64,000 nt of DNA from NCBI GenBank assembly GCA_035591015.1, contig JAXIUW010184736.1, positions 1 to 64,000 on the forward strand. Direction: 5' to 3'. Shown here piece by piece: positions 1 to 64,000 of the stretch. How positions within the stretch are numbered: the stretch's first letter is position 1; each line of letters starts with the position of its first letter. Both the position numbers and the translations under genes were made by a program. This stretch comes from Cephalothrix simula. Taxonomy: Eukaryota; Nemertea; Palaeonemertea; Archinemertea; Cephalotrichidae. The notes below the pieces were generated by a model that saw only the letters and a list, made by a program, of their open reading frames with translations, was not told the origin of the DNA and ran no database searches.

Positions 1-52
1 CTGGGCACAAGGCAATGCTTGACTAAGTTGGCTTGTATAATGACAATCCCCT

Positions 53-223
53 TTGGCCGAAGGCATGAGCCTTCGGCCAAGTCTGTGGGTGCAGGGAGCG
101 TGCTCCCTGCCGGGGTTGTTAGGGGTGGAACCCCTGACACTAAGTGTTTTGGTATGTAAACTTGCTTTCACAACTGAGCAAGATGATTCTCTATCATCTT
201 GCGGGGGTGGTGTCCCTCGCAAG
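53..223. repeat. Run of five inverted repeats
   Basis: Five hairpin-forming palindromes follow one another downstream of the minus-strand Fe-S oxidoreductase gene. They are 53-80 (12-bp arms, 4-base loop), 91-110 (9-bp arms, 2-base loop), 121-135 (6-bp arms, 3-base loop), 178-202 (10-bp arms, 5-base loop) and 198-223 (about 10 bp with one wobble). The last two share the bases CTTGC, so they cannot form together. None is followed by a convincing T-run on either strand, so they are not classical Rho-independent terminators. They may still stop transcription or protect the 3' end of the mRNA. Confidence 0.7.
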
Positions 224-242
224 TATTAAGAGCATTAATTGG

Positions 243-2291
243 TTAGGGGCTTTGCTCATCAAGAGCACTGCACGCAATCTCGGCGATGTCACGGACTTGA
301 ATATCTTCAATACTCTTTTGGTTGAGGCCATCCTCAAGCATGGTCATACAGAAAGGGCAGCCCGTGGCTATGGTTTGCGGATTAACTGTTTGCGCTTCGG
401 CTATGCGTTCTTCGTTAATACGCCGACCGATGTTTTCTTCCATCCACATTCGTCCACCACCAGCACCGCAGCAGAAGCTCTGCGGACCACAGCGAGGCAT
501 CTCTTGCAACGGTTGTTGACTGCTGGAAGCGAGTATTTGACGTGGGGCGTCATATTCTTTATTGTAGCGACCCAAGTAGCAGGGATCATGAAAGGTTACC
601 CGCCCTAAGTCTGTGGCCTTGAGGTTGAGGCGTTTATCTTGAATGAGCTTATGAATGTACTGCGAATGATGGTACACAACGTATTTTCCATCAAGCTGTG
701 GATACTCATTTTTAAGCGCATTTAAGCAGTGCGGGCATTGGGTAACTATCTCTTTAAGGCCGCTGGCATTAAGCGTGGCCACGTTGTCACTGGCTAGGGT
801 TTGGTACAGCATTTCATTGCCGGTGCGTCTGGCGAGGTCTCCGGTGCATTTTTCTTTGTTGCCCAATATGCAAAATTGTACTTGGGCTTGTTTGAGCAAC
901 TTGACCATGGCCAGCGTTACCTGCTGAGCACGCTTATCAAAAGAGCCCATGCAGCCTACCCAGACTAGTACATCATAGGGCTTGGTGGGTGCGTCAGTAA
1001 GAATCTCTACGTCATTAGCTTCTGCCCAGCTTTGGCGTTGATCATGACCAATGCCCCACGGATTAAAATTGCGCTCTAAACCCTTAAAAGTTGAATTGAG
1101 TTCTTTCGGATACTGATCATGCATCAGAGTTTGCCCCTGCCGCAAAGCGATAATGCGTGGCACATGCTCAATAGATACCGGGCAGGCTTCTTCACAGGCA
1201 CGGCAGGTAGTACACGCCCACAAGGTATCTTCACTAATCACATCGCCTACTAAGCTCTGTTCAGTTTGACCAGAAGCGAGTAACTGCCCTCGGCTGCGCT
1301 TGAGGTGGTCACGCAGGGCAACGTTAAACATCTTCAAATCAAGGGGTTTTCCGGTAACATAGGTGGGGCAAGAGTCGTAGCAACGGCCACATTCAGTGCA
1401 TGAGTAGAGGTCTAGCCCCTGCTTCCAGCTAAGATGCTCAATGCGCTCTGCGCCTAGCTCGCCTTTTTCCCATAGTTCTTCATTTTCTAAATCAAGCAGA
1501 GTTGCCGGTGTATGCGGATAACCAACCGAGCCCAGCAGAACGTTAGGCAGAGCGGTTATCACATGAAAGTGCTTAGAATCAGGCAGAAGATTCAAAAAAC
1601 TAAAGATGATTAGCTGATGCAGCCAAAAACAAACCTGATAAACAAAAAACTGCACCTCCTCGCCGGCCAAGGCCAACCCATGGGCAAGGGCAGTGGCTAC
1701 GGGCGTCCACGCCATTTCACTGCCCCATTGCGGGTTGCTGAGCAAGTGTAGCGGCTGGCCGTAAATGCTAGCCAGATTATACTTGGCTGCGGTGTAGAGT
1801 AGGTCAGTCAAAACCACGCCCCAGATCATCCCCAAAATAACCATTCCTTCTACGCTAAGTGTTAGGCGTTTGGGTTTCACAATCCAACGCCTATAGAAGG
1901 CGTAGCCGATCATAATAAACACTAATAACTCAACTAAATCAGCAAGAAAGGCATATACAAAACCAATTATACTGCTTGAGTTAAATAGGGGGAGGTGTTC
2001 TTGAAAGGCTAGATCATAGGCTGTTCCAATCAGGATAATCTCACGCAGGCCCAGGATCATAAAGCCCCAAAAGATGACCACGTGCATCACGCCCGATGCT
2101 CGCTCACGGCGTTCCACAACCAGCCGTGACTGCCCCAAGCCCATTGTTAGCAGACGCTTGATGCGTAATGACCATTGGTCAAAGCGATGCTCTGGCTTTA
2201 GCTTGACCAGCGTTAAAAGCTGTACGCCAATGCTAATACAAAATAACCCCACCCCTACGGCCAAGATTAGCGTCATCAACAGAGGATTCAT
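243..2291 (-). CDS. Membrane (Fe-S) oxidoreductase, probable ETF:quinone oxidoreductase
   Basis: This 682-residue protein has an N-terminal membrane part of about 250 residues with several hydrophobic segments, of the nitrate-reductase-gamma/HdrE-like kind. Two 4Fe-4S cluster motifs follow (CTECGRCYDSCP and CTTCRACEEACP). The C-terminal half has two cysteine-rich CCG-type domains, with VGCMGSFD, CPHCLNA, DPCYLGRY and FCCGAGGGR visible, as in HdrD and glycolate oxidase iron-sulfur subunits. Fusions of this design beside etfBA are proposed to pass electrons from reduced ETF to the (mena)quinone pool. Here etfA and etfB lie directly upstream on the same strand, which supports that role. An 87-base spacer separates it from etfA. 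The ATG start precedes a hydrophobic first helix. The electron donor and quinone type are inferred. Another heterodisulfide-reductase-like function is possible but less likely given the neighbours. Confidence 0.85.
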   Translation of the reverse strand: MNPLLMTLILAVGVGLFCISIGVQLLTLVKLKPEHRFDQWSLRIKRLLTMGLGQSRLVVERRERASGVMHVVIFWGFMILGLREIILIGTAYDLAFQEHLPLFNSSSIIGFVYAFLADLVELLVFIMIGYAFYRRWIVKPKRLTLSVEGMVILGMIWGVVLTDLLYTAAKYNLASIYGQPLHLLSNPQWGSEMAWTPVATALAHGLALAGEEVQFFVYQVCFWLHQLIIFSFLNLLPDSKHFHVITALPNVLLGSVGYPHTPATLLDLENEELWEKGELGAERIEHLSWKQGLDLYSCTECGRCYDSCPTYVTGKPLDLKMFNVALRDHLKRSRGQLLASGQTEQSLVGDVISEDTLWACTTCRACEEACPVSIEHVPRIIALRQGQTLMHDQYPKELNSTFKGLERNFNPWGIGHDQRQSWAEANDVEILTDAPTKPYDVLVWVGCMGSFDKRAQQVTLAMVKLLKQAQVQFCILGNKEKCTGDLARRTGNEMLYQTLASDNVATLNASGLKEIVTQCPHCLNALKNEYPQLDGKYVVYHHSQYIHKLIQDKRLNLKATDLGRVTFHDPCYLGRYNKEYDAPRQILASSSQQPLQEMPRCGPQSFCCGAGGGRMWMEENIGRRINEERIAEAQTVNPQTIATGCPFCMTMLEDGLNQKSIEDIQVRDIAEIACSALDEQSP

Positions 2292-2378
2292 ATGAAAAGC
2301 CTATAATTATTGATTAAAATTGCGAAAGAGCTACTCTAAAACACTTCTAAAACACTTACTATAAAAGTGGCGATTGCT

Positions 2379-3344
2379 CTAACTGCGCCGAGCCTGAATA
2401 GCCTCTTTTAAGGCGGGAATAATCTTAAATAAATCGCCGACTAAGCCAAAGTCAGCCACAGAGAAAATTGGAGCACTGGCATCTGAGTTAATCGCCATGA
2501 TGTTCTTAGAACCGCCAATGCCCGCCAAATGTTGAATTGCGCCTGATATACCCACGGCAATATAGAGGTCTGGCGCAACGATGCGCCCGGTTTGCCCTAC
2601 CTGATAGCTATAAGGCACCCAGCCAGAATCAACCACTGCTCGTGATGCCCCTACCGCAGCCCCAATAGAGGTTGCAAAATCACGTACTAGGGCTACACCC
2701 TCGGGTCCCTTCACTCCACGCCCAATTGAAACCACAATTTTTGCTTCGCCCATGTCTAGTTCATCACTGGCATCAGATAATAACTCTATCACCCTGCAAG
2801 CAGCATTAGTAGGCGGCAATTCAAGCTCTACGGCGGTTACGCTGCCCGATGAGGTCTCCAGGCCAAAAGTACCGCCACGAATATTGAGTACCGGCAGTGC
2901 GGAATTAATGCTTACCTTTTGCAGCAACTTAGCAGCCATTACCGGTCTGGTGATGGTTTGCGGACGCCCATCAACAAAGTCTATGGCTGAGACATCATTA
3001 ACGTAAGCACCACCCAAGCGAGCAGCGATTAGCGGCCCCATCGCCTTTGAGCTTTCTGATACGGCCAGCCAAATTTGAGTCGCTCCAAAGTCTTGAGCAG
3101 CAGCACAGGCCAAGCCTACATAGCCATCAGTAGAGAATATATCCAATGCGGTATTAGTGCAGTAATAAACCTTGCCAGCCCCGCACTGACCCAATCGCTC
3201 ATGCAAACCTGATTGCGAAGACTGCGACCCAGCCAGCACACAGCCAACCTCTACGCCCAAGCGTTGAGCCTCAGAGACAGCCTCTAGCACCGGTTTACGG
3301 ATTTCTGTTCCGCTTATTTCACCAACTATAAGAATCTTTTCCAC
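2379..3344 (-). CDS. etfA: Electron transfer flavoprotein alpha subunit
   Basis: This is a 321-residue EtfA, the FAD-binding subunit of the soluble electron-transfer flavoprotein that collects electrons from acyl-CoA and related dehydrogenases. The C-terminal FAD domain carries the family signature around SYQVGQTGR and VGISGAIQH, followed by NSDASAPIF and the conserved final helix. The N-terminal half is the ETF alpha/beta fold. The start is GTG, nine bases after the etfB stop, so the two subunits are almost certainly co-translated. Length is normal for the family. The downstream membrane Fe-S oxidoreductase is the likely electron acceptor. Confidence 0.95.
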   Translation of the reverse strand: MEKILIVGEISGTEIRKPVLEAVSEAQRLGVEVGCVLAGSQSSQSGLHERLGQCGAGKVYYCTNTALDIFSTDGYVGLACAAAQDFGATQIWLAVSESSKAMGPLIAARLGGAYVNDVSAIDFVDGRPQTITRPVMAAKLLQKVSINSALPVLNIRGGTFGLETSSGSVTAVELELPPTNAACRVIELLSDASDELDMGEAKIVVSIGRGVKGPEGVALVRDFATSIGAAVGASRAVVDSGWVPYSYQVGQTGRIVAPDLYIAVGISGAIQHLAGIGGSKNIMAINSDASAPIFSVADFGLVGDLFKIIPALKEAIQARRS

Positions 3345-3353
3345 AACCTAAAC

Positions 3354-4124
3354 TCAAGCAAGTACTTTAGCCTTTTCAAATAACCACGATACGGCTGCTG
3401 CGGCTACTTCTTCAGGCTCGCCATCAATTTTTTGGCCGGCTTCACGCTGGGACTGCTCGCTGTAGCCCTCTACGACTATTCTTGGGGCTAAGTCAGTAGT
3501 ACTCAGGCCAATGTCTGACAATGATTTTGTTTGAAAGGGCTTCTTTTTAGCCTGCATAATACCTCGCAATGAAGCTAGCCGTGGCTCATTCAAGCTATCG
3601 CTAGCAGTGATAACCGCCGGAAGGTCTATCTCTATTAGCTCTTGGCCGCCATCGCCCAAGCGTTTAACCCGCAGTTGCTTGGCTGACAATGCCTCTATCT
3701 CTAGCACATTCGGCACATAGGCCACGCCCAAGGCATGGGCTAAGCACGCTCCGGTAGAACCCATGTCTGTATCTTGAGATTGCTTGCCGCAAATAATCAA
3801 ATCAAAGGCTAGCTCTTTGGCCACGCTATGCAGTATTGTGGCCGTAGCCGAGGCATCTAAGGGTTGGTCAGCTTCAACATGAATGGCCTCGGCTATGCCC
3901 ATGGCCAGTGCCTTGCGCAAAGTCTCTGCCGTTCCGCCATTACCGATGCTGATGGCCGTAGTGTGGCCATCATGCTGCTCAGAGAGACTCACTGCTGCTT
4001 CAACGGCGTTCTCATCCCAGCGATTCATCACATAAGTAAGTCCGCTTTGATCAAGCTGGCCACCGCTTACACGCAGATTAAGCTCTACATCAATTACATT
4101 TTTAATAGGAACAACGATATTCAT
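3354..4124 (-). CDS. etfB: Electron transfer flavoprotein beta subunit
   Basis: This is a 256-residue EtfB, first gene of the etfB-etfA-oxidoreductase unit on the minus strand. It begins MNIVVPIKNVIDVELNLRV, shows the family core (IICGKQSQDTDMGSTG, then a PAVITASDSLNEPRLASLRGIM-like stretch) and has normal length. It binds AMP or FAD and pairs with EtfA. The start is ATG. The tRNA-Gly gene lies 47 bases upstream on the same strand. Confidence 0.95.
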   Translation of the reverse strand: MNIVVPIKNVIDVELNLRVSGGQLDQSGLTYVMNRWDENAVEAAVSLSEQHDGHTTAISIGNGGTAETLRKALAMGIAEAIHVEADQPLDASATATILHSVAKELAFDLIICGKQSQDTDMGSTGACLAHALGVAYVPNVLEIEALSAKQLRVKRLGDGGQELIEIDLPAVITASDSLNEPRLASLRGIMQAKKKPFQTKSLSDIGLSTTDLAPRIVVEGYSEQSQREAGQKIDGEPEEVAAAAVSWLFEKAKVLA

Positions 4125-4170
4125 AAGCTAAGGCGTTTCAACCCTCCATGATAATCGCAATGGTGTGAAC

Positions 4171-4243
4171 AGCGGGAAACGGGGTTCGAACCCGCGACCT
4201 CAACCTTGGCAAGGTTGCGCTCTACCAGCTGAGCTATTCCCGC
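4171..4243 (-). tRNA. tRNA-Gly (GCC anticodon)
   Basis: A 73-nt tRNA on the minus strand. The acceptor arms GCGGGAA/TTCCCGC pair fully, the D-arm contains TAGCTCAGCTGGTAGAGC, the anticodon stem is CAACC/GGTTG with loop TTGCCAA (anticodon GCC), and the T-loop is GGTTCGAACCC. The 3' CCA is not encoded. It may be co-transcribed with etfBA, which starts 47 bases downstream. Confidence 0.95.
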
Positions 4244-4406
4244 AACAGCATTTAGAAATATAATCTTCAACAAGCCTTACGTCAAGCGTTCATTTAGAAT
4301 GCCACAAATCTGCAAAAAAGACTTGCATAAGAAATACTAAGCAGTATCATCATTAATACTTAAACGTTCGGTAAATATCAACAAAACCATAAACCCGTAT
4401 AATATA

Positions 4407-5399
4407 ATGACAAACGTATCAATAAATGGTTTCGGCAGAATCGGCAGAAATACTCTGCGTGTGTTACTAGGCAATCCCCAAGTAAGCGTTAAAGCTATCA
4501 ACGATATCACTGATATCGGCACTCTTGCCCATCTGTTCAAATATGACTCCAATTACGGCATATTTAATCATGATGTAAACCATGACGATAAGCACCTGAT
4601 TATTGATGGTAAACCTATTCCCGTTACCAGCGAGCGCAATCCGGTCGACTTACCGTGGAAATCTTTAGGCGTAGACGTGGTCTTAGAGTGTAGTGGCATC
4701 TTCAACAAAGAAGAAAAAGGTCGCCTGCACTTAGATGCCGGAGCAAAAAAAGTTGTCTTCTCTGCACCAGCCACCGGCGATGGCGTACTAACCGTTGTGT
4801 TGGGTGTAAACTTTAATACCTACAATCAAGCCCAGCATAACTTGGTCTCTAACGCATCTTGCACAACAAACTGCTTGGCACCCGTGACCAAGGTTGTACA
4901 CAATAAGTTTGGCATTAAGCACGGTCTGATGAACACCATTCACGCCTACACCAATGACCAAAACCTGCAAGACAGCCCCCATTCTGACCTACGCCGAGCT
5001 CGAGCCGCCGCCTTGTCAATGATTCCCACTTCTACCGGTGCCGCACGAGCCATAGGGCTGGTTATTCCAGAGCTTAAAGGCAAACTAGATGGCTTTGCTA
5101 TTCGTGTACCCACGCCAACCGTATCAGTGGTTGACGTTACCTATACGGTAGACAAGCCGACCACCGTTGAAGAAGTCAATGCTGCGCTAAAGGCTGCTGC
5201 TAATAGCGAATTGAAGGGCATTATGGGCTTTTCAGAAGAGCCCTTAGTATCTATTGACTATAAGGGCGACACTCGCTCTTCAATTGTTGATGGCCATTCT
5301 ACTAAGGTCATCGGTGGCACAATGGTTAAAGTTTTATCTTGGTACGACAATGAGTGGGGCTTTGTTAATCGCCTCGCTGAGTTAGTTACCAAGCTGTAA
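4407..5399 (+). CDS. gap: Glyceraldehyde-3-phosphate dehydrogenase
   Basis: This 330-residue enzyme catalyses NAD-dependent oxidation and phosphorylation of glyceraldehyde 3-phosphate in glycolysis, or the reverse in gluconeogenesis. The Rossmann motif INGFGRIGRN opens the protein. The catalytic cysteine is C152 in SNASCTTNCLAP, and the conserved WYDNEWGF lies near the C-terminus. The acidic residue in INDITD suggests NAD preference. Family alignment fixes the ATG start, which has no Shine-Dalgarno sequence. TATAAT-like hexamers lie at 4398-4403 and 4403-4408, so a leaderless or near-leaderless mRNA is possible but untested. A lipid kinase gene follows 15 bases downstream. Confidence 0.96.
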   Translation: MTNVSINGFGRIGRNTLRVLLGNPQVSVKAINDITDIGTLAHLFKYDSNYGIFNHDVNHDDKHLIIDGKPIPVTSERNPVDLPWKSLGVDVVLECSGIFNKEEKGRLHLDAGAKKVVFSAPATGDGVLTVVLGVNFNTYNQAQHNLVSNASCTTNCLAPVTKVVHNKFGIKHGLMNTIHAYTNDQNLQDSPHSDLRRARAAALSMIPTSTGAARAIGLVIPELKGKLDGFAIRVPTPTVSVVDVTYTVDKPTTVEEVNAALKAAANSELKGIMGFSEEPLVSIDYKGDTRSSIVDGHSTKVIGGTMVKVLSWYDNEWGFVNRLAELVTKL

Positions 5400-5414
5400 A
5401 CACTGTCACCCTCC

Positions 5415-6254
5415 ATGGGTAAGTGGGCTATTATCTATAATCCTGTTGCTGGTTCTTTCAGCCTGCGCAAGCTAGAGAAAATTCTCGGCTGGGCGAAGCG
5501 GCACAGGATTGACCTAGAGGCTTTTGAGACTCGCTACCCCGGCCATGCGGCCAGCATTATCCCCCACCGTGAAGCCTTCGCCAGAATAATAGTTTGGAGC
5601 GGAGATGGTTCTTTTAACGAAGTTCTGCAAGACCATCTAGGATTAGATGTTCCCCTGATGTTCCTGCCTGGCGGTACGGCCAATATTTTAGCTCTTGAGC
5701 TTGGCCTAGCCCTAAATCCTATTGAAGCCCTAGAGCAACAATACCCCGGACGCATTGAGGCAGTGCGACCGGGATTAATCAATGGCCGCTCATTTATGCT
5801 AATGGCTGGAATAGGTTACGATGGAATTGTGGTCAGCCATACCAACACTAAACTAAAAAAATGGGTCGGCAAGGCTGCCTATGTTGTTAGCGCCTTGTAT
5901 GCTCTAATGCTAGCCAAGCCTTCTATAACCTGCCCAGATAAAACGGCCGTGCCGTGGGTAATTGCCTCACGCAGTAAGTTTTATGGCGGTAATTATGTGC
6001 TTAATCCCCAGCTATCAGTGCTGGGGTCGCATAACTTAAACCTGTTTATGGTCAATAATATAGCCCTATTTGTCTGTACTAAATTATTAGGCATGTCTAG
6101 GGGTTATGCGCAGCAGAGTGTGGCTGAAATCAACTTAAATTGCAGCAGTATGACCACCGCTCAGGTTGATGGTGAGGCCCTTGTTGCTGCTAAGGCATTC
6201 AAAATTGAGCTAGCCCAAAAAACGATTAACCTGCTCGCTCCATCTGCCCCATAG
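5415..6254 (+). CDS. Diacylglycerol kinase-family lipid kinase
   Basis: This 279-residue protein belongs to the DAGK/sphingosine-kinase catalytic family (YegS/DgkB type). It has YNPVAGS near the N-terminus, the nucleotide motif WSGDGSFNEV, the PGGTAN loop around residue 85, and a C-terminal beta domain ending in a DGEAL motif. Such enzymes phosphorylate diacylglycerol or related lipids at the membrane. The exact substrate cannot be told from sequence. It starts 15 bases after gap and is probably co-transcribed with it. A copy of its last 30 or so bases recurs 163 bases downstream (6384-6429). Confidence 0.85.
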   Translation: MGKWAIIYNPVAGSFSLRKLEKILGWAKRHRIDLEAFETRYPGHAASIIPHREAFARIIVWSGDGSFNEVLQDHLGLDVPLMFLPGGTANILALELGLALNPIEALEQQYPGRIEAVRPGLINGRSFMLMAGIGYDGIVVSHTNTKLKKWVGKAAYVVSALYALMLAKPSITCPDKTAVPWVIASRSKFYGGNYVLNPQLSVLGSHNLNLFMVNNIALFVCTKLLGMSRGYAQQSVAEINLNCSSMTTAQVDGEALVAAKAFKIELAQKTINLLAPSAP

Positions 6255-6429
6255 CGATTATGAATAGCGACCAGCAACAGCTATCGCAGCTAGGTTTTAG
6301 TTCTACGCTTAACCTACAAATCATCAACAAGGCCAGCAACAAACCCCGTAGCATACCTATCAACAAGGCCAGCAACAATACCTAACGATTAACCTGCTCG
6401 CCCCCTCTGTCGCATAGCGATTATGAATA
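6221..6429 (+). repeat. Displaced duplicate of the lipid-kinase gene 3' end
   Basis: The 46 bases at 6221-6266, which span the lipid kinase stop codon, recur at 6384-6429 with four mismatches. Between and after them lie degenerate copies of AACAAGGCCAGCAACAA (about 6328 and 6363, with weaker traces to about 6540). The non-coding spacer 6255-6638 therefore looks like a slowly decaying local duplication. I see no gene or terminator in it. Confidence 0.75.
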
Positions 6430-6638
6430 TCCCTCGCCGCTATATTTTGGCGAGCTAACGCCTAATCCGTACCTCTCAACAAGGCCATCGCCAAGGTTAG
6501 TAACAAGCCCAGTAGCAGACCCATCCAAGACCAGCAACAATACCTAAAGTGCCAACAGCTCTAACTAAGAGCGGATGCTCGCTAGTTAATTGTTATAGAG
6601 TTGTGAGATTACGGGCTATAGGTCTATGGAGTTAAGGG

Positions 6639-7730
6639 CTAGTCGGAGCTGGTAATCAATAGCTGATCACGATGGATAGCTTCTTGTGAGCGTGGGCTAG
6701 CATCAAGGCCTTTCACAATTCTGGTTAAATCTTCAGAGCCAAAGTTGACCATACCAATGCCAATTTTTTGCTCTTGCTGATCATAAATCTCAACGATGTC
6801 TCCATTTTCAAACTTGCCCTGCACTCTGCTTATGCCCACCGGCAAAAGGCTTTTTTTATTGATTAGTGCCTGCCGTGCGCCATCATCTATCACCAAATAG
6901 CCCTTGGTCAATGCTCCCAGTTTAAGCCAACGCTTATAACCCTCTAGCCGTCTTGGCGATGCAATAAAGCGTGTGCCAAGGTCTTCACCATTCATAATGC
7001 GCAAAATAATGTCGTCTTCCTTGCCACAGGCAATATGCGCCTCTATTCCGAAAGAAACTACCGTCTCTACCGCTTTCAGCTTAGAGAGCATGCCCCCGCT
7101 ACCTCCCAAAGAGATTGTCTTACCGCACCAATCCCACATTTCTTTAGTTATTTCAGGCACTACACTCAATCGGCGGCTGTCTTTGTCTTGATGCGGGTCG
7201 CCTGAATAAAAGCCATCACTTTGGGTCAGCAAGAACAACTTGTCGGCGAATATGGTTGCAGCTATAGCCGCCGAGAGCATGTCATTATCACCAAAGGTTA
7301 CGGCCTCATCACTTAGTACATCATTTTCGTTAATAATGGGCAGTATGCCTTCATGCAACAGGCTGATTAGGGTATTCTTAATGCTTAAATAGTACTTGCG
7401 CAGCTTAAAATCATTGCGGGTCAGCAGGGCTTGAGCGCCCGTAATTGAGTATCTAGCGCAAACATCTAAATAGGCGTTCATTAGATGCGGTTGACCAATT
7501 GAACTCATCATCTGCCGTTTAAGCACCGGGCTATGCTTGCTCTTAAAGTCAAAAGCGGTTCTAGCCGCACCGCAAGCTCCAGAGGTAACCAGCACCACCA
7601 GATGCCCAGACTTGCGCAATTTATAGATTTGCCCGATGATTGACTCAATTACGTTTAAGTCAAGCGACCCATCCGAGCATGACAAAACGTTAGTCCCAAC
7701 CTTAATTACTAATAACTTTTGTGTATCCAT
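6639..7730 (-). CDS. proB: Glutamate 5-kinase
   Basis: This protein of about 363 residues phosphorylates glutamate to gamma-glutamyl phosphate, the first step of proline synthesis. It has the amino-acid kinase fold (VIKVGTNVLS at the start, VTSGACGAAR, INENDVLSDEAVTFGDNDMLSA, SLGGSGGMLSKLKA) followed by a PUA domain of about 80 residues (GALTKGYLVIDDGARQAL, NGDIVEIYD). The ATG at 7728-7730 fits the family start. A TTG six bases upstream in frame is possible but adds only two residues. proA is not adjacent. It converges with the lipid kinase gene. Confidence 0.94.
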   Translation of the reverse strand: MDTQKLLVIKVGTNVLSCSDGSLDLNVIESIIGQIYKLRKSGHLVVLVTSGACGAARTAFDFKSKHSPVLKRQMMSSIGQPHLMNAYLDVCARYSITGAQALLTRNDFKLRKYYLSIKNTLISLLHEGILPIINENDVLSDEAVTFGDNDMLSAAIAATIFADKLFLLTQSDGFYSGDPHQDKDSRRLSVVPEITKEMWDWCGKTISLGGSGGMLSKLKAVETVVSFGIEAHIACGKEDDIILRIMNGEDLGTRFIASPRRLEGYKRWLKLGALTKGYLVIDDGARQALINKKSLLPVGISRVQGKFENGDIVEIYDQQEQKIGIGMVNFGSEDLTRIVKGLDASPRSQEAIHRDQLLITSSD

Positions 7731-7797
7731 TCTCAATCATTTAATGCTAATACCAACTATTGGCCACATTCAAGCATCTGCATAACCAGAATATATC

Positions 7798-10041
7798 ATG
7801 CTCAACAATAGTCAGCTTCCTAGCCAATACTTTGAGCTTACCACTGCCGAAGAGCAAGCCCTTTATGCTGCGGGCTTACAGAATACCTCCGAACCCGTTC
7901 AGACCTTCAACAGTCAACACGGACCAGTGCTTGCCATATTTTCTATAGACTGGAACGAACCCGGATTGCTTGACTTAATCTTTGATATTCTACTCCGCTC
8001 GAGCCACATCGTGGGCGAGATTAACATCAGCCATGCCCGCATATTCACCACTGATGATAACCAAGTTATCAACCTAATTGAACTCGCCGATGCCAACCAA
8101 CAGCCCATATCTACAGCAACATGCACTAAGATTGCCCAATACTTAAAAGAGCAGTTGTACTCTAAAAGACACAGCCTTGATATCATAGAAGATGTTCATC
8201 TGAAAAACTTTCTTATTCCGCAGCTTGGCGACTTACCCAAAATTGACACCGAGCAACAATTTGGAATATTAACCTTTCAAACCAATCGCTTATCAATACG
8301 ATTTGTATCTGTATTATTATACATACTGGCGCACTCAAGCCTGTGCATGAATGTGCGCATCGCCCATTTCTATCAGCAAGATAATAACGGTATTTACAAG
8401 TTATGGCTGCTAGATAAACTGAATCGTCCTATTCGTTGGCATAATTTTGTGCTGCATGAATTATCTAATGCACTCAGTGAATTGCAAAAGCTGATTATGA
8501 ACTTTAATATTCGCTACCTTAGTCAGCGTTGGATGGAAACTTCAACCAGTACTTTTTATTTATCTAGGCCGCGCCCTCAAACCCTTTTGCAACAATTAGA
8601 TATTCTATGCGAGCTTAATGCAGTTCAAGGCCATACCAATAGCCTCAGCGGGTTGTTAGAGCGCAAGGTGCTGTCAGATAAAGATTTTTACAAGCTAGAA
8701 GGTGTTAAAGCCTTTATCAAAGACCATATCAAGCAGCTTGAGCGACTTAAAGATAACACCCCAAATGCCGCCGATACCCTACTTTGCCGTGATTATTTTC
8801 AGCAGGCTCAAGCCGTTGCGCCGATTATAGAAGATGCTCATCAGCAATTGATGCATCACCAACCGCAGGGCCTCTTTAATGACCAAGCCCGATTAGCCTT
8901 TATAGCCCACCCCCTAAGCATTGATGGTGGTGCTCTTAACAAGCATTGCCGACTATACTGGCCACATAATTTGCTTGATAGCCAAGGCTTAGAGGTTTTC
9001 AATATTTATCGGCTTATTGCCAAGACTGGCTACTTGCCTGATCTACAAACAGAAACTATGTTGCGGATTTATTCTGAGCGCATTACCGATGAGTATCGGC
9101 TTAATCATGCAGAGTCTATCGCCAAGTTATTCATGCAGATAATTGATGAAGCTAATCGGCAATCAACCACGGCATTTGTTTTGCGAGCAATGCGCTCTAG
9201 CGGATTGCTGGGGCGCATCTTACCCGGTTTCTCAAAAATTGAGGGGCTTATTCATGTGGTTGACTATCATAGCTACACCGTTGATGAACATTCATTCGTG
9301 CTGATTGAGGCTCTAAATGGACTACAAGTGTTTAGCTTGATGATGGGCAATGCTTCGGCTGAAGTCTTTGATACTGAATACAAAAAAATTAAAAATGCCG
9401 TAGAGTTAAAGCGGTTTGCTCATAAGTTTAGGCTAGAGTTCAACATGATGACCAAAATAGTGCAGCTTAATCGTAATGCGCAAATAACGCCCTTCTTGAA
9501 GCATATCGCCGATATTAGACTTGACAGCTCGGAAATGCTTGAAGACCTTAATATTCTACAGCGTGGCGAAACTATGTGCTTTACTGCTTTGAACGAGATT
9601 ATAAATATGCAGCGACTTCTTAAACCGTTCATAAATCTTTATCACCACACCAGTGCTGATGAGAAAAAAGTTTTAGCCCTAGCCGGACTGTTACATGACT
9701 TCAAAAAACCCTCGGCAGAGCATCCACAGCTGATGGCCGATGCCCTTAAACAATGGCTCAAAAATGCCGGTTGGCAACTCAATGACCAAGATGAAGAACT
9801 GCTGCGCTGGCTAATTTTGCATCATTTAGACATCAAAAAATTGATTGCCGAGGTTGGTGCGCACGGCGAGCAGGCACTAATTGACTTTATCGCCGAACAT
9901 CGCTCACAACGCTATCTGTGTCTTTTAATTCTCTTTACCTACGCTGATCGTCTGGCCATGTCAGAAGAAAATAGCCGCCACAAAAACAACTTAATTCTGC
10001 TCAGTGATCTACTTAGGCAAGCCGAAGCCCTGCACGACTAG
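7798..10041 (+). CDS. GlnD-like protein with permuted domains, no nucleotidyltransferase
   Basis: This 747-residue protein resembles the PII uridylyltransferase/uridylyl-removing enzyme GlnD, but its domain order differs. Residues of about 40-115 form an ACT domain (EPGLLDLIFDILL, then SHARIFTTDDNQV, like the ACT domains at the end of GlnD). Residues of about 155-245 look like a second, diverged ACT. About 340-505 match the GlnD central helical region (EVFNIYRLIAKTGYLPDLQ, LGRILPGFSKIEG, YTVDEHSFV). About 610-735 match its HD hydrolase domain, with H633-D634 in LLHDFKKP and a late YADR. The N-terminal nucleotidyltransferase domain of real GlnD, with its GSxxR-type motif, is absent. It could be a ligand-sensing phosphohydrolase or a non-catalytic regulator. 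The substrate is unknown. The ATG start has no clear ribosome-binding site. Confidence 0.75.
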   Translation: MLNNSQLPSQYFELTTAEEQALYAAGLQNTSEPVQTFNSQHGPVLAIFSIDWNEPGLLDLIFDILLRSSHIVGEINISHARIFTTDDNQVINLIELADANQQPISTATCTKIAQYLKEQLYSKRHSLDIIEDVHLKNFLIPQLGDLPKIDTEQQFGILTFQTNRLSIRFVSVLLYILAHSSLCMNVRIAHFYQQDNNGIYKLWLLDKLNRPIRWHNFVLHELSNALSELQKLIMNFNIRYLSQRWMETSTSTFYLSRPRPQTLLQQLDILCELNAVQGHTNSLSGLLERKVLSDKDFYKLEGVKAFIKDHIKQLERLKDNTPNAADTLLCRDYFQQAQAVAPIIEDAHQQLMHHQPQGLFNDQARLAFIAHPLSIDGGALNKHCRLYWPHNLLDSQGLEVFNIYRLIAKTGYLPDLQTETMLRIYSERITDEYRLNHAESIAKLFMQIIDEANRQSTTAFVLRAMRSSGLLGRILPGFSKIEGLIHVVDYHSYTVDEHSFVLIEALNGLQVFSLMMGNASAEVFDTEYKKIKNAVELKRFAHKFRLEFNMMTKIVQLNRNAQITPFLKHIADIRLDSSEMLEDLNILQRGETMCFTALNEIINMQRLLKPFINLYHHTSADEKKVLALAGLLHDFKKPSAEHPQLMADALKQWLKNAGWQLNDQDEELLRWLILHHLDIKKLIAEVGAHGEQALIDFIAEHRSQRYLCLLILFTYADRLAMSEENSRHKNNLILLSDLLRQAEALHD

Positions 10042-10140
10042 GCTGCATTGCCAGACTACAATGCCCAACTATAATGCTAGACCACAAGGCTTAATCACAA
10101 CGCTGAATCACAACGCTAAACTGGAGGCATTGCTTACAAA
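10042..10140. other. Short spacer with doubled 12-mer
   Basis: The spacer contains AATCACAACGCT twice (10093-10104 and 10106-10117) and looser CAATGCC/TATAATGC repeats. A GGAGG at about 10122 may serve the next gene, although its distance of about 13 bases from the ATG is long. Confidence 0.4.
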
Positions 10141-10458
10141 ATGCTCACCGAAAAACTGCTGCTCCAAATCGGCATAGTGCTTACTTTAATGTGCTTGGGT
10201 AGTTTTTTTAATCAGTTAATTGATCGGCTTAATCCTCAAAACCAGCTTGGTTTACTCAATCCGCAACGCTCTGTGTGTATCAACTGCCGTTATCCAATCA
10301 GAATTTTTGATAACCTACCGGTAGTATCATGGCTGTTGTTAGGCGGTCGCTGTCGGCATTGCCAAGCTGCAATCGGCCTCAGAACCCTGCTAGTAGAAGC
10401 ATTGTTCATGCTAATAGGCATTGGTTTAGCCCTAGCTCTGGGCGGCATTCTTGAATAA
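10141..10458 (+). CDS. Prepilin-peptidase N-terminal domain protein (truncated PilD-like)
   Basis: This 105-residue protein corresponds to the N-terminal cytoplasmic domain (DiS_P_DiS) of type IV prepilin peptidase. It has a first membrane helix with GSFFNQLIDRL, then paired zinc-type cysteines CINC and CRHC around NLPVVSWLLLGGRC, then a second helix. The A24 aspartyl-protease half of full-length PilD (about 260 residues) is missing, and the bases after the TAA stop encode nothing like it. It is either a genuine stand-alone domain or the remnant of a truncated gene. No pilus genes lie in the window. Confidence 0.7.
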   Translation: MLTEKLLLQIGIVLTLMCLGSFFNQLIDRLNPQNQLGLLNPQRSVCINCRYPIRIFDNLPVVSWLLLGGRCRHCQAAIGLRTLLVEALFMLIGIGLALALGGILE

Positions 10459-10643
10459 GCTCAGCTTTCATCTTTTGAAGTTAAATCACAAAAACTTATG
10501 CTTTATATCTGATAATTATATGCTTTATAATTAAAGACTGTATCTAAAAATAGTTATTAACAATAAATATTGATTAAGCCTTATAAATTATGTAGACTAC
10601 CATCATACTTATAAATCAGACATTTTCTTTGGAGAATAATATT

Positions 10644-11891
10644 ATGACTAAAGCATTGAAATTAGTTGTTATATCGCTATTGATGCTCATGCCACTTTCA
10701 GCTAAAGCCGGCGAAGTAGAAGTTTTACATTGGTGGACTTCGGGCGGTGAAGCTGCTGCAGCGGCTGAATTAAAAGCGATGATGGAAGGCAAAAGCCACA
10801 CATGGAAAGACTTTGCCGTGGCCGGTGGTGGCGGTGAAAATGCGATGACCGTACTTAAAACCAGAGTAGTCTCTGGTAATCCTCCTACGGCAGCGCAAAT
10901 AAAAGGTCCATCAATTCAAGAGTGGGCTGCTGAAGGCGTGGCCGCTAACTTAAATGCTGTGGCTGCAAGAGAACGCTGGGAAGACCTAATCCCCGCAGTA
11001 GTTACCGATGTAATGAAGTACAATGGCAATTACGTGGCCGTTCCGGTGAACGTGCACCGTGTCAACTGGCTGTGGGTTAATCCAGAACCATTCAAGAAGA
11101 CTAATGTAGAAATTCCAACTACTTGGGGTGAGCTAATCAGAAATGGCAAGGCACTGCAAAAGGCTGGTTATGTTGCCGTGGCTCATGGCGGTCAACCTTG
11201 GCAGGATGCCACTGTGTTTGAGAACATAGTTTTGGCCTTTGGTGGCGCAGAGTTCTATCGCAAAGCCTTAGTTGAGCTTGATGTAGATGCCCTTAAATCA
11301 ACCACCATGCGCCGTGCCTTTACGGAGTTTCGCCGCTATCAGCAACTAACCGACAAAGACAATCCAGGCCGTGACTGGAATGTGGCTACCTCAATGGTTA
11401 TCAATGGCAAGGCTGCCATGCAAATCATGGGTGACTGGGCTAAGGGCGAGTTTATCGCTGCGGGCAAAGTTCCGAACAAAGACTACGTCTGTATGCCCAT
11501 GCCGGGTACTGCCTACGACTTCGTATTCAACATTGACAGCTTTATGATGTTTGATGTTGACGGCAGCGACAAGAAAGCCGCTCAAGAAGATATGGCTGCA
11601 TTGATTACCGGCGTTGAGTTTCAAGAAGTCTTCAACCTCAATAAGGGCTCTATTCCTATTCGCTCTGATGTTGACCTCAGGAAGTTTGACGACTGCGCTA
11701 TTCAATCTATGGCCAGCTTTCAGCTAGCAGCCAGCTTGGGAACCTTGGTGCCCAGCATGGCACATGGCATGGCGATTAATTCATCAACTCAAGGTGCCAT
11801 CTATGACCTAGTAACCAAGTTCTTTAACTCTAATCAATCACCACAAAATGCGGTTGATGAGCTGGTTTCTGTTGTCTTAGCCAGTCAATAA
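10644..11891 (+). CDS. Sugar ABC transporter substrate-binding protein
   Basis: This 415-residue periplasmic solute-binding protein belongs to the family-1 extracellular sugar binders, closest by motif to the glucose/mannose (Gts/Glc) type: VLHWWTSGGEAAA near the N-terminus, QIKGPSIQEWA, and VNVHRVNWLWVNP. A Sec signal peptide is clear (KALKLVVISLLMLMPLSAKA, cleavage before GEVEV). A GGAG at 10631-10634, nine bases upstream, selects the ATG at 10644 over a TTG further upstream. It heads a four-gene import operon. The intercistronic hairpin after it suggests that it is made in excess over the permeases, as is usual for binding proteins. The sugar is inferred. Confidence 0.88.
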   Translation: MTKALKLVVISLLMLMPLSAKAGEVEVLHWWTSGGEAAAAAELKAMMEGKSHTWKDFAVAGGGGENAMTVLKTRVVSGNPPTAAQIKGPSIQEWAAEGVAANLNAVAARERWEDLIPAVVTDVMKYNGNYVAVPVNVHRVNWLWVNPEPFKKTNVEIPTTWGELIRNGKALQKAGYVAVAHGGQPWQDATVFENIVLAFGGAEFYRKALVELDVDALKSTTMRRAFTEFRRYQQLTDKDNPGRDWNVATSMVINGKAAMQIMGDWAKGEFIAAGKVPNKDYVCMPMPGTAYDFVFNIDSFMMFDVDGSDKKAAQEDMAALITGVEFQEVFNLNKGSIPIRSDVDLRKFDDCAIQSMASFQLAASLGTLVPSMAHGMAINSSTQGAIYDLVTKFFNSNQSPQNAVDELVSVVLASQ

Positions 11892-11916
11892 AGTTATTGA
11901 CGATAATCAATTAAAG

Positions 11917-11938
11917 CCCGGCTCTTAACGGAGCCGGG
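11917..11938 (+). terminator. Intercistronic hairpin after the binding-protein gene
   Basis: A perfect 8-bp stem, CCCGGCTC/GAGCCGGG, with a TTAACG loop sits between the binding-protein stop and the first permease gene. There is no T-run, so it more likely attenuates or stabilises the upstream mRNA segment than terminates it completely. Confidence 0.6.
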
Positions 11939-11947
11939 TCACTGCCT

Positions 11948-12826
11948 ATGAAGCGCTTTCGTCTTGAAGATATTATTCCCAAGTTAGTGATAGCACCGAC
12001 TTTTGTGTCGGCCGTAGTCTTTATTTATGGCTTCATTTTGTGGACTGGATGGATTTCACTAACCTCCTCACGATTACTACCCAATAATGAATTTGCTGGA
12101 CTAGCACAATATAAACTGCTCTTCGGCAATGACCGCTGGATGGTTGCGGTTAAAAACTTACTTATATTCAGTAGCTTATTTATTGGCCTGTGCTGCCTGC
12201 TGGGCTTACTATTAGCCATTTTACTTGACCAACGCATTCGTGCTGAGGGCTTCTTACGAACAATTTATTTATACCCCTTAGCTTTATCAAGCATTGTTAC
12301 TGGAGTGGTTTGGCGGTGGTTACTTAATCCGGGCATTGGCGTTGAAAAGATGGTCCGTGAACTGGGCTTTGAGACCTTTAGCTTTGACTGGATCATCAAT
12401 ACTGATTTTTCTATTTATACCATTGTTATTGCCGCTGTGTGGCAGTCTACCGGTTTTGCCATGGCCTTATTTTTAGCTGGATTGCGTGGCATTGACAGCA
12501 ACATTATCAAGGCGGCCGAGGTTGATGGTGCCAATCGTTTTCAAATTTATATCAGAATAATTGTACCCACGTTGCGACCGGTGTTCCTTAGTGTGTTCAT
12601 TATTTTATCGCACATTGCTATTAAGGTGTTTGACTTAGTTGCGGCTATGACCGCCGGTGGCCCCGGCTATTCATCTGACTTACCGGCTAACTTTATGTAC
12701 GCCTTCGCCTTTACACGAGGCCGGCTGGGCATTGGAGCCTCAAGCGCAGTGGTTATGCTGATGATGGTATTGACCATTCTTATTCCCTATTTATACTCTG
12801 AACTACGCACCAAAGAGCATCGCTAA
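11948..12826 (+). CDS. Sugar ABC transporter permease (MalF/GtsB type)
   Basis: This 292-residue integral membrane permease has six apparent transmembrane segments. The cytoplasmic EAA loop that contacts the ATPase is visible as AAEVDGANRFQIYIRIIVP, about 95 residues from the C-terminus. MTAGGPG in the following loop is typical of carbohydrate permeases. It lies between the binding protein and the second permease in the order expected for a carbohydrate uptake (CUT1-type) system. The ATG start is nine bases after the upstream hairpin. Confidence 0.9.
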   Translation: MKRFRLEDIIPKLVIAPTFVSAVVFIYGFILWTGWISLTSSRLLPNNEFAGLAQYKLLFGNDRWMVAVKNLLIFSSLFIGLCCLLGLLLAILLDQRIRAEGFLRTIYLYPLALSSIVTGVVWRWLLNPGIGVEKMVRELGFETFSFDWIINTDFSIYTIVIAAVWQSTGFAMALFLAGLRGIDSNIIKAAEVDGANRFQIYIRIIVPTLRPVFLSVFIILSHIAIKVFDLVAAMTAGGPGYSSDLPANFMYAFAFTRGRLGIGASSAVVMLMMVLTILIPYLYSELRTKEHR

Positions 12827-12880
12827 CTTACGCCTATAGCTTGTGCTTAATTGAAGCTAAGGCTGCTAAAGAATATTAAG

Positions 12881-12955
12881 CTGTAGATTATTGCGCTGTA
12901 GACTACTGAATATGATGACACTGTAGAAATGACCCTGTAGATTATCACACTGTAG
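12881..12955 (+). repeat. Five spaced copies of CTGTAG inside the transporter operon
   Basis: CTGTAG recurs at 12881, 12896, 12921, 12935 and 12950. Spacings are about 15, 25, 14 and 15 bases, in a 139-base spacer between the two permease genes. The copies have partly similar flanks (AGATTAT, AGAAAT). The pattern could be a decaying tandem repeat of about 14-15 bp or a cluster of binding sites. Confidence 0.6.
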
Positions 12956-12965
12956 AAATAATACT

Positions 12966-13814
12966 ATGAAGATTTTATCAAGATTTTTACTTTATGCGGT
13001 GCTGGTGCTAGTGGCGCTCTACTTCTTGGTGCCGCTGGTGGTAATGATCTTTAACTCTTTGAAGTCTTTAGATGAGCTGAGAGCCGGCAATCTATTGGCC
13101 TTTCCCGCAGATTTAACCGTTGAACCGTGGATAAGTGCGTGGACATCGGCTTGCACTGGGGTTAAATGCGATGGTATGCAGGGCTATTTTTGGAACTCGG
13201 TCAGAATGGTTCTTCCGGCGGTGTTCATCTCTACTTTTGTTGGGGCTTTTAACGGCTATGTGCTGACTAAGTGGCAATTCCGTGGCTCTAATTTGTTTTT
13301 TGGGATGCTTCTTTTAGGTTGCTTTATTCCCTTTCAGATTGTTATTTTGCCCATGGCCACGCTTTTGGGCAAGCTGGGATTGGCTAGCTCTATTCCGGGC
13401 TTAATTTTAGTCCATTCTGTCTACGGCACCACCTTTACAACCTTGTTCTTTCGCAATTTCTACATTGATGTTCCGCGCGATCTTACTAACTCAGCCAAGA
13501 TTGACGGTGCTGGCTTTTTTACCATCTTTTTTAGAATTCTTATGCCTATATCTATACCCATCTTTACGGTTTCGGTGATTTGGCAATTTACTCAAATTTG
13601 GAACGACTTTTTATTTGGGGTGGTATTTTCTTCGGGCGAATCGCAGCCTATTACAGTTGCCTTGAATAATCTGGTCAACACCTCTACCGGCGTTAAAGAA
13701 TACAATGTGCACATGGCCGCCGCTATTATTGCTGGCTTGCCTACTCTGTTGGTCTATTTGATTGCTGGGCGTTACTTTGTTCGCGGATTATCTGCTGGAG
13801 CGGTAAAGGGCTAA
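12966..13814 (+). CDS. Sugar ABC transporter permease (MalG/GtsC type)
   Basis: This 282-residue second permease has about six membrane segments and the EAA motif SAKIDGAGFFTIFFRILMP. The C-terminal portion (FVRGLSAGAVKG) is the common end of MalG-type proteins. It contains a short cysteine-bearing periplasmic insert (TSACTGVKCDG), a feature also seen in glucose-type permeases. It forms the heterodimeric channel with the upstream permease. Confidence 0.9.
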   Translation: MKILSRFLLYAVLVLVALYFLVPLVVMIFNSLKSLDELRAGNLLAFPADLTVEPWISAWTSACTGVKCDGMQGYFWNSVRMVLPAVFISTFVGAFNGYVLTKWQFRGSNLFFGMLLLGCFIPFQIVILPMATLLGKLGLASSIPGLILVHSVYGTTFTTLFFRNFYIDVPRDLTNSAKIDGAGFFTIFFRILMPISIPIFTVSVIWQFTQIWNDFLFGVVFSSGESQPITVALNNLVNTSTGVKEYNVHMAAAIIAGLPTLLVYLIAGRYFVRGLSAGAVKG

Positions 13815-13835
13815 AACCTCTAACTTGAGTCGCTA

Positions 13836-14927
13836 ATGGATACTTTAGTTGTTGAAAATCTCAATAAGTCATACGGAAAAAATCATATTCTTAAAAATAT
13901 CAACTTTTCTTTGGCCGAGGGTGGTTTCTTAATTTTGGTTGGACCCTCTGGCTGTGGAAAATCTACTCTGCTCAACAGTATTGCTGGCCTTGATGCTATT
14001 GATAATGGCCGCATAATCATTAACAACAAAGATGTTGCCTTTGCCCCTCCTAATGAACGTGATATTGCCATGGTCTTTCAATCTTATGCGCTATATCCCA
14101 ATATGACCGTGGCCGAGAACATTTCGTTTGGACTGAAAATCAGAAAAGTTCCTAAGGCAGACATTAAAGAAAAAATTAAATCTGTCGCTAAAATTTTGCA
14201 GCTTGAAGAACTGCTCAATCGCAAACCTGCTCAGCTATCTGGCGGACAACGCCAAAGAGTTGCTATGGGCAGAGCTATTGCTCGTGACCCCGTTATGTAT
14301 CTGTTTGATGAACCCCTTAGCAATCTTGATGCTAAACTTAGGGTTGAAATGCGCCTTGAAATCAAAAAGCTCCACCGCAATGTCGGCCGCAGTATTGTCT
14401 ATGTTACCCATGATCAAGTTGAGGCTATGACGCTTGGCGACAGAATTGCCGTTATGGATAGAGGCAATATCGTTCAGCTTGACAGCCCCTCTGTGGTCTA
14501 CAACCACCCCAACTCTACCTATGTGGCTAGCTTTATTGGCTCACCCGGTATGAACATTATGCCCACTATGGTCGATGCTCGCGATGGTAAACCGGCCTTA
14601 ATCTTCAAGATTGGCTCTAAGGTCTTTGAGCACATTATTGATACCAAGCACAAAAACCTTATCGGCAAAGAAATTCAGGTTGGAATTAGACCCCAGGATG
14701 TTTCTGACACTAAAAGCCATGACCACTGCCTTGCCATTACCTGCCCAGTTGATTTTCAAGAGACCACCGGCGCAGACCTCTTTACCTACACCAAAGTCAA
14801 TTCTACTGAGTTCATTGCTCGCTGCCGACCTGATAACTACCTAGAATTAGACTCTAATATTGATTTATTCATTGACGTTGACCGTCTGCATCTCTTTGAC
14901 AGCCAAACCTCATTACGGATTACTTAG
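13836..14927 (+). CDS. Sugar ABC transporter ATP-binding protein (MalK/UgpC type)
   Basis: This 363-residue ATPase has Walker A GPSGCGKST, the Q-loop FQSYALYPNMTV, the signature LSGGQRQRVAMGRA, Walker B VMYLFDEPLSNLD and the switch histidine in VTHDQVEA. These are followed by the C-terminal TOBE/regulatory domain of about 120 residues that marks MalK-like proteins. It powers the two upstream permeases. The ATG is 21 bases after the permease stop. No clear terminator follows. Confidence 0.93.
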   Translation: MDTLVVENLNKSYGKNHILKNINFSLAEGGFLILVGPSGCGKSTLLNSIAGLDAIDNGRIIINNKDVAFAPPNERDIAMVFQSYALYPNMTVAENISFGLKIRKVPKADIKEKIKSVAKILQLEELLNRKPAQLSGGQRQRVAMGRAIARDPVMYLFDEPLSNLDAKLRVEMRLEIKKLHRNVGRSIVYVTHDQVEAMTLGDRIAVMDRGNIVQLDSPSVVYNHPNSTYVASFIGSPGMNIMPTMVDARDGKPALIFKIGSKVFEHIIDTKHKNLIGKEIQVGIRPQDVSDTKSHDHCLAITCPVDFQETTGADLFTYTKVNSTEFIARCRPDNYLELDSNIDLFIDVDRLHLFDSQTSLRIT

Positions 14928-15000
14928 AGAGAAGATAGATAGATAACTCTTTTCGGGAAGAGAGCCACCTACCTTAGACAATAGTTTGGGGTTCGGACGC

Positions 15001-15205
15001 AAGCATCATGGCTAGAGACTAAATAGCTATGCTGAAAGAGTAAGCCTTGCCTAAGAGCTACCTCCTTATCATGCGAACAGAAGCAGGCTAAAGTCAACGG
15101 CTTTAGGCTTAGACTTTAAGCATCATGGCTAGAGGCTAAGTTATGCTGATAGAGTATGCCTTGCCCTAAAGTAACTTCCTTATCATACGAATAGAAGCAA
15201 GCTAA
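15001..15205. repeat. Diverged direct duplication of about 90 bp
   Basis: Segment 15001-15091 recurs at 15118-15205 with scattered substitutions and small indels. Both copies begin AAGCATCATGGCTAGAG, share TATGCTGA.AGAGTA.GCCTTGCC, and end GAA.AGAAGCA.GCTAA. It occupies the spacer 14928-15413 between the transporter operon and the giant lipoprotein gene. Otherwise I see no gene in that spacer. Confidence 0.75.
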
Positions 15206-15413
15206 CTTCGTAGCCTCTGGTAACTCTATATCTAACTCAAAAATCTACAGTAGATAGCCACGTACTCCATCTGTAGTATTGGCACGATTAGTTAACTCTC
15301 TATGTTTGGCTAGCTTTCTTTTATATCTCTATTTACTTGAACAGATAGAGCTTCAATACTGCTTAGAATCTAAATAACGCCAACTTAAAGCCAGATGCTT
15401 TTTGCCCAAGCAC

Positions 15414-15448
15414 AAAAAAGGCCGCTACGACCAGAATCGTAGCGGCCT
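15414..15448 (-). terminator. Rho-independent terminator of the downstream giant lipoprotein gene
   Basis: On the minus strand, a perfect 12-bp stem (arms AGGCCGCTACGA/TCGTAGCGGCCT) with a 6-base loop is followed by a T6 run. It begins 25 bases after the stop codon at 15474. Confidence 0.9.
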
Positions 15449-15473
15449 AAGTTAGAAGGTTAGTAAATTATAA

Positions 15474-18400
15474 CTAATGTGATATGCCGGTTAATTGTCC
15501 GGAATTTGTTGCTGGTCTAACTCTAAAGTTATAGTTAAAAGTTATTCCAGTATCTGTGATAGTGTCTTTAACGAATAGATTCACTGAATCATTATCACCC
15601 ATAACATAACTTTGACTACCTGAAGCAGCAGTATCTGAATTAGAGAGATATACGTCAGCCGTAGTAAGGCCTTTTGTACCTATCTTTATATCATTCGCTT
15701 TAATGATACTAAAAGTATTGCCTGCAGTGTCATACTGATACGCAGTATCCAGTATTCTAAGTGTTCCAATAGTCACTTCCTTTTTATCATAGGTCACACT
15801 AGGAGTTCCTGCTCCTAAAGTACTCCAAACACAAACCGTCCCTACCCACGTAAAAGAACCTGCATTAAAGCCGTCCAGCACGGTAATAGAATTACCAGTA
15901 GGCGTCACGCGGCAAGCGCCTTTTTCAATGCTGAGATCTCCTATAGTTTCAGTTCCTTGGGTAGTACTCTTTGTAAGACCACTAATAGTCACTTGACGGA
16001 AGTAATATGCTTGATCATAAAGATGAAATTGACCACTTGGACCATTACCTATATTCACTGTAGCAGCACCAACTTTGGCCGTGAGCGCCGGTATGACTCT
16101 GGCAACACTAAAGTAAGCAACATTACTATCTCTGTGGGTAACATAAACATTACCGGGTAGTGTAGTCAGGGTAATTTGATTCTGAGTACCAACAGCGGTA
16201 TTACTAGCAGAAAGATTGGCAGTAACACTAGTGCCACCAAGATTAACCGTACCAGTCAGCGTAACAGTAGCTGATGTTCCGGTATACACAGGTGTTATCG
16301 TGGCATTGCTGATATCTAGCTTTTTAATAGACTTTGTAGCACTGTAGGTAACACCATTAACAGCAGCAGTAGACACTGTTGCATCTGCAGTGTTACCGCT
16401 AATGGTCAAGGCACCGCTATTAGCAACCGNNNNNNNNNNNNNNNNNNNNNNNNNNNNNNNNNNNNNNNNNNNNNNNNNNNNNNNNNNNNNNNNNNNNNNN
16501 NNNNNNNNNNNNNNNNNNNNNNNNNNNNNTAGAACCCAATCCATAGGTGCCACCAGTCACTGTAACAGTTGCTCCATTAGTCGTTGATACAGCACTGAAG
16601 TTAACAGCACCAATATCAAACTTACTAATAGACTTCGTAGCACTGTAGGTAATACCATTAACAGCAGCAGTAGACACTGTTGCATCTGCAGTGTTACCGC
16701 TAATGGTCAAGGCACCGCTATTAGCAACCGTAAGCGTTGTGGCTGTATTGCTAGTGTTAGAACCCAATCCATAGGTGCCACCAGTCACTGTAACAGTTGC
16801 TCCATTAGTCGTTGATACAGCACTGAAGTTAACACTATCAATGTCAAACTTACTAATAGTCTTGTTAGCACTGTAGGTAATACCAGCAGTATTATCAACT
16901 TTAGTTAGGCTTACGTTAGCACTATTATTAGTAAAGCTAGTAATGTTAGTACCATTAACTGTTAGGTTGCCGCTCACATTAGTGGCACTACCATTACCTA
17001 TTGAATAGGTACCACCTACGGTAACAGTTGCTGCGTCAGCACCCGTTGTTTTAGAGGCATAAGTAACACTGCCAACATCAAACTTACTAATAGCCTGTGT
17101 AGCTCTGTAGGTAACACCATCAGCAGCAGTAGATACTGTTGCTTCTACTCTAGTTGCACCGCTAAAGTCTACCGTACCAACAGTAAGTGCTTTTGCATCC
17201 TGGCTAGTACTAGAACCTAAGTCATAGGTACCACCAGTCGCCGTAACAGTTGCTGCTGTATTAGAAGTAGTTTCAGATGTATACGTAACAGAGCTAATGT
17301 CAAACTTACTAATAGACTTGTCGGCACTGTAGGTAACTTTACTACCAGTAGGAGTAATACTTAGGTTTACATTAGCCTCATTATTATTAGTAAAACTAGT
17401 AATGTTAGTACCATTAACTGTTAGGTTGCCGCTCACATTAGTGGCACTACCATTACCTATTGAATAGGTACCACCTACGGTAACAGTTGCTGCGTCAGCA
17501 CCCGTTGTTTTAGAGGCATAAGTAACACTGCCAACATCAAACTTACTAATAGCCTGTGTAGCTCTGTAGGTAACACCATCAGCAGCAGTAGATACTGTTG
17601 CATCTACTCTAGTTGCACCGCTAAAGTCTACCGTACCAACAGTAAGTGCTGTAGCTGTCTGGCCAGTACTAGAACCTAAGTCATAGGTACCACCAGTCGC
17701 CGTAACAGTTGCTGCTGTATCAGAAGTCGTTTTAGATGTATACGTAACAGAGCTAATGTCAAACTTCCTAATAGTCCTGTTAGCACTGTAGGCAACAGTA
17801 CCAACACCAGTAGATATTTTCACAGCCTTAGTAGTATCATTACCAAATTTGATTTCAGGTTCAAAGCTTACACCAATAACATCTTTACCGCCCACTTTAG
17901 CACTACCAGTGCTTGGATCAACTGTTAGTTGTGCCCCAGTGCTATTATTAGTCGCAATGAATTTATATGCACTAATGTCAAACTTACCAATAGTTTTTGT
18001 AGTTTTGTAGGTAACATTAGCAACAGCTCCACTAGCAGGAGATACTGTTGCATCTGCAGTGTTACCGCTAATGGTCAAGGCACCGCTATTAGCAACAGTA
18101 AGTGTTGTGTTACTTGCTGCATTGCTAGTGTTAGAACCCAATCCATAGCTGCCACCAGTCACTGTAACAGTTGCTCCATTAGTCGTTGATACAGCACTAA
18201 AGTTAACATTATCAATGTCAAACTTACTAATAGCCTTTGTAGCTCTGTAGGTAACTCTAGCAACAGAAAAATTAGGAGATACTGTCGCATTTCCAGAACC
18301 ATCGGTAAAACTTGAAGGAGCTGTAACGGTTAATGAACTATAGACTATTCCAGCATCACCTAAATTATAGGTTCCACCAGTCGCACTAACCTCTGTTGTT

Positions 18401-21400
18401 TGTGCTCCACCAACAGTCGTTGTAGATGATGTATATTCAACAGCACCAATATTAAACTTACTAATAGCCTTTTTAGCACTGTAGGTAACGTTAGCAACAG
18501 CTCCACTAGCAGGAGATACTGTTGCATCTGCACTAGTGCCGCTAATGGCCAATGTGCCGCTATTAGCAACCGTAAGCGTTGTGTTACTGGCTGTATTGCT
18601 AGTGTTAGAACCCAATCCATAGCTGCCACCAGTCACTGTAACAGTTGCTCCATTAGTCGTTGATACAGCACTAAAGTTAACATTATCAATGTCAAACTTA
18701 CTAATAGCCTTTGTAGCCCTGTAGGTAACACCATTAACAGGAGCTTTGGTAGATACTGTCGTATTTTCACTAAGTTTATTACCAAAGGTCACTGCACTAA
18801 CAGTAAGTGCCGTTTTGCTATCTTGCTTAGGATTCCCTCCTAACGCATGTTGACCACCGGCCACCGTAACAGTCGCCCCAGTAGTTGTTGATTCAGCCTT
18901 GAGGTTAAGATTAGCAATGTCAAACTTACTAATAGTTTTAGTAAACGGAGTGCCATAAACACTTGCCGCTTTGCCATTAGTAGCTTTAGCAACTACGTAA
19001 TAGTTAAATGTTTTAGTGTTTGCATCAACAGTGCCTAACGTAAAACTGTTCCCGGTGCCGATTTTTGTTGCAGAAGATCTAGTACCAGCGTTAACAGTGC
19101 TAGAATTCAGCTCAAGCACTTCGTAGTTATCGTAACCAGTAGCTATTACACTAGCCTCATTATTAAGGCTGGCATAGGTGCCTTCAGTGGCCGTAGGTGT
19201 ATCCTGCGTTTGGTAAGTTTTTCTAGCAAGCACACCATCGGCAGTTTTAACGCTTACGCTGTACATAATGCCATCGTAGAAAACATCCTTCTCAATGGTG
19301 GTTTTGTCAGTGCCCTTAGCTTGATCAAATTTCAGAGCGTAGACGGACGAGGTTTGCCCCTTAACACTACCAAGCAACTTAGATATACCATTATGAGTGT
19401 ATTCAATAACATAGTTGAAATCAGGGTTACCACTAACTGTGGCACCAATGTTAAATCGTTGGTTCTCAATATCGTAGGCAAACGTAAAGTTACTAACCCC
19501 GATGATTTCCTCAACTACTTCTGCCGTATAAGTTATTAGGCCAGCAGAAATTGATGCCTCGACCTTAACCTCGCTTGCGCCATCAGCAACCGTAATATTA
19601 ACAACTTCTCCTAACCTAACTCCAGCCGTATAAATTGCCGGTTGATTAATATTGCTGATAGAGAACGGAGCATTAAGGAGTGCTTTAAGTTCCACTTCTC
19701 TAGAAAACTTAACATTTGGTAATGTTGCAACTGGATTAACCTTTACTATGGCAATCACTTCGACTCCGCCAGAGTAACGATAATAAAGCCCTTCGCTTGG
19801 AACAGTTACGTTGCTGTCTTTAATAGCACCATTAGTAAGGGTTGTAGCTACCACAGTTGGGGCGGCACAGTTAATAGTAGAACAGCGCTCTAACTTAGGA
19901 TTAGTTGTGCTGACTGTCACCGGTGTAACCGTTACGGTGTTGGCAGAGTAATCAACTGCAACATTGAGATTATTACCATTTGCAAAGTTAACAAAAGGCA
20001 CATTCTTAGTGAGCTCATGCGCTTTAACATCTGTAGCATCACTATTATTAGTCAAGGTCAGAGTGAACTTAACATCAGTGGTGTTTGTAGTGACATTCAA
20101 CGGCAGATAAACCGGCGCTGGAACAACAGTATTGCCTGCAGCAGTTGACACAGCCACTTCACCGTAGGGGGTATTTCCCTTTGAGGCCTTGAGATTTAGT
20201 GTATAACCACTCAGATCAAACGCTCCCTTAGAAGCAAAAGATACCTTAGCTTTGTTTTGCTCGCCAACGTTGAACCAAACATCAGCAATTGCTAATGGGC
20301 TCTCGTTGTTCTTTAACTCAATTGAAGCCACACCCGGAACTGCTTGAACAGTACCGATTAGGGGAATAACGACAACATCAACAAACTTGGTGTCTATAGT
20401 TAAACCAGTTAATGTGGCAGTTGTTCCTGAAGTAGAAGCCTTTTTTACTGTATCGTCTGCAGGAGTAGCACCTATTTTACTTACGACATTGGTGAATATA
20501 TCACTAGTTGAAGTTTTGGTGCTTCCAGTTTTGTAATAAACATCATACCCGGTAGCATCGGCAACAGCATCCCAGCTTATTGAAGCACTATCAGCACTGA
20601 TTTTACGGCCGAGAATTTTTGGAATACTCAAGACCGTAGGCTTAACGTCTACTTTACTTGTGTCTTCTTTTCCTGTGTAAACAACTACAGTTTGGGTAAC
20701 TGTAGCGCCACTGATTGAAGAACTACCACCGTTCAATGCTTTAAGGACATTCAAAGATGTATTCTCAGTGCCACTGACTGCCTTAACCTTGATTGTGGCA
20801 ACACTGCCCGTAATGTCAGTAATACAAGTGTTGTTTGGTGTGGGGAGTGTAAAACCACCATTCGTGCGTTCAAGTTCAACACAACCGGTGGCATCAACTT
20901 TAATCTTGCTGATAACACCTGCTTTAAAATCAACCTTTGCAGTCATGTAGCCAAGGTCTGTTGTCGGGTTAGGCGTCCAAATATTATTGTAAACCTGAAC
21001 ATCGCTGACCACAGGGCTAGCAAGATTAGCCTTTAAATTTTCACCAGTCCAAGCACCAACAAAAGTATCACTGGTTTTGCCAACTTCATCATAGCGGAAG
21101 CTAATTGCTATGTATTGACCAGCAGCAACCGTTGGAGCCTTGAACGTTCCTACTCCAGGGCTAGATTCACCTATAGAGGCCACCGTATAGTCAGCTTTCG
21201 GGGCTGTGCCCACTGGTAACACTTGATAGCCAGCTTCTAGAATCAATCCCGAGCCTTTATCGGCATCAGACCACTCTACATTATAGTAACCTGATGGAAG
21301 ACGTGAACCCAGCACAACTCCGGTAGGCGATTTAATGATTGTGTATTTAATTTCCGTACTAAGACCTCCTGCGGCAATGGAATCTTTGTTGTAATTGGCT

Positions 21401-24400
21401 GCTACGAAAAAATTGCCTGAAGCGGTTACCGTAGTTTTGTACTCATAACTATTGCCAGTTCTAACAACCTTGCCAGCTTTTTCAGCATCAGTGGCTGTTG
21501 ACAACACAACATCCTGAAAATCACCATCGTGCAACTTGAACTTATTCGGTTCACGACCAGTAGAAGCATCAAGCTGCCAGGTTAGTGTGACTTCTCCACC
21601 AACAGTTTTTGCCTCAGCGTTTGTTATGGCCGGATACGCACCCATAAGTTCGCTAGAATTGACAATGCTTGATGAAGCATCCAGCTTTGTTTTATAGGAA
21701 ACACCGAACTTATATGCATACAAAGGTGCTGCAGTCTTAAACACGTACGAATAGTCAGTTTGAGTGCTTACTACGGCAACATCTACAGTTGGTAATGTTT
21801 CTACATTATTATCTGTCTTCAGTGCGTCTGTTTTGGTTATTGTGACAACGTAATTTTTTATGTATTCAACATTCTTGCCCCCAACCTGTGGAGCTTTCCA
21901 AGTGACCGTCATACCGCCACTACTATTATCAAAAGTTGCGCCTACATCAGTTACTGGAGCAACACCACTTCGTTCATACTTAGTGGCTCTCTCTACAACG
22001 GCACTTGTTGCTAATTCGTTGTATTTAGTCTGCACCTTAAAGAGGTAAGGCACGTTTTGTTCTGTATCTGCATTATCTTTGTCTTTGAAAGACCAACCAG
22101 CAACACTAATTGAACCCGAGGTTAATGGCTGTAGCACACCATCGGCGTCTTTTTGCTGGGTAAATGTTTGCGTGCGGAACGGAGTAGCTTCAAGCACATC
22201 GGTGTATGTGCCATTAGTAGTGTCCTTGGTGTACTTGAATACTTGCACCACAGCACTGGTGGCTTCAGAACCCGTCCAACTAACGTTTATCTGCTCTCTA
22301 CTTGCAGAATCTGCAGCATTGACATTTTCAACCTTAAGGGTCCGTGCTGCGATAGTTAACGGACTGCTATCAGTACGAGTTCCAGCGGCAGGCACAGCTA
22401 TAACGCTAAAGGATACTTCAGACCCCAGCGCTGCCTTTGAATTAATAACTTTTTCGCCTTCGGCACTGTAATCAATTTCGCTTGTGCTATTTGCAGCCTG
22501 ACCGACTTTGACATTTAGCTTGAGGCTCGTTGTATCTGCAGGCACCTTAGTAATATCTTGAGTTACATCGGCTGAGCCGTCATTGTATTTTAGAGTGTAT
22601 TTATCAGCATCCTTAACAGTGTTCCAATTTAGAGTAATAGTGCCCTCAGTTGCTGACCAACTACCATTGGTGGGCGCATCAAGGCCATTCACAGTAACCT
22701 CACTTGAAGCATCTGATAGTTCTGACTCTACCGGTGTTTTTCCATCAAAAGTTACTAGAGGGTTCTCTTTGGTACTGTTGTATAAATATTTAACCTTAAA
22801 CTGATATTTTTTCAGCGTAGCCACATCAAATGACAGCTTTCCAGACCTAACGTCAGTACCAGTATACTCGCCGAGCTTGGCGAAATCCGTGGGCATGGCA
22901 TCAGTTGCATCAGAGGCTTTAGACACCGAGTGAACTTCTATTTTGTCAGCAGCACTAACATCTCCAAGAGTAACCGTAGTACCACTGGCTGTTGCGCTAG
23001 TCAAAGAGGCCGGTTTTAGAGCATAGTAAAACTCACGAGAACTTTCAGAAGTGCCGTCTTTTGCTTTAACTGTCAACTTCGCGTAATGCTTGCCAGTAAC
23101 AGCCCCATATTGAGCGCTCGTTAGCACAACATCATAGGTAGCGGGCTCTGTTGCATCGGTTGATTTTTGAACCTCTGCGCCATCAGCCGTACCTTTGGCC
23201 TGATAACTAGTGGCATTGGTAACCTTGTTCAGGGTAATCGTAATACCACCTCCAGACGCTTCTACAACCTTCGTTACTACCGGAGTAGCCAAGGTTGTAA
23301 CTTCTACCTGCTTGGCTTCCCCTTTACCAGCAGCATTGTAAGCGGCAACAGTATAATAATAGGTTACGCCGGCTCGTAGTGAGTCCCCTGCTACGGCTAT
23401 CTTAGAAGACGGCAATGTCTTATCTTTCACATCAGCAGCAGCAAGTAATCTTGCAACTTGAGTGCCTTCTGCATCCTTTGAAGTACTGCGATAGATGCTG
23501 TAGGTTGTTCCTGCAATAATATCTTCGCTACCAAAAGTCAAAGCCACGGCGACTACATCACTTTTGCCATCGGTATTGGTGGTAGTTGCCTTGGCGGTCA
23601 CGGTGCTAGAAACTACTGCCTTAGCTGGAACATTGTACGTAGCTACGTTAGAAACGTCAGTTTCATAGTAGTTGGTACCCTGAACCGCAGTGGCCAGCGT
23701 GGTCGCTTCTTGAACGTCATTACCATCTTTATCTTTGGCCGTGATTTTGTCGGTTCCAGCAATGTACACTGGCACAACCGTAAAGTAGTTGTTTCCAGCC
23801 TTCTTAACTTCAACCGTTGTCTTAACGAGGTTTGCTCCGTCTACATTTGCAGAACCTGCGTTAACGCTATTATCAGTTAGCAGAGTCTTAGCGTCACTGA
23901 CAGGTGTACCACTTTGCTTGAAGTAAACACGGTAGCCCACTAAGTCTCGTGTTGTAGTCACTTCATTAGGAGCAGTTCCGGTTGTGGTTATTTTTTGAGT
24001 GCTGGTTGGTTTATTCCAAGTCAAAGTAGCCTTGCCAGCCTCAATAACACTATAGTCTACCTTGAGTCCCGTTACCTCGTTGCTTGCGGCTGGAGCATTA
24101 GGAACAGCAGCACAGCCGGATACACCATTAGGCACACTGGTAAGGCACTTCTCAGCACCGCTTACAGCACCCTCTATGCCACGCACATCAACCGCAGCAA
24201 CCGCATAGTATGTGGTTGAGTTAGCTGCCGGCGCAGTTATCACTAAACTATTAGCCGTAACGCTCTTGGCGGGCTTGCCGGTTACATTAATAGGAGTCCC
24301 AAAACTTTCTGTAGATGAATAAATCTTGTACGAAAGAGCATTGGCAACCACGCCCCAATTTAACGTTCCGCCTGTATTAGTAAGCGGGTTAAACACTTTT

Positions 24401-27400
24401 GTAAGGTCGGTATCAAATACTGGAGCACTTAAAGCATTTGCATTGGGTTCAATGCCCGTATCTACAGCACTTGCAATGTCAACACCATTCCAAACCTCGG
24501 TAATCTTAATGGCATACTTTTGACCATTGGCGAGTGGGCGTACTGTATACTTAAGCACCTTCTGACTGTCCACTGTACTCTCATAAACAACCCTAGTCTG
24601 AGCAGGAATGTAAATCAGCTTATCGCTATAAGCAGGGATCCCATCAGTCCCAATCACACCCACTGCTAGCTTATAACTGCTAGCAGTCTTAGTGCTAGCA
24701 TTCCATTGCAAAGTAACTGCGCCAGAATAAGGTTTAGTAGATATCACTTTGAGATCAGCAACAGTACCCTCAACATAAGCAACGCCGGTAATCACGTTAG
24801 AATAGGCAAAGCCTGCAGCATTGTTGTCTTTATCTTTGTAGTTTAGTTTTACATAGACGCTTTTTACGCCCTCACTTACTGTCGCGCTAACTTTGTTAGG
24901 CTCAGTATCTGTAGCTGCAGCAAATGTAGGGCTACTTTCTTTAGCTCCGTTAACATAGAGCTCTACCTTTGTACTATCGATTGTGTCAGTTGTTTTTGGG
25001 AAAGTGACTTCAATCTTTGCATTTTGCGAGCCAGCGGCAACACTCCAGCTAGCAGCAGTTAAGACTACATCAGCTTTGCGGCCACCCTTGGCCAATGGCT
25101 TGCCATAAGCTCCTACTGTTTTATTAGCACAACCATTGTTATTGCAAGCCTCTACTTGCACGTAATATTCTTTTTCAGTTAGATTAGCGAGGATATGACC
25201 TAAGGCTGAGGTTTCTCCAGATGCCTTCCCATCCAAGTATATTTTGTAATTTTTGGCATTGGACACAGCAGGCCACGTTATGACCAACCCGCCCTCAATA
25301 GGCCTAAGGTTTGGCACTGGAGATGAGGCTGGCTTAGCCGCTGCAACTGAAAGAGTAGTTACTTCTTTCTGCTCAGAGAAAGCACTCTCGCCACCCTCAT
25401 TTTGCGCCGTGATGCGCACATAATATTTTTGACCCTCGGCCAAACCTAAGAAAGAGCGTGCAGTACTGCTTCCGCTATCATAGTAGGTGTCTTTCTTAGA
25501 TACTATTGGAGCGGTTGAAACATAAACATTATACGTTACAGCACCGGTAGAAGTGCCGAACAGAACATCAAAACCTCCATTCTTGGCAACGACATCTCCA
25601 TCTTTGAGCACCGGGGCTGACGGCACATCTAGACCGATTGTACCGCCAATAATAGCCGAATTATCTAATTTAGTGTTGCTTTTATCGCTAGTTCTAATCT
25701 GATAATAGACGTTGGTACCCTTGACACGACCAGAATGCGTATACTTGCCTGTATTAAGGTCGCCGGCAAGCTTTATAGACTTAGTGCCAAAGTCTGAAGG
25801 AGAAGATGAATAGTAAACATCATACAGAACTCCGTTTAATACATTCCAAGTTAGTTCGGCGGCAGTGCCTGAAATACTTAGACTAGGATTGATTTTTGTG
25901 TAATCAGCATCAGTCGGTTTTGCGCTAGGAGTAGCGTCTTCCACATTGGAAAGAACAGACGTTATGCCGTCGGTTACAGCTTCAACTGCAAAGGCGTGCT
26001 GAGCATCAGTTGAAAACACATAAGAAGTTCCTCTAAGCTCAATCTTTGTGGCGGCGGTCTTCGTAGTATTAGTCAAGCCTGACTTGGAGCCCGGCAGAAT
26101 GTACAGATTGTAGCTGGTGGCGTTATTAATCAAATTCCATGAAGCAAAAATCTGCTCAGCACCAGTACTCACACTCAACGTAGGCGCACTAGGCTTAGCA
26201 GCCGCTGCGGTTGTTCCAGTTACTGCAGCACTCAATTTGCTCTTAGCGCCATCTGCCTTAACAGCCCTCAGCTGCACACCATACTGAGTACCTGCTTTTA
26301 ATCCTTCTATCTTGTAAGAAGAAGCATCTGCTCCAGCTAAAGCACAGATCAGATTTCCAATGCTACCTGTTCTTTGGTAACAAACCTCAGTTTGACTCAC
26401 AGGATTATAGCTCCACTCTACATCAAGAGCGTTACTGCCGTTAGCTGTAACAGAGGCGATCTCAGGAGTCGAGGGCGGAATGACAGAGCCGGGGTTTACA
26501 TTACGTTTATTGATGTCTTTTTCTATGAACACGCTCTTCACGGTAGCAGTATCACTCTCTATATCATTAGCCACCGAAACTACAGCAAAATTGTATATTT
26601 TAGACGGTTCTACAGGCAACGTGTAGGGCGTGGAGGCGTTTTCAATCACCTCTGCTCCGTTCTGAAATGTTGACAAGGGCACACTGACATTATTAACAAC
26701 CAAACCATTAGGAACAGCACCAACGGCTTTGACATATATTTTGTATCCCTGCGCTTTTGGAACTGATGCCCATGTGACCTTAACGGCGTTCTGCTTCTCA
26801 ATAGGAGCAACGGCTACATTTGTTGGCGCAGCCGGCGGAACCGAGTAAAGGTACGTTGCAATACCTGATACTTCAGTTAGTCTTTCACCACTACTATTCA
26901 GGGCTACAGCCAAAGCAGAATAGGTTTGACGAGTAGTCAAACTATCTTTAGCTCTGATAACGCCATCAGACGACTCAGTACCAGTGCCGACAGATATAGT
27001 CCGACCAATGCCCCAGTAGTACTTATAGGTGAGGCCATTTATACCCTCAGCTTGGGCGACAAGATTGCCGGCATTACTGCCTTCTTTAGGAATTTCAAGC
27101 TTTACGACTGGTTCCGGGAACAATAACCCAGCCTGCGGAGTGACTTTTGTCACAACCGGTGTAGCTAGTTCCTTGTCGCCCTTCAAAAAGGTAACCCGAA
27201 CATCGTAAGTGGTTTCATTCTTAATGTCCGCCGTACTTGCTTTAGTCACCAGAAGACCATTATTGCTGTATGCAACGGTGGGAACTGATACAGATGTATT
27301 GCCAGCCGCCACCCAATCTGTTGAAGCGACTTCTTTAACCTCCACCTTGGCTTTGTCGGCTCCCTCTACATTTTTGACTGACCAGTCAACTAAAAACATA

Positions 27401-27558
27401 GCATTGCCCGGGCTAACTTTGTAGGCTGTCGATGGGGTGCTACTACCACCGTCACCGCCACCGCCACCGCTACTACAGCTGGCCAAGACCAAAACTGCAA
27501 CGGAAGCTACAACTAAATTAAAAACTGATCGCACTTTCCAAAAACTATTAGAAATCAT
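15474..27558 (-). CDS. Giant repeat lipoprotein A (FN3-like domains plus C-terminal repeat array; contains assembly gap)
   Basis: About 3,994 residues are sequenced, interrupted by a 100-N placeholder, so the true length is unknown. The ATG at 27558 follows an AGAGGAG ribosome-binding site. The N-terminus is a lipoprotein signal with lipobox LASC (C28) and a Gly/Ser linker, and serine at +2 suggests outer-membrane sorting. The first 2,870 or so residues are a long chain of fibronectin-III-like beta domains (recurrent YKIY, YNLYIL, G..Y.V.V.A motifs). At least eleven repeats of about 76-80 residues follow, each opening KFDI..V and containing GATVTVTGGTYGLGS and VTYSATK. A non-repetitive C-terminal region of about 270 residues closes the protein. 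No transmembrane anchor or enzymatic motif is seen. An extracellular adhesive or surface-coat role is inferred. It is paralogous to the next gene upstream. Confidence 0.85.
16300..18940 (-). repeat. C-terminal tandem repeat array of giant lipoprotein A
   Basis: At least eleven units of about 225-240 bp lie in the coding region, with differing degrees of similarity. The block 16941-17142 (202 bp) is identical to 17400-17601, offset 459 bp, so a two-unit segment was duplicated recently. Units near 16530-16840 and 18040-18700 are also near-identical to one another. Others, such as about 17760-17960, are strongly diverged. The array extends across the N-gap. Confidence 0.9.
16430..16529. other. 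Assembly gap (100 N)
   Basis: Exactly 100 Ns replace sequence inside the repeat array of giant lipoprotein A. The flanks match positions within the 228-bp repeat unit seen complete next door at about 16533-16760. Completing the broken unit would need 27 bases, so the true gap is plausibly 27 plus a multiple of 228. The two coding parts sum to a whole number of codons, consistent with one continuous gene. Confidence 0.97.
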
Positions 27559-28811
27559 TTCTTTCTCCTCTGAAAGTAAGCCCGCGGCAAACATATTTAA
27601 CGTGATTAGCAAGATGGGCTAAACAAGCCCCTCCCTAAAACACATTGACTAACACAAAGCCTGCGAACAAAAACTTTTTTGTTCACGGCATTTCATAATA
27701 TTATTCCACAATATTATTACTAATTATTACTATATAACTACTAATTATTACTATTTTACAATAAACACTTCACGCCTAATTTGCGTGCTTTGTTGTTAAA
27801 CATTTAATTTTGATGCATTTCTGAGCTTCCCTAAAGGCACGAGAATTAACCCATGACAAAAGCATAATATTCAAAAATGACCTCACTGGAACAGTATACA
27901 TTACAGGCAGGTTAAATGCAACTGCATAATTTTCTTAGTACATGATTTATCTAGAGTATGGTTTCTCAGAGAGTAATTCTGCCAGCCTCAACAGTACTGG
28001 CATTATTGCCTTGCTCCAAGAAACTTATTTCAACACCTTGCTCTAGAATATTCACCGGCATTGCTTATGACTGCCCGCAATCACAAAATAAGCCATAATA
28101 CAAGGCTGTTAGAGTGAGCGAATTTCTTGTTTTTGAGCCACACAGAAAAACCGCTGTGCTTTGTTTTAATCAACTAAGATAAGGGTACTGCTATTTTCAG
28201 CAGACAACGGCGCGGCTAACAGAGGCTAGCCTCTGCCTACCAATTGAATAGCCTGCTACAATCCGTAGTTGTATTGACTAATAATCAACCTAGTCAACGG
28301 CTTTGTCAACTACATAATTCATTCAAAATATAGAGCCTCCATCAGCATGTCTAGACTATCCCTAGTCAGCTTTCTGCTTGTATGGATGCTTAAGGGTATT
28401 TGTTTTGAGAAGGCTTACTGGAAGCACCTTTAGGAACTGATTCTGCTTTGGATGAACGATAACGGCGTGGAGGCCAAAAGTATGATGAACTTAGCCTGAT
28501 TTTGCCACGACACATAGAGGCTCTGTGCGCAGACTGCACCGTTTACGTAACTGTAGGCTCTGTTATGCCATTACAAAGAATTCCAATACCGTTACCATCA
28601 AAATATCATTGCCCACACTTCAGCTTTTTGGGTAGCTTGCTGACCATTAGTCTGATTAAGCTGTGAGTTACATTCTTGAAGACTGCTTCTGCTTTGGATG
28701 AACGATAACGGCGTGTAACTCAACGGCGGGCAGTTCAATTGTATGATGGCCTATGGTCTATTTGGCTTTAAGGCCTAAGTTGCCACAATGAAACAGCATA
28801 GTTACTGGCAC
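27559..28811. other. Non-coding spacer upstream of giant lipoprotein A
   Basis: I see no gene in these 1.25 kb. Content: a palindrome at 27665-27684 (arms GAACAAAA/TTTTGTTC) about 107 bases upstream of the start; a very AT-rich stretch at 27700-27760 with a doubled CTAATTATTACTAT element, a likely promoter zone; a 19-mer TTTTAATCAACTAAGATAA at 28164-28182 shared with the upstream region of giant lipoprotein B; and a 29-bp direct repeat at 28441-28469 and 28687-28715. Confidence 0.6.
28441..28715. repeat. 29-bp exact direct repeat pair
   Basis: The 29 bases at 28441-28469 (beginning TTCTGCTTTGGATGAACG) recur exactly at 28687-28715. Short matching fragments after each copy (GTATGATG, then TTGCCAC) suggest a larger decayed duplication. 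I found no terminal inverted repeats or transposase. Confidence 0.75.
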
Positions 28812-28847
28812 AAAAAAAGCCGCTGCAGTCTATTGACCACAGCGGCT
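28812..28847 (-). terminator. Rho-independent terminator of giant lipoprotein B
   Basis: On the minus strand, an 8-bp stem AGCCGCTG/CAGCGGCT, with a possible inner GTC/GAC pairing, is followed by a T7 run 34 bases after the stop codon at 28881. It resembles the terminator of giant lipoprotein A in position and in the CCGCT/AGCGG core. Confidence 0.88.
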
Positions 28848-28880
28848 AGCTATTAACTAAATAGTTTTCTAACTAAACGG

Positions 28881-31800
28881 TTACGGAAGAAGTGGAGATT
28901 CTTCAGAAAAACCATCGTTTGTAGAGTTTACTATCCATTTTGCTTTATAGTTATATTCCAGCTTAACCTCGTTATCTTTGGTTGTAGGTTTACCATTGTA
29001 AGTTAAGATCAAAACATCATTTGCACTTGTCGCAACCCTACTTTTATCAGTCACTCCGGTGCTCTGATTATAAACACTGAAGTACGAACTTCTGGGGAAG
29101 TCCCAGCTGTCATTAGCATCAGGATATCTAAACTTGATATTGGAACTATTTATGCCAGCCCCTATATTGCCATCTCTGACGCTATACCCGATGGAAAAAG
29201 TATTCCCACCTACATTGTATCTTAGGGTCCTGACTTTAATATTATCCTGCCCGGCAACGAAGGCGCCACCTTTAGTGATCTTCATGCATACCTCTGGAAT
29301 AGGAGGATTAACTACTAATGATGTAATAGGCGGGCCAACACAACCCTTCGCAAACACCTGAACAGTTTCGCCTACTGCAGTTGTACTAGCATCTATACTA
29401 ATATTCCCAATATACGAAACCCCCTTATAAATACCAATATCTCTTGTTTCAAATTTTATAGTGACTTTATTAATAGTTCTGGGATCTGTTATGACCATAG
29501 GTTCACTTAATAAGTAGTGAGCATTATTATAGTTAAAGCCAACGTAAACCTTGTCGCCAGACTTAACAGTAACAGACTTCCTACCAGAGGTTTCATTCTC
29601 CTTGTAAAGGTAAATATCTTCCCTTCTTATGTCTGTCTGGACTGTTTTACCCTCAAAATTCTTATCGAATAGCTTAGCTGTGACAGTTTCAAATGAAACT
29701 TCTATACCATCATTATGAGGCTCCTTCTTGAGTTTAACGTTTGAAATTTCATACTTGCCAATAGTCCAAGTATTGTAGTTTTCATAAGAAATATTTTTGT
29801 AATACGGCACAGTAAGAGGCAATGCAAGGTTTTCGCTATGTTCCTTGGGAATATTACTACTGTCTGCTTTAAGGGTATATTTTCCAGTGGTAGCAAACTT
29901 TTCAGTGCCAAATTTAAGCTGATAAGTCTTCTCTGGTTTATTAGAAATATATATAGCTTCCCATTGGTCCGATATATACCTTGAAGCGCCCAATTGATAT
30001 CTTACATTGGCTACTTTAAATTCCACATCGCCAGAAGGGTTCATTGTAGCCATCTGTGGAAAAGCACTGACGTAACGAAAACTTTCAAACATCTTCTCAT
30101 CAACGTAGGTAATATTGCCCTCAACATACCCTATCTGGGCAAATTGAGGATTATTCACATCTTCCCCTAAGGAGAATACATTTTGCGAGTCCTCAACAAG
30201 ATTAAGAATTCTTGTTGGAGCCTTATCATAGTCAATAGTATCCTTACCAAGTGTATATTTACCACCCGTTATCGTGATATGTATGTTTAAACCTGCAATG
30301 CTATTATATTCTTTGCCGTTGATTGTAACCGGGTCTATTCCTTTAGCATTGAAACGTAATCCAGTGGAAGAATTTAAAATTGAATAATACTTGATTGGCT
30401 TTATATAGTTATAGTTGACCACAGTGCCGTCTGCATTAGTTGCTTTAGTAGATAAGGTTATGGGACTTTCAGTAGCACCTGCAAAATTAATTGTCTTAGT
30501 GAAATTTAAATCCTTAGTTTTATCTGAGTTACCAGTAGCAGGAATTTGGCCTCCACCTATAGCATATGTTCCGCTAATCGTAATATCTGCTTGGTCAGTA
30601 AGGTAGCGTCTTACTGCAGATTTGATTTTAACCTTACTAATGTCAAGGCTGACAATACCCCTAGCCTCACCAACGTAAGTAACGCTATTGTCTTTATAAA
30701 CAGGCACAACCGGGTTAGTTAAATCTGGAATTAGAGGCACAGGATTGTCACCAGTTGCAGAGAGAGAGAGTTCTATGAGTTTGTTAGAAACAGCAGTATC
30801 TTCTCCAAGCTCAAGCCTTCCATTTAGTGAAAGAGTTGTTTTATTAGCTACTTCATACTCTTTGTAATTATAGACCGGTGAAGCAATATGAAACCTCTTG
30901 ATGGGCATGCCTTTAACATAGGTAACCACATCATGATTTACAACCGCATACACCGTAGCAACCTTATTTTTCTCGTTAAGCGTAAGCTCAAGAGTTTCCA
31001 TTATACCTTTGCCATCACTATCTGTAGATAGATATAGTTTTCCTCTGTTCGCGTTATCAACATCACTATCGCCTCCGCCATGTCTATAGCGGCCACTTCT
31101 TGTAAGAGTTACTTTTTCTACTCCCTTGGCCTTAGCCTTGTATTTAACTCCAGCAGTCTCAAGCCTATAGACTATCTCCTTAGTGAAATAGCTTACGCTA
31201 GCAGCACTATCAACATAGTAAGCATAAACATCAGCAGCAGTATTGTTAGCCTCAATGTTAAGCGTTATGCTAGCAGCACCGCCAGCAACAGCAGAGGTGT
31301 TTAACTTAATGTTATCAGTATCTTGAATAGGAACTCCTCCAAGGAAAAACTGGTTAGGACCAAGCGTTACAACAGGTTTATTAAAATCACTACCTGTCGT
31401 AGATATGAACCTACCGCTAAGGTCGCCCAAAATACCAAAACTCTTGAACTTTTTCTCGCTAGCGAGGCCGTAAACACTTGCTTCCTTGCCATCACCAGCC
31501 TCAGCAACTACGTAGTATGCAAGATTCTGAAAATGTCCACTACCTAAACGCAGTGTAAACCTGTTTTGGTCATGCGTGTATGCTGTTGCTGCTGATCGTT
31601 GGCCAGCGGTAACATTGACGGAAGCTACTTTTAACAGTTTGTAATTAGTACCGTTAGGAAATTCAAACCCTACCTCAGCATAATTATCAATACGTTTGTA
31701 CGTTACTGCGCCTAAATCACTGCTTGTAGGCGTATTCTGCGTTTGGTAGGTTTTTGTGGCCAGCACACCGGCAGTATTTACAATGTTTACGATGTATTCA

Positions 31801-34800
31801 ACACCATCGTGGAAAACATCTTTCTCAATGATGGTTTTGTCAGCCCCTTTAGTAGGGTCAAATAGCATTTTGTAGCCATTTGCGGCATTGGCCTTACTTA
31901 GGCTACCAAGCGTTTCTTCCGATTCTTTGCCAGCTGTAATAGTTTTGTATTTGAATACATAGTTAAAATCAATAGAACCATCACCAACTTTGGCACCAAC
32001 GTCGAATCGTTGTTCTTTGATATTATAGGTAAACGTAAAGTTATCTACATTAACAATAGTCTTAGCTATTAATGCCGTATAAGTTATTAAACCATCAGAA
32101 AGTGACGCATTGACATTAGCTACTTGTGTACTGCCATCAACGGTAATTGTTGCGGCGTCATTCACAAAATTTGCCGTTGCTGAACCACCAGTAAGCGTAT
32201 AGGTTGGCGTTTCCGTAACATTCTGAATTGAGAACTGAGTGTTCAGCCTCGCAGTAACGTCATTGCCGGTTCTAGAGATAGTTACCTCTGGCAACGTATT
32301 AACTGGATTAGCCTTTACTATGGCAATCACTTCGCCGCCACCAGAGTAACGATAATAAAGCCCTTCGCTTGGAACGGTTATGTTGCTATCTACAACAACA
32401 CCGTTAGTAAGAGCCGTAGCCACTGTAACCGGAGTGCCGGAACAGTCAATAGCAGAACAGCGCTCTAACTTAGGATTGTCTTTACTGACAGTCACCGGTG
32501 TAACCGTTACTTTGTTGGCAGAATAATCAACAGCAACTTTGAGATTATTACCATTTGCAAAGTTAACAAAGGGCACACTCTTAGTGAGCACATGCGTTTT
32601 AACATCTGTAGCATCACTATTATTAGTCAAGGTCAGAGTGAACTTAACATCAGTGGTGTTTGTAGTGACATTCAACGGCAGATAAACCGGCGCTGGAACA
32701 AAAGTATTGCCTGCAGCAGTTGGCACCGTAACTTCACCGTAATCGGCACCTGCCTTTGAGGCTTTGAGTGTTACCGTATAACCACCTAGGTTAAGTTCTC
32801 CAACAGACTTAAAAGATACCCTAGCCTTGTTATTAGCCCCAACGTTAAACCAAATATCTTTAATAGCTAACTGAGAAACTTCTTTCAGAACAATTGAAGC
32901 TACTCCAGGAACAGCCTTAACAGTATTGATTAGGGGAACTACGGCAACATCAACATAAGTAGTGTTTCCAGCTAGACCACTTATTGTAGCCGTTGTGCCT
33001 GTAATAGCATCGGCTGGGACCTCGGTTGGCGGTGCAGTGTTATCATCTATCTTGCCTACAACATTGTTGAAAATAGCATCAGGTTTTGAGGCTGTGTTTG
33101 ATGTTGATGCCTTGTAGTAGACCTTATACCCCTTAGCATTTGTAACAGCATCCCAGCTGACTGAAACACTGCTGTCATCGAGTTTACGGCCACCGACTGT
33201 TGGAACAGCCAAGACTATAGGCTTAACATCTACCTTGTTGGTAACATCTTTACCAGCATAAAAGGTTATTGTTTGAGTAACGCTAGAAGCCTCAATTGAA
33301 GAGCTTCCGTCGCTCAATTTTGTAAGAACATCCAAAGACGTAGTCTCAGAGCCACTAACTGCCTTAACCTTAATTGTGGCAACACTGCCCGTAATGTCAG
33401 TAATACAAGTGTTGTTTGGTGTGGGGAGTGTAAAACCACCATTCGTGCGTTCAAGTTCAACACAACCGGTGGCATCAACTTTAATCTTGCTGATAACACC
33501 TGCTTTGGTAAGGTCTTCAGCAAAAGTAACCTTGGCCGTCATGTAGCCAAGGTCTGCTTGGTTAGTCGTCCAAATATTATTGTAAATCTGAACATCACTG
33601 ACCACCGGAGAAGCAACATTTGCCCTTAAATTCTCGCCAGTCCAAGCACCAACAAAAGTATCGCTGGGCTTGCCAACTTCATCATAGCGGAAGCTAATTG
33701 CTGCATATTCACCGGTTTTAACCGTTGGAGTCTTGAACGTTCCCACTCCAGGGCTAGATATTTCTATAGCGGCGGGCGTATAGTTAGCCGTCGGAGCTGT
33801 GCCCACTGGTAACACTTGATAGCCAGCTTCTAGAATCAATCCCGAGCCTTTATCGTCATCAGACCACTTTACATTATATTTTCCAGACTGAAGCGTCCCC
33901 AACGCAACTCCAGTAGGCGACTTAATGAATGTGTATGGAATATTCACAAGAATGCCTAATCCTAATGCTGAGCCTGGGGTCCCAGGCACTACGGCAAGTT
34001 CGCTAGAAGAAGCTATCGTAGTTTTATACTCATAACTATTAACCGTTCCAACATTGCCAGTTCTAACAACCTTACCAGTCTTATCAGCAGCTGTGTTTTC
34101 TACAACTTTCGTATTTTTACCATTAATCATAAATAGTTCTGGTTCTCGACCAGTAGGAGCATCAAGATTCCAAGTTAGCGTGGCAACTGAACCAACAGTT
34201 GCTGCTTTGGTGTTTGTTATGGCCGGATACCTGCCTCGAATAGCAAATAAAGATTCAGTAGCCTCTGATTGGCCGTCTAACGTTTTGTAATAAACGGCTA
34301 ATTTATAAAGATATAAAGGTTCTTCGTCCTTAAACTCGTATGAATACTTAGCATCGTTTTTATTAGCCGCTGTCACTTTTAACTCAACGGGTTTCAGTCT
34401 CTCCTCAGATAAATCTTCGTTATTTTTTTTAATTATTGTGCTAACGTATGCCGTTACGTATTCAGCATTCTTACCCTTAACCTGCGGTGCTTTCCAAGTG
34501 AAGGTCATGCCAATATTATCATCCTTGCTCACATTAACGTGAGGTATCTTTTCTAGAACAAGTTTGGTTCGTACATACTTGGCGGTCACAAGAGCACTTT
34601 TGGCAGTGCTGGATATAGTCTGAACCTTAAAGAAGTATGGAACGCTTTGTTCTTTATCGCTTCCACCTTCCTTATATGTATCGAAAAACTTCCATTTATT
34701 GGTGTCAATAACACTGATTGATCCAGAAGTAAGTGGCTGCAGAACACCTGCTGTGTCTTTTTGCTGGGTGAATGTTTCTGTATAGAACTGAGTAGCTTCA

Positions 34801-37800
34801 GGCACATCGGTGTATTTGCCATCAGTATCCTTTTTGTACTTAAATACCTGTACTACGGCACTAGCAACGTCGGTGTTAGTGTCAGCAGCATTTACCCAGC
34901 TAACGTTTATCTGCTCTCTGTTCGCGGAATTTCTAGTCGCAACATCTGTAACTTGAAGAGTTCGCGCTTCTAAAGTTAATGGACTACTAGGGTCTCCTTG
35001 GTTAGCTGCCGGCACAGCTATAATGTTAAAGGATACCTTAGACCCCAGCGTTGCCTTTGAATTAATAACTTTTTTGCCTACGGTACTGTAATCAATGGCG
35101 TTTGCGCTATTTGCAGTCTGACCGACTTCGACATTTAGATTGAGACTCGTTGTACCTACGGGTACGTCAGTAATATCCTGATTTACATCGTCTGAGCCGT
35201 CATTGTATTTTAGGGTGTATTTAACGGCACCCTTAACTGCGTCCCAATTTAGGGCAATAGTGTTACCATCTGCCGACCAGCTACCATTGGCGGGAGTATC
35301 AAGACTTCTTACAGCCACCTCGTTTGAAGCATCAGATTGTTCTGACGTTAACGGTGTTGTACCATCAAAAGTTACAGTTCTATCGTAAACATTCTGGACT
35401 TTAAACTTATAGAAGCTTCCATTAGTAACATTAAAAGTTATCTTGCCTTCGTCAGCAAGACTATCAACATTAATTTTTCCACCGTCAATTTCAGTGAATT
35501 CTCCTGCACCACCTTCAGTAGTAGCAGATGCAGAGAACACCTTTATCTTATTAGCTCCCTTATCAACGCCTGTAAGAGTAACCGTTTGGCCGCTGACAGT
35601 GACGCCAGGCGTAACTGGCTTTAGAGCATAATCAAACACACGTGAACTTTCAGAAGTCCCCTTGCCGGCAACGCCTTTCAAGAATGCTTTAGCAGTCAAC
35701 TTTGCGTAATTCTTGCCACTAACGAGCTCATATTGAGCTTCCGTTAGCTTAACTTTATAGGCAGCGGACTCTGGTGTTGATTTTAGTACTTCAGTTCCGC
35801 TAAATTTACTTTCGGCCTGATAACTAGTAGCATCAGCAACCTTGTTCATGGTAATCGTAAGACTGTCGTCAGTACCTTTCTCAACCCCCGTTACTACCGG
35901 AGCATCCAAAGTTGTAACTTCTACCTGCTTGGTTTCTCCTTTACCAACAGCATTGAAAGCGGCAATAGTATAATAATAAGTTGTGCCAGCTTGTAGAGGG
36001 TCCCCTGCTACAGCTATGTTAGAAGACAGCAATGTCTTACCTTTCACATCATAATTAGCAAGTGAGCTTGCAACCAGAGTGCCTTCTGCATCCTTTGAAA
36101 TGCTGCGATAGATGCTGTAGGTTGTTCCTGCAGTAATATCTTTGTTATCAAAAGTCAAAGTCACGGCGACTACATTATTCTTGCCATCGGTATTGGTGGT
36201 AGTTGCCTTGGCGGTTACGGTGTTAGAAACCACTGCCTTAGCCGAAACATCAGCTTCAACTACATTTGAGGCATCAGCAGCAACGTCGTTTGTGTCTACC
36301 TTAGCCTCGGACACAGTTTCGCCTTCAGCAGCGTATACCGGGACAACCATGATGTAGTTCTTGCCAACTTTAGTAACCGTGACAGTGGCCTTTAGAATAT
36401 TTGCTCCGTCTACATTTGCAGAACCTGCGTCAACGCTATTATCTGGAACAGTTAGCAGAGACGCAGCATCAGTAATCTCTGAATCACTTTGTTTGTAGTA
36501 AACACGGTAGCCTGCTAAGTTGCGGGTTGTTCCCGCTTCCTCTTTAGTAGTTTTGGTTGGTTGAGACCAACTCAAGGCCACCTTTTTGGCTTCCCTAGCA
36601 ACATTAAGGTCTACCTCAAGACCCGTTACTTTATTGCTTGATTCCGGAACCTTAGCACAGCCATCTGCGCCAGTATGGTTAATACACTTCTGCCCGCTTG
36701 CAGCACCTTCTATGCCGCGAACATCAACCGCGGTAACCACGTAATATGTGGCTTTGCCGGCCTCGGGTGCGGTTATTGCCATACTATTAGTCGTAGAGCT
36801 TCTCTTATTTGTGCCCTCGCCGGTCAAATCAACAGGATTACTGAAACTTGTTGCCGACGAATAAACATTGTACGAAGGAGCAGTTGGAACAGAATTCCAA
36901 TTTAACGTTCCGCCGTTGCTATTAAGCGGGTTAAACACTTTTGCAAGATCCGCATCAAATGTTGGGGCTATCACTAAAGATTTAGCTTTGGGCTTAATGT
37001 TCTTAACCTCAGCACTAGCAACGTCAACACCATTCCAGACCTCGGTAATCTTAACGGTGTACGTTTGGCCATTGGTGAGTGGACGCACCTCATATTTAAT
37101 TTTATTTGAATCCTTATAGCCAGCTACAGCATAAGCAGGGATATTGATGTTGTAAGCTGTTTCGCCTTTGGGTGTTACTTCTAACCTGTAACTGCTATCA
37201 GTTCTATTGCTAGCATCCCACTGCAAAGTAACTGCGCCAGAATAAGGGTCAGCTGATGTTATTTCGGGGTTACTAATAGCACCTTCAGCATAGGCAACGC
37301 CACTAACCACGTTAGAATAGGCAAAAGCTCCGGAGCCATCTGTATAGTTAAGCTTAACGTAAACATTGTATACGCCCGCATCATCTACTATCGCGCTAAC
37401 TTTGTTAGGTTCAGCATTTAAATCTTCTGATATAAGGTTATTTTCTTTTTTAGTTCCATTTACATAGAGCTCTACATTATAGCTTCCACTTGCTTTCGGA
37501 AAAGTTACTTCAATCTTTGGTGACGAACCAGCGGCCACACCCCAGCTAGCAGCAGTTAAAACTATATCATCTTGGCGGCCACCTTTGGCTTGTGGGGTGT
37601 CATAGGCTCCCAATGTTTTATTGGCACAGCCAGCACCATTACAAGCTTGTACTTGAACGTGATATTTTTTTTCTTCCAGACCTGCAAGTGTATAACCCAA
37701 GGCCGAAGTCTCTTTATAAACCACCCCGTCCAAGTATATTTTGTAGTTATTGGCATTAGATATAGCAGGCCACGTTACGACCAAACCGCCCTCAATAGGT

Positions 37801-40094
37801 TTAAGGCTTGGCACTGGAGATGAAGCTGGTTTAACCTTCGCAACTGAAAGAGTAGTTACTTCTTTTCGCTCTGAAAAAGCACCTTCACCCCACTCATTTT
37901 GAGCCGTGACGTACACGTAATATTGTTGCCCTTCAACCAAATCTAAGAAAGAGCGTGCAGTGCTGCTTCCGCTATCATAGTAGGTGTCTTTCTTAAACAC
38001 TGTGGGGTCGCCTTTCAACTCTTTAGTTGAAATATAAACATTGTATGTGACAGCACCGGCGGAGGGGTCAAACAGAATATCAAAGCCTCCAATTCTATCC
38101 GATATCTTAATGTTCTTTGGTGCTTCAGGCGCACCTAGGGCGATTGCGCCGCCTACAATATTTGAAACTGAATCAGTATTAATGTTTTTAACCTGATAAT
38201 AGACGTTGGCGCCCTTAGTTAGGCCAGAATGCGTAAATTTGCCTTCTTTAAGTTCTTTAGCAATTGGTACAGCATTAATTTTAAAATCTTTAGGATTAGG
38301 AGAAGAGGAATAGTAAACAGCATACGAAGCATCTTTTGATATAGTCCAAGTTAGTGTGGCAGTAGTGCCATCAATACTTAGGTTTGGGTTGATTGCTCCA
38401 GCATCAGTACTTTTTGTGTATGGAGTAGCGGCCAACGCTGCAGAAAGAACAGACGTTATACCACCGGCTACTGCCTCAACTGCGAAGGCGTGCTGTTCTT
38501 TAGTTGGTAACACATAAGAAGTTCCACTAAGCTCAATCTTCGTGGCCGTACCTTTGGTGTTTTCACTCAAACCAGATGCGGCACCTTTCAAAATGTACAG
38601 GTTGTAGGTGGCGGCGTTATCAACCGGACTCCATGAAGCAAAAATCTGCTCAAGACCTTTATCCAAAGCCAATGCAGGGGTATCAGGTGTAGGGGCATTT
38701 ACAGTTACTGAACTCCCATCACTCAGCTTGCTCCTGACGCCTTTACCATCAGCAGACCTAAGCTGAACAATGTATGTGGCACCATTTTCTAAGCCTTGTA
38801 TGACGTATGTTTGGCTGGCTCCTTCACTTTCTGTTTTTACATTAATGCAAATTCGCTCATCAGGGCTACTGCCTTGCCTTCTATAACAAATGTCGTAGCT
38901 AGGTTTACCTGTACTTGTAGTCCACTTCACTTCAATAGTGTTGGCTACTTTTTCGCCATTTACGCCGAAGGCAGTAGGTGCGTTGGCAAGGGTAGGTGCT
39001 TCCCAAGTTCCAGTCACTTTTATTCCGGAGATACGTTCTATCTTTGCATCTTTGCTTTCTATGCCATTGGTCACAGAGACTAAGGCGACATAATAATCAA
39101 GGTTAGACTCCGCAGGCACTACATAGTTCGAGTTGCTGTTTAGCCCATCAATGTCAATCACTGTCGCATTATTCTTAAATGTAGCAAACGGTTCATTATA
39201 CGCCTTAGTGGACAAACTGTTGGGAGAAGAGGCAGAAGGGGCAGAAGATTTTAGATATATCCTATAACCTTGGGCATCGCTTACATTGCCCCATCGTACC
39301 AAAAAACCGCCGTCTGCATCTTCGTATGTCACCCTAGGTGCTTCAGGCGGAACCAAATAACTGTATTCCGCAGTGTTAGATGGCTCAGTGACTCTTGCTC
39401 CGTCACTATTCAAAGCTAAGGCCTCGGCATAATAAGTTTCGCCAGTAGTCAACTTAGTCACAATAGCGGCTGAAGCTTTACCATTACTGGCCTCAACCTT
39501 GATACCGTTGCCGGGAGAAGCCGTTTCGCTGACGCCCCAGTAGTAATTATATTTTAGGCCGACTATGCCATTTGTAGCTTTGGCAACTAAAGAGCCTGCA
39601 CCGGACACAGAAAGTTCTACGACGGGAGATGGGAAATAAACTCCGGCCTGCGGAGTGACCTTTTTTGTAGTTGGCGCAGCTACTTGCTTGCCGCCTTTCA
39701 AAAAGGTAACCCGAACATCGTAAGTAACGTTGTTTTTAATAGCTCCTTTGTCAGCCTTGCTCACCGCCAGACCACCATTTTCTGAATAGCCAACAGAGTC
39801 AGTTTTAACGTCAGTACCTTCCAAGTATCCTGCCGCCACAAAATCTTTATCAGTGGCTTTTTTGACCTCTACTTTCACTTGATCGACGCCAGCCACCTTC
39901 TTGTCTGACCAATCAACCAAAAACATGCCATTGCCAGAACTCACCTTATAGGGCACCGTTACAGAACCACCGCCATCAGTACTGCCACCTCCGCCAGTGC
40001 TGCCGCCCCCGCAGCCAGCCAAGACCAGCGCCACAACAGAAGTTGCAACTAAATTCAAAGCCAATCTCAATTTCAAAGTTCTATTAAAAGTCAT
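28881..40094 (-). CDS. Giant repeat lipoprotein B (FN3-like domains, diverged C-terminal repeats)
   Basis: This 3,737-residue lipoprotein has signal and lipobox LAGC (C28), a Gly/Ser-rich tether, and glycine at +2. The ATG at 40094 follows an AGGGGAT ribosome-binding site. The first 2,870 or so residues align collinearly by eye with giant lipoprotein A (for example SGNGMFLVDWS, YYDSGSSTARSFL, GCVELERTNGGFTLPTPN). They are a chain of fibronectin-III-like beta domains. The remaining 860 residues hold much more diverged repeats of the same general kind (ITITGGKYTLGKD, ITISGTYAIGGG) and a distinct C-terminus. No enzyme motif is seen. Surface exposure on the outer membrane is inferred. It is separated from lipoprotein A by a terminator and 1.25 kb, so each gene probably has its own promoter. 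Confidence 0.87.
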   Translation of the reverse strand: MTFNRTLKLRLALNLVATSVVALVLAGCGGGSTGGGGSTDGGGSVTVPYKVSSGNGMFLVDWSDKKVAGVDQVKVEVKKATDKDFVAAGYLEGTDVKTDSVGYSENGGLAVSKADKGAIKNNVTYDVRVTFLKGGKQVAAPTTKKVTPQAGVYFPSPVVELSVSGAGSLVAKATNGIVGLKYNYYWGVSETASPGNGIKVEASNGKASAAIVTKLTTGETYYAEALALNSDGARVTEPSNTAEYSYLVPPEAPRVTYEDADGGFLVRWGNVSDAQGYRIYLKSSAPSASSPNSLSTKAYNEPFATFKNNATVIDIDGLNSNSNYVVPAESNLDYYVALVSVTNGIESKDAKIERISGIKVTGTWEAPTLANAPTAFGVNGEKVANTIEVKWTTSTGKPSYDICYRRQGSSPDERICINVKTESEGASQTYVIQGLENGATYIVQLRSADGKGVRSKLSDGSSVTVNAPTPDTPALALDKGLEQIFASWSPVDNAATYNLYILKGAASGLSENTKGTATKIELSGTSYVLPTKEQHAFAVEAVAGGITSVLSAALAATPYTKSTDAGAINPNLSIDGTTATLTWTISKDASYAVYYSSSPNPKDFKINAVPIAKELKEGKFTHSGLTKGANVYYQVKNINTDSVSNIVGGAIALGAPEAPKNIKISDRIGGFDILFDPSAGAVTYNVYISTKELKGDPTVFKKDTYYDSGSSTARSFLDLVEGQQYYVYVTAQNEWGEGAFSERKEVTTLSVAKVKPASSPVPSLKPIEGGLVVTWPAISNANNYKIYLDGVVYKETSALGYTLAGLEEKKYHVQVQACNGAGCANKTLGAYDTPQAKGGRQDDIVLTAASWGVAAGSSPKIEVTFPKASGSYNVELYVNGTKKENNLISEDLNAEPNKVSAIVDDAGVYNVYVKLNYTDGSGAFAYSNVVSGVAYAEGAISNPEITSADPYSGAVTLQWDASNRTDSSYRLEVTPKGETAYNINIPAYAVAGYKDSNKIKYEVRPLTNGQTYTVKITEVWNGVDVASAEVKNIKPKAKSLVIAPTFDADLAKVFNPLNSNGGTLNWNSVPTAPSYNVYSSATSFSNPVDLTGEGTNKRSSTTNSMAITAPEAGKATYYVVTAVDVRGIEGAASGQKCINHTGADGCAKVPESSNKVTGLEVDLNVAREAKKVALSWSQPTKTTKEEAGTTRNLAGYRVYYKQSDSEITDAASLLTVPDNSVDAGSANVDGANILKATVTVTKVGKNYIMVVPVYAAEGETVSEAKVDTNDVAADASNVVEADVSAKAVVSNTVTAKATTTNTDGKNNVVAVTLTFDNKDITAGTTYSIYRSISKDAEGTLVASSLANYDVKGKTLLSSNIAVAGDPLQAGTTYYYTIAAFNAVGKGETKQVEVTTLDAPVVTGVEKGTDDSLTITMNKVADATSYQAESKFSGTEVLKSTPESAAYKVKLTEAQYELVSGKNYAKLTAKAFLKGVAGKGTSESSRVFDYALKPVTPGVTVSGQTVTLTGVDKGANKIKVFSASATTEGGAGEFTEIDGGKINVDSLADEGKITFNVTNGSFYKFKVQNVYDRTVTFDGTTPLTSEQSDASNEVAVRSLDTPANGSWSADGNTIALNWDAVKGAVKYTLKYNDGSDDVNQDITDVPVGTTSLNLNVEVGQTANSANAIDYSTVGKKVINSKATLGSKVSFNIIAVPAANQGDPSSPLTLEARTLQVTDVATRNSANREQINVSWVNAADTNTDVASAVVQVFKYKKDTDGKYTDVPEATQFYTETFTQQKDTAGVLQPLTSGSISVIDTNKWKFFDTYKEGGSDKEQSVPYFFKVQTISSTAKSALVTAKYVRTKLVLEKIPHVNVSKDDNIGMTFTWKAPQVKGKNAEYVTAYVSTIIKKNNEDLSEERLKPVELKVTAANKNDAKYSYEFKDEEPLYLYKLAVYYKTLDGQSEATESLFAIRGRYPAITNTKAATVGSVATLTWNLDAPTGREPELFMINGKNTKVVENTAADKTGKVVRTGNVGTVNSYEYKTTIASSSELAVVPGTPGSALGLGILVNIPYTFIKSPTGVALGTLQSGKYNVKWSDDDKGSGLILEAGYQVLPVGTAPTANYTPAAIEISSPGVGTFKTPTVKTGEYAAISFRYDEVGKPSDTFVGAWTGENLRANVASPVVSDVQIYNNIWTTNQADLGYMTAKVTFAEDLTKAGVISKIKVDATGCVELERTNGGFTLPTPNNTCITDITGSVATIKVKAVSGSETTSLDVLTKLSDGSSSIEASSVTQTITFYAGKDVTNKVDVKPIVLAVPTVGGRKLDDSSVSVSWDAVTNAKGYKVYYKASTSNTASKPDAIFNNVVGKIDDNTAPPTEVPADAITGTTATISGLAGNTTYVDVAVVPLINTVKAVPGVASIVLKEVSQLAIKDIWFNVGANNKARVSFKSVGELNLGGYTVTLKASKAGADYGEVTVPTAAGNTFVPAPVYLPLNVTTNTTDVKFTLTLTNNSDATDVKTHVLTKSVPFVNFANGNNLKVAVDYSANKVTVTPVTVSKDNPKLERCSAIDCSGTPVTVATALTNGVVVDSNITVPSEGLYYRYSGGGEVIAIVKANPVNTLPEVTISRTGNDVTARLNTQFSIQNVTETPTYTLTGGSATANFVNDAATITVDGSTQVANVNASLSDGLITYTALIAKTIVNVDNFTFTYNIKEQRFDVGAKVGDGSIDFNYVFKYKTITAGKESEETLGSLSKANAANGYKMLFDPTKGADKTIIEKDVFHDGVEYIVNIVNTAGVLATKTYQTQNTPTSSDLGAVTYKRIDNYAEVGFEFPNGTNYKLLKVASVNVTAGQRSAATAYTHDQNRFTLRLGSGHFQNLAYYVVAEAGDGKEASVYGLASEKKFKSFGILGDLSGRFISTTGSDFNKPVVTLGPNQFFLGGVPIQDTDNIKLNTSAVAGGAASITLNIEANNTAADVYAYYVDSAASVSYFTKEIVYRLETAGVKYKAKAKGVEKVTLTRSGRYRHGGGDSDVDNANRGKLYLSTDSDGKGIMETLELTLNEKNKVATVYAVVNHDVVTYVKGMPIKRFHIASPVYNYKEYEVANKTTLSLNGRLELGEDTAVSNKLIELSLSATGDNPVPLIPDLTNPVVPVYKDNSVTYVGEARGIVSLDISKVKIKSAVRRYLTDQADITISGTYAIGGGQIPATGNSDKTKDLNFTKTINFAGATESPITLSTKATNADGTVVNYNYIKPIKYYSILNSSTGLRFNAKGIDPVTINGKEYNSIAGLNIHITITGGKYTLGKDTIDYDKAPTRILNLVEDSQNVFSLGEDVNNPQFAQIGYVEGNITYVDEKMFESFRYVSAFPQMATMNPSGDVEFKVANVRYQLGASRYISDQWEAIYISNKPEKTYQLKFGTEKFATTGKYTLKADSSNIPKEHSENLALPLTVPYYKNISYENYNTWTIGKYEISNVKLKKEPHNDGIEVSFETVTAKLFDKNFEGKTVQTDIRREDIYLYKENETSGRKSVTVKSGDKVYVGFNYNNAHYLLSEPMVITDPRTINKVTIKFETRDIGIYKGVSYIGNISIDASTTAVGETVQVFAKGCVGPPITSLVVNPPIPEVCMKITKGGAFVAGQDNIKVRTLRYNVGGNTFSIGYSVRDGNIGAGINSSNIKFRYPDANDSWDFPRSSYFSVYNQSTGVTDKSRVATSANDVLILTYNGKPTTKDNEVKLEYNYKAKWIVNSTNDGFSEESPLLP

Positions 40095-40915
40095 TTTCTA
40101 TCCCCTAAAACTTAATCTTAACGAACTACCCAAATACACATAAACAACCGTTTTACAGCTTACCCTGCGCAACACCGATAAGTGCCCGTTTATAAAACTT
40201 GCACTTCGTTGCGTAAAGAATAAAAATTCTCTAGCGAACTTTTGAGATGCGAGGATTAGTGCGCAAGCACACTAATCAAAAAATTACCTCGTTGCATCAT
40301 TGTACACGATATGTATTAAAATGCAATTAACGTTGTAATACTAAAGTGTGTTTCATAGAAAACATGCTTTCTTGGGTTTATCCTTGCTGTATCTATCTAA
40401 TATAATCATCGCCTCTCATCAAGAATCTTACCCTAATATCGCCAGCATTTTATATAAATATCTACTCTACAGAAAAACCTTTGTGTGCCAACTTATTCTT
40501 TTAATCAACTAAGATAAAGGCATTGCAACTTTTAGCAGAATGGCCTGCGCTGGCATGTCAACAAGCACAGCCGACTGTCATAAAAGCAACTAATTAGGCC
40601 AGCATATGCTAGCACTGTTCTTTGTATACAGGCATTAACTGTTTATAACCTTATCGCCAGAGTTATTGACAGATTAGCGTTCTCAAAACGAGGCACAGTT
40701 CAGAAGTCCGTTGACTACACGCCAATCATATTGGCTACACATGCCAACAATATGTAGCTTCGCTTTAGTCAACAGCACAGACTGACAGTAAAATTATTAC
40801 AAACTAACTAACTAAAAAATGATAAAAACTGGCCACAACAAAAAACTAGAACACGCAGAGCGTCATTAAACCTTCCGCCGATGCGTACAGCTTGTGATAA
40901 ATATACGCTAGAGCC
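40095..40915. other. Non-coding spacer upstream of giant lipoprotein B
   Basis: I see no gene here. It includes a hairpin at 40254-40277 and the 19-mer TTTTAATCAACTAAGATAA at 40499-40517. Weakly similar flanks (CAGAAAAACC before it and a TTTTAGCAGA/TTTTCAGCAGA-like piece after it) also occur upstream of lipoprotein A, so the upstream regions appear to have been duplicated along with the genes. Confidence 0.55.
40254..40277. repeat. Inverted repeat in the leader of giant lipoprotein B
   Basis: Arms GATTAGTG/CACTAATC (8 bp) flank CGCAAGCA. An alternative fold closes a GCAA tetraloop on GTGC/GCAC. It lies 160 bases upstream of the start codon, so it could be a leader hairpin or a protein-binding palindrome. 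Confidence 0.55.
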
Positions 40916-41872
40916 TTAGCCATCCAAGCAATCTACTAGGTTTTGGGTTAAATTATTAAGCAGTTGAAAGTACATATCAGGCCCCGCAACTAGGTCATAA
41001 CCTTGAGGGTCAAGAATGCCCACCCTAACGTCTTTGCCTTCAATCGCTGTCTTTGCGGTTGCTGATGCAGAGTATTGCGGCTCTTCGAATACACAAACCA
41101 CATCGTCAACATGCCGGCGAACATTAAATAACTGCTTCACCGAAGCACCGTGTTCGGGGTCAATGGTTACACTTCCAATACCATTTAAGCCATATCTGGC
41201 CTCAAAGTATTGATAGGCTTGATGAAAAGTTATAAAAGGCACATTTTTATAAGGAGTGAGTTTTTGCGCAAGCTGAAGGTCAAGCTCTTCAAGGCGTTGG
41301 ATATACTGTTGAGCGTTATTCTGGAAAATTTCTTTATCTTCAGGCATCAACTTAGTTAGAGCATCACGAATAGCTCCAACCATCAGAATTGCTTTTTGAG
41401 GATCTAGCCACAGGTGGTAGTCGGTAGAGCCATGATGTTTGTGGCCATGGTCATGACCGTGTTCATTATCGTGATCATCATCGTGGTCGTACTCATCTTT
41501 CCAATCGTTGGCTTTGCGCTTAACCAGCAGCCCCCATTCTGGAACAGAAAGTTGTACCTTTGCCGCCTTTATTTCAGGTAGAATACGCTCTAAAAAAAAC
41601 TCTAGCTCAGCATTTACATAAAAGAATAAATCTGCCGTATAAAGCATTCTCGCTGCTGATGGTGTTAGTTGAAAGTCATGAAATGATTGATCATTGCTGA
41701 CCAGCAACTCAATCTTTCCCTGCTCGCCAAGCACCCCTGCTACCAAAGATTGAATAGGACCTATGCTGGCCACAATGTTTTTAGCCTGAGCAATTTCACT
41801 ACCCAAACCAAGTACAGCTATGGCCAAAAAAGTTGTTCTAAGCGTTGTTTTAATTATTTTTCTAACTATCAT
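40916..41872 (-). CDS. znuA: Zinc ABC transporter substrate-binding protein
   Basis: This 318-residue periplasmic metal-binding protein of the ZnuA/TroA cluster has a signal peptide ending in a QAKNIVAS region. Conserved metal ligands are visible in QSFHDFQLTPS, DYHLWLDP, FHQAYQYFEARYG and the late LDPQG. A histidine/aspartate-rich loop (residues of about 129-150, with HDHGHKHHG) is the mark of zinc-type members. It delivers Zn(II) to ZnuB. It is transcribed divergently from znuC and znuB. Confidence 0.94.
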   Translation of the reverse strand: MIVRKIIKTTLRTTFLAIAVLGLGSEIAQAKNIVASIGPIQSLVAGVLGEQGKIELLVSNDQSFHDFQLTPSAARMLYTADLFFYVNAELEFFLERILPEIKAAKVQLSVPEWGLLVKRKANDWKDEYDHDDDHDNEHGHDHGHKHHGSTDYHLWLDPQKAILMVGAIRDALTKLMPEDKEIFQNNAQQYIQRLEELDLQLAQKLTPYKNVPFITFHQAYQYFEARYGLNGIGSVTIDPEHGASVKQLFNVRRHVDDVVCVFEEPQYSASATAKTAIEGKDVRVGILDPQGYDLVAGPDMYFQLLNNLTQNLVDCLDG

Positions 41873-42019
41873 GTATCAACGTGGTTAAGAATTTGTTTTT
41901 GCTTTGTTGTTTGTACTTCAAAGACACCGTGTATTGTTGGTAGAGCTGGCATCTAAGTGCGCTAAGCATATTGCGATTGTTGTTGCACATATCGCTAACA
42001 ATACCAATTATCACCCTAG

Positions 42020-42046
42020 CATTATTTTTATTTTGATGAAATAATG
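42020..42046. promoter_or_regulatory. Inverted repeat in the znuA/znuC divergent promoter region
   Basis: Arms CATTATTT and AAATAATG are separated by 11 bases, in the 222-base region between the divergent zinc-transport genes. Zinc importers are commonly controlled by Zur at AT-rich palindromes, so this is a candidate operator. The match to any known Zur consensus is weak. Confidence 0.3.
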
Positions 42047-42094
42047 ACCGTTTAGCCTGCTTGAAGCAATACGGCTAGCCTAATCAATGATTTC

Positions 42095-42805
42095 GTGAAA
42101 ACACTAATCAAAACCCAAAACCTGCACCTAATTCGTGACTCTCAGGTTATTCTTAAAGATATATGTTTAGTCATTAAAGAAAACAGCTTTACCACCATAG
42201 TTGGGCCTAATGGTGCCGGTAAATCCACTCTATTAGAATGTTTATTGGGCTTGCACAAGCCATCTCAAGGTGCTGTATTCAAAAAGCCAAACCTAAATAT
42301 AGGTTATGTTCCCCAGCGCATCTTAATTGATGGCGCCTTGCCGATGAGCGTTGATTACTTTCTGCGTTTAGGTCGCAAAAAAACAGCGGCGTTAAAATCT
42401 TACGTAGATAACTTTAAGCTAGAACCTATTCTTGATAAGCCTCTTAAGGTGTTATCTGGGGGCGAGTTAAAGCGTGTATTGCTGGCGCGAGCATTATGGA
42501 GTGAGCCAGAATTACTGATACTTGACGAACCCACGGCTAGCTTAGACATGCCTGCTCAGGTAGATTTTTATCGGTTATTAGCTGATGTTAAGCATCGGTT
42601 AGGGTTAAGTATTTTGCTTGTATCGCATGACCTACACTTTGTTTTCTCGGCTACTCAACAGGTAATTTGCATGTACAAGCATATTTGCTGTTCTGGACAG
42701 CCTCAAGAGGTGGCTCGTAACCCTGAATTCAATAAGCTATTTGGAGAACAGGTGCTAACCTCAATGGCTATCTACGACCATAGTCACGACCACAGTCACG
42801 GATAG
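42095..42805 (+). CDS. znuC: Zinc ABC transporter ATP-binding protein
   Basis: This 236-residue ATPase has Walker A GPNGAGKST, signature LSGGELKRVLLARAL, Walker B LLILDEPTASLD and the switch histidine in LVSHDLHFV. The extreme C-terminus is histidine-rich (HSHDHSHG), a zinc-transport hallmark. The start is GTG with no obvious ribosome-binding site. The stop is separated from znuB by one base, so the two are translationally coupled. Confidence 0.93.
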   Translation: MKTLIKTQNLHLIRDSQVILKDICLVIKENSFTTIVGPNGAGKSTLLECLLGLHKPSQGAVFKKPNLNIGYVPQRILIDGALPMSVDYFLRLGRKKTAALKSYVDNFKLEPILDKPLKVLSGGELKRVLLARALWSEPELLILDEPTASLDMPAQVDFYRLLADVKHRLGLSILLVSHDLHFVFSATQQVICMYKHICCSGQPQEVARNPEFNKLFGEQVLTSMAIYDHSHDHSHG

Positions 42806-42806
42806 C

Positions 42807-43628
42807 ATGGACAGTCTAATATTGTTTGAACCCTTCATGATCCGCGCTATGGTGGCCGGCTTGGGCTTAGCAGTAATCAACGGTGTTATGGGTTGCTTTG
42901 TGGTGTGGCGATACATGGCCTATTTGGGCGACTCCATTGCTCATGGAACCATTTTGGGCATAGCCATTGCCGTCTTGTACAGCATCAATCACAATATTGC
43001 CACGCTTGGAGTAGCCTTAGGCATGGCTATACTTTTGCTATGGATGCGTCGTGCCAAAACGCTATCTACCGATACTTCATTGGGTATTCTTGCTCATAGC
43101 ACTTTGGCTGCCGGCATAATGGCCATTAGTTTGGTTGATGCCAAACCTGTTAATCTGCACGGATATTTATTTGGAGATGTGCTGGTAATAAGTTGGAGCG
43201 ATATCTTATGGATGGGCGGTATTGGCTTGGCGGCGTTAGGCTTAGTCGCTATTAATTGGTCAGGGCTATTATTAGCCACTATTAGTGAAGATATTGCTCG
43301 GTCTGAAAAGATTAACACTCTGCGTTTGGAACTAGTTTTAACCTTGGCTGTGGCTATTACCGTAGCTGCTTCTATTCGCATAGCCGGAGTGTTGCTGGTT
43401 GCCGCACTGCTGATTATTCCTGCAGCCACGGCTCAGCAAATTAGCCGTTCGCCAGAAAAAATGGTGGTTATGGCCGTACTTTTTGGCTTAATCGCCGTTT
43501 GGGGAGGCTTGGTGGCATCATTGTACCTAGATACGCCATCGGGACCATCTATTACTAGCATGGCGGCCATCGTGTTTTTTGTGGTCTTTATGTTGGCCAA
43601 AATTAGCACTCGGCAAAGAAGCAAATAG
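42807..43628 (+). CDS. znuB: Zinc ABC transporter permease
   Basis: This 273-residue ABC-3 family membrane permease has about eight hydrophobic segments, with GCFVVWRYMAYLGDSIAHG near the N-terminus and AALLIIPAATAQ in the C-terminal half, both typical of ZnuB. It pairs with ZnuC for zinc uptake. A low-complexity spacer with repeated AATAACTATT motifs follows and separates it from the convergent pdh operon. Confidence 0.93.
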   Translation: MDSLILFEPFMIRAMVAGLGLAVINGVMGCFVVWRYMAYLGDSIAHGTILGIAIAVLYSINHNIATLGVALGMAILLLWMRRAKTLSTDTSLGILAHSTLAAGIMAISLVDAKPVNLHGYLFGDVLVISWSDILWMGGIGLAALGLVAINWSGLLLATISEDIARSEKINTLRLELVLTLAVAITVAASIRIAGVLLVAALLIIPAATAQQISRSPEKMVVMAVLFGLIAVWGGLVASLYLDTPSGPSITSMAAIVFFVVFMLAKISTRQRSK

Positions 43629-43766
43629 ACTGACCACTAAAGCCTTGCCAATAACTATTAATATCTATTAATACCTACTCATAACTATCGATAATTATTT
43701 ACCAATAACTATTGCTGATACGGAACAAGAGACGGCACGGCATACTCAAACCAACCAAATAGGCTC

Positions 43767-45059
43767 CTAGATGAGCATCTTAATCGGTTCGGTAAGAAAC
43801 TCGGTTAGGCTTTGCATAAACTTAGCAGCTAGCAAGCCATCAACAATCCGATGGTCGGAAGACAGCGTCAGGTTCATGGTTTGTCCTACCACAATGCTGC
43901 CATCTTCAACCACTGGTTCAGTAACCATGCCCGACACCGCCAATATTGAAGCCTGAGGGGCATTAATAATGGCGTTAAACTCTGTTACCCCGAACATACC
44001 CAAGTTAGAGATAGTAAAGCTGCCTCCATTGTACTCTTCGGGAGCCAGTTTTTTATCACGGGCACGACCGGCAAGGCTTTTCATTTCAGTAGAAATCTCA
44101 ACCATAGATTTATGATTGGCCGCCCAAATAATCGGTGTCAACAAGCCACTATCTGTGCCTACGGCCACTGCAATATCTGCCTCTGGGAACATCTTAATTT
44201 CATCACCGCTAAACTGACAGTTCACCTCTGGATGCTTCATTAAAGCACAGGCAACGGCCTTGATAATCAGATCATTCACTGACAACTTAACCGGTGTTTC
44301 TGCATCAGCAAGTGTTGCATTAAGCTGCTGGCGAGCATTAAGCAGTGCTTCAACTCTTATTTTGCGCCGAACCTGAAAGTGCGGAATATTCTGCTTAGAA
44401 TTAAGCATAGCTGTCGCAATAGCTTTACGCATCATTGACAGCTTAACAATTTTCACCTCAGCTGTGGCCACGGGTTGGCCTTGCGGAGTGGGGCGAGGTG
44501 CTTGAGCATTTTTAACATCATCGGCTACAATACGACCGTTGACACCGCTACCACTAAGGCTGTGCCAATCAATGCCACGCTCAATAGCCAGCTTGCGGGC
44601 ATAGGGCGATATCCGCACCCGACCATTGCTAGCCTGAGGCAAAGATTCGGAAGGCTGGGGAGCAGCCGTTGCGCCCAAAGTTTTAGGCTCTGGCGGTGGT
44701 GTTTCCGCTTGGGTAGGCTCGGCGACTGGATTAGTCGGTGTCGGCTGGGCTTGTTCAGCGGGTTGGGGCGGAGCTACAGGCTGGGCTAGCTCGGCACTAA
44801 CCGCAGCAATATCTTCATCAGGAGTGTCAGTCATAATAGCGATTGGCACTCCAACGGCAGTCTCTGCTCCCGGTTCCACCAATATAGCTCTCAGAAAACC
44901 CGCATCGGGCATCTCGTACTCCATGATGGCTTTGTCAGTCTCTATCTGCGCCACTATATCGCCAACATTTATCTTGTCGCCTACCTTCTTCTCCCAAGAA
45001 CTGATTGCGCCGGTCTCCATAGTTGGACTAAGACCCGGCATGTAAATAATGGTAGCCAT
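43767..45059 (-). CDS. pdhC: Pyruvate dehydrogenase E2 (dihydrolipoamide acetyltransferase)
   Basis: This 430-residue E2 core has a lipoyl domain (residues 1-80, lipoyl-lysine K43 in ETDKAIMEYE), a Pro/Ala-rich linker (about 95-145), an E3/E1-binding domain (about 150-185, RISPYARKLAIERGID) and a catalytic acyltransferase domain with the active-site DHRIVDG near the C-terminus. There is only one lipoyl domain. An AGGAG ribosome-binding site precedes the ATG. It is the last gene of pdhA-pdhB-pdhC; the E3 gene is not in the window. Lipoylation may depend on the LipM-like gene at 49.4 kb. Confidence 0.94.
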   Translation of the reverse strand: MATIIYMPGLSPTMETGAISSWEKKVGDKINVGDIVAQIETDKAIMEYEMPDAGFLRAILVEPGAETAVGVPIAIMTDTPDEDIAAVSAELAQPVAPPQPAEQAQPTPTNPVAEPTQAETPPPEPKTLGATAAPQPSESLPQASNGRVRISPYARKLAIERGIDWHSLSGSGVNGRIVADDVKNAQAPRPTPQGQPVATAEVKIVKLSMMRKAIATAMLNSKQNIPHFQVRRKIRVEALLNARQQLNATLADAETPVKLSVNDLIIKAVACALMKHPEVNCQFSGDEIKMFPEADIAVAVGTDSGLLTPIIWAANHKSMVEISTEMKSLAGRARDKKLAPEEYNGGSFTISNLGMFGVTEFNAIINAPQASILAVSGMVTEPVVEDGSIVVGQTMNLTLSSDHRIVDGLLAAKFMQSLTEFLTEPIKMLI

Positions 45060-45081
45060 ACTCCTTTAATCTCCTAACGCT

Positions 45082-46062
45082 TTAACTACGATACATCACC
45101 GCCTTAGCTGCCTTAATCACCTTTTCTGGAGTTGGCAAACAGACCGCCTCTAAAACCTTAGAGTACGGTAAGGGGTTTTCATTTTGAGTTACTCTAATTA
45201 CTTCAGCATCTAAGTCATCAAAGCAGGCTGAATATATATCGGTGGCTATTTGAGCACCCACGCCCGAAAAATAGTGGCCTTCTTCAACAATCACTGCACG
45301 ATGAGTTTTTCTGATTGACTGCGCTATTGTTTCTATATCAAGGGGCTTTATGGTGCGCAAATCAATCAGCTCGGGATTAATGCCCTCTGCACGAAACTGA
45401 TCAAGGCTTTCCATAAGCATGTTAAACATTCTGCTATAAGAAATTATGGTTACGTCATCGCCCTCATGCTTGATTTTGGCCTTGCCGATTGGCTCTAAGA
45501 ACTCGCCTTCGGCCACCGGCTGTTTGAGGCCATACAGCATCTCATTTTCTATAAAAATTACTGGATCATTACTGCGAATAGACGACTTCAGCAAGCCCTT
45601 AGCATCATGTGCATCCGAAGGGCTAACCACAATTAGTCCCGGCTGGTTAGCAAAGCAATACTCAAGGCAATTAGAGTGCTGCGCCGCAACTTGAGCTGCC
45701 GCACCGCCCGGACCTCTGAAAACTAAGGGCATATCAAACTGACCGCCCGACATATAACGGGTCTTGGCTGCGTTAGAAATAAGTTGATCAAAGGCTACTA
45801 GCGAAAAATTGAAGCTCATAAACTCAACTATTGGCCTTAAACCAGTCATTGCTGCGCCGATGGCTAATCCTGTAAAACCATTCTCAGAGATTGGCGTGTC
45901 AACCACACGCTGGGGGCCAAAGGCATCAAGCATACCCTGCGAAACCTTGTACGCTCCGTTGTATTCAGCAACCTCTTCGCCAATCAGAAACACTCTACTG
46001 TCGCTGTTCATTTCTTCGCACATGGCCTCATTTAAGGCCTGACGCATGGTGATTTCTCGCAT
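45082..46062 (-). CDS. pdhB: Pyruvate dehydrogenase E1 beta subunit
   Basis: This 326-residue E1-beta forms the thiamine-diphosphate active site with PdhA. It starts MREITMRQALNEAM, contains GEEVAEYNGAYKVSQGM and DTPISENGFTGLAIGAAM, and ends with the usual C-terminal domain (VIVEEGHYFSGVGAQIATDIY). It lacks the N-terminal lipoyl domain that some alphaproteobacterial PdhB proteins carry. The pdhC start lies 22 bases beyond its stop. Confidence 0.95.
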   Translation of the reverse strand: MREITMRQALNEAMCEEMNSDSRVFLIGEEVAEYNGAYKVSQGMLDAFGPQRVVDTPISENGFTGLAIGAAMTGLRPIVEFMSFNFSLVAFDQLISNAAKTRYMSGGQFDMPLVFRGPGGAAAQVAAQHSNCLEYCFANQPGLIVVSPSDAHDAKGLLKSSIRSNDPVIFIENEMLYGLKQPVAEGEFLEPIGKAKIKHEGDDVTIISYSRMFNMLMESLDQFRAEGINPELIDLRTIKPLDIETIAQSIRKTHRAVIVEEGHYFSGVGAQIATDIYSACFDDLDAEVIRVTQNENPLPYSKVLEAVCLPTPEKVIKAAKAVMYRS

Positions 46063-46207
46063 TACTTCAACCGGGCTTATGTTGTTGTTTTGATTATTAT
46101 TCTAATAATTTTGATTGCTTTGCTTATTATTTAATTCAGACATTTATAGCCAGCTGTCTCTATTAATCTAATTGCTGATGTAGTCTTTAGTCTTACTTTT
46201 TTCTGTA

Positions 46208-47248
46208 TCAATTAGCCAGTACGTCTTCAGATAGGCTCTCTAAGGAAGGTTGCGGGCTTTTATCGGCAAAATCAACCGCTGCCTTAACCTGTTTATTCAC
46301 TCTATCTTGAATGGCCTGATCTTCATCTTCACTAAGCCATTTTAAGCGTTGGCAAGTTGTTTTAAGGTTGATGATGGGATCATTCTTAATATATTGTTCA
46401 ACCTCTTTTTTACCCCGATAATTAGCTGGATCAGATATTGAATGCCCACGGTAGCGATAGGTTTCAGCCTCAATCAACACTGGTCGACTGGCTTTGCGAA
46501 CATCCTTAGCAATGCTACTCATTAGCCGATGACAGGCTAGTAAGTCCATGCCATCAACCTTTAAGCCTTCCATTGAATAGGCTGCTGCCCGCAAGGCTAC
46601 ATCATCATCTGCCGTAGACCTGTCTATAGATGTACCCATTCCGTATAAGTTATTCTCTATAATAAATATAGCGGGCAAATTCCATAAAGAGGCCATATTC
46701 AATGCCTCATGAAATACGCCTTGATTAACAGCTCCATCACCCAAAAGCACCAAACTCAGCTGCTTAGTTCCTAAATATTTATTCCGAAAGGCCGCACCCA
46801 AACCAATGGGGATTTGCCCTCCCACTATTCCATGACCACCTAAAAGATTTTTCTCTCTTGAATAAAAGTGCATTGACCCTCCTTTGCCCTTGCACAAACC
46901 CGTAGCCTTGCCGAATAACTCGGCCATCAATACTCCCAAAGGCACGCCTCTGATAATGGGAAATGCATGGTCGCGATACGAAGTTACTACATGGTCATCA
47001 TCATTTATGGCATTCAAAAAACCCACCCCCACGGCCTCTTGCCCTATGTATACATGTAGAAAGCCACCAATTTTTTTCTGCTGATACATTTGCTCAGAGC
47101 GGCGCTCAAAAGAACGTATAACATGCATTTGCTCATACATTTGCAAAACCTTCTCTCGCCCTAAAGCTAGGGCGTAGTCTTTGTGTTCTACGTCAGAAGG
47201 ATTGGCCACACTGCCTTTGTCTGCTTCTTTGGTGTCTCTCTTTCTCAT
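46208..47248 (-). CDS. pdhA: Pyruvate dehydrogenase E1 alpha subunit
   Basis: This 346-residue E1-alpha binds thiamine diphosphate through LLGDGAVNQGVFHEALNMA followed by ENNLYGMGT, the GDG...NN signature. The phosphorylation-loop region YRYRGHSISDPANYR is conserved, as in pyruvate- rather than branched-chain-specific enzymes. The operon runs pdhA, 145-base spacer, pdhB, pdhC. The charged first 25 or so residues precede the conserved fold; the ATG at 47248 is the simplest start. Confidence 0.94.
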   Translation of the reverse strand: MRKRDTKEADKGSVANPSDVEHKDYALALGREKVLQMYEQMHVIRSFERRSEQMYQQKKIGGFLHVYIGQEAVGVGFLNAINDDDHVVTSYRDHAFPIIRGVPLGVLMAELFGKATGLCKGKGGSMHFYSREKNLLGGHGIVGGQIPIGLGAAFRNKYLGTKQLSLVLLGDGAVNQGVFHEALNMASLWNLPAIFIIENNLYGMGTSIDRSTADDDVALRAAAYSMEGLKVDGMDLLACHRLMSSIAKDVRKASRPVLIEAETYRYRGHSISDPANYRGKKEVEQYIKNDPIINLKTTCQRLKWLSEDEDQAIQDRVNKQVKAAVDFADKSPQPSLESLSEDVLAN

Positions 47249-47640
47249 AAGCCCTATTGTTGGTGATGTTGCTAAATCGCCCTAAAATACCGGCAGTCGC
47301 TAAAAAATAGTCTACTATAGATACCAATTAGTGCTGCTAATGTCAAAGTGTATGGTTTGGCTAGATTACGGTCATGGCTTACTTATAGCCCCTTAATGCA
47401 TACCCCAAAGTCTGTCAACTGCATGATATTTTAAGCAAAGCACTGCTGACAACCTGTGTTCTTAAAACCTTACAACCGCCTAAGAAGCCAATTCTGGCTG
47501 TGGCTTGTATTATAAAGTCAATGATAGTCTTTGGCTCGTAACTCATTATTAACATTTACGATGACAAGAAGCCGTTTTACCGCTATGAGTGATGATAAGC
47601 ACCGCTAGTAATAGAGAATATCTGCGTAACGTGCTATGTT

Positions 47641-47667
47641 GCTCACTGTAGCTAGTGAGCTTTATTT
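47641..47667 (+). terminator. Hairpin with T-rich tail in a gene-free spacer
   Basis: A 7-bp stem GCTCACT/AGTGAGC with a 6-base loop is followed by TTTATTT on the plus strand. It looks like a Rho-independent terminator, but no annotated plus-strand gene precedes it within 4 kb. It would fit a short non-coding transcript from 47.3-47.6 kb, or it may be chance. Confidence 0.35.
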
Positions 47668-47706
47668 ATGAGAATTGGAATGAGTGCATCATACACGCTG
47701 CAACCT

Positions 47707-47790
47707 TATACATAGCCTCATACATGGCATCATACATGGCATCATACATAGCTTTATACTTGGCATTATGCATAGCCTTGTGCATTGCTT
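47707..47790. repeat. Seven tandem copies of a 12-bp unit
   Basis: Seven units of 12 bp (consensus CATACATGGCAT/TATACATAGCCT) lie head to tail. The second and third are identical and the outer ones progressively degenerate. The 12-bp period keeps a reading frame open that would encode Tyr-Met-Ala-Ser-like tetrapeptides, but there is no sign that it is translated. Confidence 0.9.
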
Positions 47791-47955
47791 TATATTGGGT
47801 ACGGAGCTATCAATTATCCGCGAGTGGCAGTGCACCAAGGTGGGCAGGAATTAGTCTATAGTTTTGTATCCTTTGTAATCTATTGGCGGTGTGTTGATTG
47901 AACTTGATGCAACAATATTTCGGTGTAGATTAGGCTTAGTGTAGCCAGCAATTTT

Positions 47956-49122
47956 ATGCACAATAACAACGACAAACTTAGCCCCAATGAGCTTAATCGT
48001 TATAGTCGCCATACCAGCCTGCCCGAAGTAGGCATCAAGGGCCAACAACGCATTAAAAACAGTCGTGTACTATTGATTGGGGCTGGGGGGTTGGGCTCAC
48101 CAATTGGATTGTACTTGGCGGCCGCCGGCGTGGGGCAAATAGGTTTGATTGATGATGACCTAGTTGAAGAAAGTAATCTGCAACGCCAAATAGCGTACTC
48201 AACCGCTGAAATTGGCAAAAAAAAGGCTTCTGTTATGGCCAATACTCTGGCCGAGCTTAACCCAACCATTAAGATTAATGCTTATAATCAACGCTTTAAT
48301 CATGGCAACGCTCTTGAATTAATTGCTGACTATGATTTAATAATTGATGGCAGTGATAATTTTTATACCCGTTATTTGGCTAATGATGTGGCATTTTTTG
48401 CTGATAAACCGCTGATTTACGGTGCTATATTTCGGTTTGAGGGGCAGGTTACTGTATTTAACCGCTCACAGGGTGGTCCATGTTATAGATGTATTTATCC
48501 TACGCCAACACCAGCGGCATTAGTCCCTAGCTGAGCAGAAGACGGTGTTCTGGGCGTGCTTCCAGGAACGGTGGGGCTGTTAATGGCTACTGAAGCTCTA
48601 AAAGTCATACTGGGCAAGGGTGATAGTCTTGTTGGCCGGCTGGTGGTCTATGATGCTCTTAAGGCTAAGTTTAGCGAGTTTAAGACCATCTATGACAACG
48701 ATTGCGTCCTATGTGGAAGAACGCCCAGCATAACCGATTTAAGCGACACCAGCAGTTTTCGCCAACCAACCCATACTGAAGCTATGCCAAGTGAAACACC
48801 TGATATGCTAGAGATAACTCCTCGTGAGCTTGAGAAAATTATTGCCGAAAACCGTCCTATCCGATTAATTGACGTGCGTGAAGACAATGAATGGGAGGCT
48901 GCCTACATAGAAGGTGCTGAGCTTATTCCGCTAAGCCGCTTTGAAGAAGCCTATACCAAGCTCAACAAGAATGATGAGATATATCTTTACTGTCGTAGCG
49001 GTGTGCGCAGCCTTAACGCCCTGCACATGCTAAAAAAACATGGCTATAAGAAGCTACTTAACCTTAGTGGCGGCATATTGCGTTGGCACAGCGATGTTGG
49101 TCATAGTATCAAAAGCTCTTAG
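47956..49122 (+). CDS. ThiF/MoeB-rhodanese sulfur-carrier activating enzyme with in-frame TGA (probable Sec193)
   Basis: This 388-codon E1-like adenylyltransferase fused to a rhodanese domain belongs to the MoeBR/Uba4/MOCS3 type, which adenylates and thiolates a ThiS/MoaD-like carrier. Residues 1-245 hold the ATP loop GAGGLGSPIG, the NLQRQ motif, DGSDN (D134) and a zinc site of two CxxC pairs (C176/C179 and C250/C253). Residues of about 275-388 are a rhodanese domain with the catalytic loop YCRSGVRS (C346). Codon 193 (48532-48534) is TGA at the conserved cysteine of the family motif PS-C-AE.GVLG; the rest of the frame is intact. A SECIS-like hairpin follows and selA lies 10 kb downstream, so selenocysteine is my preferred reading. 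A nonsense mutation or base error is the alternative. The carrier (thiamine, molybdopterin or tRNA thiolation) is unknown. Confidence 0.85.
48547..48569 (+). promoter_or_regulatory. Candidate bacterial SECIS hairpin
   Basis: GTTC-TGGG pairs with TCCAG-GAAC around the loop CGTGCT, giving eight pairs including one G-U, with one bulged G at 48566. The apical loop begins 20 bases after the TGA (48532-48534) and has G as its second base. The general bacterial SECIS model asks for a small apical loop about 16-37 nt after UGA with a G in the first two loop positions, so the geometry fits. A competing 5-bp hairpin (48536-48552, loop with GGT) sits closer to the TGA and cannot coexist with it. Confidence 0.6.
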
Positions 49123-49444
49123 TTAACCCTCCCCACAATAGAAGCCCAGCACACTCACACTACGGCTTAGTGCGCTGAATCGCATCACAAATACTGGCAC
49201 AACAAGCCTTAGGATAGTATCCCTTAATATGGAGGTGAGGCAACGAAATGCGCATCTAACTCTAAAGATACAGCATAGCATCCCCCTTAGTATGGGGTGA
49301 GGCTTAATGATTGCCGAGCATCGTCTTTGAACGGTTAAATATTGGCCTCTAGCAGTCTCAACGGGATGCAGAAGCTCGCTAGGCTGTACGAAGCTCTAAG
49401 AGCAAAATTGTAGCTAGGTGCTTAGTTTTATGGGCTGTTTCAAT
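49123..49444. repeat. Spacer with an imperfect 28-29 bp direct repeat
   Basis: No gene is seen here. The segment 49214-49241 (ATAGTATCCCTTAATATGG, then AGGTGAGGC) recurs in altered form at 49275-49303. It lies between the convergent ThiF-like and lipoyl-transferase genes. Confidence 0.55.
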
Positions 49445-50248
49445 CTACTTTTCAGTGTCTTCAATTAGATTAGGGTAGCCCTTGGCCATATTCTTAATGG
49501 TTTCTAACTCTTCAGGCCTCCAGTCATCGGCTTCAAGCTCAACGCCCAATGCTTGTGCAAAGCTGTTTTGCAGGGCACTGATAATGTCTGTGGTGCTTAT
49601 GCTCAATTTTTGCTCTTGGAGGCTCGTAAAATGTTGCTGAGTGTGTTGGGCATCTTTGAAGATCAATTTGCGCATCAAGCGATCATCACGCATCGCCAAT
49701 GAGCCATGCTGCATAAGGCCATCTGTACCAATGCGCTGGGCATTACCAAGCACTTTCTTGCCATCTAAAAGCAGCTCATTGCGTGCCGGCGATAAAAAAC
49801 AATCTGCTGATGAATGGGCCGTACGCTGTTGCTTGCTTAAGGCCACTATTTGAGGGCTTAACCCTGCGCCTAGCAAAGACTCTTGAAAGGCTTTGGCAAT
49901 TGCCGCATAAATATGGTCGGCCACAAAAGTTTTTTCAGAAGGCAACGTTAAACAATAAGTAAGATCAGCTCCATGTAGCACCGCTCGGCCACCGGTAATG
50001 CGCCGCACCATATATACATCATGCTTACGCATGTTATCAAGCAGCAAGCCCCGTAATCCCTGCGAGTAACCTAAGGAAAGGCACCACCCCTCCCATTCAT
50101 AAAAGCGTAGGATGGCCGAATTATCGTGCTTGGATTTTTTAAGACTGTACTCATCCATGGCCATATTAATGGCCGCCGACAACGGCAGATTAACTATCAG
50201 CCGACACTTGCGGGGCAGTCCAAAAGATTTATTTTCTGTAGTAAGCAT
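49445..50248 (-). CDS. LipM-like octanoyl/lipoyl transferase
   Basis: This 267-residue member of the lipoate-protein ligase/octanoyltransferase (BPL-LplA-LipB) fold has the binding motif RRITGGRAVLHGADLTY. It also has the LipM-type segment SADCFLSPARNELLLDGKKV, followed by GNAQR and QHGSL. The cysteine in that segment matches the nucleophile position of Bacillus LipM, and the GKK lysine matches the conserved lysine. It probably transfers octanoyl groups to lipoyl domains, such as that of the nearby PdhC. LplA-type ligase activity cannot be ruled out. It is transcribed convergently to the ThiF-like gene. Confidence 0.8.
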   Translation of the reverse strand: MLTTENKSFGLPRKCRLIVNLPLSAAINMAMDEYSLKKSKHDNSAILRFYEWEGWCLSLGYSQGLRGLLLDNMRKHDVYMVRRITGGRAVLHGADLTYCLTLPSEKTFVADHIYAAIAKAFQESLLGAGLSPQIVALSKQQRTAHSSADCFLSPARNELLLDGKKVLGNAQRIGTDGLMQHGSLAMRDDRLMRKLIFKDAQHTQQHFTSLQEQKLSISTTDIISALQNSFAQALGVELEADDWRPEELETIKNMAKGYPNLIEDTEK

Positions 50249-50717
50249 AACTTAAAGATTTCACTAAACCGGCTGGCCTTGGCAATAGGCAATAATAGAA
50301 TTGTAGAACAACTTTCAGCGGAACATGGCCAGATCATACTAAAAAAATAAGTAATATATGTTACCGCATTGCTATATTTATTTCTGTGTGTTATTGTGCG
50401 TTCATTGGTGTTGAATACTAACTACATGCGTGCTCAATTTAGCTGATATTTATCGGTATCGTGCACATCAGGTGACTTAAATTAAGTCTTGATGCCTGAT
50501 TGCTAAGCAGATTGGCTATTATGTAGGCAGTTTTTGATTGCCATGACAATCATGTGCTTTTTGAATATTTTGGGTAGCAAAAAATAATCTTGATATTATT
50601 TGTTAAAGCGTCTACCCTCTTCAAAAAGTAGAGTATGCAGGAGTGCACTGCACTAATTTTGAGAGTGTAATCTAATTTATTCTAGGTTTCATTCGCCGTG
50701 CAAAAAGAAGGTATAAG
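50249..50717. other. Divergent promoter region between the lipoyl transferase gene and pal
   Basis: This is 469 bases of AT-rich spacer. I see no gene. It must contain the promoter of the tol-pal cluster; a TTGATA at about 50591 is a possible -35, but no convincing -10 is visible. An AAGAAGG ribosome-binding site lies just before the pal ATG. Confidence 0.4.
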
Positions 50718-51521
50718 ATGCGTAGAGATAGATTTTTAGTAGTTTTGGTAATAGGCTTAGCAACCCTTTTCTTGGCTGGTTGCCCTGCCCAAGAAGTAGC
50801 AACTCCGGTTGAAGTAACCTCTGATCCGCTGCCGGCTGGCGATGGCCCGCCACAGCTTGATACAGAAAAATTACCGCCACCGTTACAAGAGCTTAGTCCA
50901 GCTCCAGATTTGTACCGGGCTAGAATTCGTGTTGATGACAACTCATTACAGAAACTGGATGATACAGGTGTATCAAGCAGCGTTGTCAACCAGCTTAAAC
51001 TGTTGTCTGGTAGGAACTTCCTCAACGCCAATCAGTTTTTTGTTGAGCTTGAGCGAGTTTTGGGTAAGGAGACATATTTAGAGAATCGTGATGCCATAAT
51101 TGAGGCTACTCTACTGATTGATGTAGACACCAAGCCCGCCTTCCCCGGCACCGAGCTACAGTTGGTGCTGGCTCCGGCTGAAAATAGCGTTGGGTTTAGT
51201 ACCGTTTTATTTGATTTTGACAAATCAGATATAAAGCCCGAGTTTATTGAAACTATTCGCGCTAATGCTAGGCTTCTTAACGAAAATCCTACTCTGCGAA
51301 TTGTGGTTGAAGGACATTGCGATTACCGCGGTACCCCAGAATACAACCTTGCTTTAGGCGAACGCCGGGCGCAAAGCGTTCAGGCTATGCTGATTTCATA
51401 CGGCGTTGACCCAAACCAAATTCAAACCATTAGTTTTGGCGAAGAATTCCCGGCTGACCCGGCGCAAACTGAAGCTGCCTACGCCAAAAACCGGCGTGCT
51501 GTTTTGGTTGAAGTAAAATAG
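50718..51521 (+). CDS. pal: Peptidoglycan-associated lipoprotein Pal (long form)
   Basis: This 267-residue outer-membrane lipoprotein has signal and lipobox LAGC (C22). The C-terminal 110 residues form the OmpA-like peptidoglycan-binding domain (VLFDFDKSDIKPEF, VVEGHCDYRGTPEYN, ALGERRAQSVQ, KNRRAVLVEV). Between them lies an unusual region of about 120 residues (GDGPPQLDTEKLPPP and onward) that ordinary Pal proteins of about 170 residues lack. It links the outer membrane to peptidoglycan and to TolB. It is first in its cluster, whereas most tol-pal operons place pal after tolB. A strong hairpin follows. Confidence 0.9.
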   Translation: MRRDRFLVVLVIGLATLFLAGCPAQEVATPVEVTSDPLPAGDGPPQLDTEKLPPPLQELSPAPDLYRARIRVDDNSLQKLDDTGVSSSVVNQLKLLSGRNFLNANQFFVELERVLGKETYLENRDAIIEATLLIDVDTKPAFPGTELQLVLAPAENSVGFSTVLFDFDKSDIKPEFIETIRANARLLNENPTLRIVVEGHCDYRGTPEYNLALGERRAQSVQAMLISYGVDPNQIQTISFGEEFPADPAQTEAAYAKNRRAVLVEVK

Positions 51522-51564
51522 TTTGTGGCATCGGTCATTTTTTAGTATTGTTAGCTTTGTATAG

Positions 51565-51598
51565 GGCTTCTACCGTTTTTGGTAGAAGCCTTATTGTG
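51565..51598 (+). terminator. Terminator/attenuator between pal and tolQ
   Basis: A perfect 10-bp stem GGCTTCTACC/GGTAGAAGCC with a GTTTTT loop is followed by TTATTGTG. It would allow much more pal than tolQ mRNA. tolQ begins 25 bases further on, so read-through or a second promoter must feed it. Confidence 0.8.
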
Positions 51599-51622
51599 TG
51601 TTGTGTGGGGAAATTTTAGCTT

Positions 51623-52297
51623 ATGGAAGCATCTTACTGGTCGATGTTTGTGGGTGGTAGCTTGGTAGCACAGGCTATCTTGGTTGCTTTGTTGCTGATG
51701 TCGACTATCTCATGGGCGATAATCATTTATAAGTGGCTTTATTTTCGCAAAGTTTCTAAAGAAAATAACCAAGCATTACAGCTGTTAAACAGAGAATCAT
51801 CTTCGGATGGAAACTTATCTTCTTTGAAGTCTCTAACTTCATCGCCGCTTGCAAAAATGTATCGGCAAATACATAAGCCGCTTCGCACTTATCTTAATGA
51901 TAAAAAAGGTGTCCAACGCACCATTGAAGAAAAGCAGGACATTATTAATTCTTTGTCGCAAAGACTAGAGCTGGCTTTTAATCGTTCGCTTACTAATCTT
52001 GAAGACAAATTATCTTGGCTCCCCATCATATCGGGTTCTGCGCCATATATTGGCCTGTTTGGAACGGTTATTGGAATTATTAGTGCCTTTCAGGGCATTG
52101 CCTCGGTGGGTGTGTCTTCAATAGCTGCCGTTGCTCCGGGAATATCTGAAGCACTGGTGGCTACTGCGGCAGGATTATTCGCCGCCATTCCGGCACTTAT
52201 CGCTTATAATGTCTTCCAGAGTAAGGTGCGCAGTATCAATGCTGTAATGAAAAACTTTGCCTTAGATTTATTAAATCGCATTGAAGACGCCCTATAA
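51623..52297 (+). CDS. tolQ: TolQ inner-membrane proton-channel protein
   Basis: This 224-residue MotA/TolQ/ExbB-family protein has three membrane segments: one near the N-terminus (ILVALLLMSTISWAIIIYKW) and two in the C-terminal half (YIGLFGTVIGIISAF, and the EALVATAAGLFAAIPALIAYN stretch). With TolR it uses the proton gradient to energise TolA during outer-membrane constriction at division. Confidence 0.95.
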   Translation: MEASYWSMFVGGSLVAQAILVALLLMSTISWAIIIYKWLYFRKVSKENNQALQLLNRESSSDGNLSSLKSLTSSPLAKMYRQIHKPLRTYLNDKKGVQRTIEEKQDIINSLSQRLELAFNRSLTNLEDKLSWLPIISGSAPYIGLFGTVIGIISAFQGIASVGVSSIAAVAPGISEALVATAAGLFAAIPALIAYNVFQSKVRSINAVMKNFALDLLNRIEDAL

Positions 52298-52336
52298 AGC
52301 ACCAGTATGCAGGGCTTTGCGTCTTAATCTACAAAA

Positions 52337-52373
52337 CTCTATCTACTAGGGTACTAGTATAGGTTAGATAGAG
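52337..52373 (+). repeat. Long-stem hairpin between tolQ and tolR
   Basis: Arms CTCTATCTA/TAGATAGAG (9 bp) enclose an inner CTAG..CTAG pairing. There is no T-run; it is probably an intercistronic mRNA structure. Confidence 0.55.
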
Positions 52374-52408
52374 GGTTATCAAATGCAATAACTCATACCT
52401 AGAAACCT

Positions 52409-52846
52409 ATGAGCAACTTTAGAAAAAATAGTTGGACTTCACCAGAGCATCTAGAGAATATCAACGTTGTTCCCTTTGTTGATGTTTTGATGGTTTTATT
52501 AGTTATATTCATGGTTACTGCGCCGGTTATCTCACACACACTTGATGTTCAGCTACCAACGGCTAACCTTTCTCCGGGAACCAAGATTGACCAAACACTT
52601 ATCATTAGCCTTGATCAGCGTGGCATAGTTGCGCTTAATGATACGGTGATTGGCCTTCTTTCAGAAAAAAACTCTGCCGATCGTTTTGACCGAGAAATTA
52701 GAGAATGGCGCTCACGCTATCCGGGAAACTCGGCCTTCTTGCGTGCTGATCGCCGTATTATTTATGCTCGCATTATTCAAGTGATGGCCCGCCTTCGTGA
52801 ATTAGGCGTAGTTGACGTAGGAATGATGATTGAGCGTGGAGGCTAG
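52409..52846 (+). CDS. tolR: TolR
   Basis: This 145-residue ExbD/TolR-family protein has a short cytoplasmic N-terminus, one membrane helix with the essential aspartate (NVVPFVDVLMVLLVIFMV), and a periplasmic domain. It is the partner of TolQ. Its stop codon abuts the tolA start. Confidence 0.95.
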   Translation: MSNFRKNSWTSPEHLENINVVPFVDVLMVLLVIFMVTAPVISHTLDVQLPTANLSPGTKIDQTLIISLDQRGIVALNDTVIGLLSEKNSADRFDREIREWRSRYPGNSAFLRADRRIIYARIIQVMARLRELGVVDVGMMIERGG

Positions 52847-53602
52847 ATGAATGCTAATCCTGCCTTATTATTGCTGTTTGTATCATCATTAGGAGTGCAT
52901 GCCCTGCTTATTGCCGCTTTGGTAGCCATGCCATCAGGCAACACGCTGCAGCTTAATCAGGTTGAAGTATATCGGGTTAATGTGGTCGAGGCACCGAGCC
53001 GACCCAATATCAAACGCCTACCATCAAGTTCTGCCGCTAAAGAAGTTGCTCCCCAGACCGCAGTTGCTAAACCGCAAGTTGATGACCAAACTATTGATTT
53101 GCAAAACGTGATTGAACAGCCCCAGCCTGACTTATCAGCCCAAGAGGTCATTCCTCAGGCCGAACAACCCACGAACGAGGCTTTGTTTGATGAACAAGTA
53201 GACTTTAGTGCTGTTGAAGCCGAGTCTTTAGCAACGAATAAAGATGATTTAGATGAGAGCTTAGACAAACTAGTTAAGCAGGTTAAGGTTAAGTTTGAGC
53301 CTCAAGCAGCGCAGGTAACGGCTGGCGACCCAAAGGTTTTTGGCGTTTATATAAACTCGTTGCGACAGGCCGCTGCTGATGTATATACTTTTCCGGGTAA
53401 CTTTTCTAAGGGGCTTGAGGTCAGAATGAGGGTTATTGTGGCCAAAGACGGCTCAATCAAAGATATTATAACGCTAAAATCTAGTGGCAATGAGCAGTTT
53501 GACTATGCAGCATTGCTAAGTTTGCGCAGAACAAAGTTTCCGCCAATCCCCCCTGAACTTGAGCTAGAAACTATACAGCAAGACATAGTCTTCTATCCAT
53601 AA
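52847..53602 (+). CDS. tolA: TolA-like protein with TonB-type C-terminus
   Basis: This 251-residue protein has one N-terminal membrane anchor (LLLLFVSSLGVHALLIAALV), a central acidic, Pro/Gln-rich periplasmic stretch, and a C-terminal TonB/TolA-like domain (residues of about 165-251: INSLRQAAADVYTFPG, MRVIVAKDGSIKDI, YAALLSLRRTKFPPIPPEL). It is shorter than enterobacterial TolA and lacks a long Ala/Lys helix. It starts directly at the tolR stop with GGAGG upstream. TolA is assigned from position; TonB is the alternative by domain. Confidence 0.85.
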   Translation: MNANPALLLLFVSSLGVHALLIAALVAMPSGNTLQLNQVEVYRVNVVEAPSRPNIKRLPSSSAAKEVAPQTAVAKPQVDDQTIDLQNVIEQPQPDLSAQEVIPQAEQPTNEALFDEQVDFSAVEAESLATNKDDLDESLDKLVKQVKVKFEPQAAQVTAGDPKVFGVYINSLRQAAADVYTFPGNFSKGLEVRMRVIVAKDGSIKDIITLKSSGNEQFDYAALLSLRRTKFPPIPPELELETIQQDIVFYP

Positions 53603-53693
53603 TGGCTTTCTATCTGATAACCTTGTAGTTATATTTATTTGGCTACTATAGGCTATTGATAAGTGGTCTATTACTATTTAACACTTTAGTTTT

Positions 53694-55040
53694 ATGTTTT
53701 TGAATGTCGGTTTCAAACTACTAGGCGGATTAGTGGCCGTTTTGGTTTTTAGTCATTTTAGCCATGCTAGTGCTCAAACTGAGGCTTCGGCTGTTGAGCC
53801 TGCCCCAAGTATTTTGCCTTATGACACAAATAGTAAAATCTTTATTGAGGGTCTAAACTTCTCTAAGCTGGTTTTGGATATATATCCATCAGCCACCTTT
53901 GAAAAATTGCCTATTTTTAGACGACTAAACCTAATTATCAGCAAAAATCTCTGCTGGAGCGGCTTTTTTAGATTGCTCAATTCACAGACCAGATATTGCC
54001 CTGCTGCTGAAGATGAAACGCCTGATCTTATTTTAGAAATATTTGATCGTGACTCTAACGAGGGCATTTTGCTACTCAGAGACAACGGGCCTACCAAGCG
54101 CATTATCTATCGCACACGGATTCCTCTGCATAACCGAACGTCTGAAAAGAAAATAATGGCCACAATCAATGCCATGACCAAAGCTCTATCTGGCGATGAG
54201 GGCATTTTAGGTAAGCGCATTGCCTACTCATTACGGCAGCCCGGCTATTCAAAAATAATAGTTGAAACAGATACTCATGGCCGAGAAATGCGCATTATAT
54301 CAAATAATACTAATGTAAACCTGCTGCCTAATTGGTCGCCAAATGGACTGTCTTTAACCTACACCGTACTCTCTAACACCGGCTCGCATGTTTATCTTAA
54401 CGGGCTGAGTAACCCCCAAATAGAGTCACGCTTTTTAACTAAAAGCGGCAACTTTAACACCGGTGGCACCTTTGCGCCTGATGGAAAAAGCATTATCGTT
54501 ACCACCATAAGGGGCAATAGTGCTGATGCTAATCTGTATGCTCTTGAGTTACTTAGTGGCAGATTTACGCAATTAAGTTCACGGCGTGGCATTGAAACGC
54601 AGGCCAGCTGGTCGCCTGATGGCAGTAAGATTGTTTATGTATCTGACCGTAACGGCTCGCCGCAGATTTATGTGCTTTATCCGCTATCAGGTGACGATAT
54701 CCGCATCACCTTTGATAACCGATATAATGTAGACCCCGAATGGAGCAGGGACGGTCGGTTTATTTTATTTACACGACGCATTGATAGAAAAGATCAAATA
54801 CATATTATGAGTGAATATGGTGAAGATGTGCGTCAAATAACCTTTGGCAACTATAATTCTGAGCAGCCGTCGTGGTCGCCTGACGGGCGTCAACTGGTGT
54901 TTGTGTCTGATGCCACCGGTCGCTTCAAAATATATGTAGTCTCTGCTGATGGTAGTAATCTGCGCCGTTTAACTGATAGCGACCCCTCTTATGAAGAATC
55001 TAATCCAACTTGGTCGCCAGCACCTTTTTATCAAAATTAA
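53694..55040 (+). CDS. tolB: TolB periplasmic beta-propeller protein
   Basis: This 448-residue protein has a signal peptide ending near SHASAQTEA, an N-terminal TolB domain (residues of about 40-190), and a C-terminal propeller of PD40 repeats (NWSPNGLSLTY, FAPDGKSIIV, SWSPDGSKIVYVSDRNG, EWSRDGRFILFTRR, SWSPDGRQLVFVSD). It connects Pal with TolA. Length is normal. Confidence 0.95.
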   Translation: MFLNVGFKLLGGLVAVLVFSHFSHASAQTEASAVEPAPSILPYDTNSKIFIEGLNFSKLVLDIYPSATFEKLPIFRRLNLIISKNLCWSGFFRLLNSQTRYCPAAEDETPDLILEIFDRDSNEGILLLRDNGPTKRIIYRTRIPLHNRTSEKKIMATINAMTKALSGDEGILGKRIAYSLRQPGYSKIIVETDTHGREMRIISNNTNVNLLPNWSPNGLSLTYTVLSNTGSHVYLNGLSNPQIESRFLTKSGNFNTGGTFAPDGKSIIVTTIRGNSADANLYALELLSGRFTQLSSRRGIETQASWSPDGSKIVYVSDRNGSPQIYVLYPLSGDDIRITFDNRYNVDPEWSRDGRFILFTRRIDRKDQIHIMSEYGEDVRQITFGNYNSEQPSWSPDGRQLVFVSDATGRFKIYVVSADGSNLRRLTDSDPSYEESNPTWSPAPFYQN

Positions 55041-55151
55041 ATCTAACGCAAACTAAACTTGATGCAGATTAAAACTGACAGACTGCTTTTTCAGCTGGGC
55101 AATTAGCTAGAATATAACTAGGGCAAAATTAGAGCTTAACCAATTAAAGAG

Positions 55152-55982
55152 ATGTATAGAATCAATTTTTTAATCAAAGTTTTAACCAATATATTAATTA
55201 TTATTGCAGCAATAGCATCTGTAAGCTGTGCTAAAAGCGGCGACCTTTCTCCGGCGGATGCAGAACAATACGAGCGCATGACCAATCTTGAGGAACGCCT
55301 TAACAACCTCTCCGAAGATTTTGGCCGTAGAATTGAGGATCTTGAAGTCTCTTTTAGAGAAGTTCAGGGGCGTTTAGTGGTTACTATGCAAAAGATGGAT
55401 ACTTTTGCTGAAGAGCAAGAGCAGCTCTACGAAATACTTGAGCGTGGCGAGAACATGAATGCTGTGTTGAATAAACTTATTAAAGAACAGCGTGCCGAGC
55501 AAAGCAAGATTATTATTGAACAGCGCAAGAACATGGATTCAATCATCAATGCCATTAATGATGTTGAAAAATTGCTAAAAAGCCCCATCGCTGACCTGCC
55601 AGATGTTAGCCCCGGTGATAAAAGTTATAAAAGAGCTCTTGCACTAATGATTAGCGGTGAGTTTGACTTAGCCGCCCAAGCCCTAGAGGTTTTTGTGGAA
55701 GATTTTTCAGACCATCCGCAGCTAGTAGAAGCCTTATTTCTGCAAGGCCAGTTGTATTTTTTGATTAAAAAATACGAAAATGCGTTAATTCCCTTTTACT
55801 CAATAACCAAAGACTATGATGACAGCGACCGCTATATTGATGCCAAGTGGATGCTGGCTCGCTCTTTAGAAGAAAGCGGAGATTGGCAGTTGGCATCACA
55901 ACTCTACACAGAGCTAACGGCTGATGACACCCGCTACAAAGCTGATGCAGCTCGGCGTCTAAAATTAGTAAACTTTGAATAA
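55152..55982 (+). CDS. cpoB: CpoB/YbgF-like Tol-associated TPR protein
   Basis: This 276-residue exported protein has a hydrophobic N-terminus ending at a possible lipidated cysteine (SVSCAKSGD; the lipobox is atypical because it has Ser at -3). A coiled-coil region of about residues 35-130 (many Glu/Gln/Lys heptads) and a C-terminal set of TPR-like helices (RALALMISGEFDLAAQALEV, LFLQGQLYFLIKKYENALI) follow. Position directly after tolB is typical for CpoB, which coordinates peptidoglycan synthesis with Tol-driven constriction. Confidence 0.83.
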   Translation: MYRINFLIKVLTNILIIIAAIASVSCAKSGDLSPADAEQYERMTNLEERLNNLSEDFGRRIEDLEVSFREVQGRLVVTMQKMDTFAEEQEQLYEILERGENMNAVLNKLIKEQRAEQSKIIIEQRKNMDSIINAINDVEKLLKSPIADLPDVSPGDKSYKRALALMISGEFDLAAQALEVFVEDFSDHPQLVEALFLQGQLYFLIKKYENALIPFYSITKDYDDSDRYIDAKWMLARSLEESGDWQLASQLYTELTADDTRYKADAARRLKLVNFE

Positions 55983-56008
55983 TAACGCCACGCCGCCCCA
56001 GTGATTGT

Positions 56009-57286
56009 ATGATCAGCATTTATAAGTCGCCCCAAGAGTATCAAAAATGCTTGGCAGGTCTAGCCGTCAACACCCAAGATATTGCCCAGCAGGTTAGCGA
56101 AATTATCAGTAAGGTGCGTCATGATGGCGACCGGGCATTGTTAGAGTTCACCCAGTGCTTTGATGGCGTAGCTTTGAGCGAATTGCGAGTGTCAGAGGTT
56201 GATGCCCAAAGCAATTTGAGCCGCATCAATCCGGCACTACGTGATATATGGATTGAAGCCAGCGATAATATTGAGCAATTCCATCTTCGGCAGCGTGAAG
56301 ACAGCCACATAGACTTCTATAATGATGGCAGTGCCTTAGGTTGGCGAACAGTGCCTATTAACAGGATTGGCATTTACGTACCCGGAGGCAAGGCGGTTTA
56401 TCCATCATCGGTGTTGATGAGCGTTATTCCGGCACAAGTAGCTGGCGTTAGCGAAATAGTTATTGTTTCACCACCCGGTGAAAACGGCTTGCCCCATCGG
56501 CATATTTTATCAGCATGCGCTCTGCTGGGTATTGAAGAGATTTATGCCGTGGGTGGGGCGCAAGCTATTGCCGCCTTAGCCTATGGCACCGCTAGCATTA
56601 AGCCCGTCAACAAGATTGTTGGCCCGGGTAATCAATATGTGGCTGAGGCCAAACGCCAAGTTGTTGGACAGGTGGGAATAGACTCGATTGCTGGACCAAG
56701 CGAAATCTTTATCTTAGCCGATGCTACCGCCAATGCTGAGTTTATTGCCCGTGATTTATTATCGCAGGCCGAGCATGATGAACAAGCCCGAGCGGTTTTA
56801 GTAACCCCTACAAGCGAGCTGGCTACGGCGGTACAAGAACGCCTCATGACTATATTAAAAGATGTTCCTCGTGGCGAAATAATTAGAGCATCATTCAAGC
56901 GTGCCTCGGGCATAGTGCTGGTTGATGACATTAACCATGGGCTAGATTTTATCAATGATATAGCTCCGGAACACTTAGAAATCATGACTGAAAACCCTCT
57001 TGGCATATTGGGCAAGGTGTCTAATGCCGGAGCCGTATTCATTGGAGAATACACGCCTGAAGCCGTTGGTGACTACATAGCCGGGCCGAGTCATGTATTG
57101 CCCACTGCTGGCGGAGCTAAGTTTTCTTCAGCCTTAGGCGTGGCTGACTTTGTGAGGCGGTCATCAGTAATTGCTTATTCTAAAGAGCGTTTGGCCAAAG
57201 AGGCTCAATCTATACAAGATTTTGCCATGTCTGAAGACCTCCCTGCCCACGCCCAAGCCGTGAAAGCCCGTTTTGAGCAGGATTAA
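56009..57286 (+). CDS. hisD: Histidinol dehydrogenase
   Basis: This 425-residue zinc enzyme catalyses the last two oxidations of histidine synthesis. Motifs: RIGIYVPGGKAVYPSSVLMS, AVGGAQAIAALAYGT, VGPGNQYVAEAKRQV, IAGPSEIFILAD, and the catalytic APEHLEIM. The ATG lies 26 bases after the cpoB stop. A 279-base spacer then separates it from hisB, so the his genes are not one tight operon here. Confidence 0.95.
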   Translation: MISIYKSPQEYQKCLAGLAVNTQDIAQQVSEIISKVRHDGDRALLEFTQCFDGVALSELRVSEVDAQSNLSRINPALRDIWIEASDNIEQFHLRQREDSHIDFYNDGSALGWRTVPINRIGIYVPGGKAVYPSSVLMSVIPAQVAGVSEIVIVSPPGENGLPHRHILSACALLGIEEIYAVGGAQAIAALAYGTASIKPVNKIVGPGNQYVAEAKRQVVGQVGIDSIAGPSEIFILADATANAEFIARDLLSQAEHDEQARAVLVTPTSELATAVQERLMTILKDVPRGEIIRASFKRASGIVLVDDINHGLDFINDIAPEHLEIMTENPLGILGKVSNAGAVFIGEYTPEAVGDYIAGPSHVLPTAGGAKFSSALGVADFVRRSSVIAYSKERLAKEAQSIQDFAMSEDLPAHAQAVKARFEQD

Positions 57287-57565
57287 GGTTGCTACCGTTA
57301 GCACTTGAGTTATTCAACGCCTTAAGCTAGATTTGGTTGGGTTTCAGTTTTGCATATTTAATAACTGCATAGATGCGTAAATGCATAGATACAGTTTAGA
57401 GATGCTTATTCAAGAAGTGCATATTTAGAGATGCATTCTTAGAAGTACGTATTCAGGAATGTATACTTAAGCTGAGGGCAATCTAGCGATTGCAACTGAA
57501 GCTAACTTAAAGAATTAATTTTTTAAGGCGAGCATCCCGATGCTTCATATCATACGAGCTACACC
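57287..57565. repeat. hisD-hisB spacer with degenerate 28-29 bp tandem repeat
   Basis: Two neighbouring units at 57395-57423 and 57424-57451 (TTTAGAGATGC, then AGAAGT.C.TA) are accompanied by looser ATGCATAGAT-like copies upstream from about 57365. No gene is seen. Confidence 0.5.
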
Positions 57566-58150
57566 GTGAGAACAGCGACCTTACAGCGAAAAACCACCGA
57601 GACCAACATTGTTCTAAGCGTTAATCTTGATGGTCAAGGCATCTATAAAATAAATACTCCACTGCCCTTTTTAAGCCACATGCTAGAGCAATTTGCGCAT
57701 CATGCGCTGATTGATATTGAATTAACTGCCGAGGGCGATGTAGATATTGATGCTCATCATACCACCGAAGATATAGCCTTAACCTTGGGCAAGGCTATGC
57801 GGCAGGCTTTAGGAAACAAAGCGGGCATTATGCGCTTTGCTCATGCCTACTATCCGATGGATGAATGCCTCACTAGGGCAGTGGTTGACCTTAGCGGTCG
57901 GCCGTACTTTGTTATGGAAGGAGTCTTTGCCACCGAACGATTGGGAACGCTAGAAACGCAGATGATACCGCACTTTTTTAGATCATTATCATCTAGTCTA
58001 CGTGCCAGCCTGCACCTAAGTATTCTTTACGGAGAAAATGACCATCATAAAAGTGAGGGCTTGTTTAAGGCCTGCGCACGGGCGTTACGCCTCGCCATGG
58101 CTATAAATTCTCAGCGCAAGACTATTCCCTCAACCAAGGGCAGCCTATGA
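57566..58150 (+). CDS. hisB: Imidazoleglycerol-phosphate dehydratase
   Basis: This 194-residue single-domain IGP dehydratase (no phosphatase half as in E. coli HisB) has the manganese-binding motifs FLSHMLEQFAHHA, DAHHTTEDIALTLG, and HFFRSLSSSLRASLHL followed by GENDHHKSEGLFKA. The start is GTG. It overlaps hisH by four bases (ATGA), so the two are translationally coupled. Confidence 0.95.
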   Translation: MRTATLQRKTTETNIVLSVNLDGQGIYKINTPLPFLSHMLEQFAHHALIDIELTAEGDVDIDAHHTTEDIALTLGKAMRQALGNKAGIMRFAHAYYPMDECLTRAVVDLSGRPYFVMEGVFATERLGTLETQMIPHFFRSLSSSLRASLHLSILYGENDHHKSEGLFKACARALRLAMAINSQRKTIPSTKGSL

Positions 58151-58749
58151 TTGGCATTGTAGACTATGGCGTGGGCAATCTGCTTAACTTGAAAAATGCC
58201 TTTGATTTTCAGTCTATTCCAGCAAAAATAATCACTGAGCCACACCAAATTAATCTGGCCAGTAAACTGATATTGCCCGGAGTAGGTGCCTTTACTGCGG
58301 CGATGGAGCATCTGCGACAAGCCAACATGGTTGAAGAGATTGCCTCTTTCGTGGCTAAGGGCAAGCCCTTCATGGGGGTGTGCGTGGGTATGCAATTATT
58401 ATTTGAGTGGAGCGAAGAAGGCCAGCATTGCCCGGGATTAGGTTTGATTGAAGGCCGTGTGCGACGTTTGCCAAGTATAGGGCTTAAAGTTCCGCAAATT
58501 GGCTGGAATAGCATTGATATTCAGCTTGATGAACCCTTGCTTGATGGAATACCTTCAGCAAGCTATTTCTATTTTGTACACTCTTATCATGTTGCACCGC
58601 AAAATGATGCCTGCGTGGCGGCTTTTAGTGATTATGGTGAAAGATTTCCAGCAGTAGTGCAGCACAAGAACATTTTTGGAACGCAATTTCATCCCGAAAA
58701 AAGCTCTGACCACGGACTAAGACTTTTGGCCAATTTTGCCCGTTTATGA
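58147..58749 (+). CDS. hisH: Imidazole glycerol phosphate synthase glutaminase subunit
   Basis: This 200-residue class-I glutamine amidotransferase supplies ammonia to HisF. The nucleophile is C79 in GVCVGMQLLFEWSEE. The oxyanion region is PGVGAFTAAM, and the catalytic His-x-Glu is in GTQFHPEKSSDHG near the C-terminus. hisF and hisA are not in the window. selA starts six bases after its stop. Confidence 0.95.
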   Translation: MIGIVDYGVGNLLNLKNAFDFQSIPAKIITEPHQINLASKLILPGVGAFTAAMEHLRQANMVEEIASFVAKGKPFMGVCVGMQLLFEWSEEGQHCPGLGLIEGRVRRLPSIGLKVPQIGWNSIDIQLDEPLLDGIPSASYFYFVHSYHVAPQNDACVAAFSDYGERFPAVVQHKNIFGTQFHPEKSSDHGLRLLANFARL

Positions 58750-58755
58750 GGCACT

Positions 58756-60177
58756 ATGAGCATAAAGCTACACCAGCTACCTTCAATTACTGCCGTTGAT
58801 GACTACCTTAAACAGCAGCACCTTCCGTACGGACAGGCGGTGCGCCCCATCGTTACGCAGCAGTTAGGCTATTTGCGTGAACTAATTCGCCAGTATAGCC
58901 CGGAGCAAGCTCAACCGCTGGGTTCAATTGCTGGCCTAAGGCTAACTTCTGTTCAGGATGCCCTAGAACACATTGCAATTGCCGTTACTCAAACCCAGCC
59001 GAACAGCTTTAGAAGAGTGGTTAATGCCACGGGAGTAGTCATTCATACTAATCTTGGTCGAGCGCCGCTTTCAGAACAGGCCTTAGCCAACATTATACCT
59101 TTGATGAGTGGCTATCTTGACCTAGAGCTAGATCTATACTCTGGAAAACGCTCTACACGTGCCCAGCATTTACTAGATAAGCTAGCTCGTCTGGCCGGCT
59201 CTGCTCAGGCTCTAGTCGTCAATAATAATGCTGCTGCAGTATTGCTATTGATGCAGGTACGAGCGCAAGGTAAGGAGGTAATTGTTTCTCGTGGTGAACT
59301 GGTTGAAATTGGTGGTGGATTTCGAATCCCTGAAATTATGCGTCTGTCTGGAGTGCGCTTGATTGAAGTCGGCACCACTAATCGCACCCGAATTGCTGAC
59401 TATGCTGAGGCTATTAACCCTAATACTCAAGCCATCCTCAAGGTACATCGCTCAAACTTTGTGCAACGGGGCTTTGTAGAAGAAACTGGTCTTGCCGAGC
59501 TTAATCAATTATGCCAAAAGCGTTCTGTACAGCTGTGGTATGACTGGGGCAGTGCTGGTTTTTACCGCTTCAAGCAAAGCTCTCTGCGTGATGTACCAGT
59601 AATTGCTGATGAAATAAATCTAGCTCAGGTCATCATGTGCAGTGCTGACAAAATAATGGGCAGCATTCAGGCTGGATTGATATTTGGGGCTGAATTAGAC
59701 GATCTAAAAAAGCATCCTCTCTATCGCACTGTACGCCCAGACAAACTGCGCCTAGCTTTACTAGACAGCTACACTACTCAAGCCATCCAAAATCCGCAGA
59801 GCTTACCCTTAGAGCATCCCGTGCTGGAGTGTATTGAAAGAGATCTGCCAACTCTCCGCAACTTAGCTGAAAAACTGCTTCAAGCTCTTGCTTCGCTGCG
59901 TGAAAATGGCTACAAGCTGTGCATTGAAGAAGACACCGCATTAGCTGGTGGCGGTGCTTTGCCCGAGCACGAATTACCAACTTTCGGCGTTAGTCTGGCT
60001 CATGATAGCCTTTCTGAAACAAGCATTGCCCAATATCTGCGTGAACCACAGCAGCATCAGCCTATTTTGTGTAGGATAAAGTCTAAAAAGATTATTTTTG
60101 ATTGTCGCACGCTTTTTGAAGCTGACATAGCCACTATTGCTAATGCCATGCAACGCTTTGCAGAGCAACACCGCTAA
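58756..60177 (+). CDS. selA: L-seryl-tRNA(Sec) selenium transferase
   Basis: This full-length 473-residue PLP enzyme converts seryl-tRNA(Sec) to selenocysteyl-tRNA(Sec). The SelA N-terminal domain (residues of about 1-70: SITAVDDYLKQQHLP) is followed by NATGVVIHTNLGRAPLSE, NNNAAAVLLLM, SRGELVEIGGGFRIPEI, EVGTTNRT, and the PLP lysine K299 in SADKIMGSIQAGLI. It starts six bases after hisH, so it is probably co-expressed with histidine genes, an unusual setting. It shows that the organism probably has the selenocysteine pathway and supports reading the TGA at 48532 as Sec. selB, selC and selD are not in the window. Confidence 0.95.
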   Translation: MSIKLHQLPSITAVDDYLKQQHLPYGQAVRPIVTQQLGYLRELIRQYSPEQAQPLGSIAGLRLTSVQDALEHIAIAVTQTQPNSFRRVVNATGVVIHTNLGRAPLSEQALANIIPLMSGYLDLELDLYSGKRSTRAQHLLDKLARLAGSAQALVVNNNAAAVLLLMQVRAQGKEVIVSRGELVEIGGGFRIPEIMRLSGVRLIEVGTTNRTRIADYAEAINPNTQAILKVHRSNFVQRGFVEETGLAELNQLCQKRSVQLWYDWGSAGFYRFKQSSLRDVPVIADEINLAQVIMCSADKIMGSIQAGLIFGAELDDLKKHPLYRTVRPDKLRLALLDSYTTQAIQNPQSLPLEHPVLECIERDLPTLRNLAEKLLQALASLRENGYKLCIEEDTALAGGGALPEHELPTFGVSLAHDSLSETSIAQYLREPQQHQPILCRIKSKKIIFDCRTLFEADIATIANAMQRFAEQHR

Positions 60178-60381
60178 GTTCTGCCTGCTAGACAAAAATA
60201 TGCGTCTGTATTTTTAATGAGGGAATCCTCAAGAAGGCTCAATTTGCAAATGCGCTGTCTGGGTGCTAGGATGCTAGCAGATTCATTTTAGCTAACCAGC
60301 TTGCATAAGAGCTAGCCGGCGCAACGCCTGCAACCGCTGGCTGACTATATTGGTATTGGAAGTGTTATGGCGATGGCGGCG

Positions 60382-60454
60382 AGCTGGCGACAGGAGTCGA
60401 ACCTGCTACCTGCTGATTACAAATCAGCTGCTCTACCAGTTGAGCTACGCCAGC
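60382..60454 (-). tRNA. tRNA-Thr (TGT anticodon)
   Basis: A 73-nt tRNA on the minus strand. Acceptor arms GCTGGCG/CGCCAGC pair fully, the D-arm contains TAGCTCAACTGGTAGAGC, the anticodon stem is GCTGA/TCAGC with loop TTTGTAA (anticodon TGT), and the T-loop is GGTTCGACTCC. The 3' CCA is not encoded. It is ordinary in shape and is not tRNA-Sec. Confidence 0.94.
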
Positions 60455-60507
60455 ATGACAAGAGAAATAATAGCATCTTTTATTATTGATGGAGGATTAA
60501 AAACTTA

Positions 60508-61695
60508 ATGAAAGACCAAACTAAGAAGAACTTAGCCACCGTTTTAACCACTGTTGGTCGTGACCCCGAAGGCTCACAAGGCATGGTTAATCCGCCTATA
60601 TACAGGGCTTCTACGATTGTTTTTAATAACATGGACGACCTTAGAGAACGCCATGGCAATAAACTTAAACTTGGCTATGGCACTCAAGGAACGCCCACAA
60701 CTTTTTACTTGGCCGATGCAATTAGTGAATCTTATGGCGGAGGCTACACAACAATTACCTCATCAGGGCTATCATCATTAACGGCATGCTTGCAAGCCTT
60801 CTCTAAAAGGGGTTCACACCTTCTTATTCCTGATGGTGTTTATGGTCCAGCCCGCAGATTTTGTGAAGAAGTATTAGCCCGTTTTGGAGTTAGCACTTCA
60901 GTTTATAATTCTCGTATTGGTAAAGAGATAGAAGGTATTATCCGCGACAATACCACCCTGATTTTGCTTGAAGCACCGGCATCTTTAACCTATGAAATAC
61001 CTGATATAGAAGCTATTACCGAAGTTGCTCGTCGCCGTGGAGTGCCAACCGTATTTGATAATACTTGGGCATCAGCAGTGTACTTTAATCCGCTTGACCA
61101 TGGAGCAGACGCTACCTTTCAGGCACTCACTAAGTATGCCTGTGGCACGCAAGACATATTGCTGGGAGCCATCAGCACCAAGAATAAAGACCTCTTCATT
61201 CGCATTCGTGAAGAGTTAGACCGCATTGGTGATACGGCCTGCCCTCTGCTTAGTTATGACGTCTTAAAGGGCATGCGCAGTATGCACGTACGCATAAAGC
61301 ATCACTACGAGTCTGCTCTAGAGATAGCTGGCTGGCTAGAAAGTCGCCCGGATGTAGCGGCTGTTCTTTACCCTCCATTACCAAGTTCTACGGATCATGC
61401 CCGCTGGAAGCAGTATTTTAAGGGCGGTAATGGCTTGTTGAGTTTTATCCTTGACACCAAAGACGATGCTGCAGTAGATAGAATGATTGACGGCTTAGAA
61501 CTATTTGACCTTGGGGCAAGCTGGGGTGGCTATCCAAGTCTAGTTTACGTGGCAATTAAGCACTATATGAACCGAAGTCTAAAGCAAAACTTTGACCTTG
61601 ATAAGCAAACCCTCATCCGACTACACATTGGCCTAGAAGACATTCAAGACTTAAAACAAGACCTTGAAGCCGGCTTTGAGCGCCTGAAGCAGTAA
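60508..61695 (+). CDS. metC: Cystathionine beta-lyase-like PLP enzyme
   Basis: This 395-residue Cys/Met-metabolism PLP enzyme is of the alphaproteobacterial MetC type. It opens ATVLTTVGRDPEGSQGMVNPP and has SSGLSSLTACLQAF, the PLP-aspartate segment VFDNTWAS, and the Schiff-base lysine K209 in LTKYACGTQD. In this family the lysine is usually followed by GHS-D; here it is G-T-Q-D, so substrate preference may differ. The usual role is cleaving cystathionine to homocysteine in methionine synthesis. A GGAGG ribosome-binding site lies 12 bases upstream. A large-stem hairpin follows the stop. Confidence 0.83.
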   Translation: MKDQTKKNLATVLTTVGRDPEGSQGMVNPPIYRASTIVFNNMDDLRERHGNKLKLGYGTQGTPTTFYLADAISESYGGGYTTITSSGLSSLTACLQAFSKRGSHLLIPDGVYGPARRFCEEVLARFGVSTSVYNSRIGKEIEGIIRDNTTLILLEAPASLTYEIPDIEAITEVARRRGVPTVFDNTWASAVYFNPLDHGADATFQALTKYACGTQDILLGAISTKNKDLFIRIREELDRIGDTACPLLSYDVLKGMRSMHVRIKHHYESALEIAGWLESRPDVAAVLYPPLPSSTDHARWKQYFKGGNGLLSFILDTKDDAAVDRMIDGLELFDLGASWGGYPSLVYVAIKHYMNRSLKQNFDLDKQTLIRLHIGLEDIQDLKQDLEAGFERLKQ

Positions 61696-61700
61696 CACCC

Positions 61701-61731
61701 CCTCGGCCAAAGCAATAAGCCTCAGCCGAGG
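61701..61731. terminator. Convergent hairpin between metC-like gene and Bax-inhibitor gene
   Basis: Arms CCTCGGC/GCCGAGG (7 bp) with a 17-base loop lie between two convergent genes. There is no T-run on either strand. It is likely a bidirectional stop or 3' stabiliser. Confidence 0.5.
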
Positions 61732-61746
61732 AGGAGTGGCCGAAAG

Positions 61747-62409
61747 CTACTCACGATTACCGAGCAATCTCAACAAGAACATGAATAGATTTATTAGGTC
61801 TAAGTACAGGGCTAGGGTTGCCGATACGTATTCATCAGTGCTGTGGCGATGCAAAATGTTAGAGGTATCGTAAAGAATATAGCCACTGAACAGCATTGCT
61901 CCAGCCGCAGAGATTACAAACTCGCCTAGTGCACTCTGAAAAAAGAACATGTTGAGCAATGAACCCACAAAAATAAGAATTAGTCCGGTGAACAAAAAAC
62001 CGCTCAAAAATGAGAAGTCTTTTTTAGTTACAAACACATAGGCTGTAAGTGCCACAAAGATAACCGCCGTTAAGGTTAGGGCTTGTTGAACGCTGGCTGC
62101 TTGATACATAGATACCACTATGCCCAAGGCCATGCCTGATACGGTGGTAAAGCTAAACAGAGCAATTAGGTTTAGACCCGGTTTACGTCTTACAGCCAAA
62201 GCGAAGATGATTAAGCCTATTTCAGCGATAATCAACGGAAAAGCGTAGCTAGGGTCAATGGTCTTACCAAAGGCTGCTCCGCCTAGGGCCGTTAGCAATG
62301 ATACCGCTAATAAGCCGTAAACCTTGCGCACAAAGCTCATTCTATCGGCAACACTGGCCTGTGCAGCCGAGTTAACAACGGTTGTCTGCTGTTGCATGTT
62401 TGGAAACAT
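61747..62409 (-). CDS. Bax inhibitor-1/YccA family membrane protein
   Basis: This 220-residue protein has about seven hydrophobic helices after a polar N-terminus of about 25 residues (MQQQTTVVNSAAQ). Family features include SFVRKVYGLLAVSLL, GMALGIVVSMY and the C-terminal SATLALYLDLINLFMFLLRLLG. Bacterial members (YbhL/YccA/TMBIM) are membrane proteins linked to calcium leak or FtsH regulation; the role here is unknown. A GGAG ribosome-binding site precedes the ATG. Confidence 0.9.
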   Translation of the reverse strand: MFPNMQQQTTVVNSAAQASVADRMSFVRKVYGLLAVSLLTALGGAAFGKTIDPSYAFPLIIAEIGLIIFALAVRRKPGLNLIALFSFTTVSGMALGIVVSMYQAASVQQALTLTAVIFVALTAYVFVTKKDFSFLSGFLFTGLILIFVGSLLNMFFFQSALGEFVISAAGAMLFSGYILYDTSNILHRHSTDEYVSATLALYLDLINLFMFLLRLLGNRE

Positions 62410-62557
62410 TTTATTTCTCCAAGTTGTCTGTTTTAATTAAAAACTCTTGTTGTGCTATTCTATCAACTTATATCAGCACTTATAGAGGGCTAAGCCCTGC
62501 CTATATAATCTATATAATAACAGATTATTCAATACAGTACCTATTATATCACTATTT

Positions 62558-64000
62558 ATGACCAATATATCTGCGGTGCGTTTACGGTTTGCGCCTAGCC
62601 CCACCGGTAAATTACACGTCGGCGGACTGCGCACGGCTCTATTCAGCTACATAATGGCTCGGCAAAATGACGGGCAGTTTCTACTGCGCATTGAAGATAC
62701 CGACCGTGAACGACTGCAACCCGATGCCGAACAAAACATCGCTGACATGCTTGATTGGGCTGGACTGACCCCCGATGAATCGCCGATTCAGGGCGGTATT
62801 TATGCTCCCTACCATCAATCAAAGCGCTTGCATTTGTATCATGAAGCAGCTGAAAAACTAATTGAAACCGGCCATGCCTATCGTTGCTACACCAGCAGTG
62901 CCGAATTAGATGAACTTCGCCAACAACAAATAAAGCGTGGCCACCCCCCACGCTATGATGGTCGCCACCGCAACCTTACCAATCAGCAAGAACAAGACTA
63001 CATTGCAGAGGGTCGCAAGCCCGTCATTCGTATGCGTATTCCTGAAAAAGAAGAACGTATTGTGATTGATGACCTTATTCGTGGCAAAGTTGTCTTTTTG
63101 ACCTCACAGCTTGATGACCAAGTTATAATCAAGTCCGATGGCTACCCTACTTATCATCTGGCTGTAGTGGTTGATGACCACGCCATGCAGATTAGCCACG
63201 TTATGCGCGCCGAAGAATGGCTGCCCTCAACGCCTAAGCATGTTTGCCTGTATCGCTGGCTGGGCTACCCTTTGCCCAAGTTTGCTCACCTACCATTGTT
63301 GCTTAATGAAGACCGCAGCAAAATGAGCAAACGCAAAGGCGATGTTGCCGTAGAAGACTATAAAAATAAAGGCTATTTGCCAGAAGCTCTAATCAACTTT
63401 TTAGCGTTGATGGGCTGGTCTACCGGCGACACCCGTGAGGTTATGCCCTTGGCTGACATCATCAAAGAATTCTCAGTTAAGCGCATTACCAAGTCTGGCG
63501 CCATATTTGACCGTTCCAAACTAGAGTGGATGAATCAACAATATATCCAAAAACTATCCTTAGAACGGCTTTATGAATTATCTAAGCCCTTTATAACCGA
63601 ACTTACGCTACCACCTAAGGAACAATTAAAACCAATGCTAGAAGCCGTGCAGCCCTCATTGACTAGGCTAGACCAACTCAATGAAAAACTAAGCCTGTTC
63701 ACCGCAACTGATACCAAACTACCCGCTAGCCCTCAGTTAGACGACCCGCAGCTTAAAGAGCTGTGCCAGTTTCTGTTGCAGTTCTATCGCACTAATGCCA
63801 ATGATGACTACGACTTCAAAGCCTTAATGAAGAATGCTCAGCAACACACGGGCCTTAAAGGCCAACAACTGTGGAAGCCCGTGCGCATTATTTTCACCCA
63901 TGCTGAAGAGGGGCCAGACCTCACCCAAACTGTGCGCATACTTGGCGCAGAAAAAATCATCCAACGCCTTGAACAGGCTATGGATACCTTGTTTAGCTAG
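62558..64000 (+). CDS. gltX: Glutamyl-tRNA synthetase
   Basis: This 480-residue class-I synthetase is complete, its TAG stop being the last three bases of the window. The N-terminal catalytic motif is APSPTGKLHVGGLRTALF (HIGH variant HVGG), followed by RIEDTDRER, and the KMSKR loop in DRSKMSKRKGDV. The C-terminal 150 residues are the anticodon-binding bundle. The ATG is supported by the conserved start; the upstream region is very AT-rich with no clear ribosome-binding site. Whether it charges only Glu or also Gln tRNA cannot be told here. Confidence 0.96.
   Translation: MTNISAVRLRFAPSPTGKLHVGGLRTALFSYIMARQNDGQFLLRIEDTDRERLQPDAEQNIADMLDWAGLTPDESPIQGGIYAPYHQSKRLHLYHEAAEKLIETGHAYRCYTSSAELDELRQQQIKRGHPPRYDGRHRNLTNQQEQDYIAEGRKPVIRMRIPEKEERIVIDDLIRGKVVFLTSQLDDQVIIKSDGYPTYHLAVVVDDHAMQISHVMRAEEWLPSTPKHVCLYRWLGYPLPKFAHLPLLLNEDRSKMSKRKGDVAVEDYKNKGYLPEALINFLALMGWSTGDTREVMPLADIIKEFSVKRITKSGAIFDRSKLEWMNQQYIQKLSLERLYELSKPFITELTLPPKEQLKPMLEAVQPSLTRLDQLNEKLSLFTATDTKLPASPQLDDPQLKELCQFLLQFYRTNANDDYDFKALMKNAQQHTGLKGQQLWKPVRIIFTHAEEGPDLTQTVRILGAEKIIQRLEQAMDTLFS

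Follow-up and report, generated by a model that had tools for sequence, protein, structure and literature searches.

Does the in-frame TGA of a MoeB-like gene at this locus end the protein, or is it read as selenocysteine (Sec)? The question concerns a 64,000-nucleotide stretch of DNA, hereafter the window, for which a preliminary description made from the letters alone had proposed a Sec-containing ThiF/MoeB-rhodanese enzyme. In our reading, the gene very probably encodes a selenoprotein: an E1 enzyme of the MoeB/MOCS3/Uba4 type from a probably SAR324-related bacterium, with an N-terminal adenylation domain, a C-terminal rhodanese domain and a Sec193 that would be inserted by means of SelB and a hairpin. 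The features of the gene are the following.

47956..49122, + strand: proposed Sec-containing MoeB/ThiF-rhodanese gene, 388 residues, Sec at 193, stop codon TAG.
48001..48702, + strand: ThiF/MoeB adenylation domain, residues 16-249 (Pfam PF00899, 263.9 bits).
48481..48492, + strand: first zinc Cys pair, C176 and C179 (CYRC), by alignment.
48532..48534, + strand: TGA codon in frame, the proposed Sec193, which lines up with Cys187 of E. coli MoeB and Cys202 of C. thermophilum Uba4 (both residue numbers hand-counted from the alignments).
48548..48567, + strand: SECIS-like hairpin with a 7-bp stem, a 6-nt loop and G at loop position 2.
48703..48714, + strand: second zinc Cys pair, C250 and C253 (CVLC), by alignment.
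48748..48762, + strand: linker segment T265-R269, at the place of the Tyr and Cys found in relatives (Y301/C305 in Uba4).
48817..49092, + strand: rhodanese domain, residues 288-379 (PF00581, 70.1 bits), whose active-site loop CRSGVR contains C346.

The interruption is as it had been described. At 48532-48534, codon 193 of frame 47956-49122 reads TGA. No other stop precedes the closing TAG: the 387 other codons are open, and 195 of these lie past the TGA. With independent bases drawn at the composition of the window's contig, the chance that 195 random codons stay open is about 2e-5. Pfam recognizes both ThiF and rhodanese on the read-through protein, and the frame therefore resumes in homologous sequence after the TGA. 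The zinc CxxC pair and the rhodanese loop that had been said to be kept past the TGA are present, as is the other zinc pair, and C176, C179, C250, C253 and the rhodanese C346 are each Cys in 120/120 of the relatives listed. The TGA itself falls exactly where a conserved Cys had been claimed: among the full-length relatives listed, out of 8000 scored, position 193 is Cys in 120/120, in a set that is unable to show Sec because Sec proteins would be stored truncated. The top NCBIfam models for the read-through protein are NF006444 and NF005902 (MoeB-rhodanese / MoeZ), at 436.7 and 417.5 bits, both under the curated cut-offs of 449 and 647. The predicted protein has the ThiF domain, the rhodanese with its active Cys and the two zinc Cys pairs of MoeB-rhodanese (MOCS3/Uba4-type) E1 enzymes.

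The same codon is TGA in other genomes. We scanned 84,980 species genomes with a pattern that admitted TGA, TAA, TAG or TGG at the codon and obtained 19 loci, with TGA in 19/19 and TAA or TAG in none. Tabulated as had been suggested, residue 193 is thus Cys in all the full-length relatives listed and TGA in every locus of the scan. By record name, seven of the loci belong to SAR324, three to Deltaproteobacteria, three to Verrucomicrobia groups, three to Methylomirabilota and two to Planctomycetota or Planctomycetales; the last is named only 'Bacterium' and is near-identical to the Verrucomicrobia loci. Some of these loci are not independent of each other: L022 and L027 represent one gene of a single MAG, and L018, L024, L032 and L033 are near copies.

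When the 192 residues before the TGA were used as query against protein databases, 113 of the 120 matches listed (of 7976) ended just before aligned position 193, a count of protein ends whose stop codons were not seen. This is what would be expected if gene callers stop at UGA, and the databases may contain many Sec-MoeB proteins cut in this way. The other seven matches end elsewhere, and among them the partial protein P0221 has Cys at the position. We dropped the closeness of the window to truncated over Cys relatives as an argument, because for the N-terminal half the Cys-bearing P0221 reaches 61% identity, no lower than most of the truncated proteins. A scan of a viral collection gave 0 matches, a scan of genome contigs with the protein query found no relative, and a plasmid search returned relatives at <60% identity.

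Insertion of Sec depends on a dedicated machinery, of which two parts lie on the window's own contig (C175).

58756..60177, + strand: selA, L-seryl-tRNA(Sec) selenium transferase (PF03841 364.5 bits; TIGR00474 430.1 bits).
116579-117505 of the contig: SelD (333.5 bits), with an in-frame TGA in KTGGUAAK.

SelD is itself a likely second selenoprotein on this contig. A SelB match spanning the whole model (363 bits) lies on a different contig (C1) of the same assembly, and the matches for selA, selB and selD are all above curated cut-offs. The preliminary description had pointed to selB, selC and selD as the genes to look for; selB and selD are present in the assembly, together with selA, and selC was not found there; the assembly comprises 8.6 Mb in 580 contigs and has no completeness figure. 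The Rfam model for tRNA-Sec, with 53 of 380 candidates scored, gave nine matches in the assembly and none over the cut-off, and ARAGORN called eight of the nine as Ser, Leu, Tyr, Cys or Thr tRNAs. Two tRNA-Sec patterns also failed to find the gene in the assembly; one pattern match was rejected as not tRNA-like by eye. A SAR324 tRNA-Sec used as DNA query had no match there either, an empty answer that alone shows nothing. The Rfam model does score above its cut-off in 4/4 SAR324 genomes tested. The simplest reading is that an assembly gap would explain the missing tRNA-Sec.

TGA is not generally recoded on the contig, because it ends 4/57 of the long frames, and we rule out general recoding on that ground. 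A script found 54 read-through candidates over the 149 kb of the contig, 12 of them without overlap to other long frames. Among those 12, sorted by eye and without family searches, only the MoeB-rhodanese gene and SelD seem to form one protein across the TGA.

These results bear on what else the TGA might be. Were it a true stop, the locus would be a pseudogene or a split gene, consisting of a 192-residue adenylation fragment and a 188-residue rhodanese starting from GTG 48556. Two separate ORFs are indeed listed when TGA is treated as a stop (47956-48534 and 48556-49122), and the failure to find tRNA-Sec in the assembly would agree with such a reading. Decay or splitting is not, however, expected to keep one stop codon precisely at the place of an invariant Cys, and in 19/19 loci the codon is TGA, with no case of TAA or TAG. 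Past the TGA of the window, the frame, the zinc Cys and the rhodanese Cys stay intact, and Pfam finds rhodanese and ThiF in the read-through proteins of all ten Sec loci scanned (of 19). We therefore regard a true stop as improbable.

That a TGC or TGT was turned into TGA by a sequencing or assembly error is barely credible, given TGA at the same codon in MAGs of several phyla (19/19 loci) and the 113 of 120 listed database proteins that end at the same residue, if with stop codons not seen. The TGA might instead be read as Trp, Cys or another amino acid through a changed code or a near-cognate tRNA, which would also accommodate the missing tRNA-Sec. The 4/57 long frames that end in TGA, the restriction of apparent read-through by eye to the MoeB-rhodanese gene and SelD, and the presence of selA, selB and selD in the assembly make this very unlikely. 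Sec insertion at 193, predicted as it is from sequence, is well supported: the Sec reading first proposed for the TGA is favored by the 120 listed Cys relatives, the 19 TGA loci and the selA, selB and selD genes of the assembly.

The loop of the hairpin in the window begins 20 nt past the TGA. Our hairpin scan was a simple one; of its criteria, the small apical loop with a guanosine is also described in PMC1088965. The scan placed a stem-loop after the TGA in 20/20 sequences, although the lowest-energy fold of L033 differs. We do not use hairpin stability as evidence, because it shows no excess over synonymous recodings: 2573/5000 of these equal or exceed the hairpin of the window in stability, probably because the peptide VLGVLPG itself favors a hairpin.

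Codon usage across the hairpin is more informative. Codons 199-201 are CTG GGC GTG in 10/10 SAR324-type sequences, the window included. In these ten, mean codon diversity over codons 197-204, a region picked after the hairpin was seen, is 0.265 vs 0.624 for 57 further degenerate codons that are conserved (p 0.0005, in a test that treats codons as independent). The corresponding values are 0.219 vs 0.596 without the window (p 0.0012), 0.275 vs 0.653 with two Planctomycetota and one Verrucomicrobia sequence added (p 0.0005), and 0.432 vs 0.641 for all 17 sequences (p 0.0015). The three Methylomirabilota loci have different codons at 200-202. The search pattern had left every third base free in codons 197-203. 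Codon conservation thus provides better evidence for a putative SECIS than stability does.

What organism carries the gene, and in what setting? The preliminary description had placed it beside pdh and lipoyl-transfer genes, and pdhCBA and an lplA-like gene do flank it.

43767..47248, - strand: pdhA, pdhB and pdhC (pyruvate dehydrogenase E1alpha, E1beta and E2), divergent neighbors.
49445..50248, - strand: lipoyl/octanoyl ligase-family gene, lplA-like (PF21948, 90.7 bits).

The order pdhC-pdhB-pdhA, moeB(Sec), lplA-like, pal, tolQ (window 43767-52846) is common to the window and L034, while L030 shares pdhA and pdhB with the window and L035 shares lplA-like, pal, tolQ, tolR and tolB. The closest among the named matches listed for the histidinol dehydrogenase of the window are SAR324 cluster bacteria (58% and 56%). 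Because of this match and the common gene order, we take the host bacterium to be, in all likelihood, distantly related to SAR324, with the gene inherited in place. In the DNA covered for the 19 Sec loci, which is 8 kb at most and for some of them includes little flank, the link to pdh or lplA is seen in three (L034, L030 and L035), and a functional tie of Sec-MoeB to lipoyl metabolism is no more than a lead. Elsewhere in the window, at 28881-40094 on the - strand, lies a giant open frame of 3737 codons with a lipoprotein-like start and a fibronectin-type appearance by eye.

A quick tree of 79 rows comprised the window, 15/19 Sec loci, 23/113 truncated proteins and 40/120 Cys relatives. It places the window within a 32-row set (SH-aLRT 99) in which 22 rows are truncated proteins, one (P0008) is a Cys protein and nine are Sec genes, namely the window and genes from SAR324 and Deltaproteobacteria records. 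The end branch of the window is long (1.41) and the tree tool flags its placement as unsure. The Verrucomicrobia Sec genes sit among Cys relatives, likewise on a long branch. Three changes between U and C are needed on the tree, and the AU test does not reject one common clade of Sec genes (p 0.0835); several origins are not shown. P0008 is a full-length Cys relative inside the SAR324-type Sec set, a possible instance of Sec/Cys exchange.

The two domains occur in either order among the ten loci scanned. The rhodanese is C-terminal in five SAR324-type loci and one Verrucomicrobia locus, and N-terminal, the opposite of the SAR324-type order, in two Planctomycetota and two Methylomirabilota loci. 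By Pfam, the N-terminal-rhodanese Sec-MoeB genes are:

L017:5530-6669
L023:3579-4811
L026:62-1231
L029:3667-4836

We do not claim that Sec is tied to the rhodanese fusion, since the 120 Cys relatives listed also carry the rhodanese Cys; the count tells in which subfamily Sec is used and does not imply that Sec needs the rhodanese.

Selenoproteins of the MoeB family are known. Sec-containing MoeB homologs do appear in marine metagenome surveys, as the preliminary description had suggested: MoeB is named among new selenoprotein families from the Sargasso Sea in 2005, with 11 sequences (PMC1088965), and the GOS survey of 2008 reports 19 (PMC2398784). In the text of the 2005 account, every new selenoprotein had a SECIS-like stem-loop, and the functional discussion reaches as far as implicating selenium in molybdopterin biosynthesis. 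Two later reviews, of 2022 and 2026 (PMC9312934, PMC13188914), list the MoeB family but, in the passages concerned, do not describe its function. We recognized no functional or rhodanese-specific account of Sec-MoeB in the open-access literature searched, in so far as its text was available. The family described from marine metagenomes resembles the gene of the window in having Sec, here a predicted one, in place of the Cys of homologs, a downstream stem-loop and widespread Cys homologs, a comparison made by text and not by alignments; the rhodanese fusion, the catalytic-loop position and the organisms are not mentioned in the passages of these papers that treat MoeB.

With Uba4 / MOCS3, the eukaryotic adenylation-rhodanese E1 for Urm1, the gene shares the order adenylation-linker-rhodanese; it differs from Uba4 in having the predicted Sec193 for Cys202 and T265/R269 for the linker pair Y301/C305. 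The MoeB-rhodanese / MoeZ models (NF006444, NF005902) are its best NCBIfam matches, but these have Cys and the window protein scores below their cut-offs. E. coli MoeB and ThiF match its adenylation domain by sequence, whereas their matched chains end with that domain and lack a rhodanese, and E. coli MoeB has Cys187 at the loop position of U193. In our judgment the gene is a new and well-supported member of a selenoprotein family that was already known, and its linker is unusual. Judged from alignments and domain searches, what is added beyond the known family is the coincidence of the predicted Sec with the Uba4 Cys202 position, a rhodanese in 10/10 scanned loci, two domain orders and the absence of the linker pair from this copy.

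In a profile alignment with 6yub, U193 corresponds to chain residue 200, residues 265 and 269 to 299 and 303, and C346 to 395 (hand-counted). An offset of 2 turns these positions into the published C. thermophilum Uba4 residues Cys202, Tyr301, Cys305 and Cys397, and the alignment shows position 193, the predicted Sec, to be equivalent to Uba4 Cys202. In the working model set out in PMC7527816, Cys202 forms a thioester with Urm1, and the persulfide of Cys397 then replaces the thioester by an acyl disulfide; Cys202 is also in redox communication with Cys305 of the linker; the equivalent residue in yeast, Cys311, is reported to be non-essential. The linker Tyr and Cys are present in 120/120 Cys relatives listed, and the window protein has Thr265 and Arg269. 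Across the 19 Sec loci, Tyr is found in 16 and Cys in 17 (L017 is without residues there and L023 is poorly aligned). With T265/R269 as its linker pair, the copy in the window must work without an equivalent of Cys305, and we take the missing pair as variation and not as exclusion because of the report on yeast Cys311.

We infer the catalytic steps by carrying them over from the Uba4 model. SelB would read UGA 193 as Sec, aided by the hairpin just downstream. The adenylation domain would activate a small sulfur-carrier protein by turning its C-terminal glycine into an acyl-adenylate, and Sec193 in the crossover loop may take the acyl group as a selenoester. Alternatively, Sec193 may resolve an acyl disulfide formed by a persulfide on the rhodanese C346. 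The thiocarboxylated carrier would then be released. By analogy with Uba4, a selenol at 193 would be both a better nucleophile and a better leaving group for these steps.

As for the carrier, ThiS/MoaD (PF02597) gave 0 matches in the window's 8.6-Mb assembly, for which there is no completeness figure, and PF02597 was present in 10/10 other Sec-MoeB genomes tested, with one to seven matches each. One ThiG match was obtained in the assembly, over 49 model positions at 22.7 bits (23.9 with neighbors; 23-bit cut-off), and it is unconvincing because only a fifth of the model is covered. A search of the assembly with the MoeB-rhodanese protein returned one match, the gene itself. The absent carrier may reflect either an incomplete assembly or an unusual carrier. 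A bolder proposal, which we hold to be unlikely though worth stating, is that of a distinct E1 in which the crossover-loop selenol would exchange with the persulfide of a rhodanese fused at either end; in the window's lineage it would replace the linker Cys and serve a carrier outside ThiS/MoaD, possibly tied to the lipoyl-ligase and pyruvate dehydrogenase genes.

With the residue, its partner Cys, the organisms and the domain orders now specified, these data make Sec-MoeB testable. If the reading is true, an E1-like enzyme with Sec would put selenium chemistry to use in the transfer of acyl or persulfide groups, and not in peroxide or disulfide reduction.
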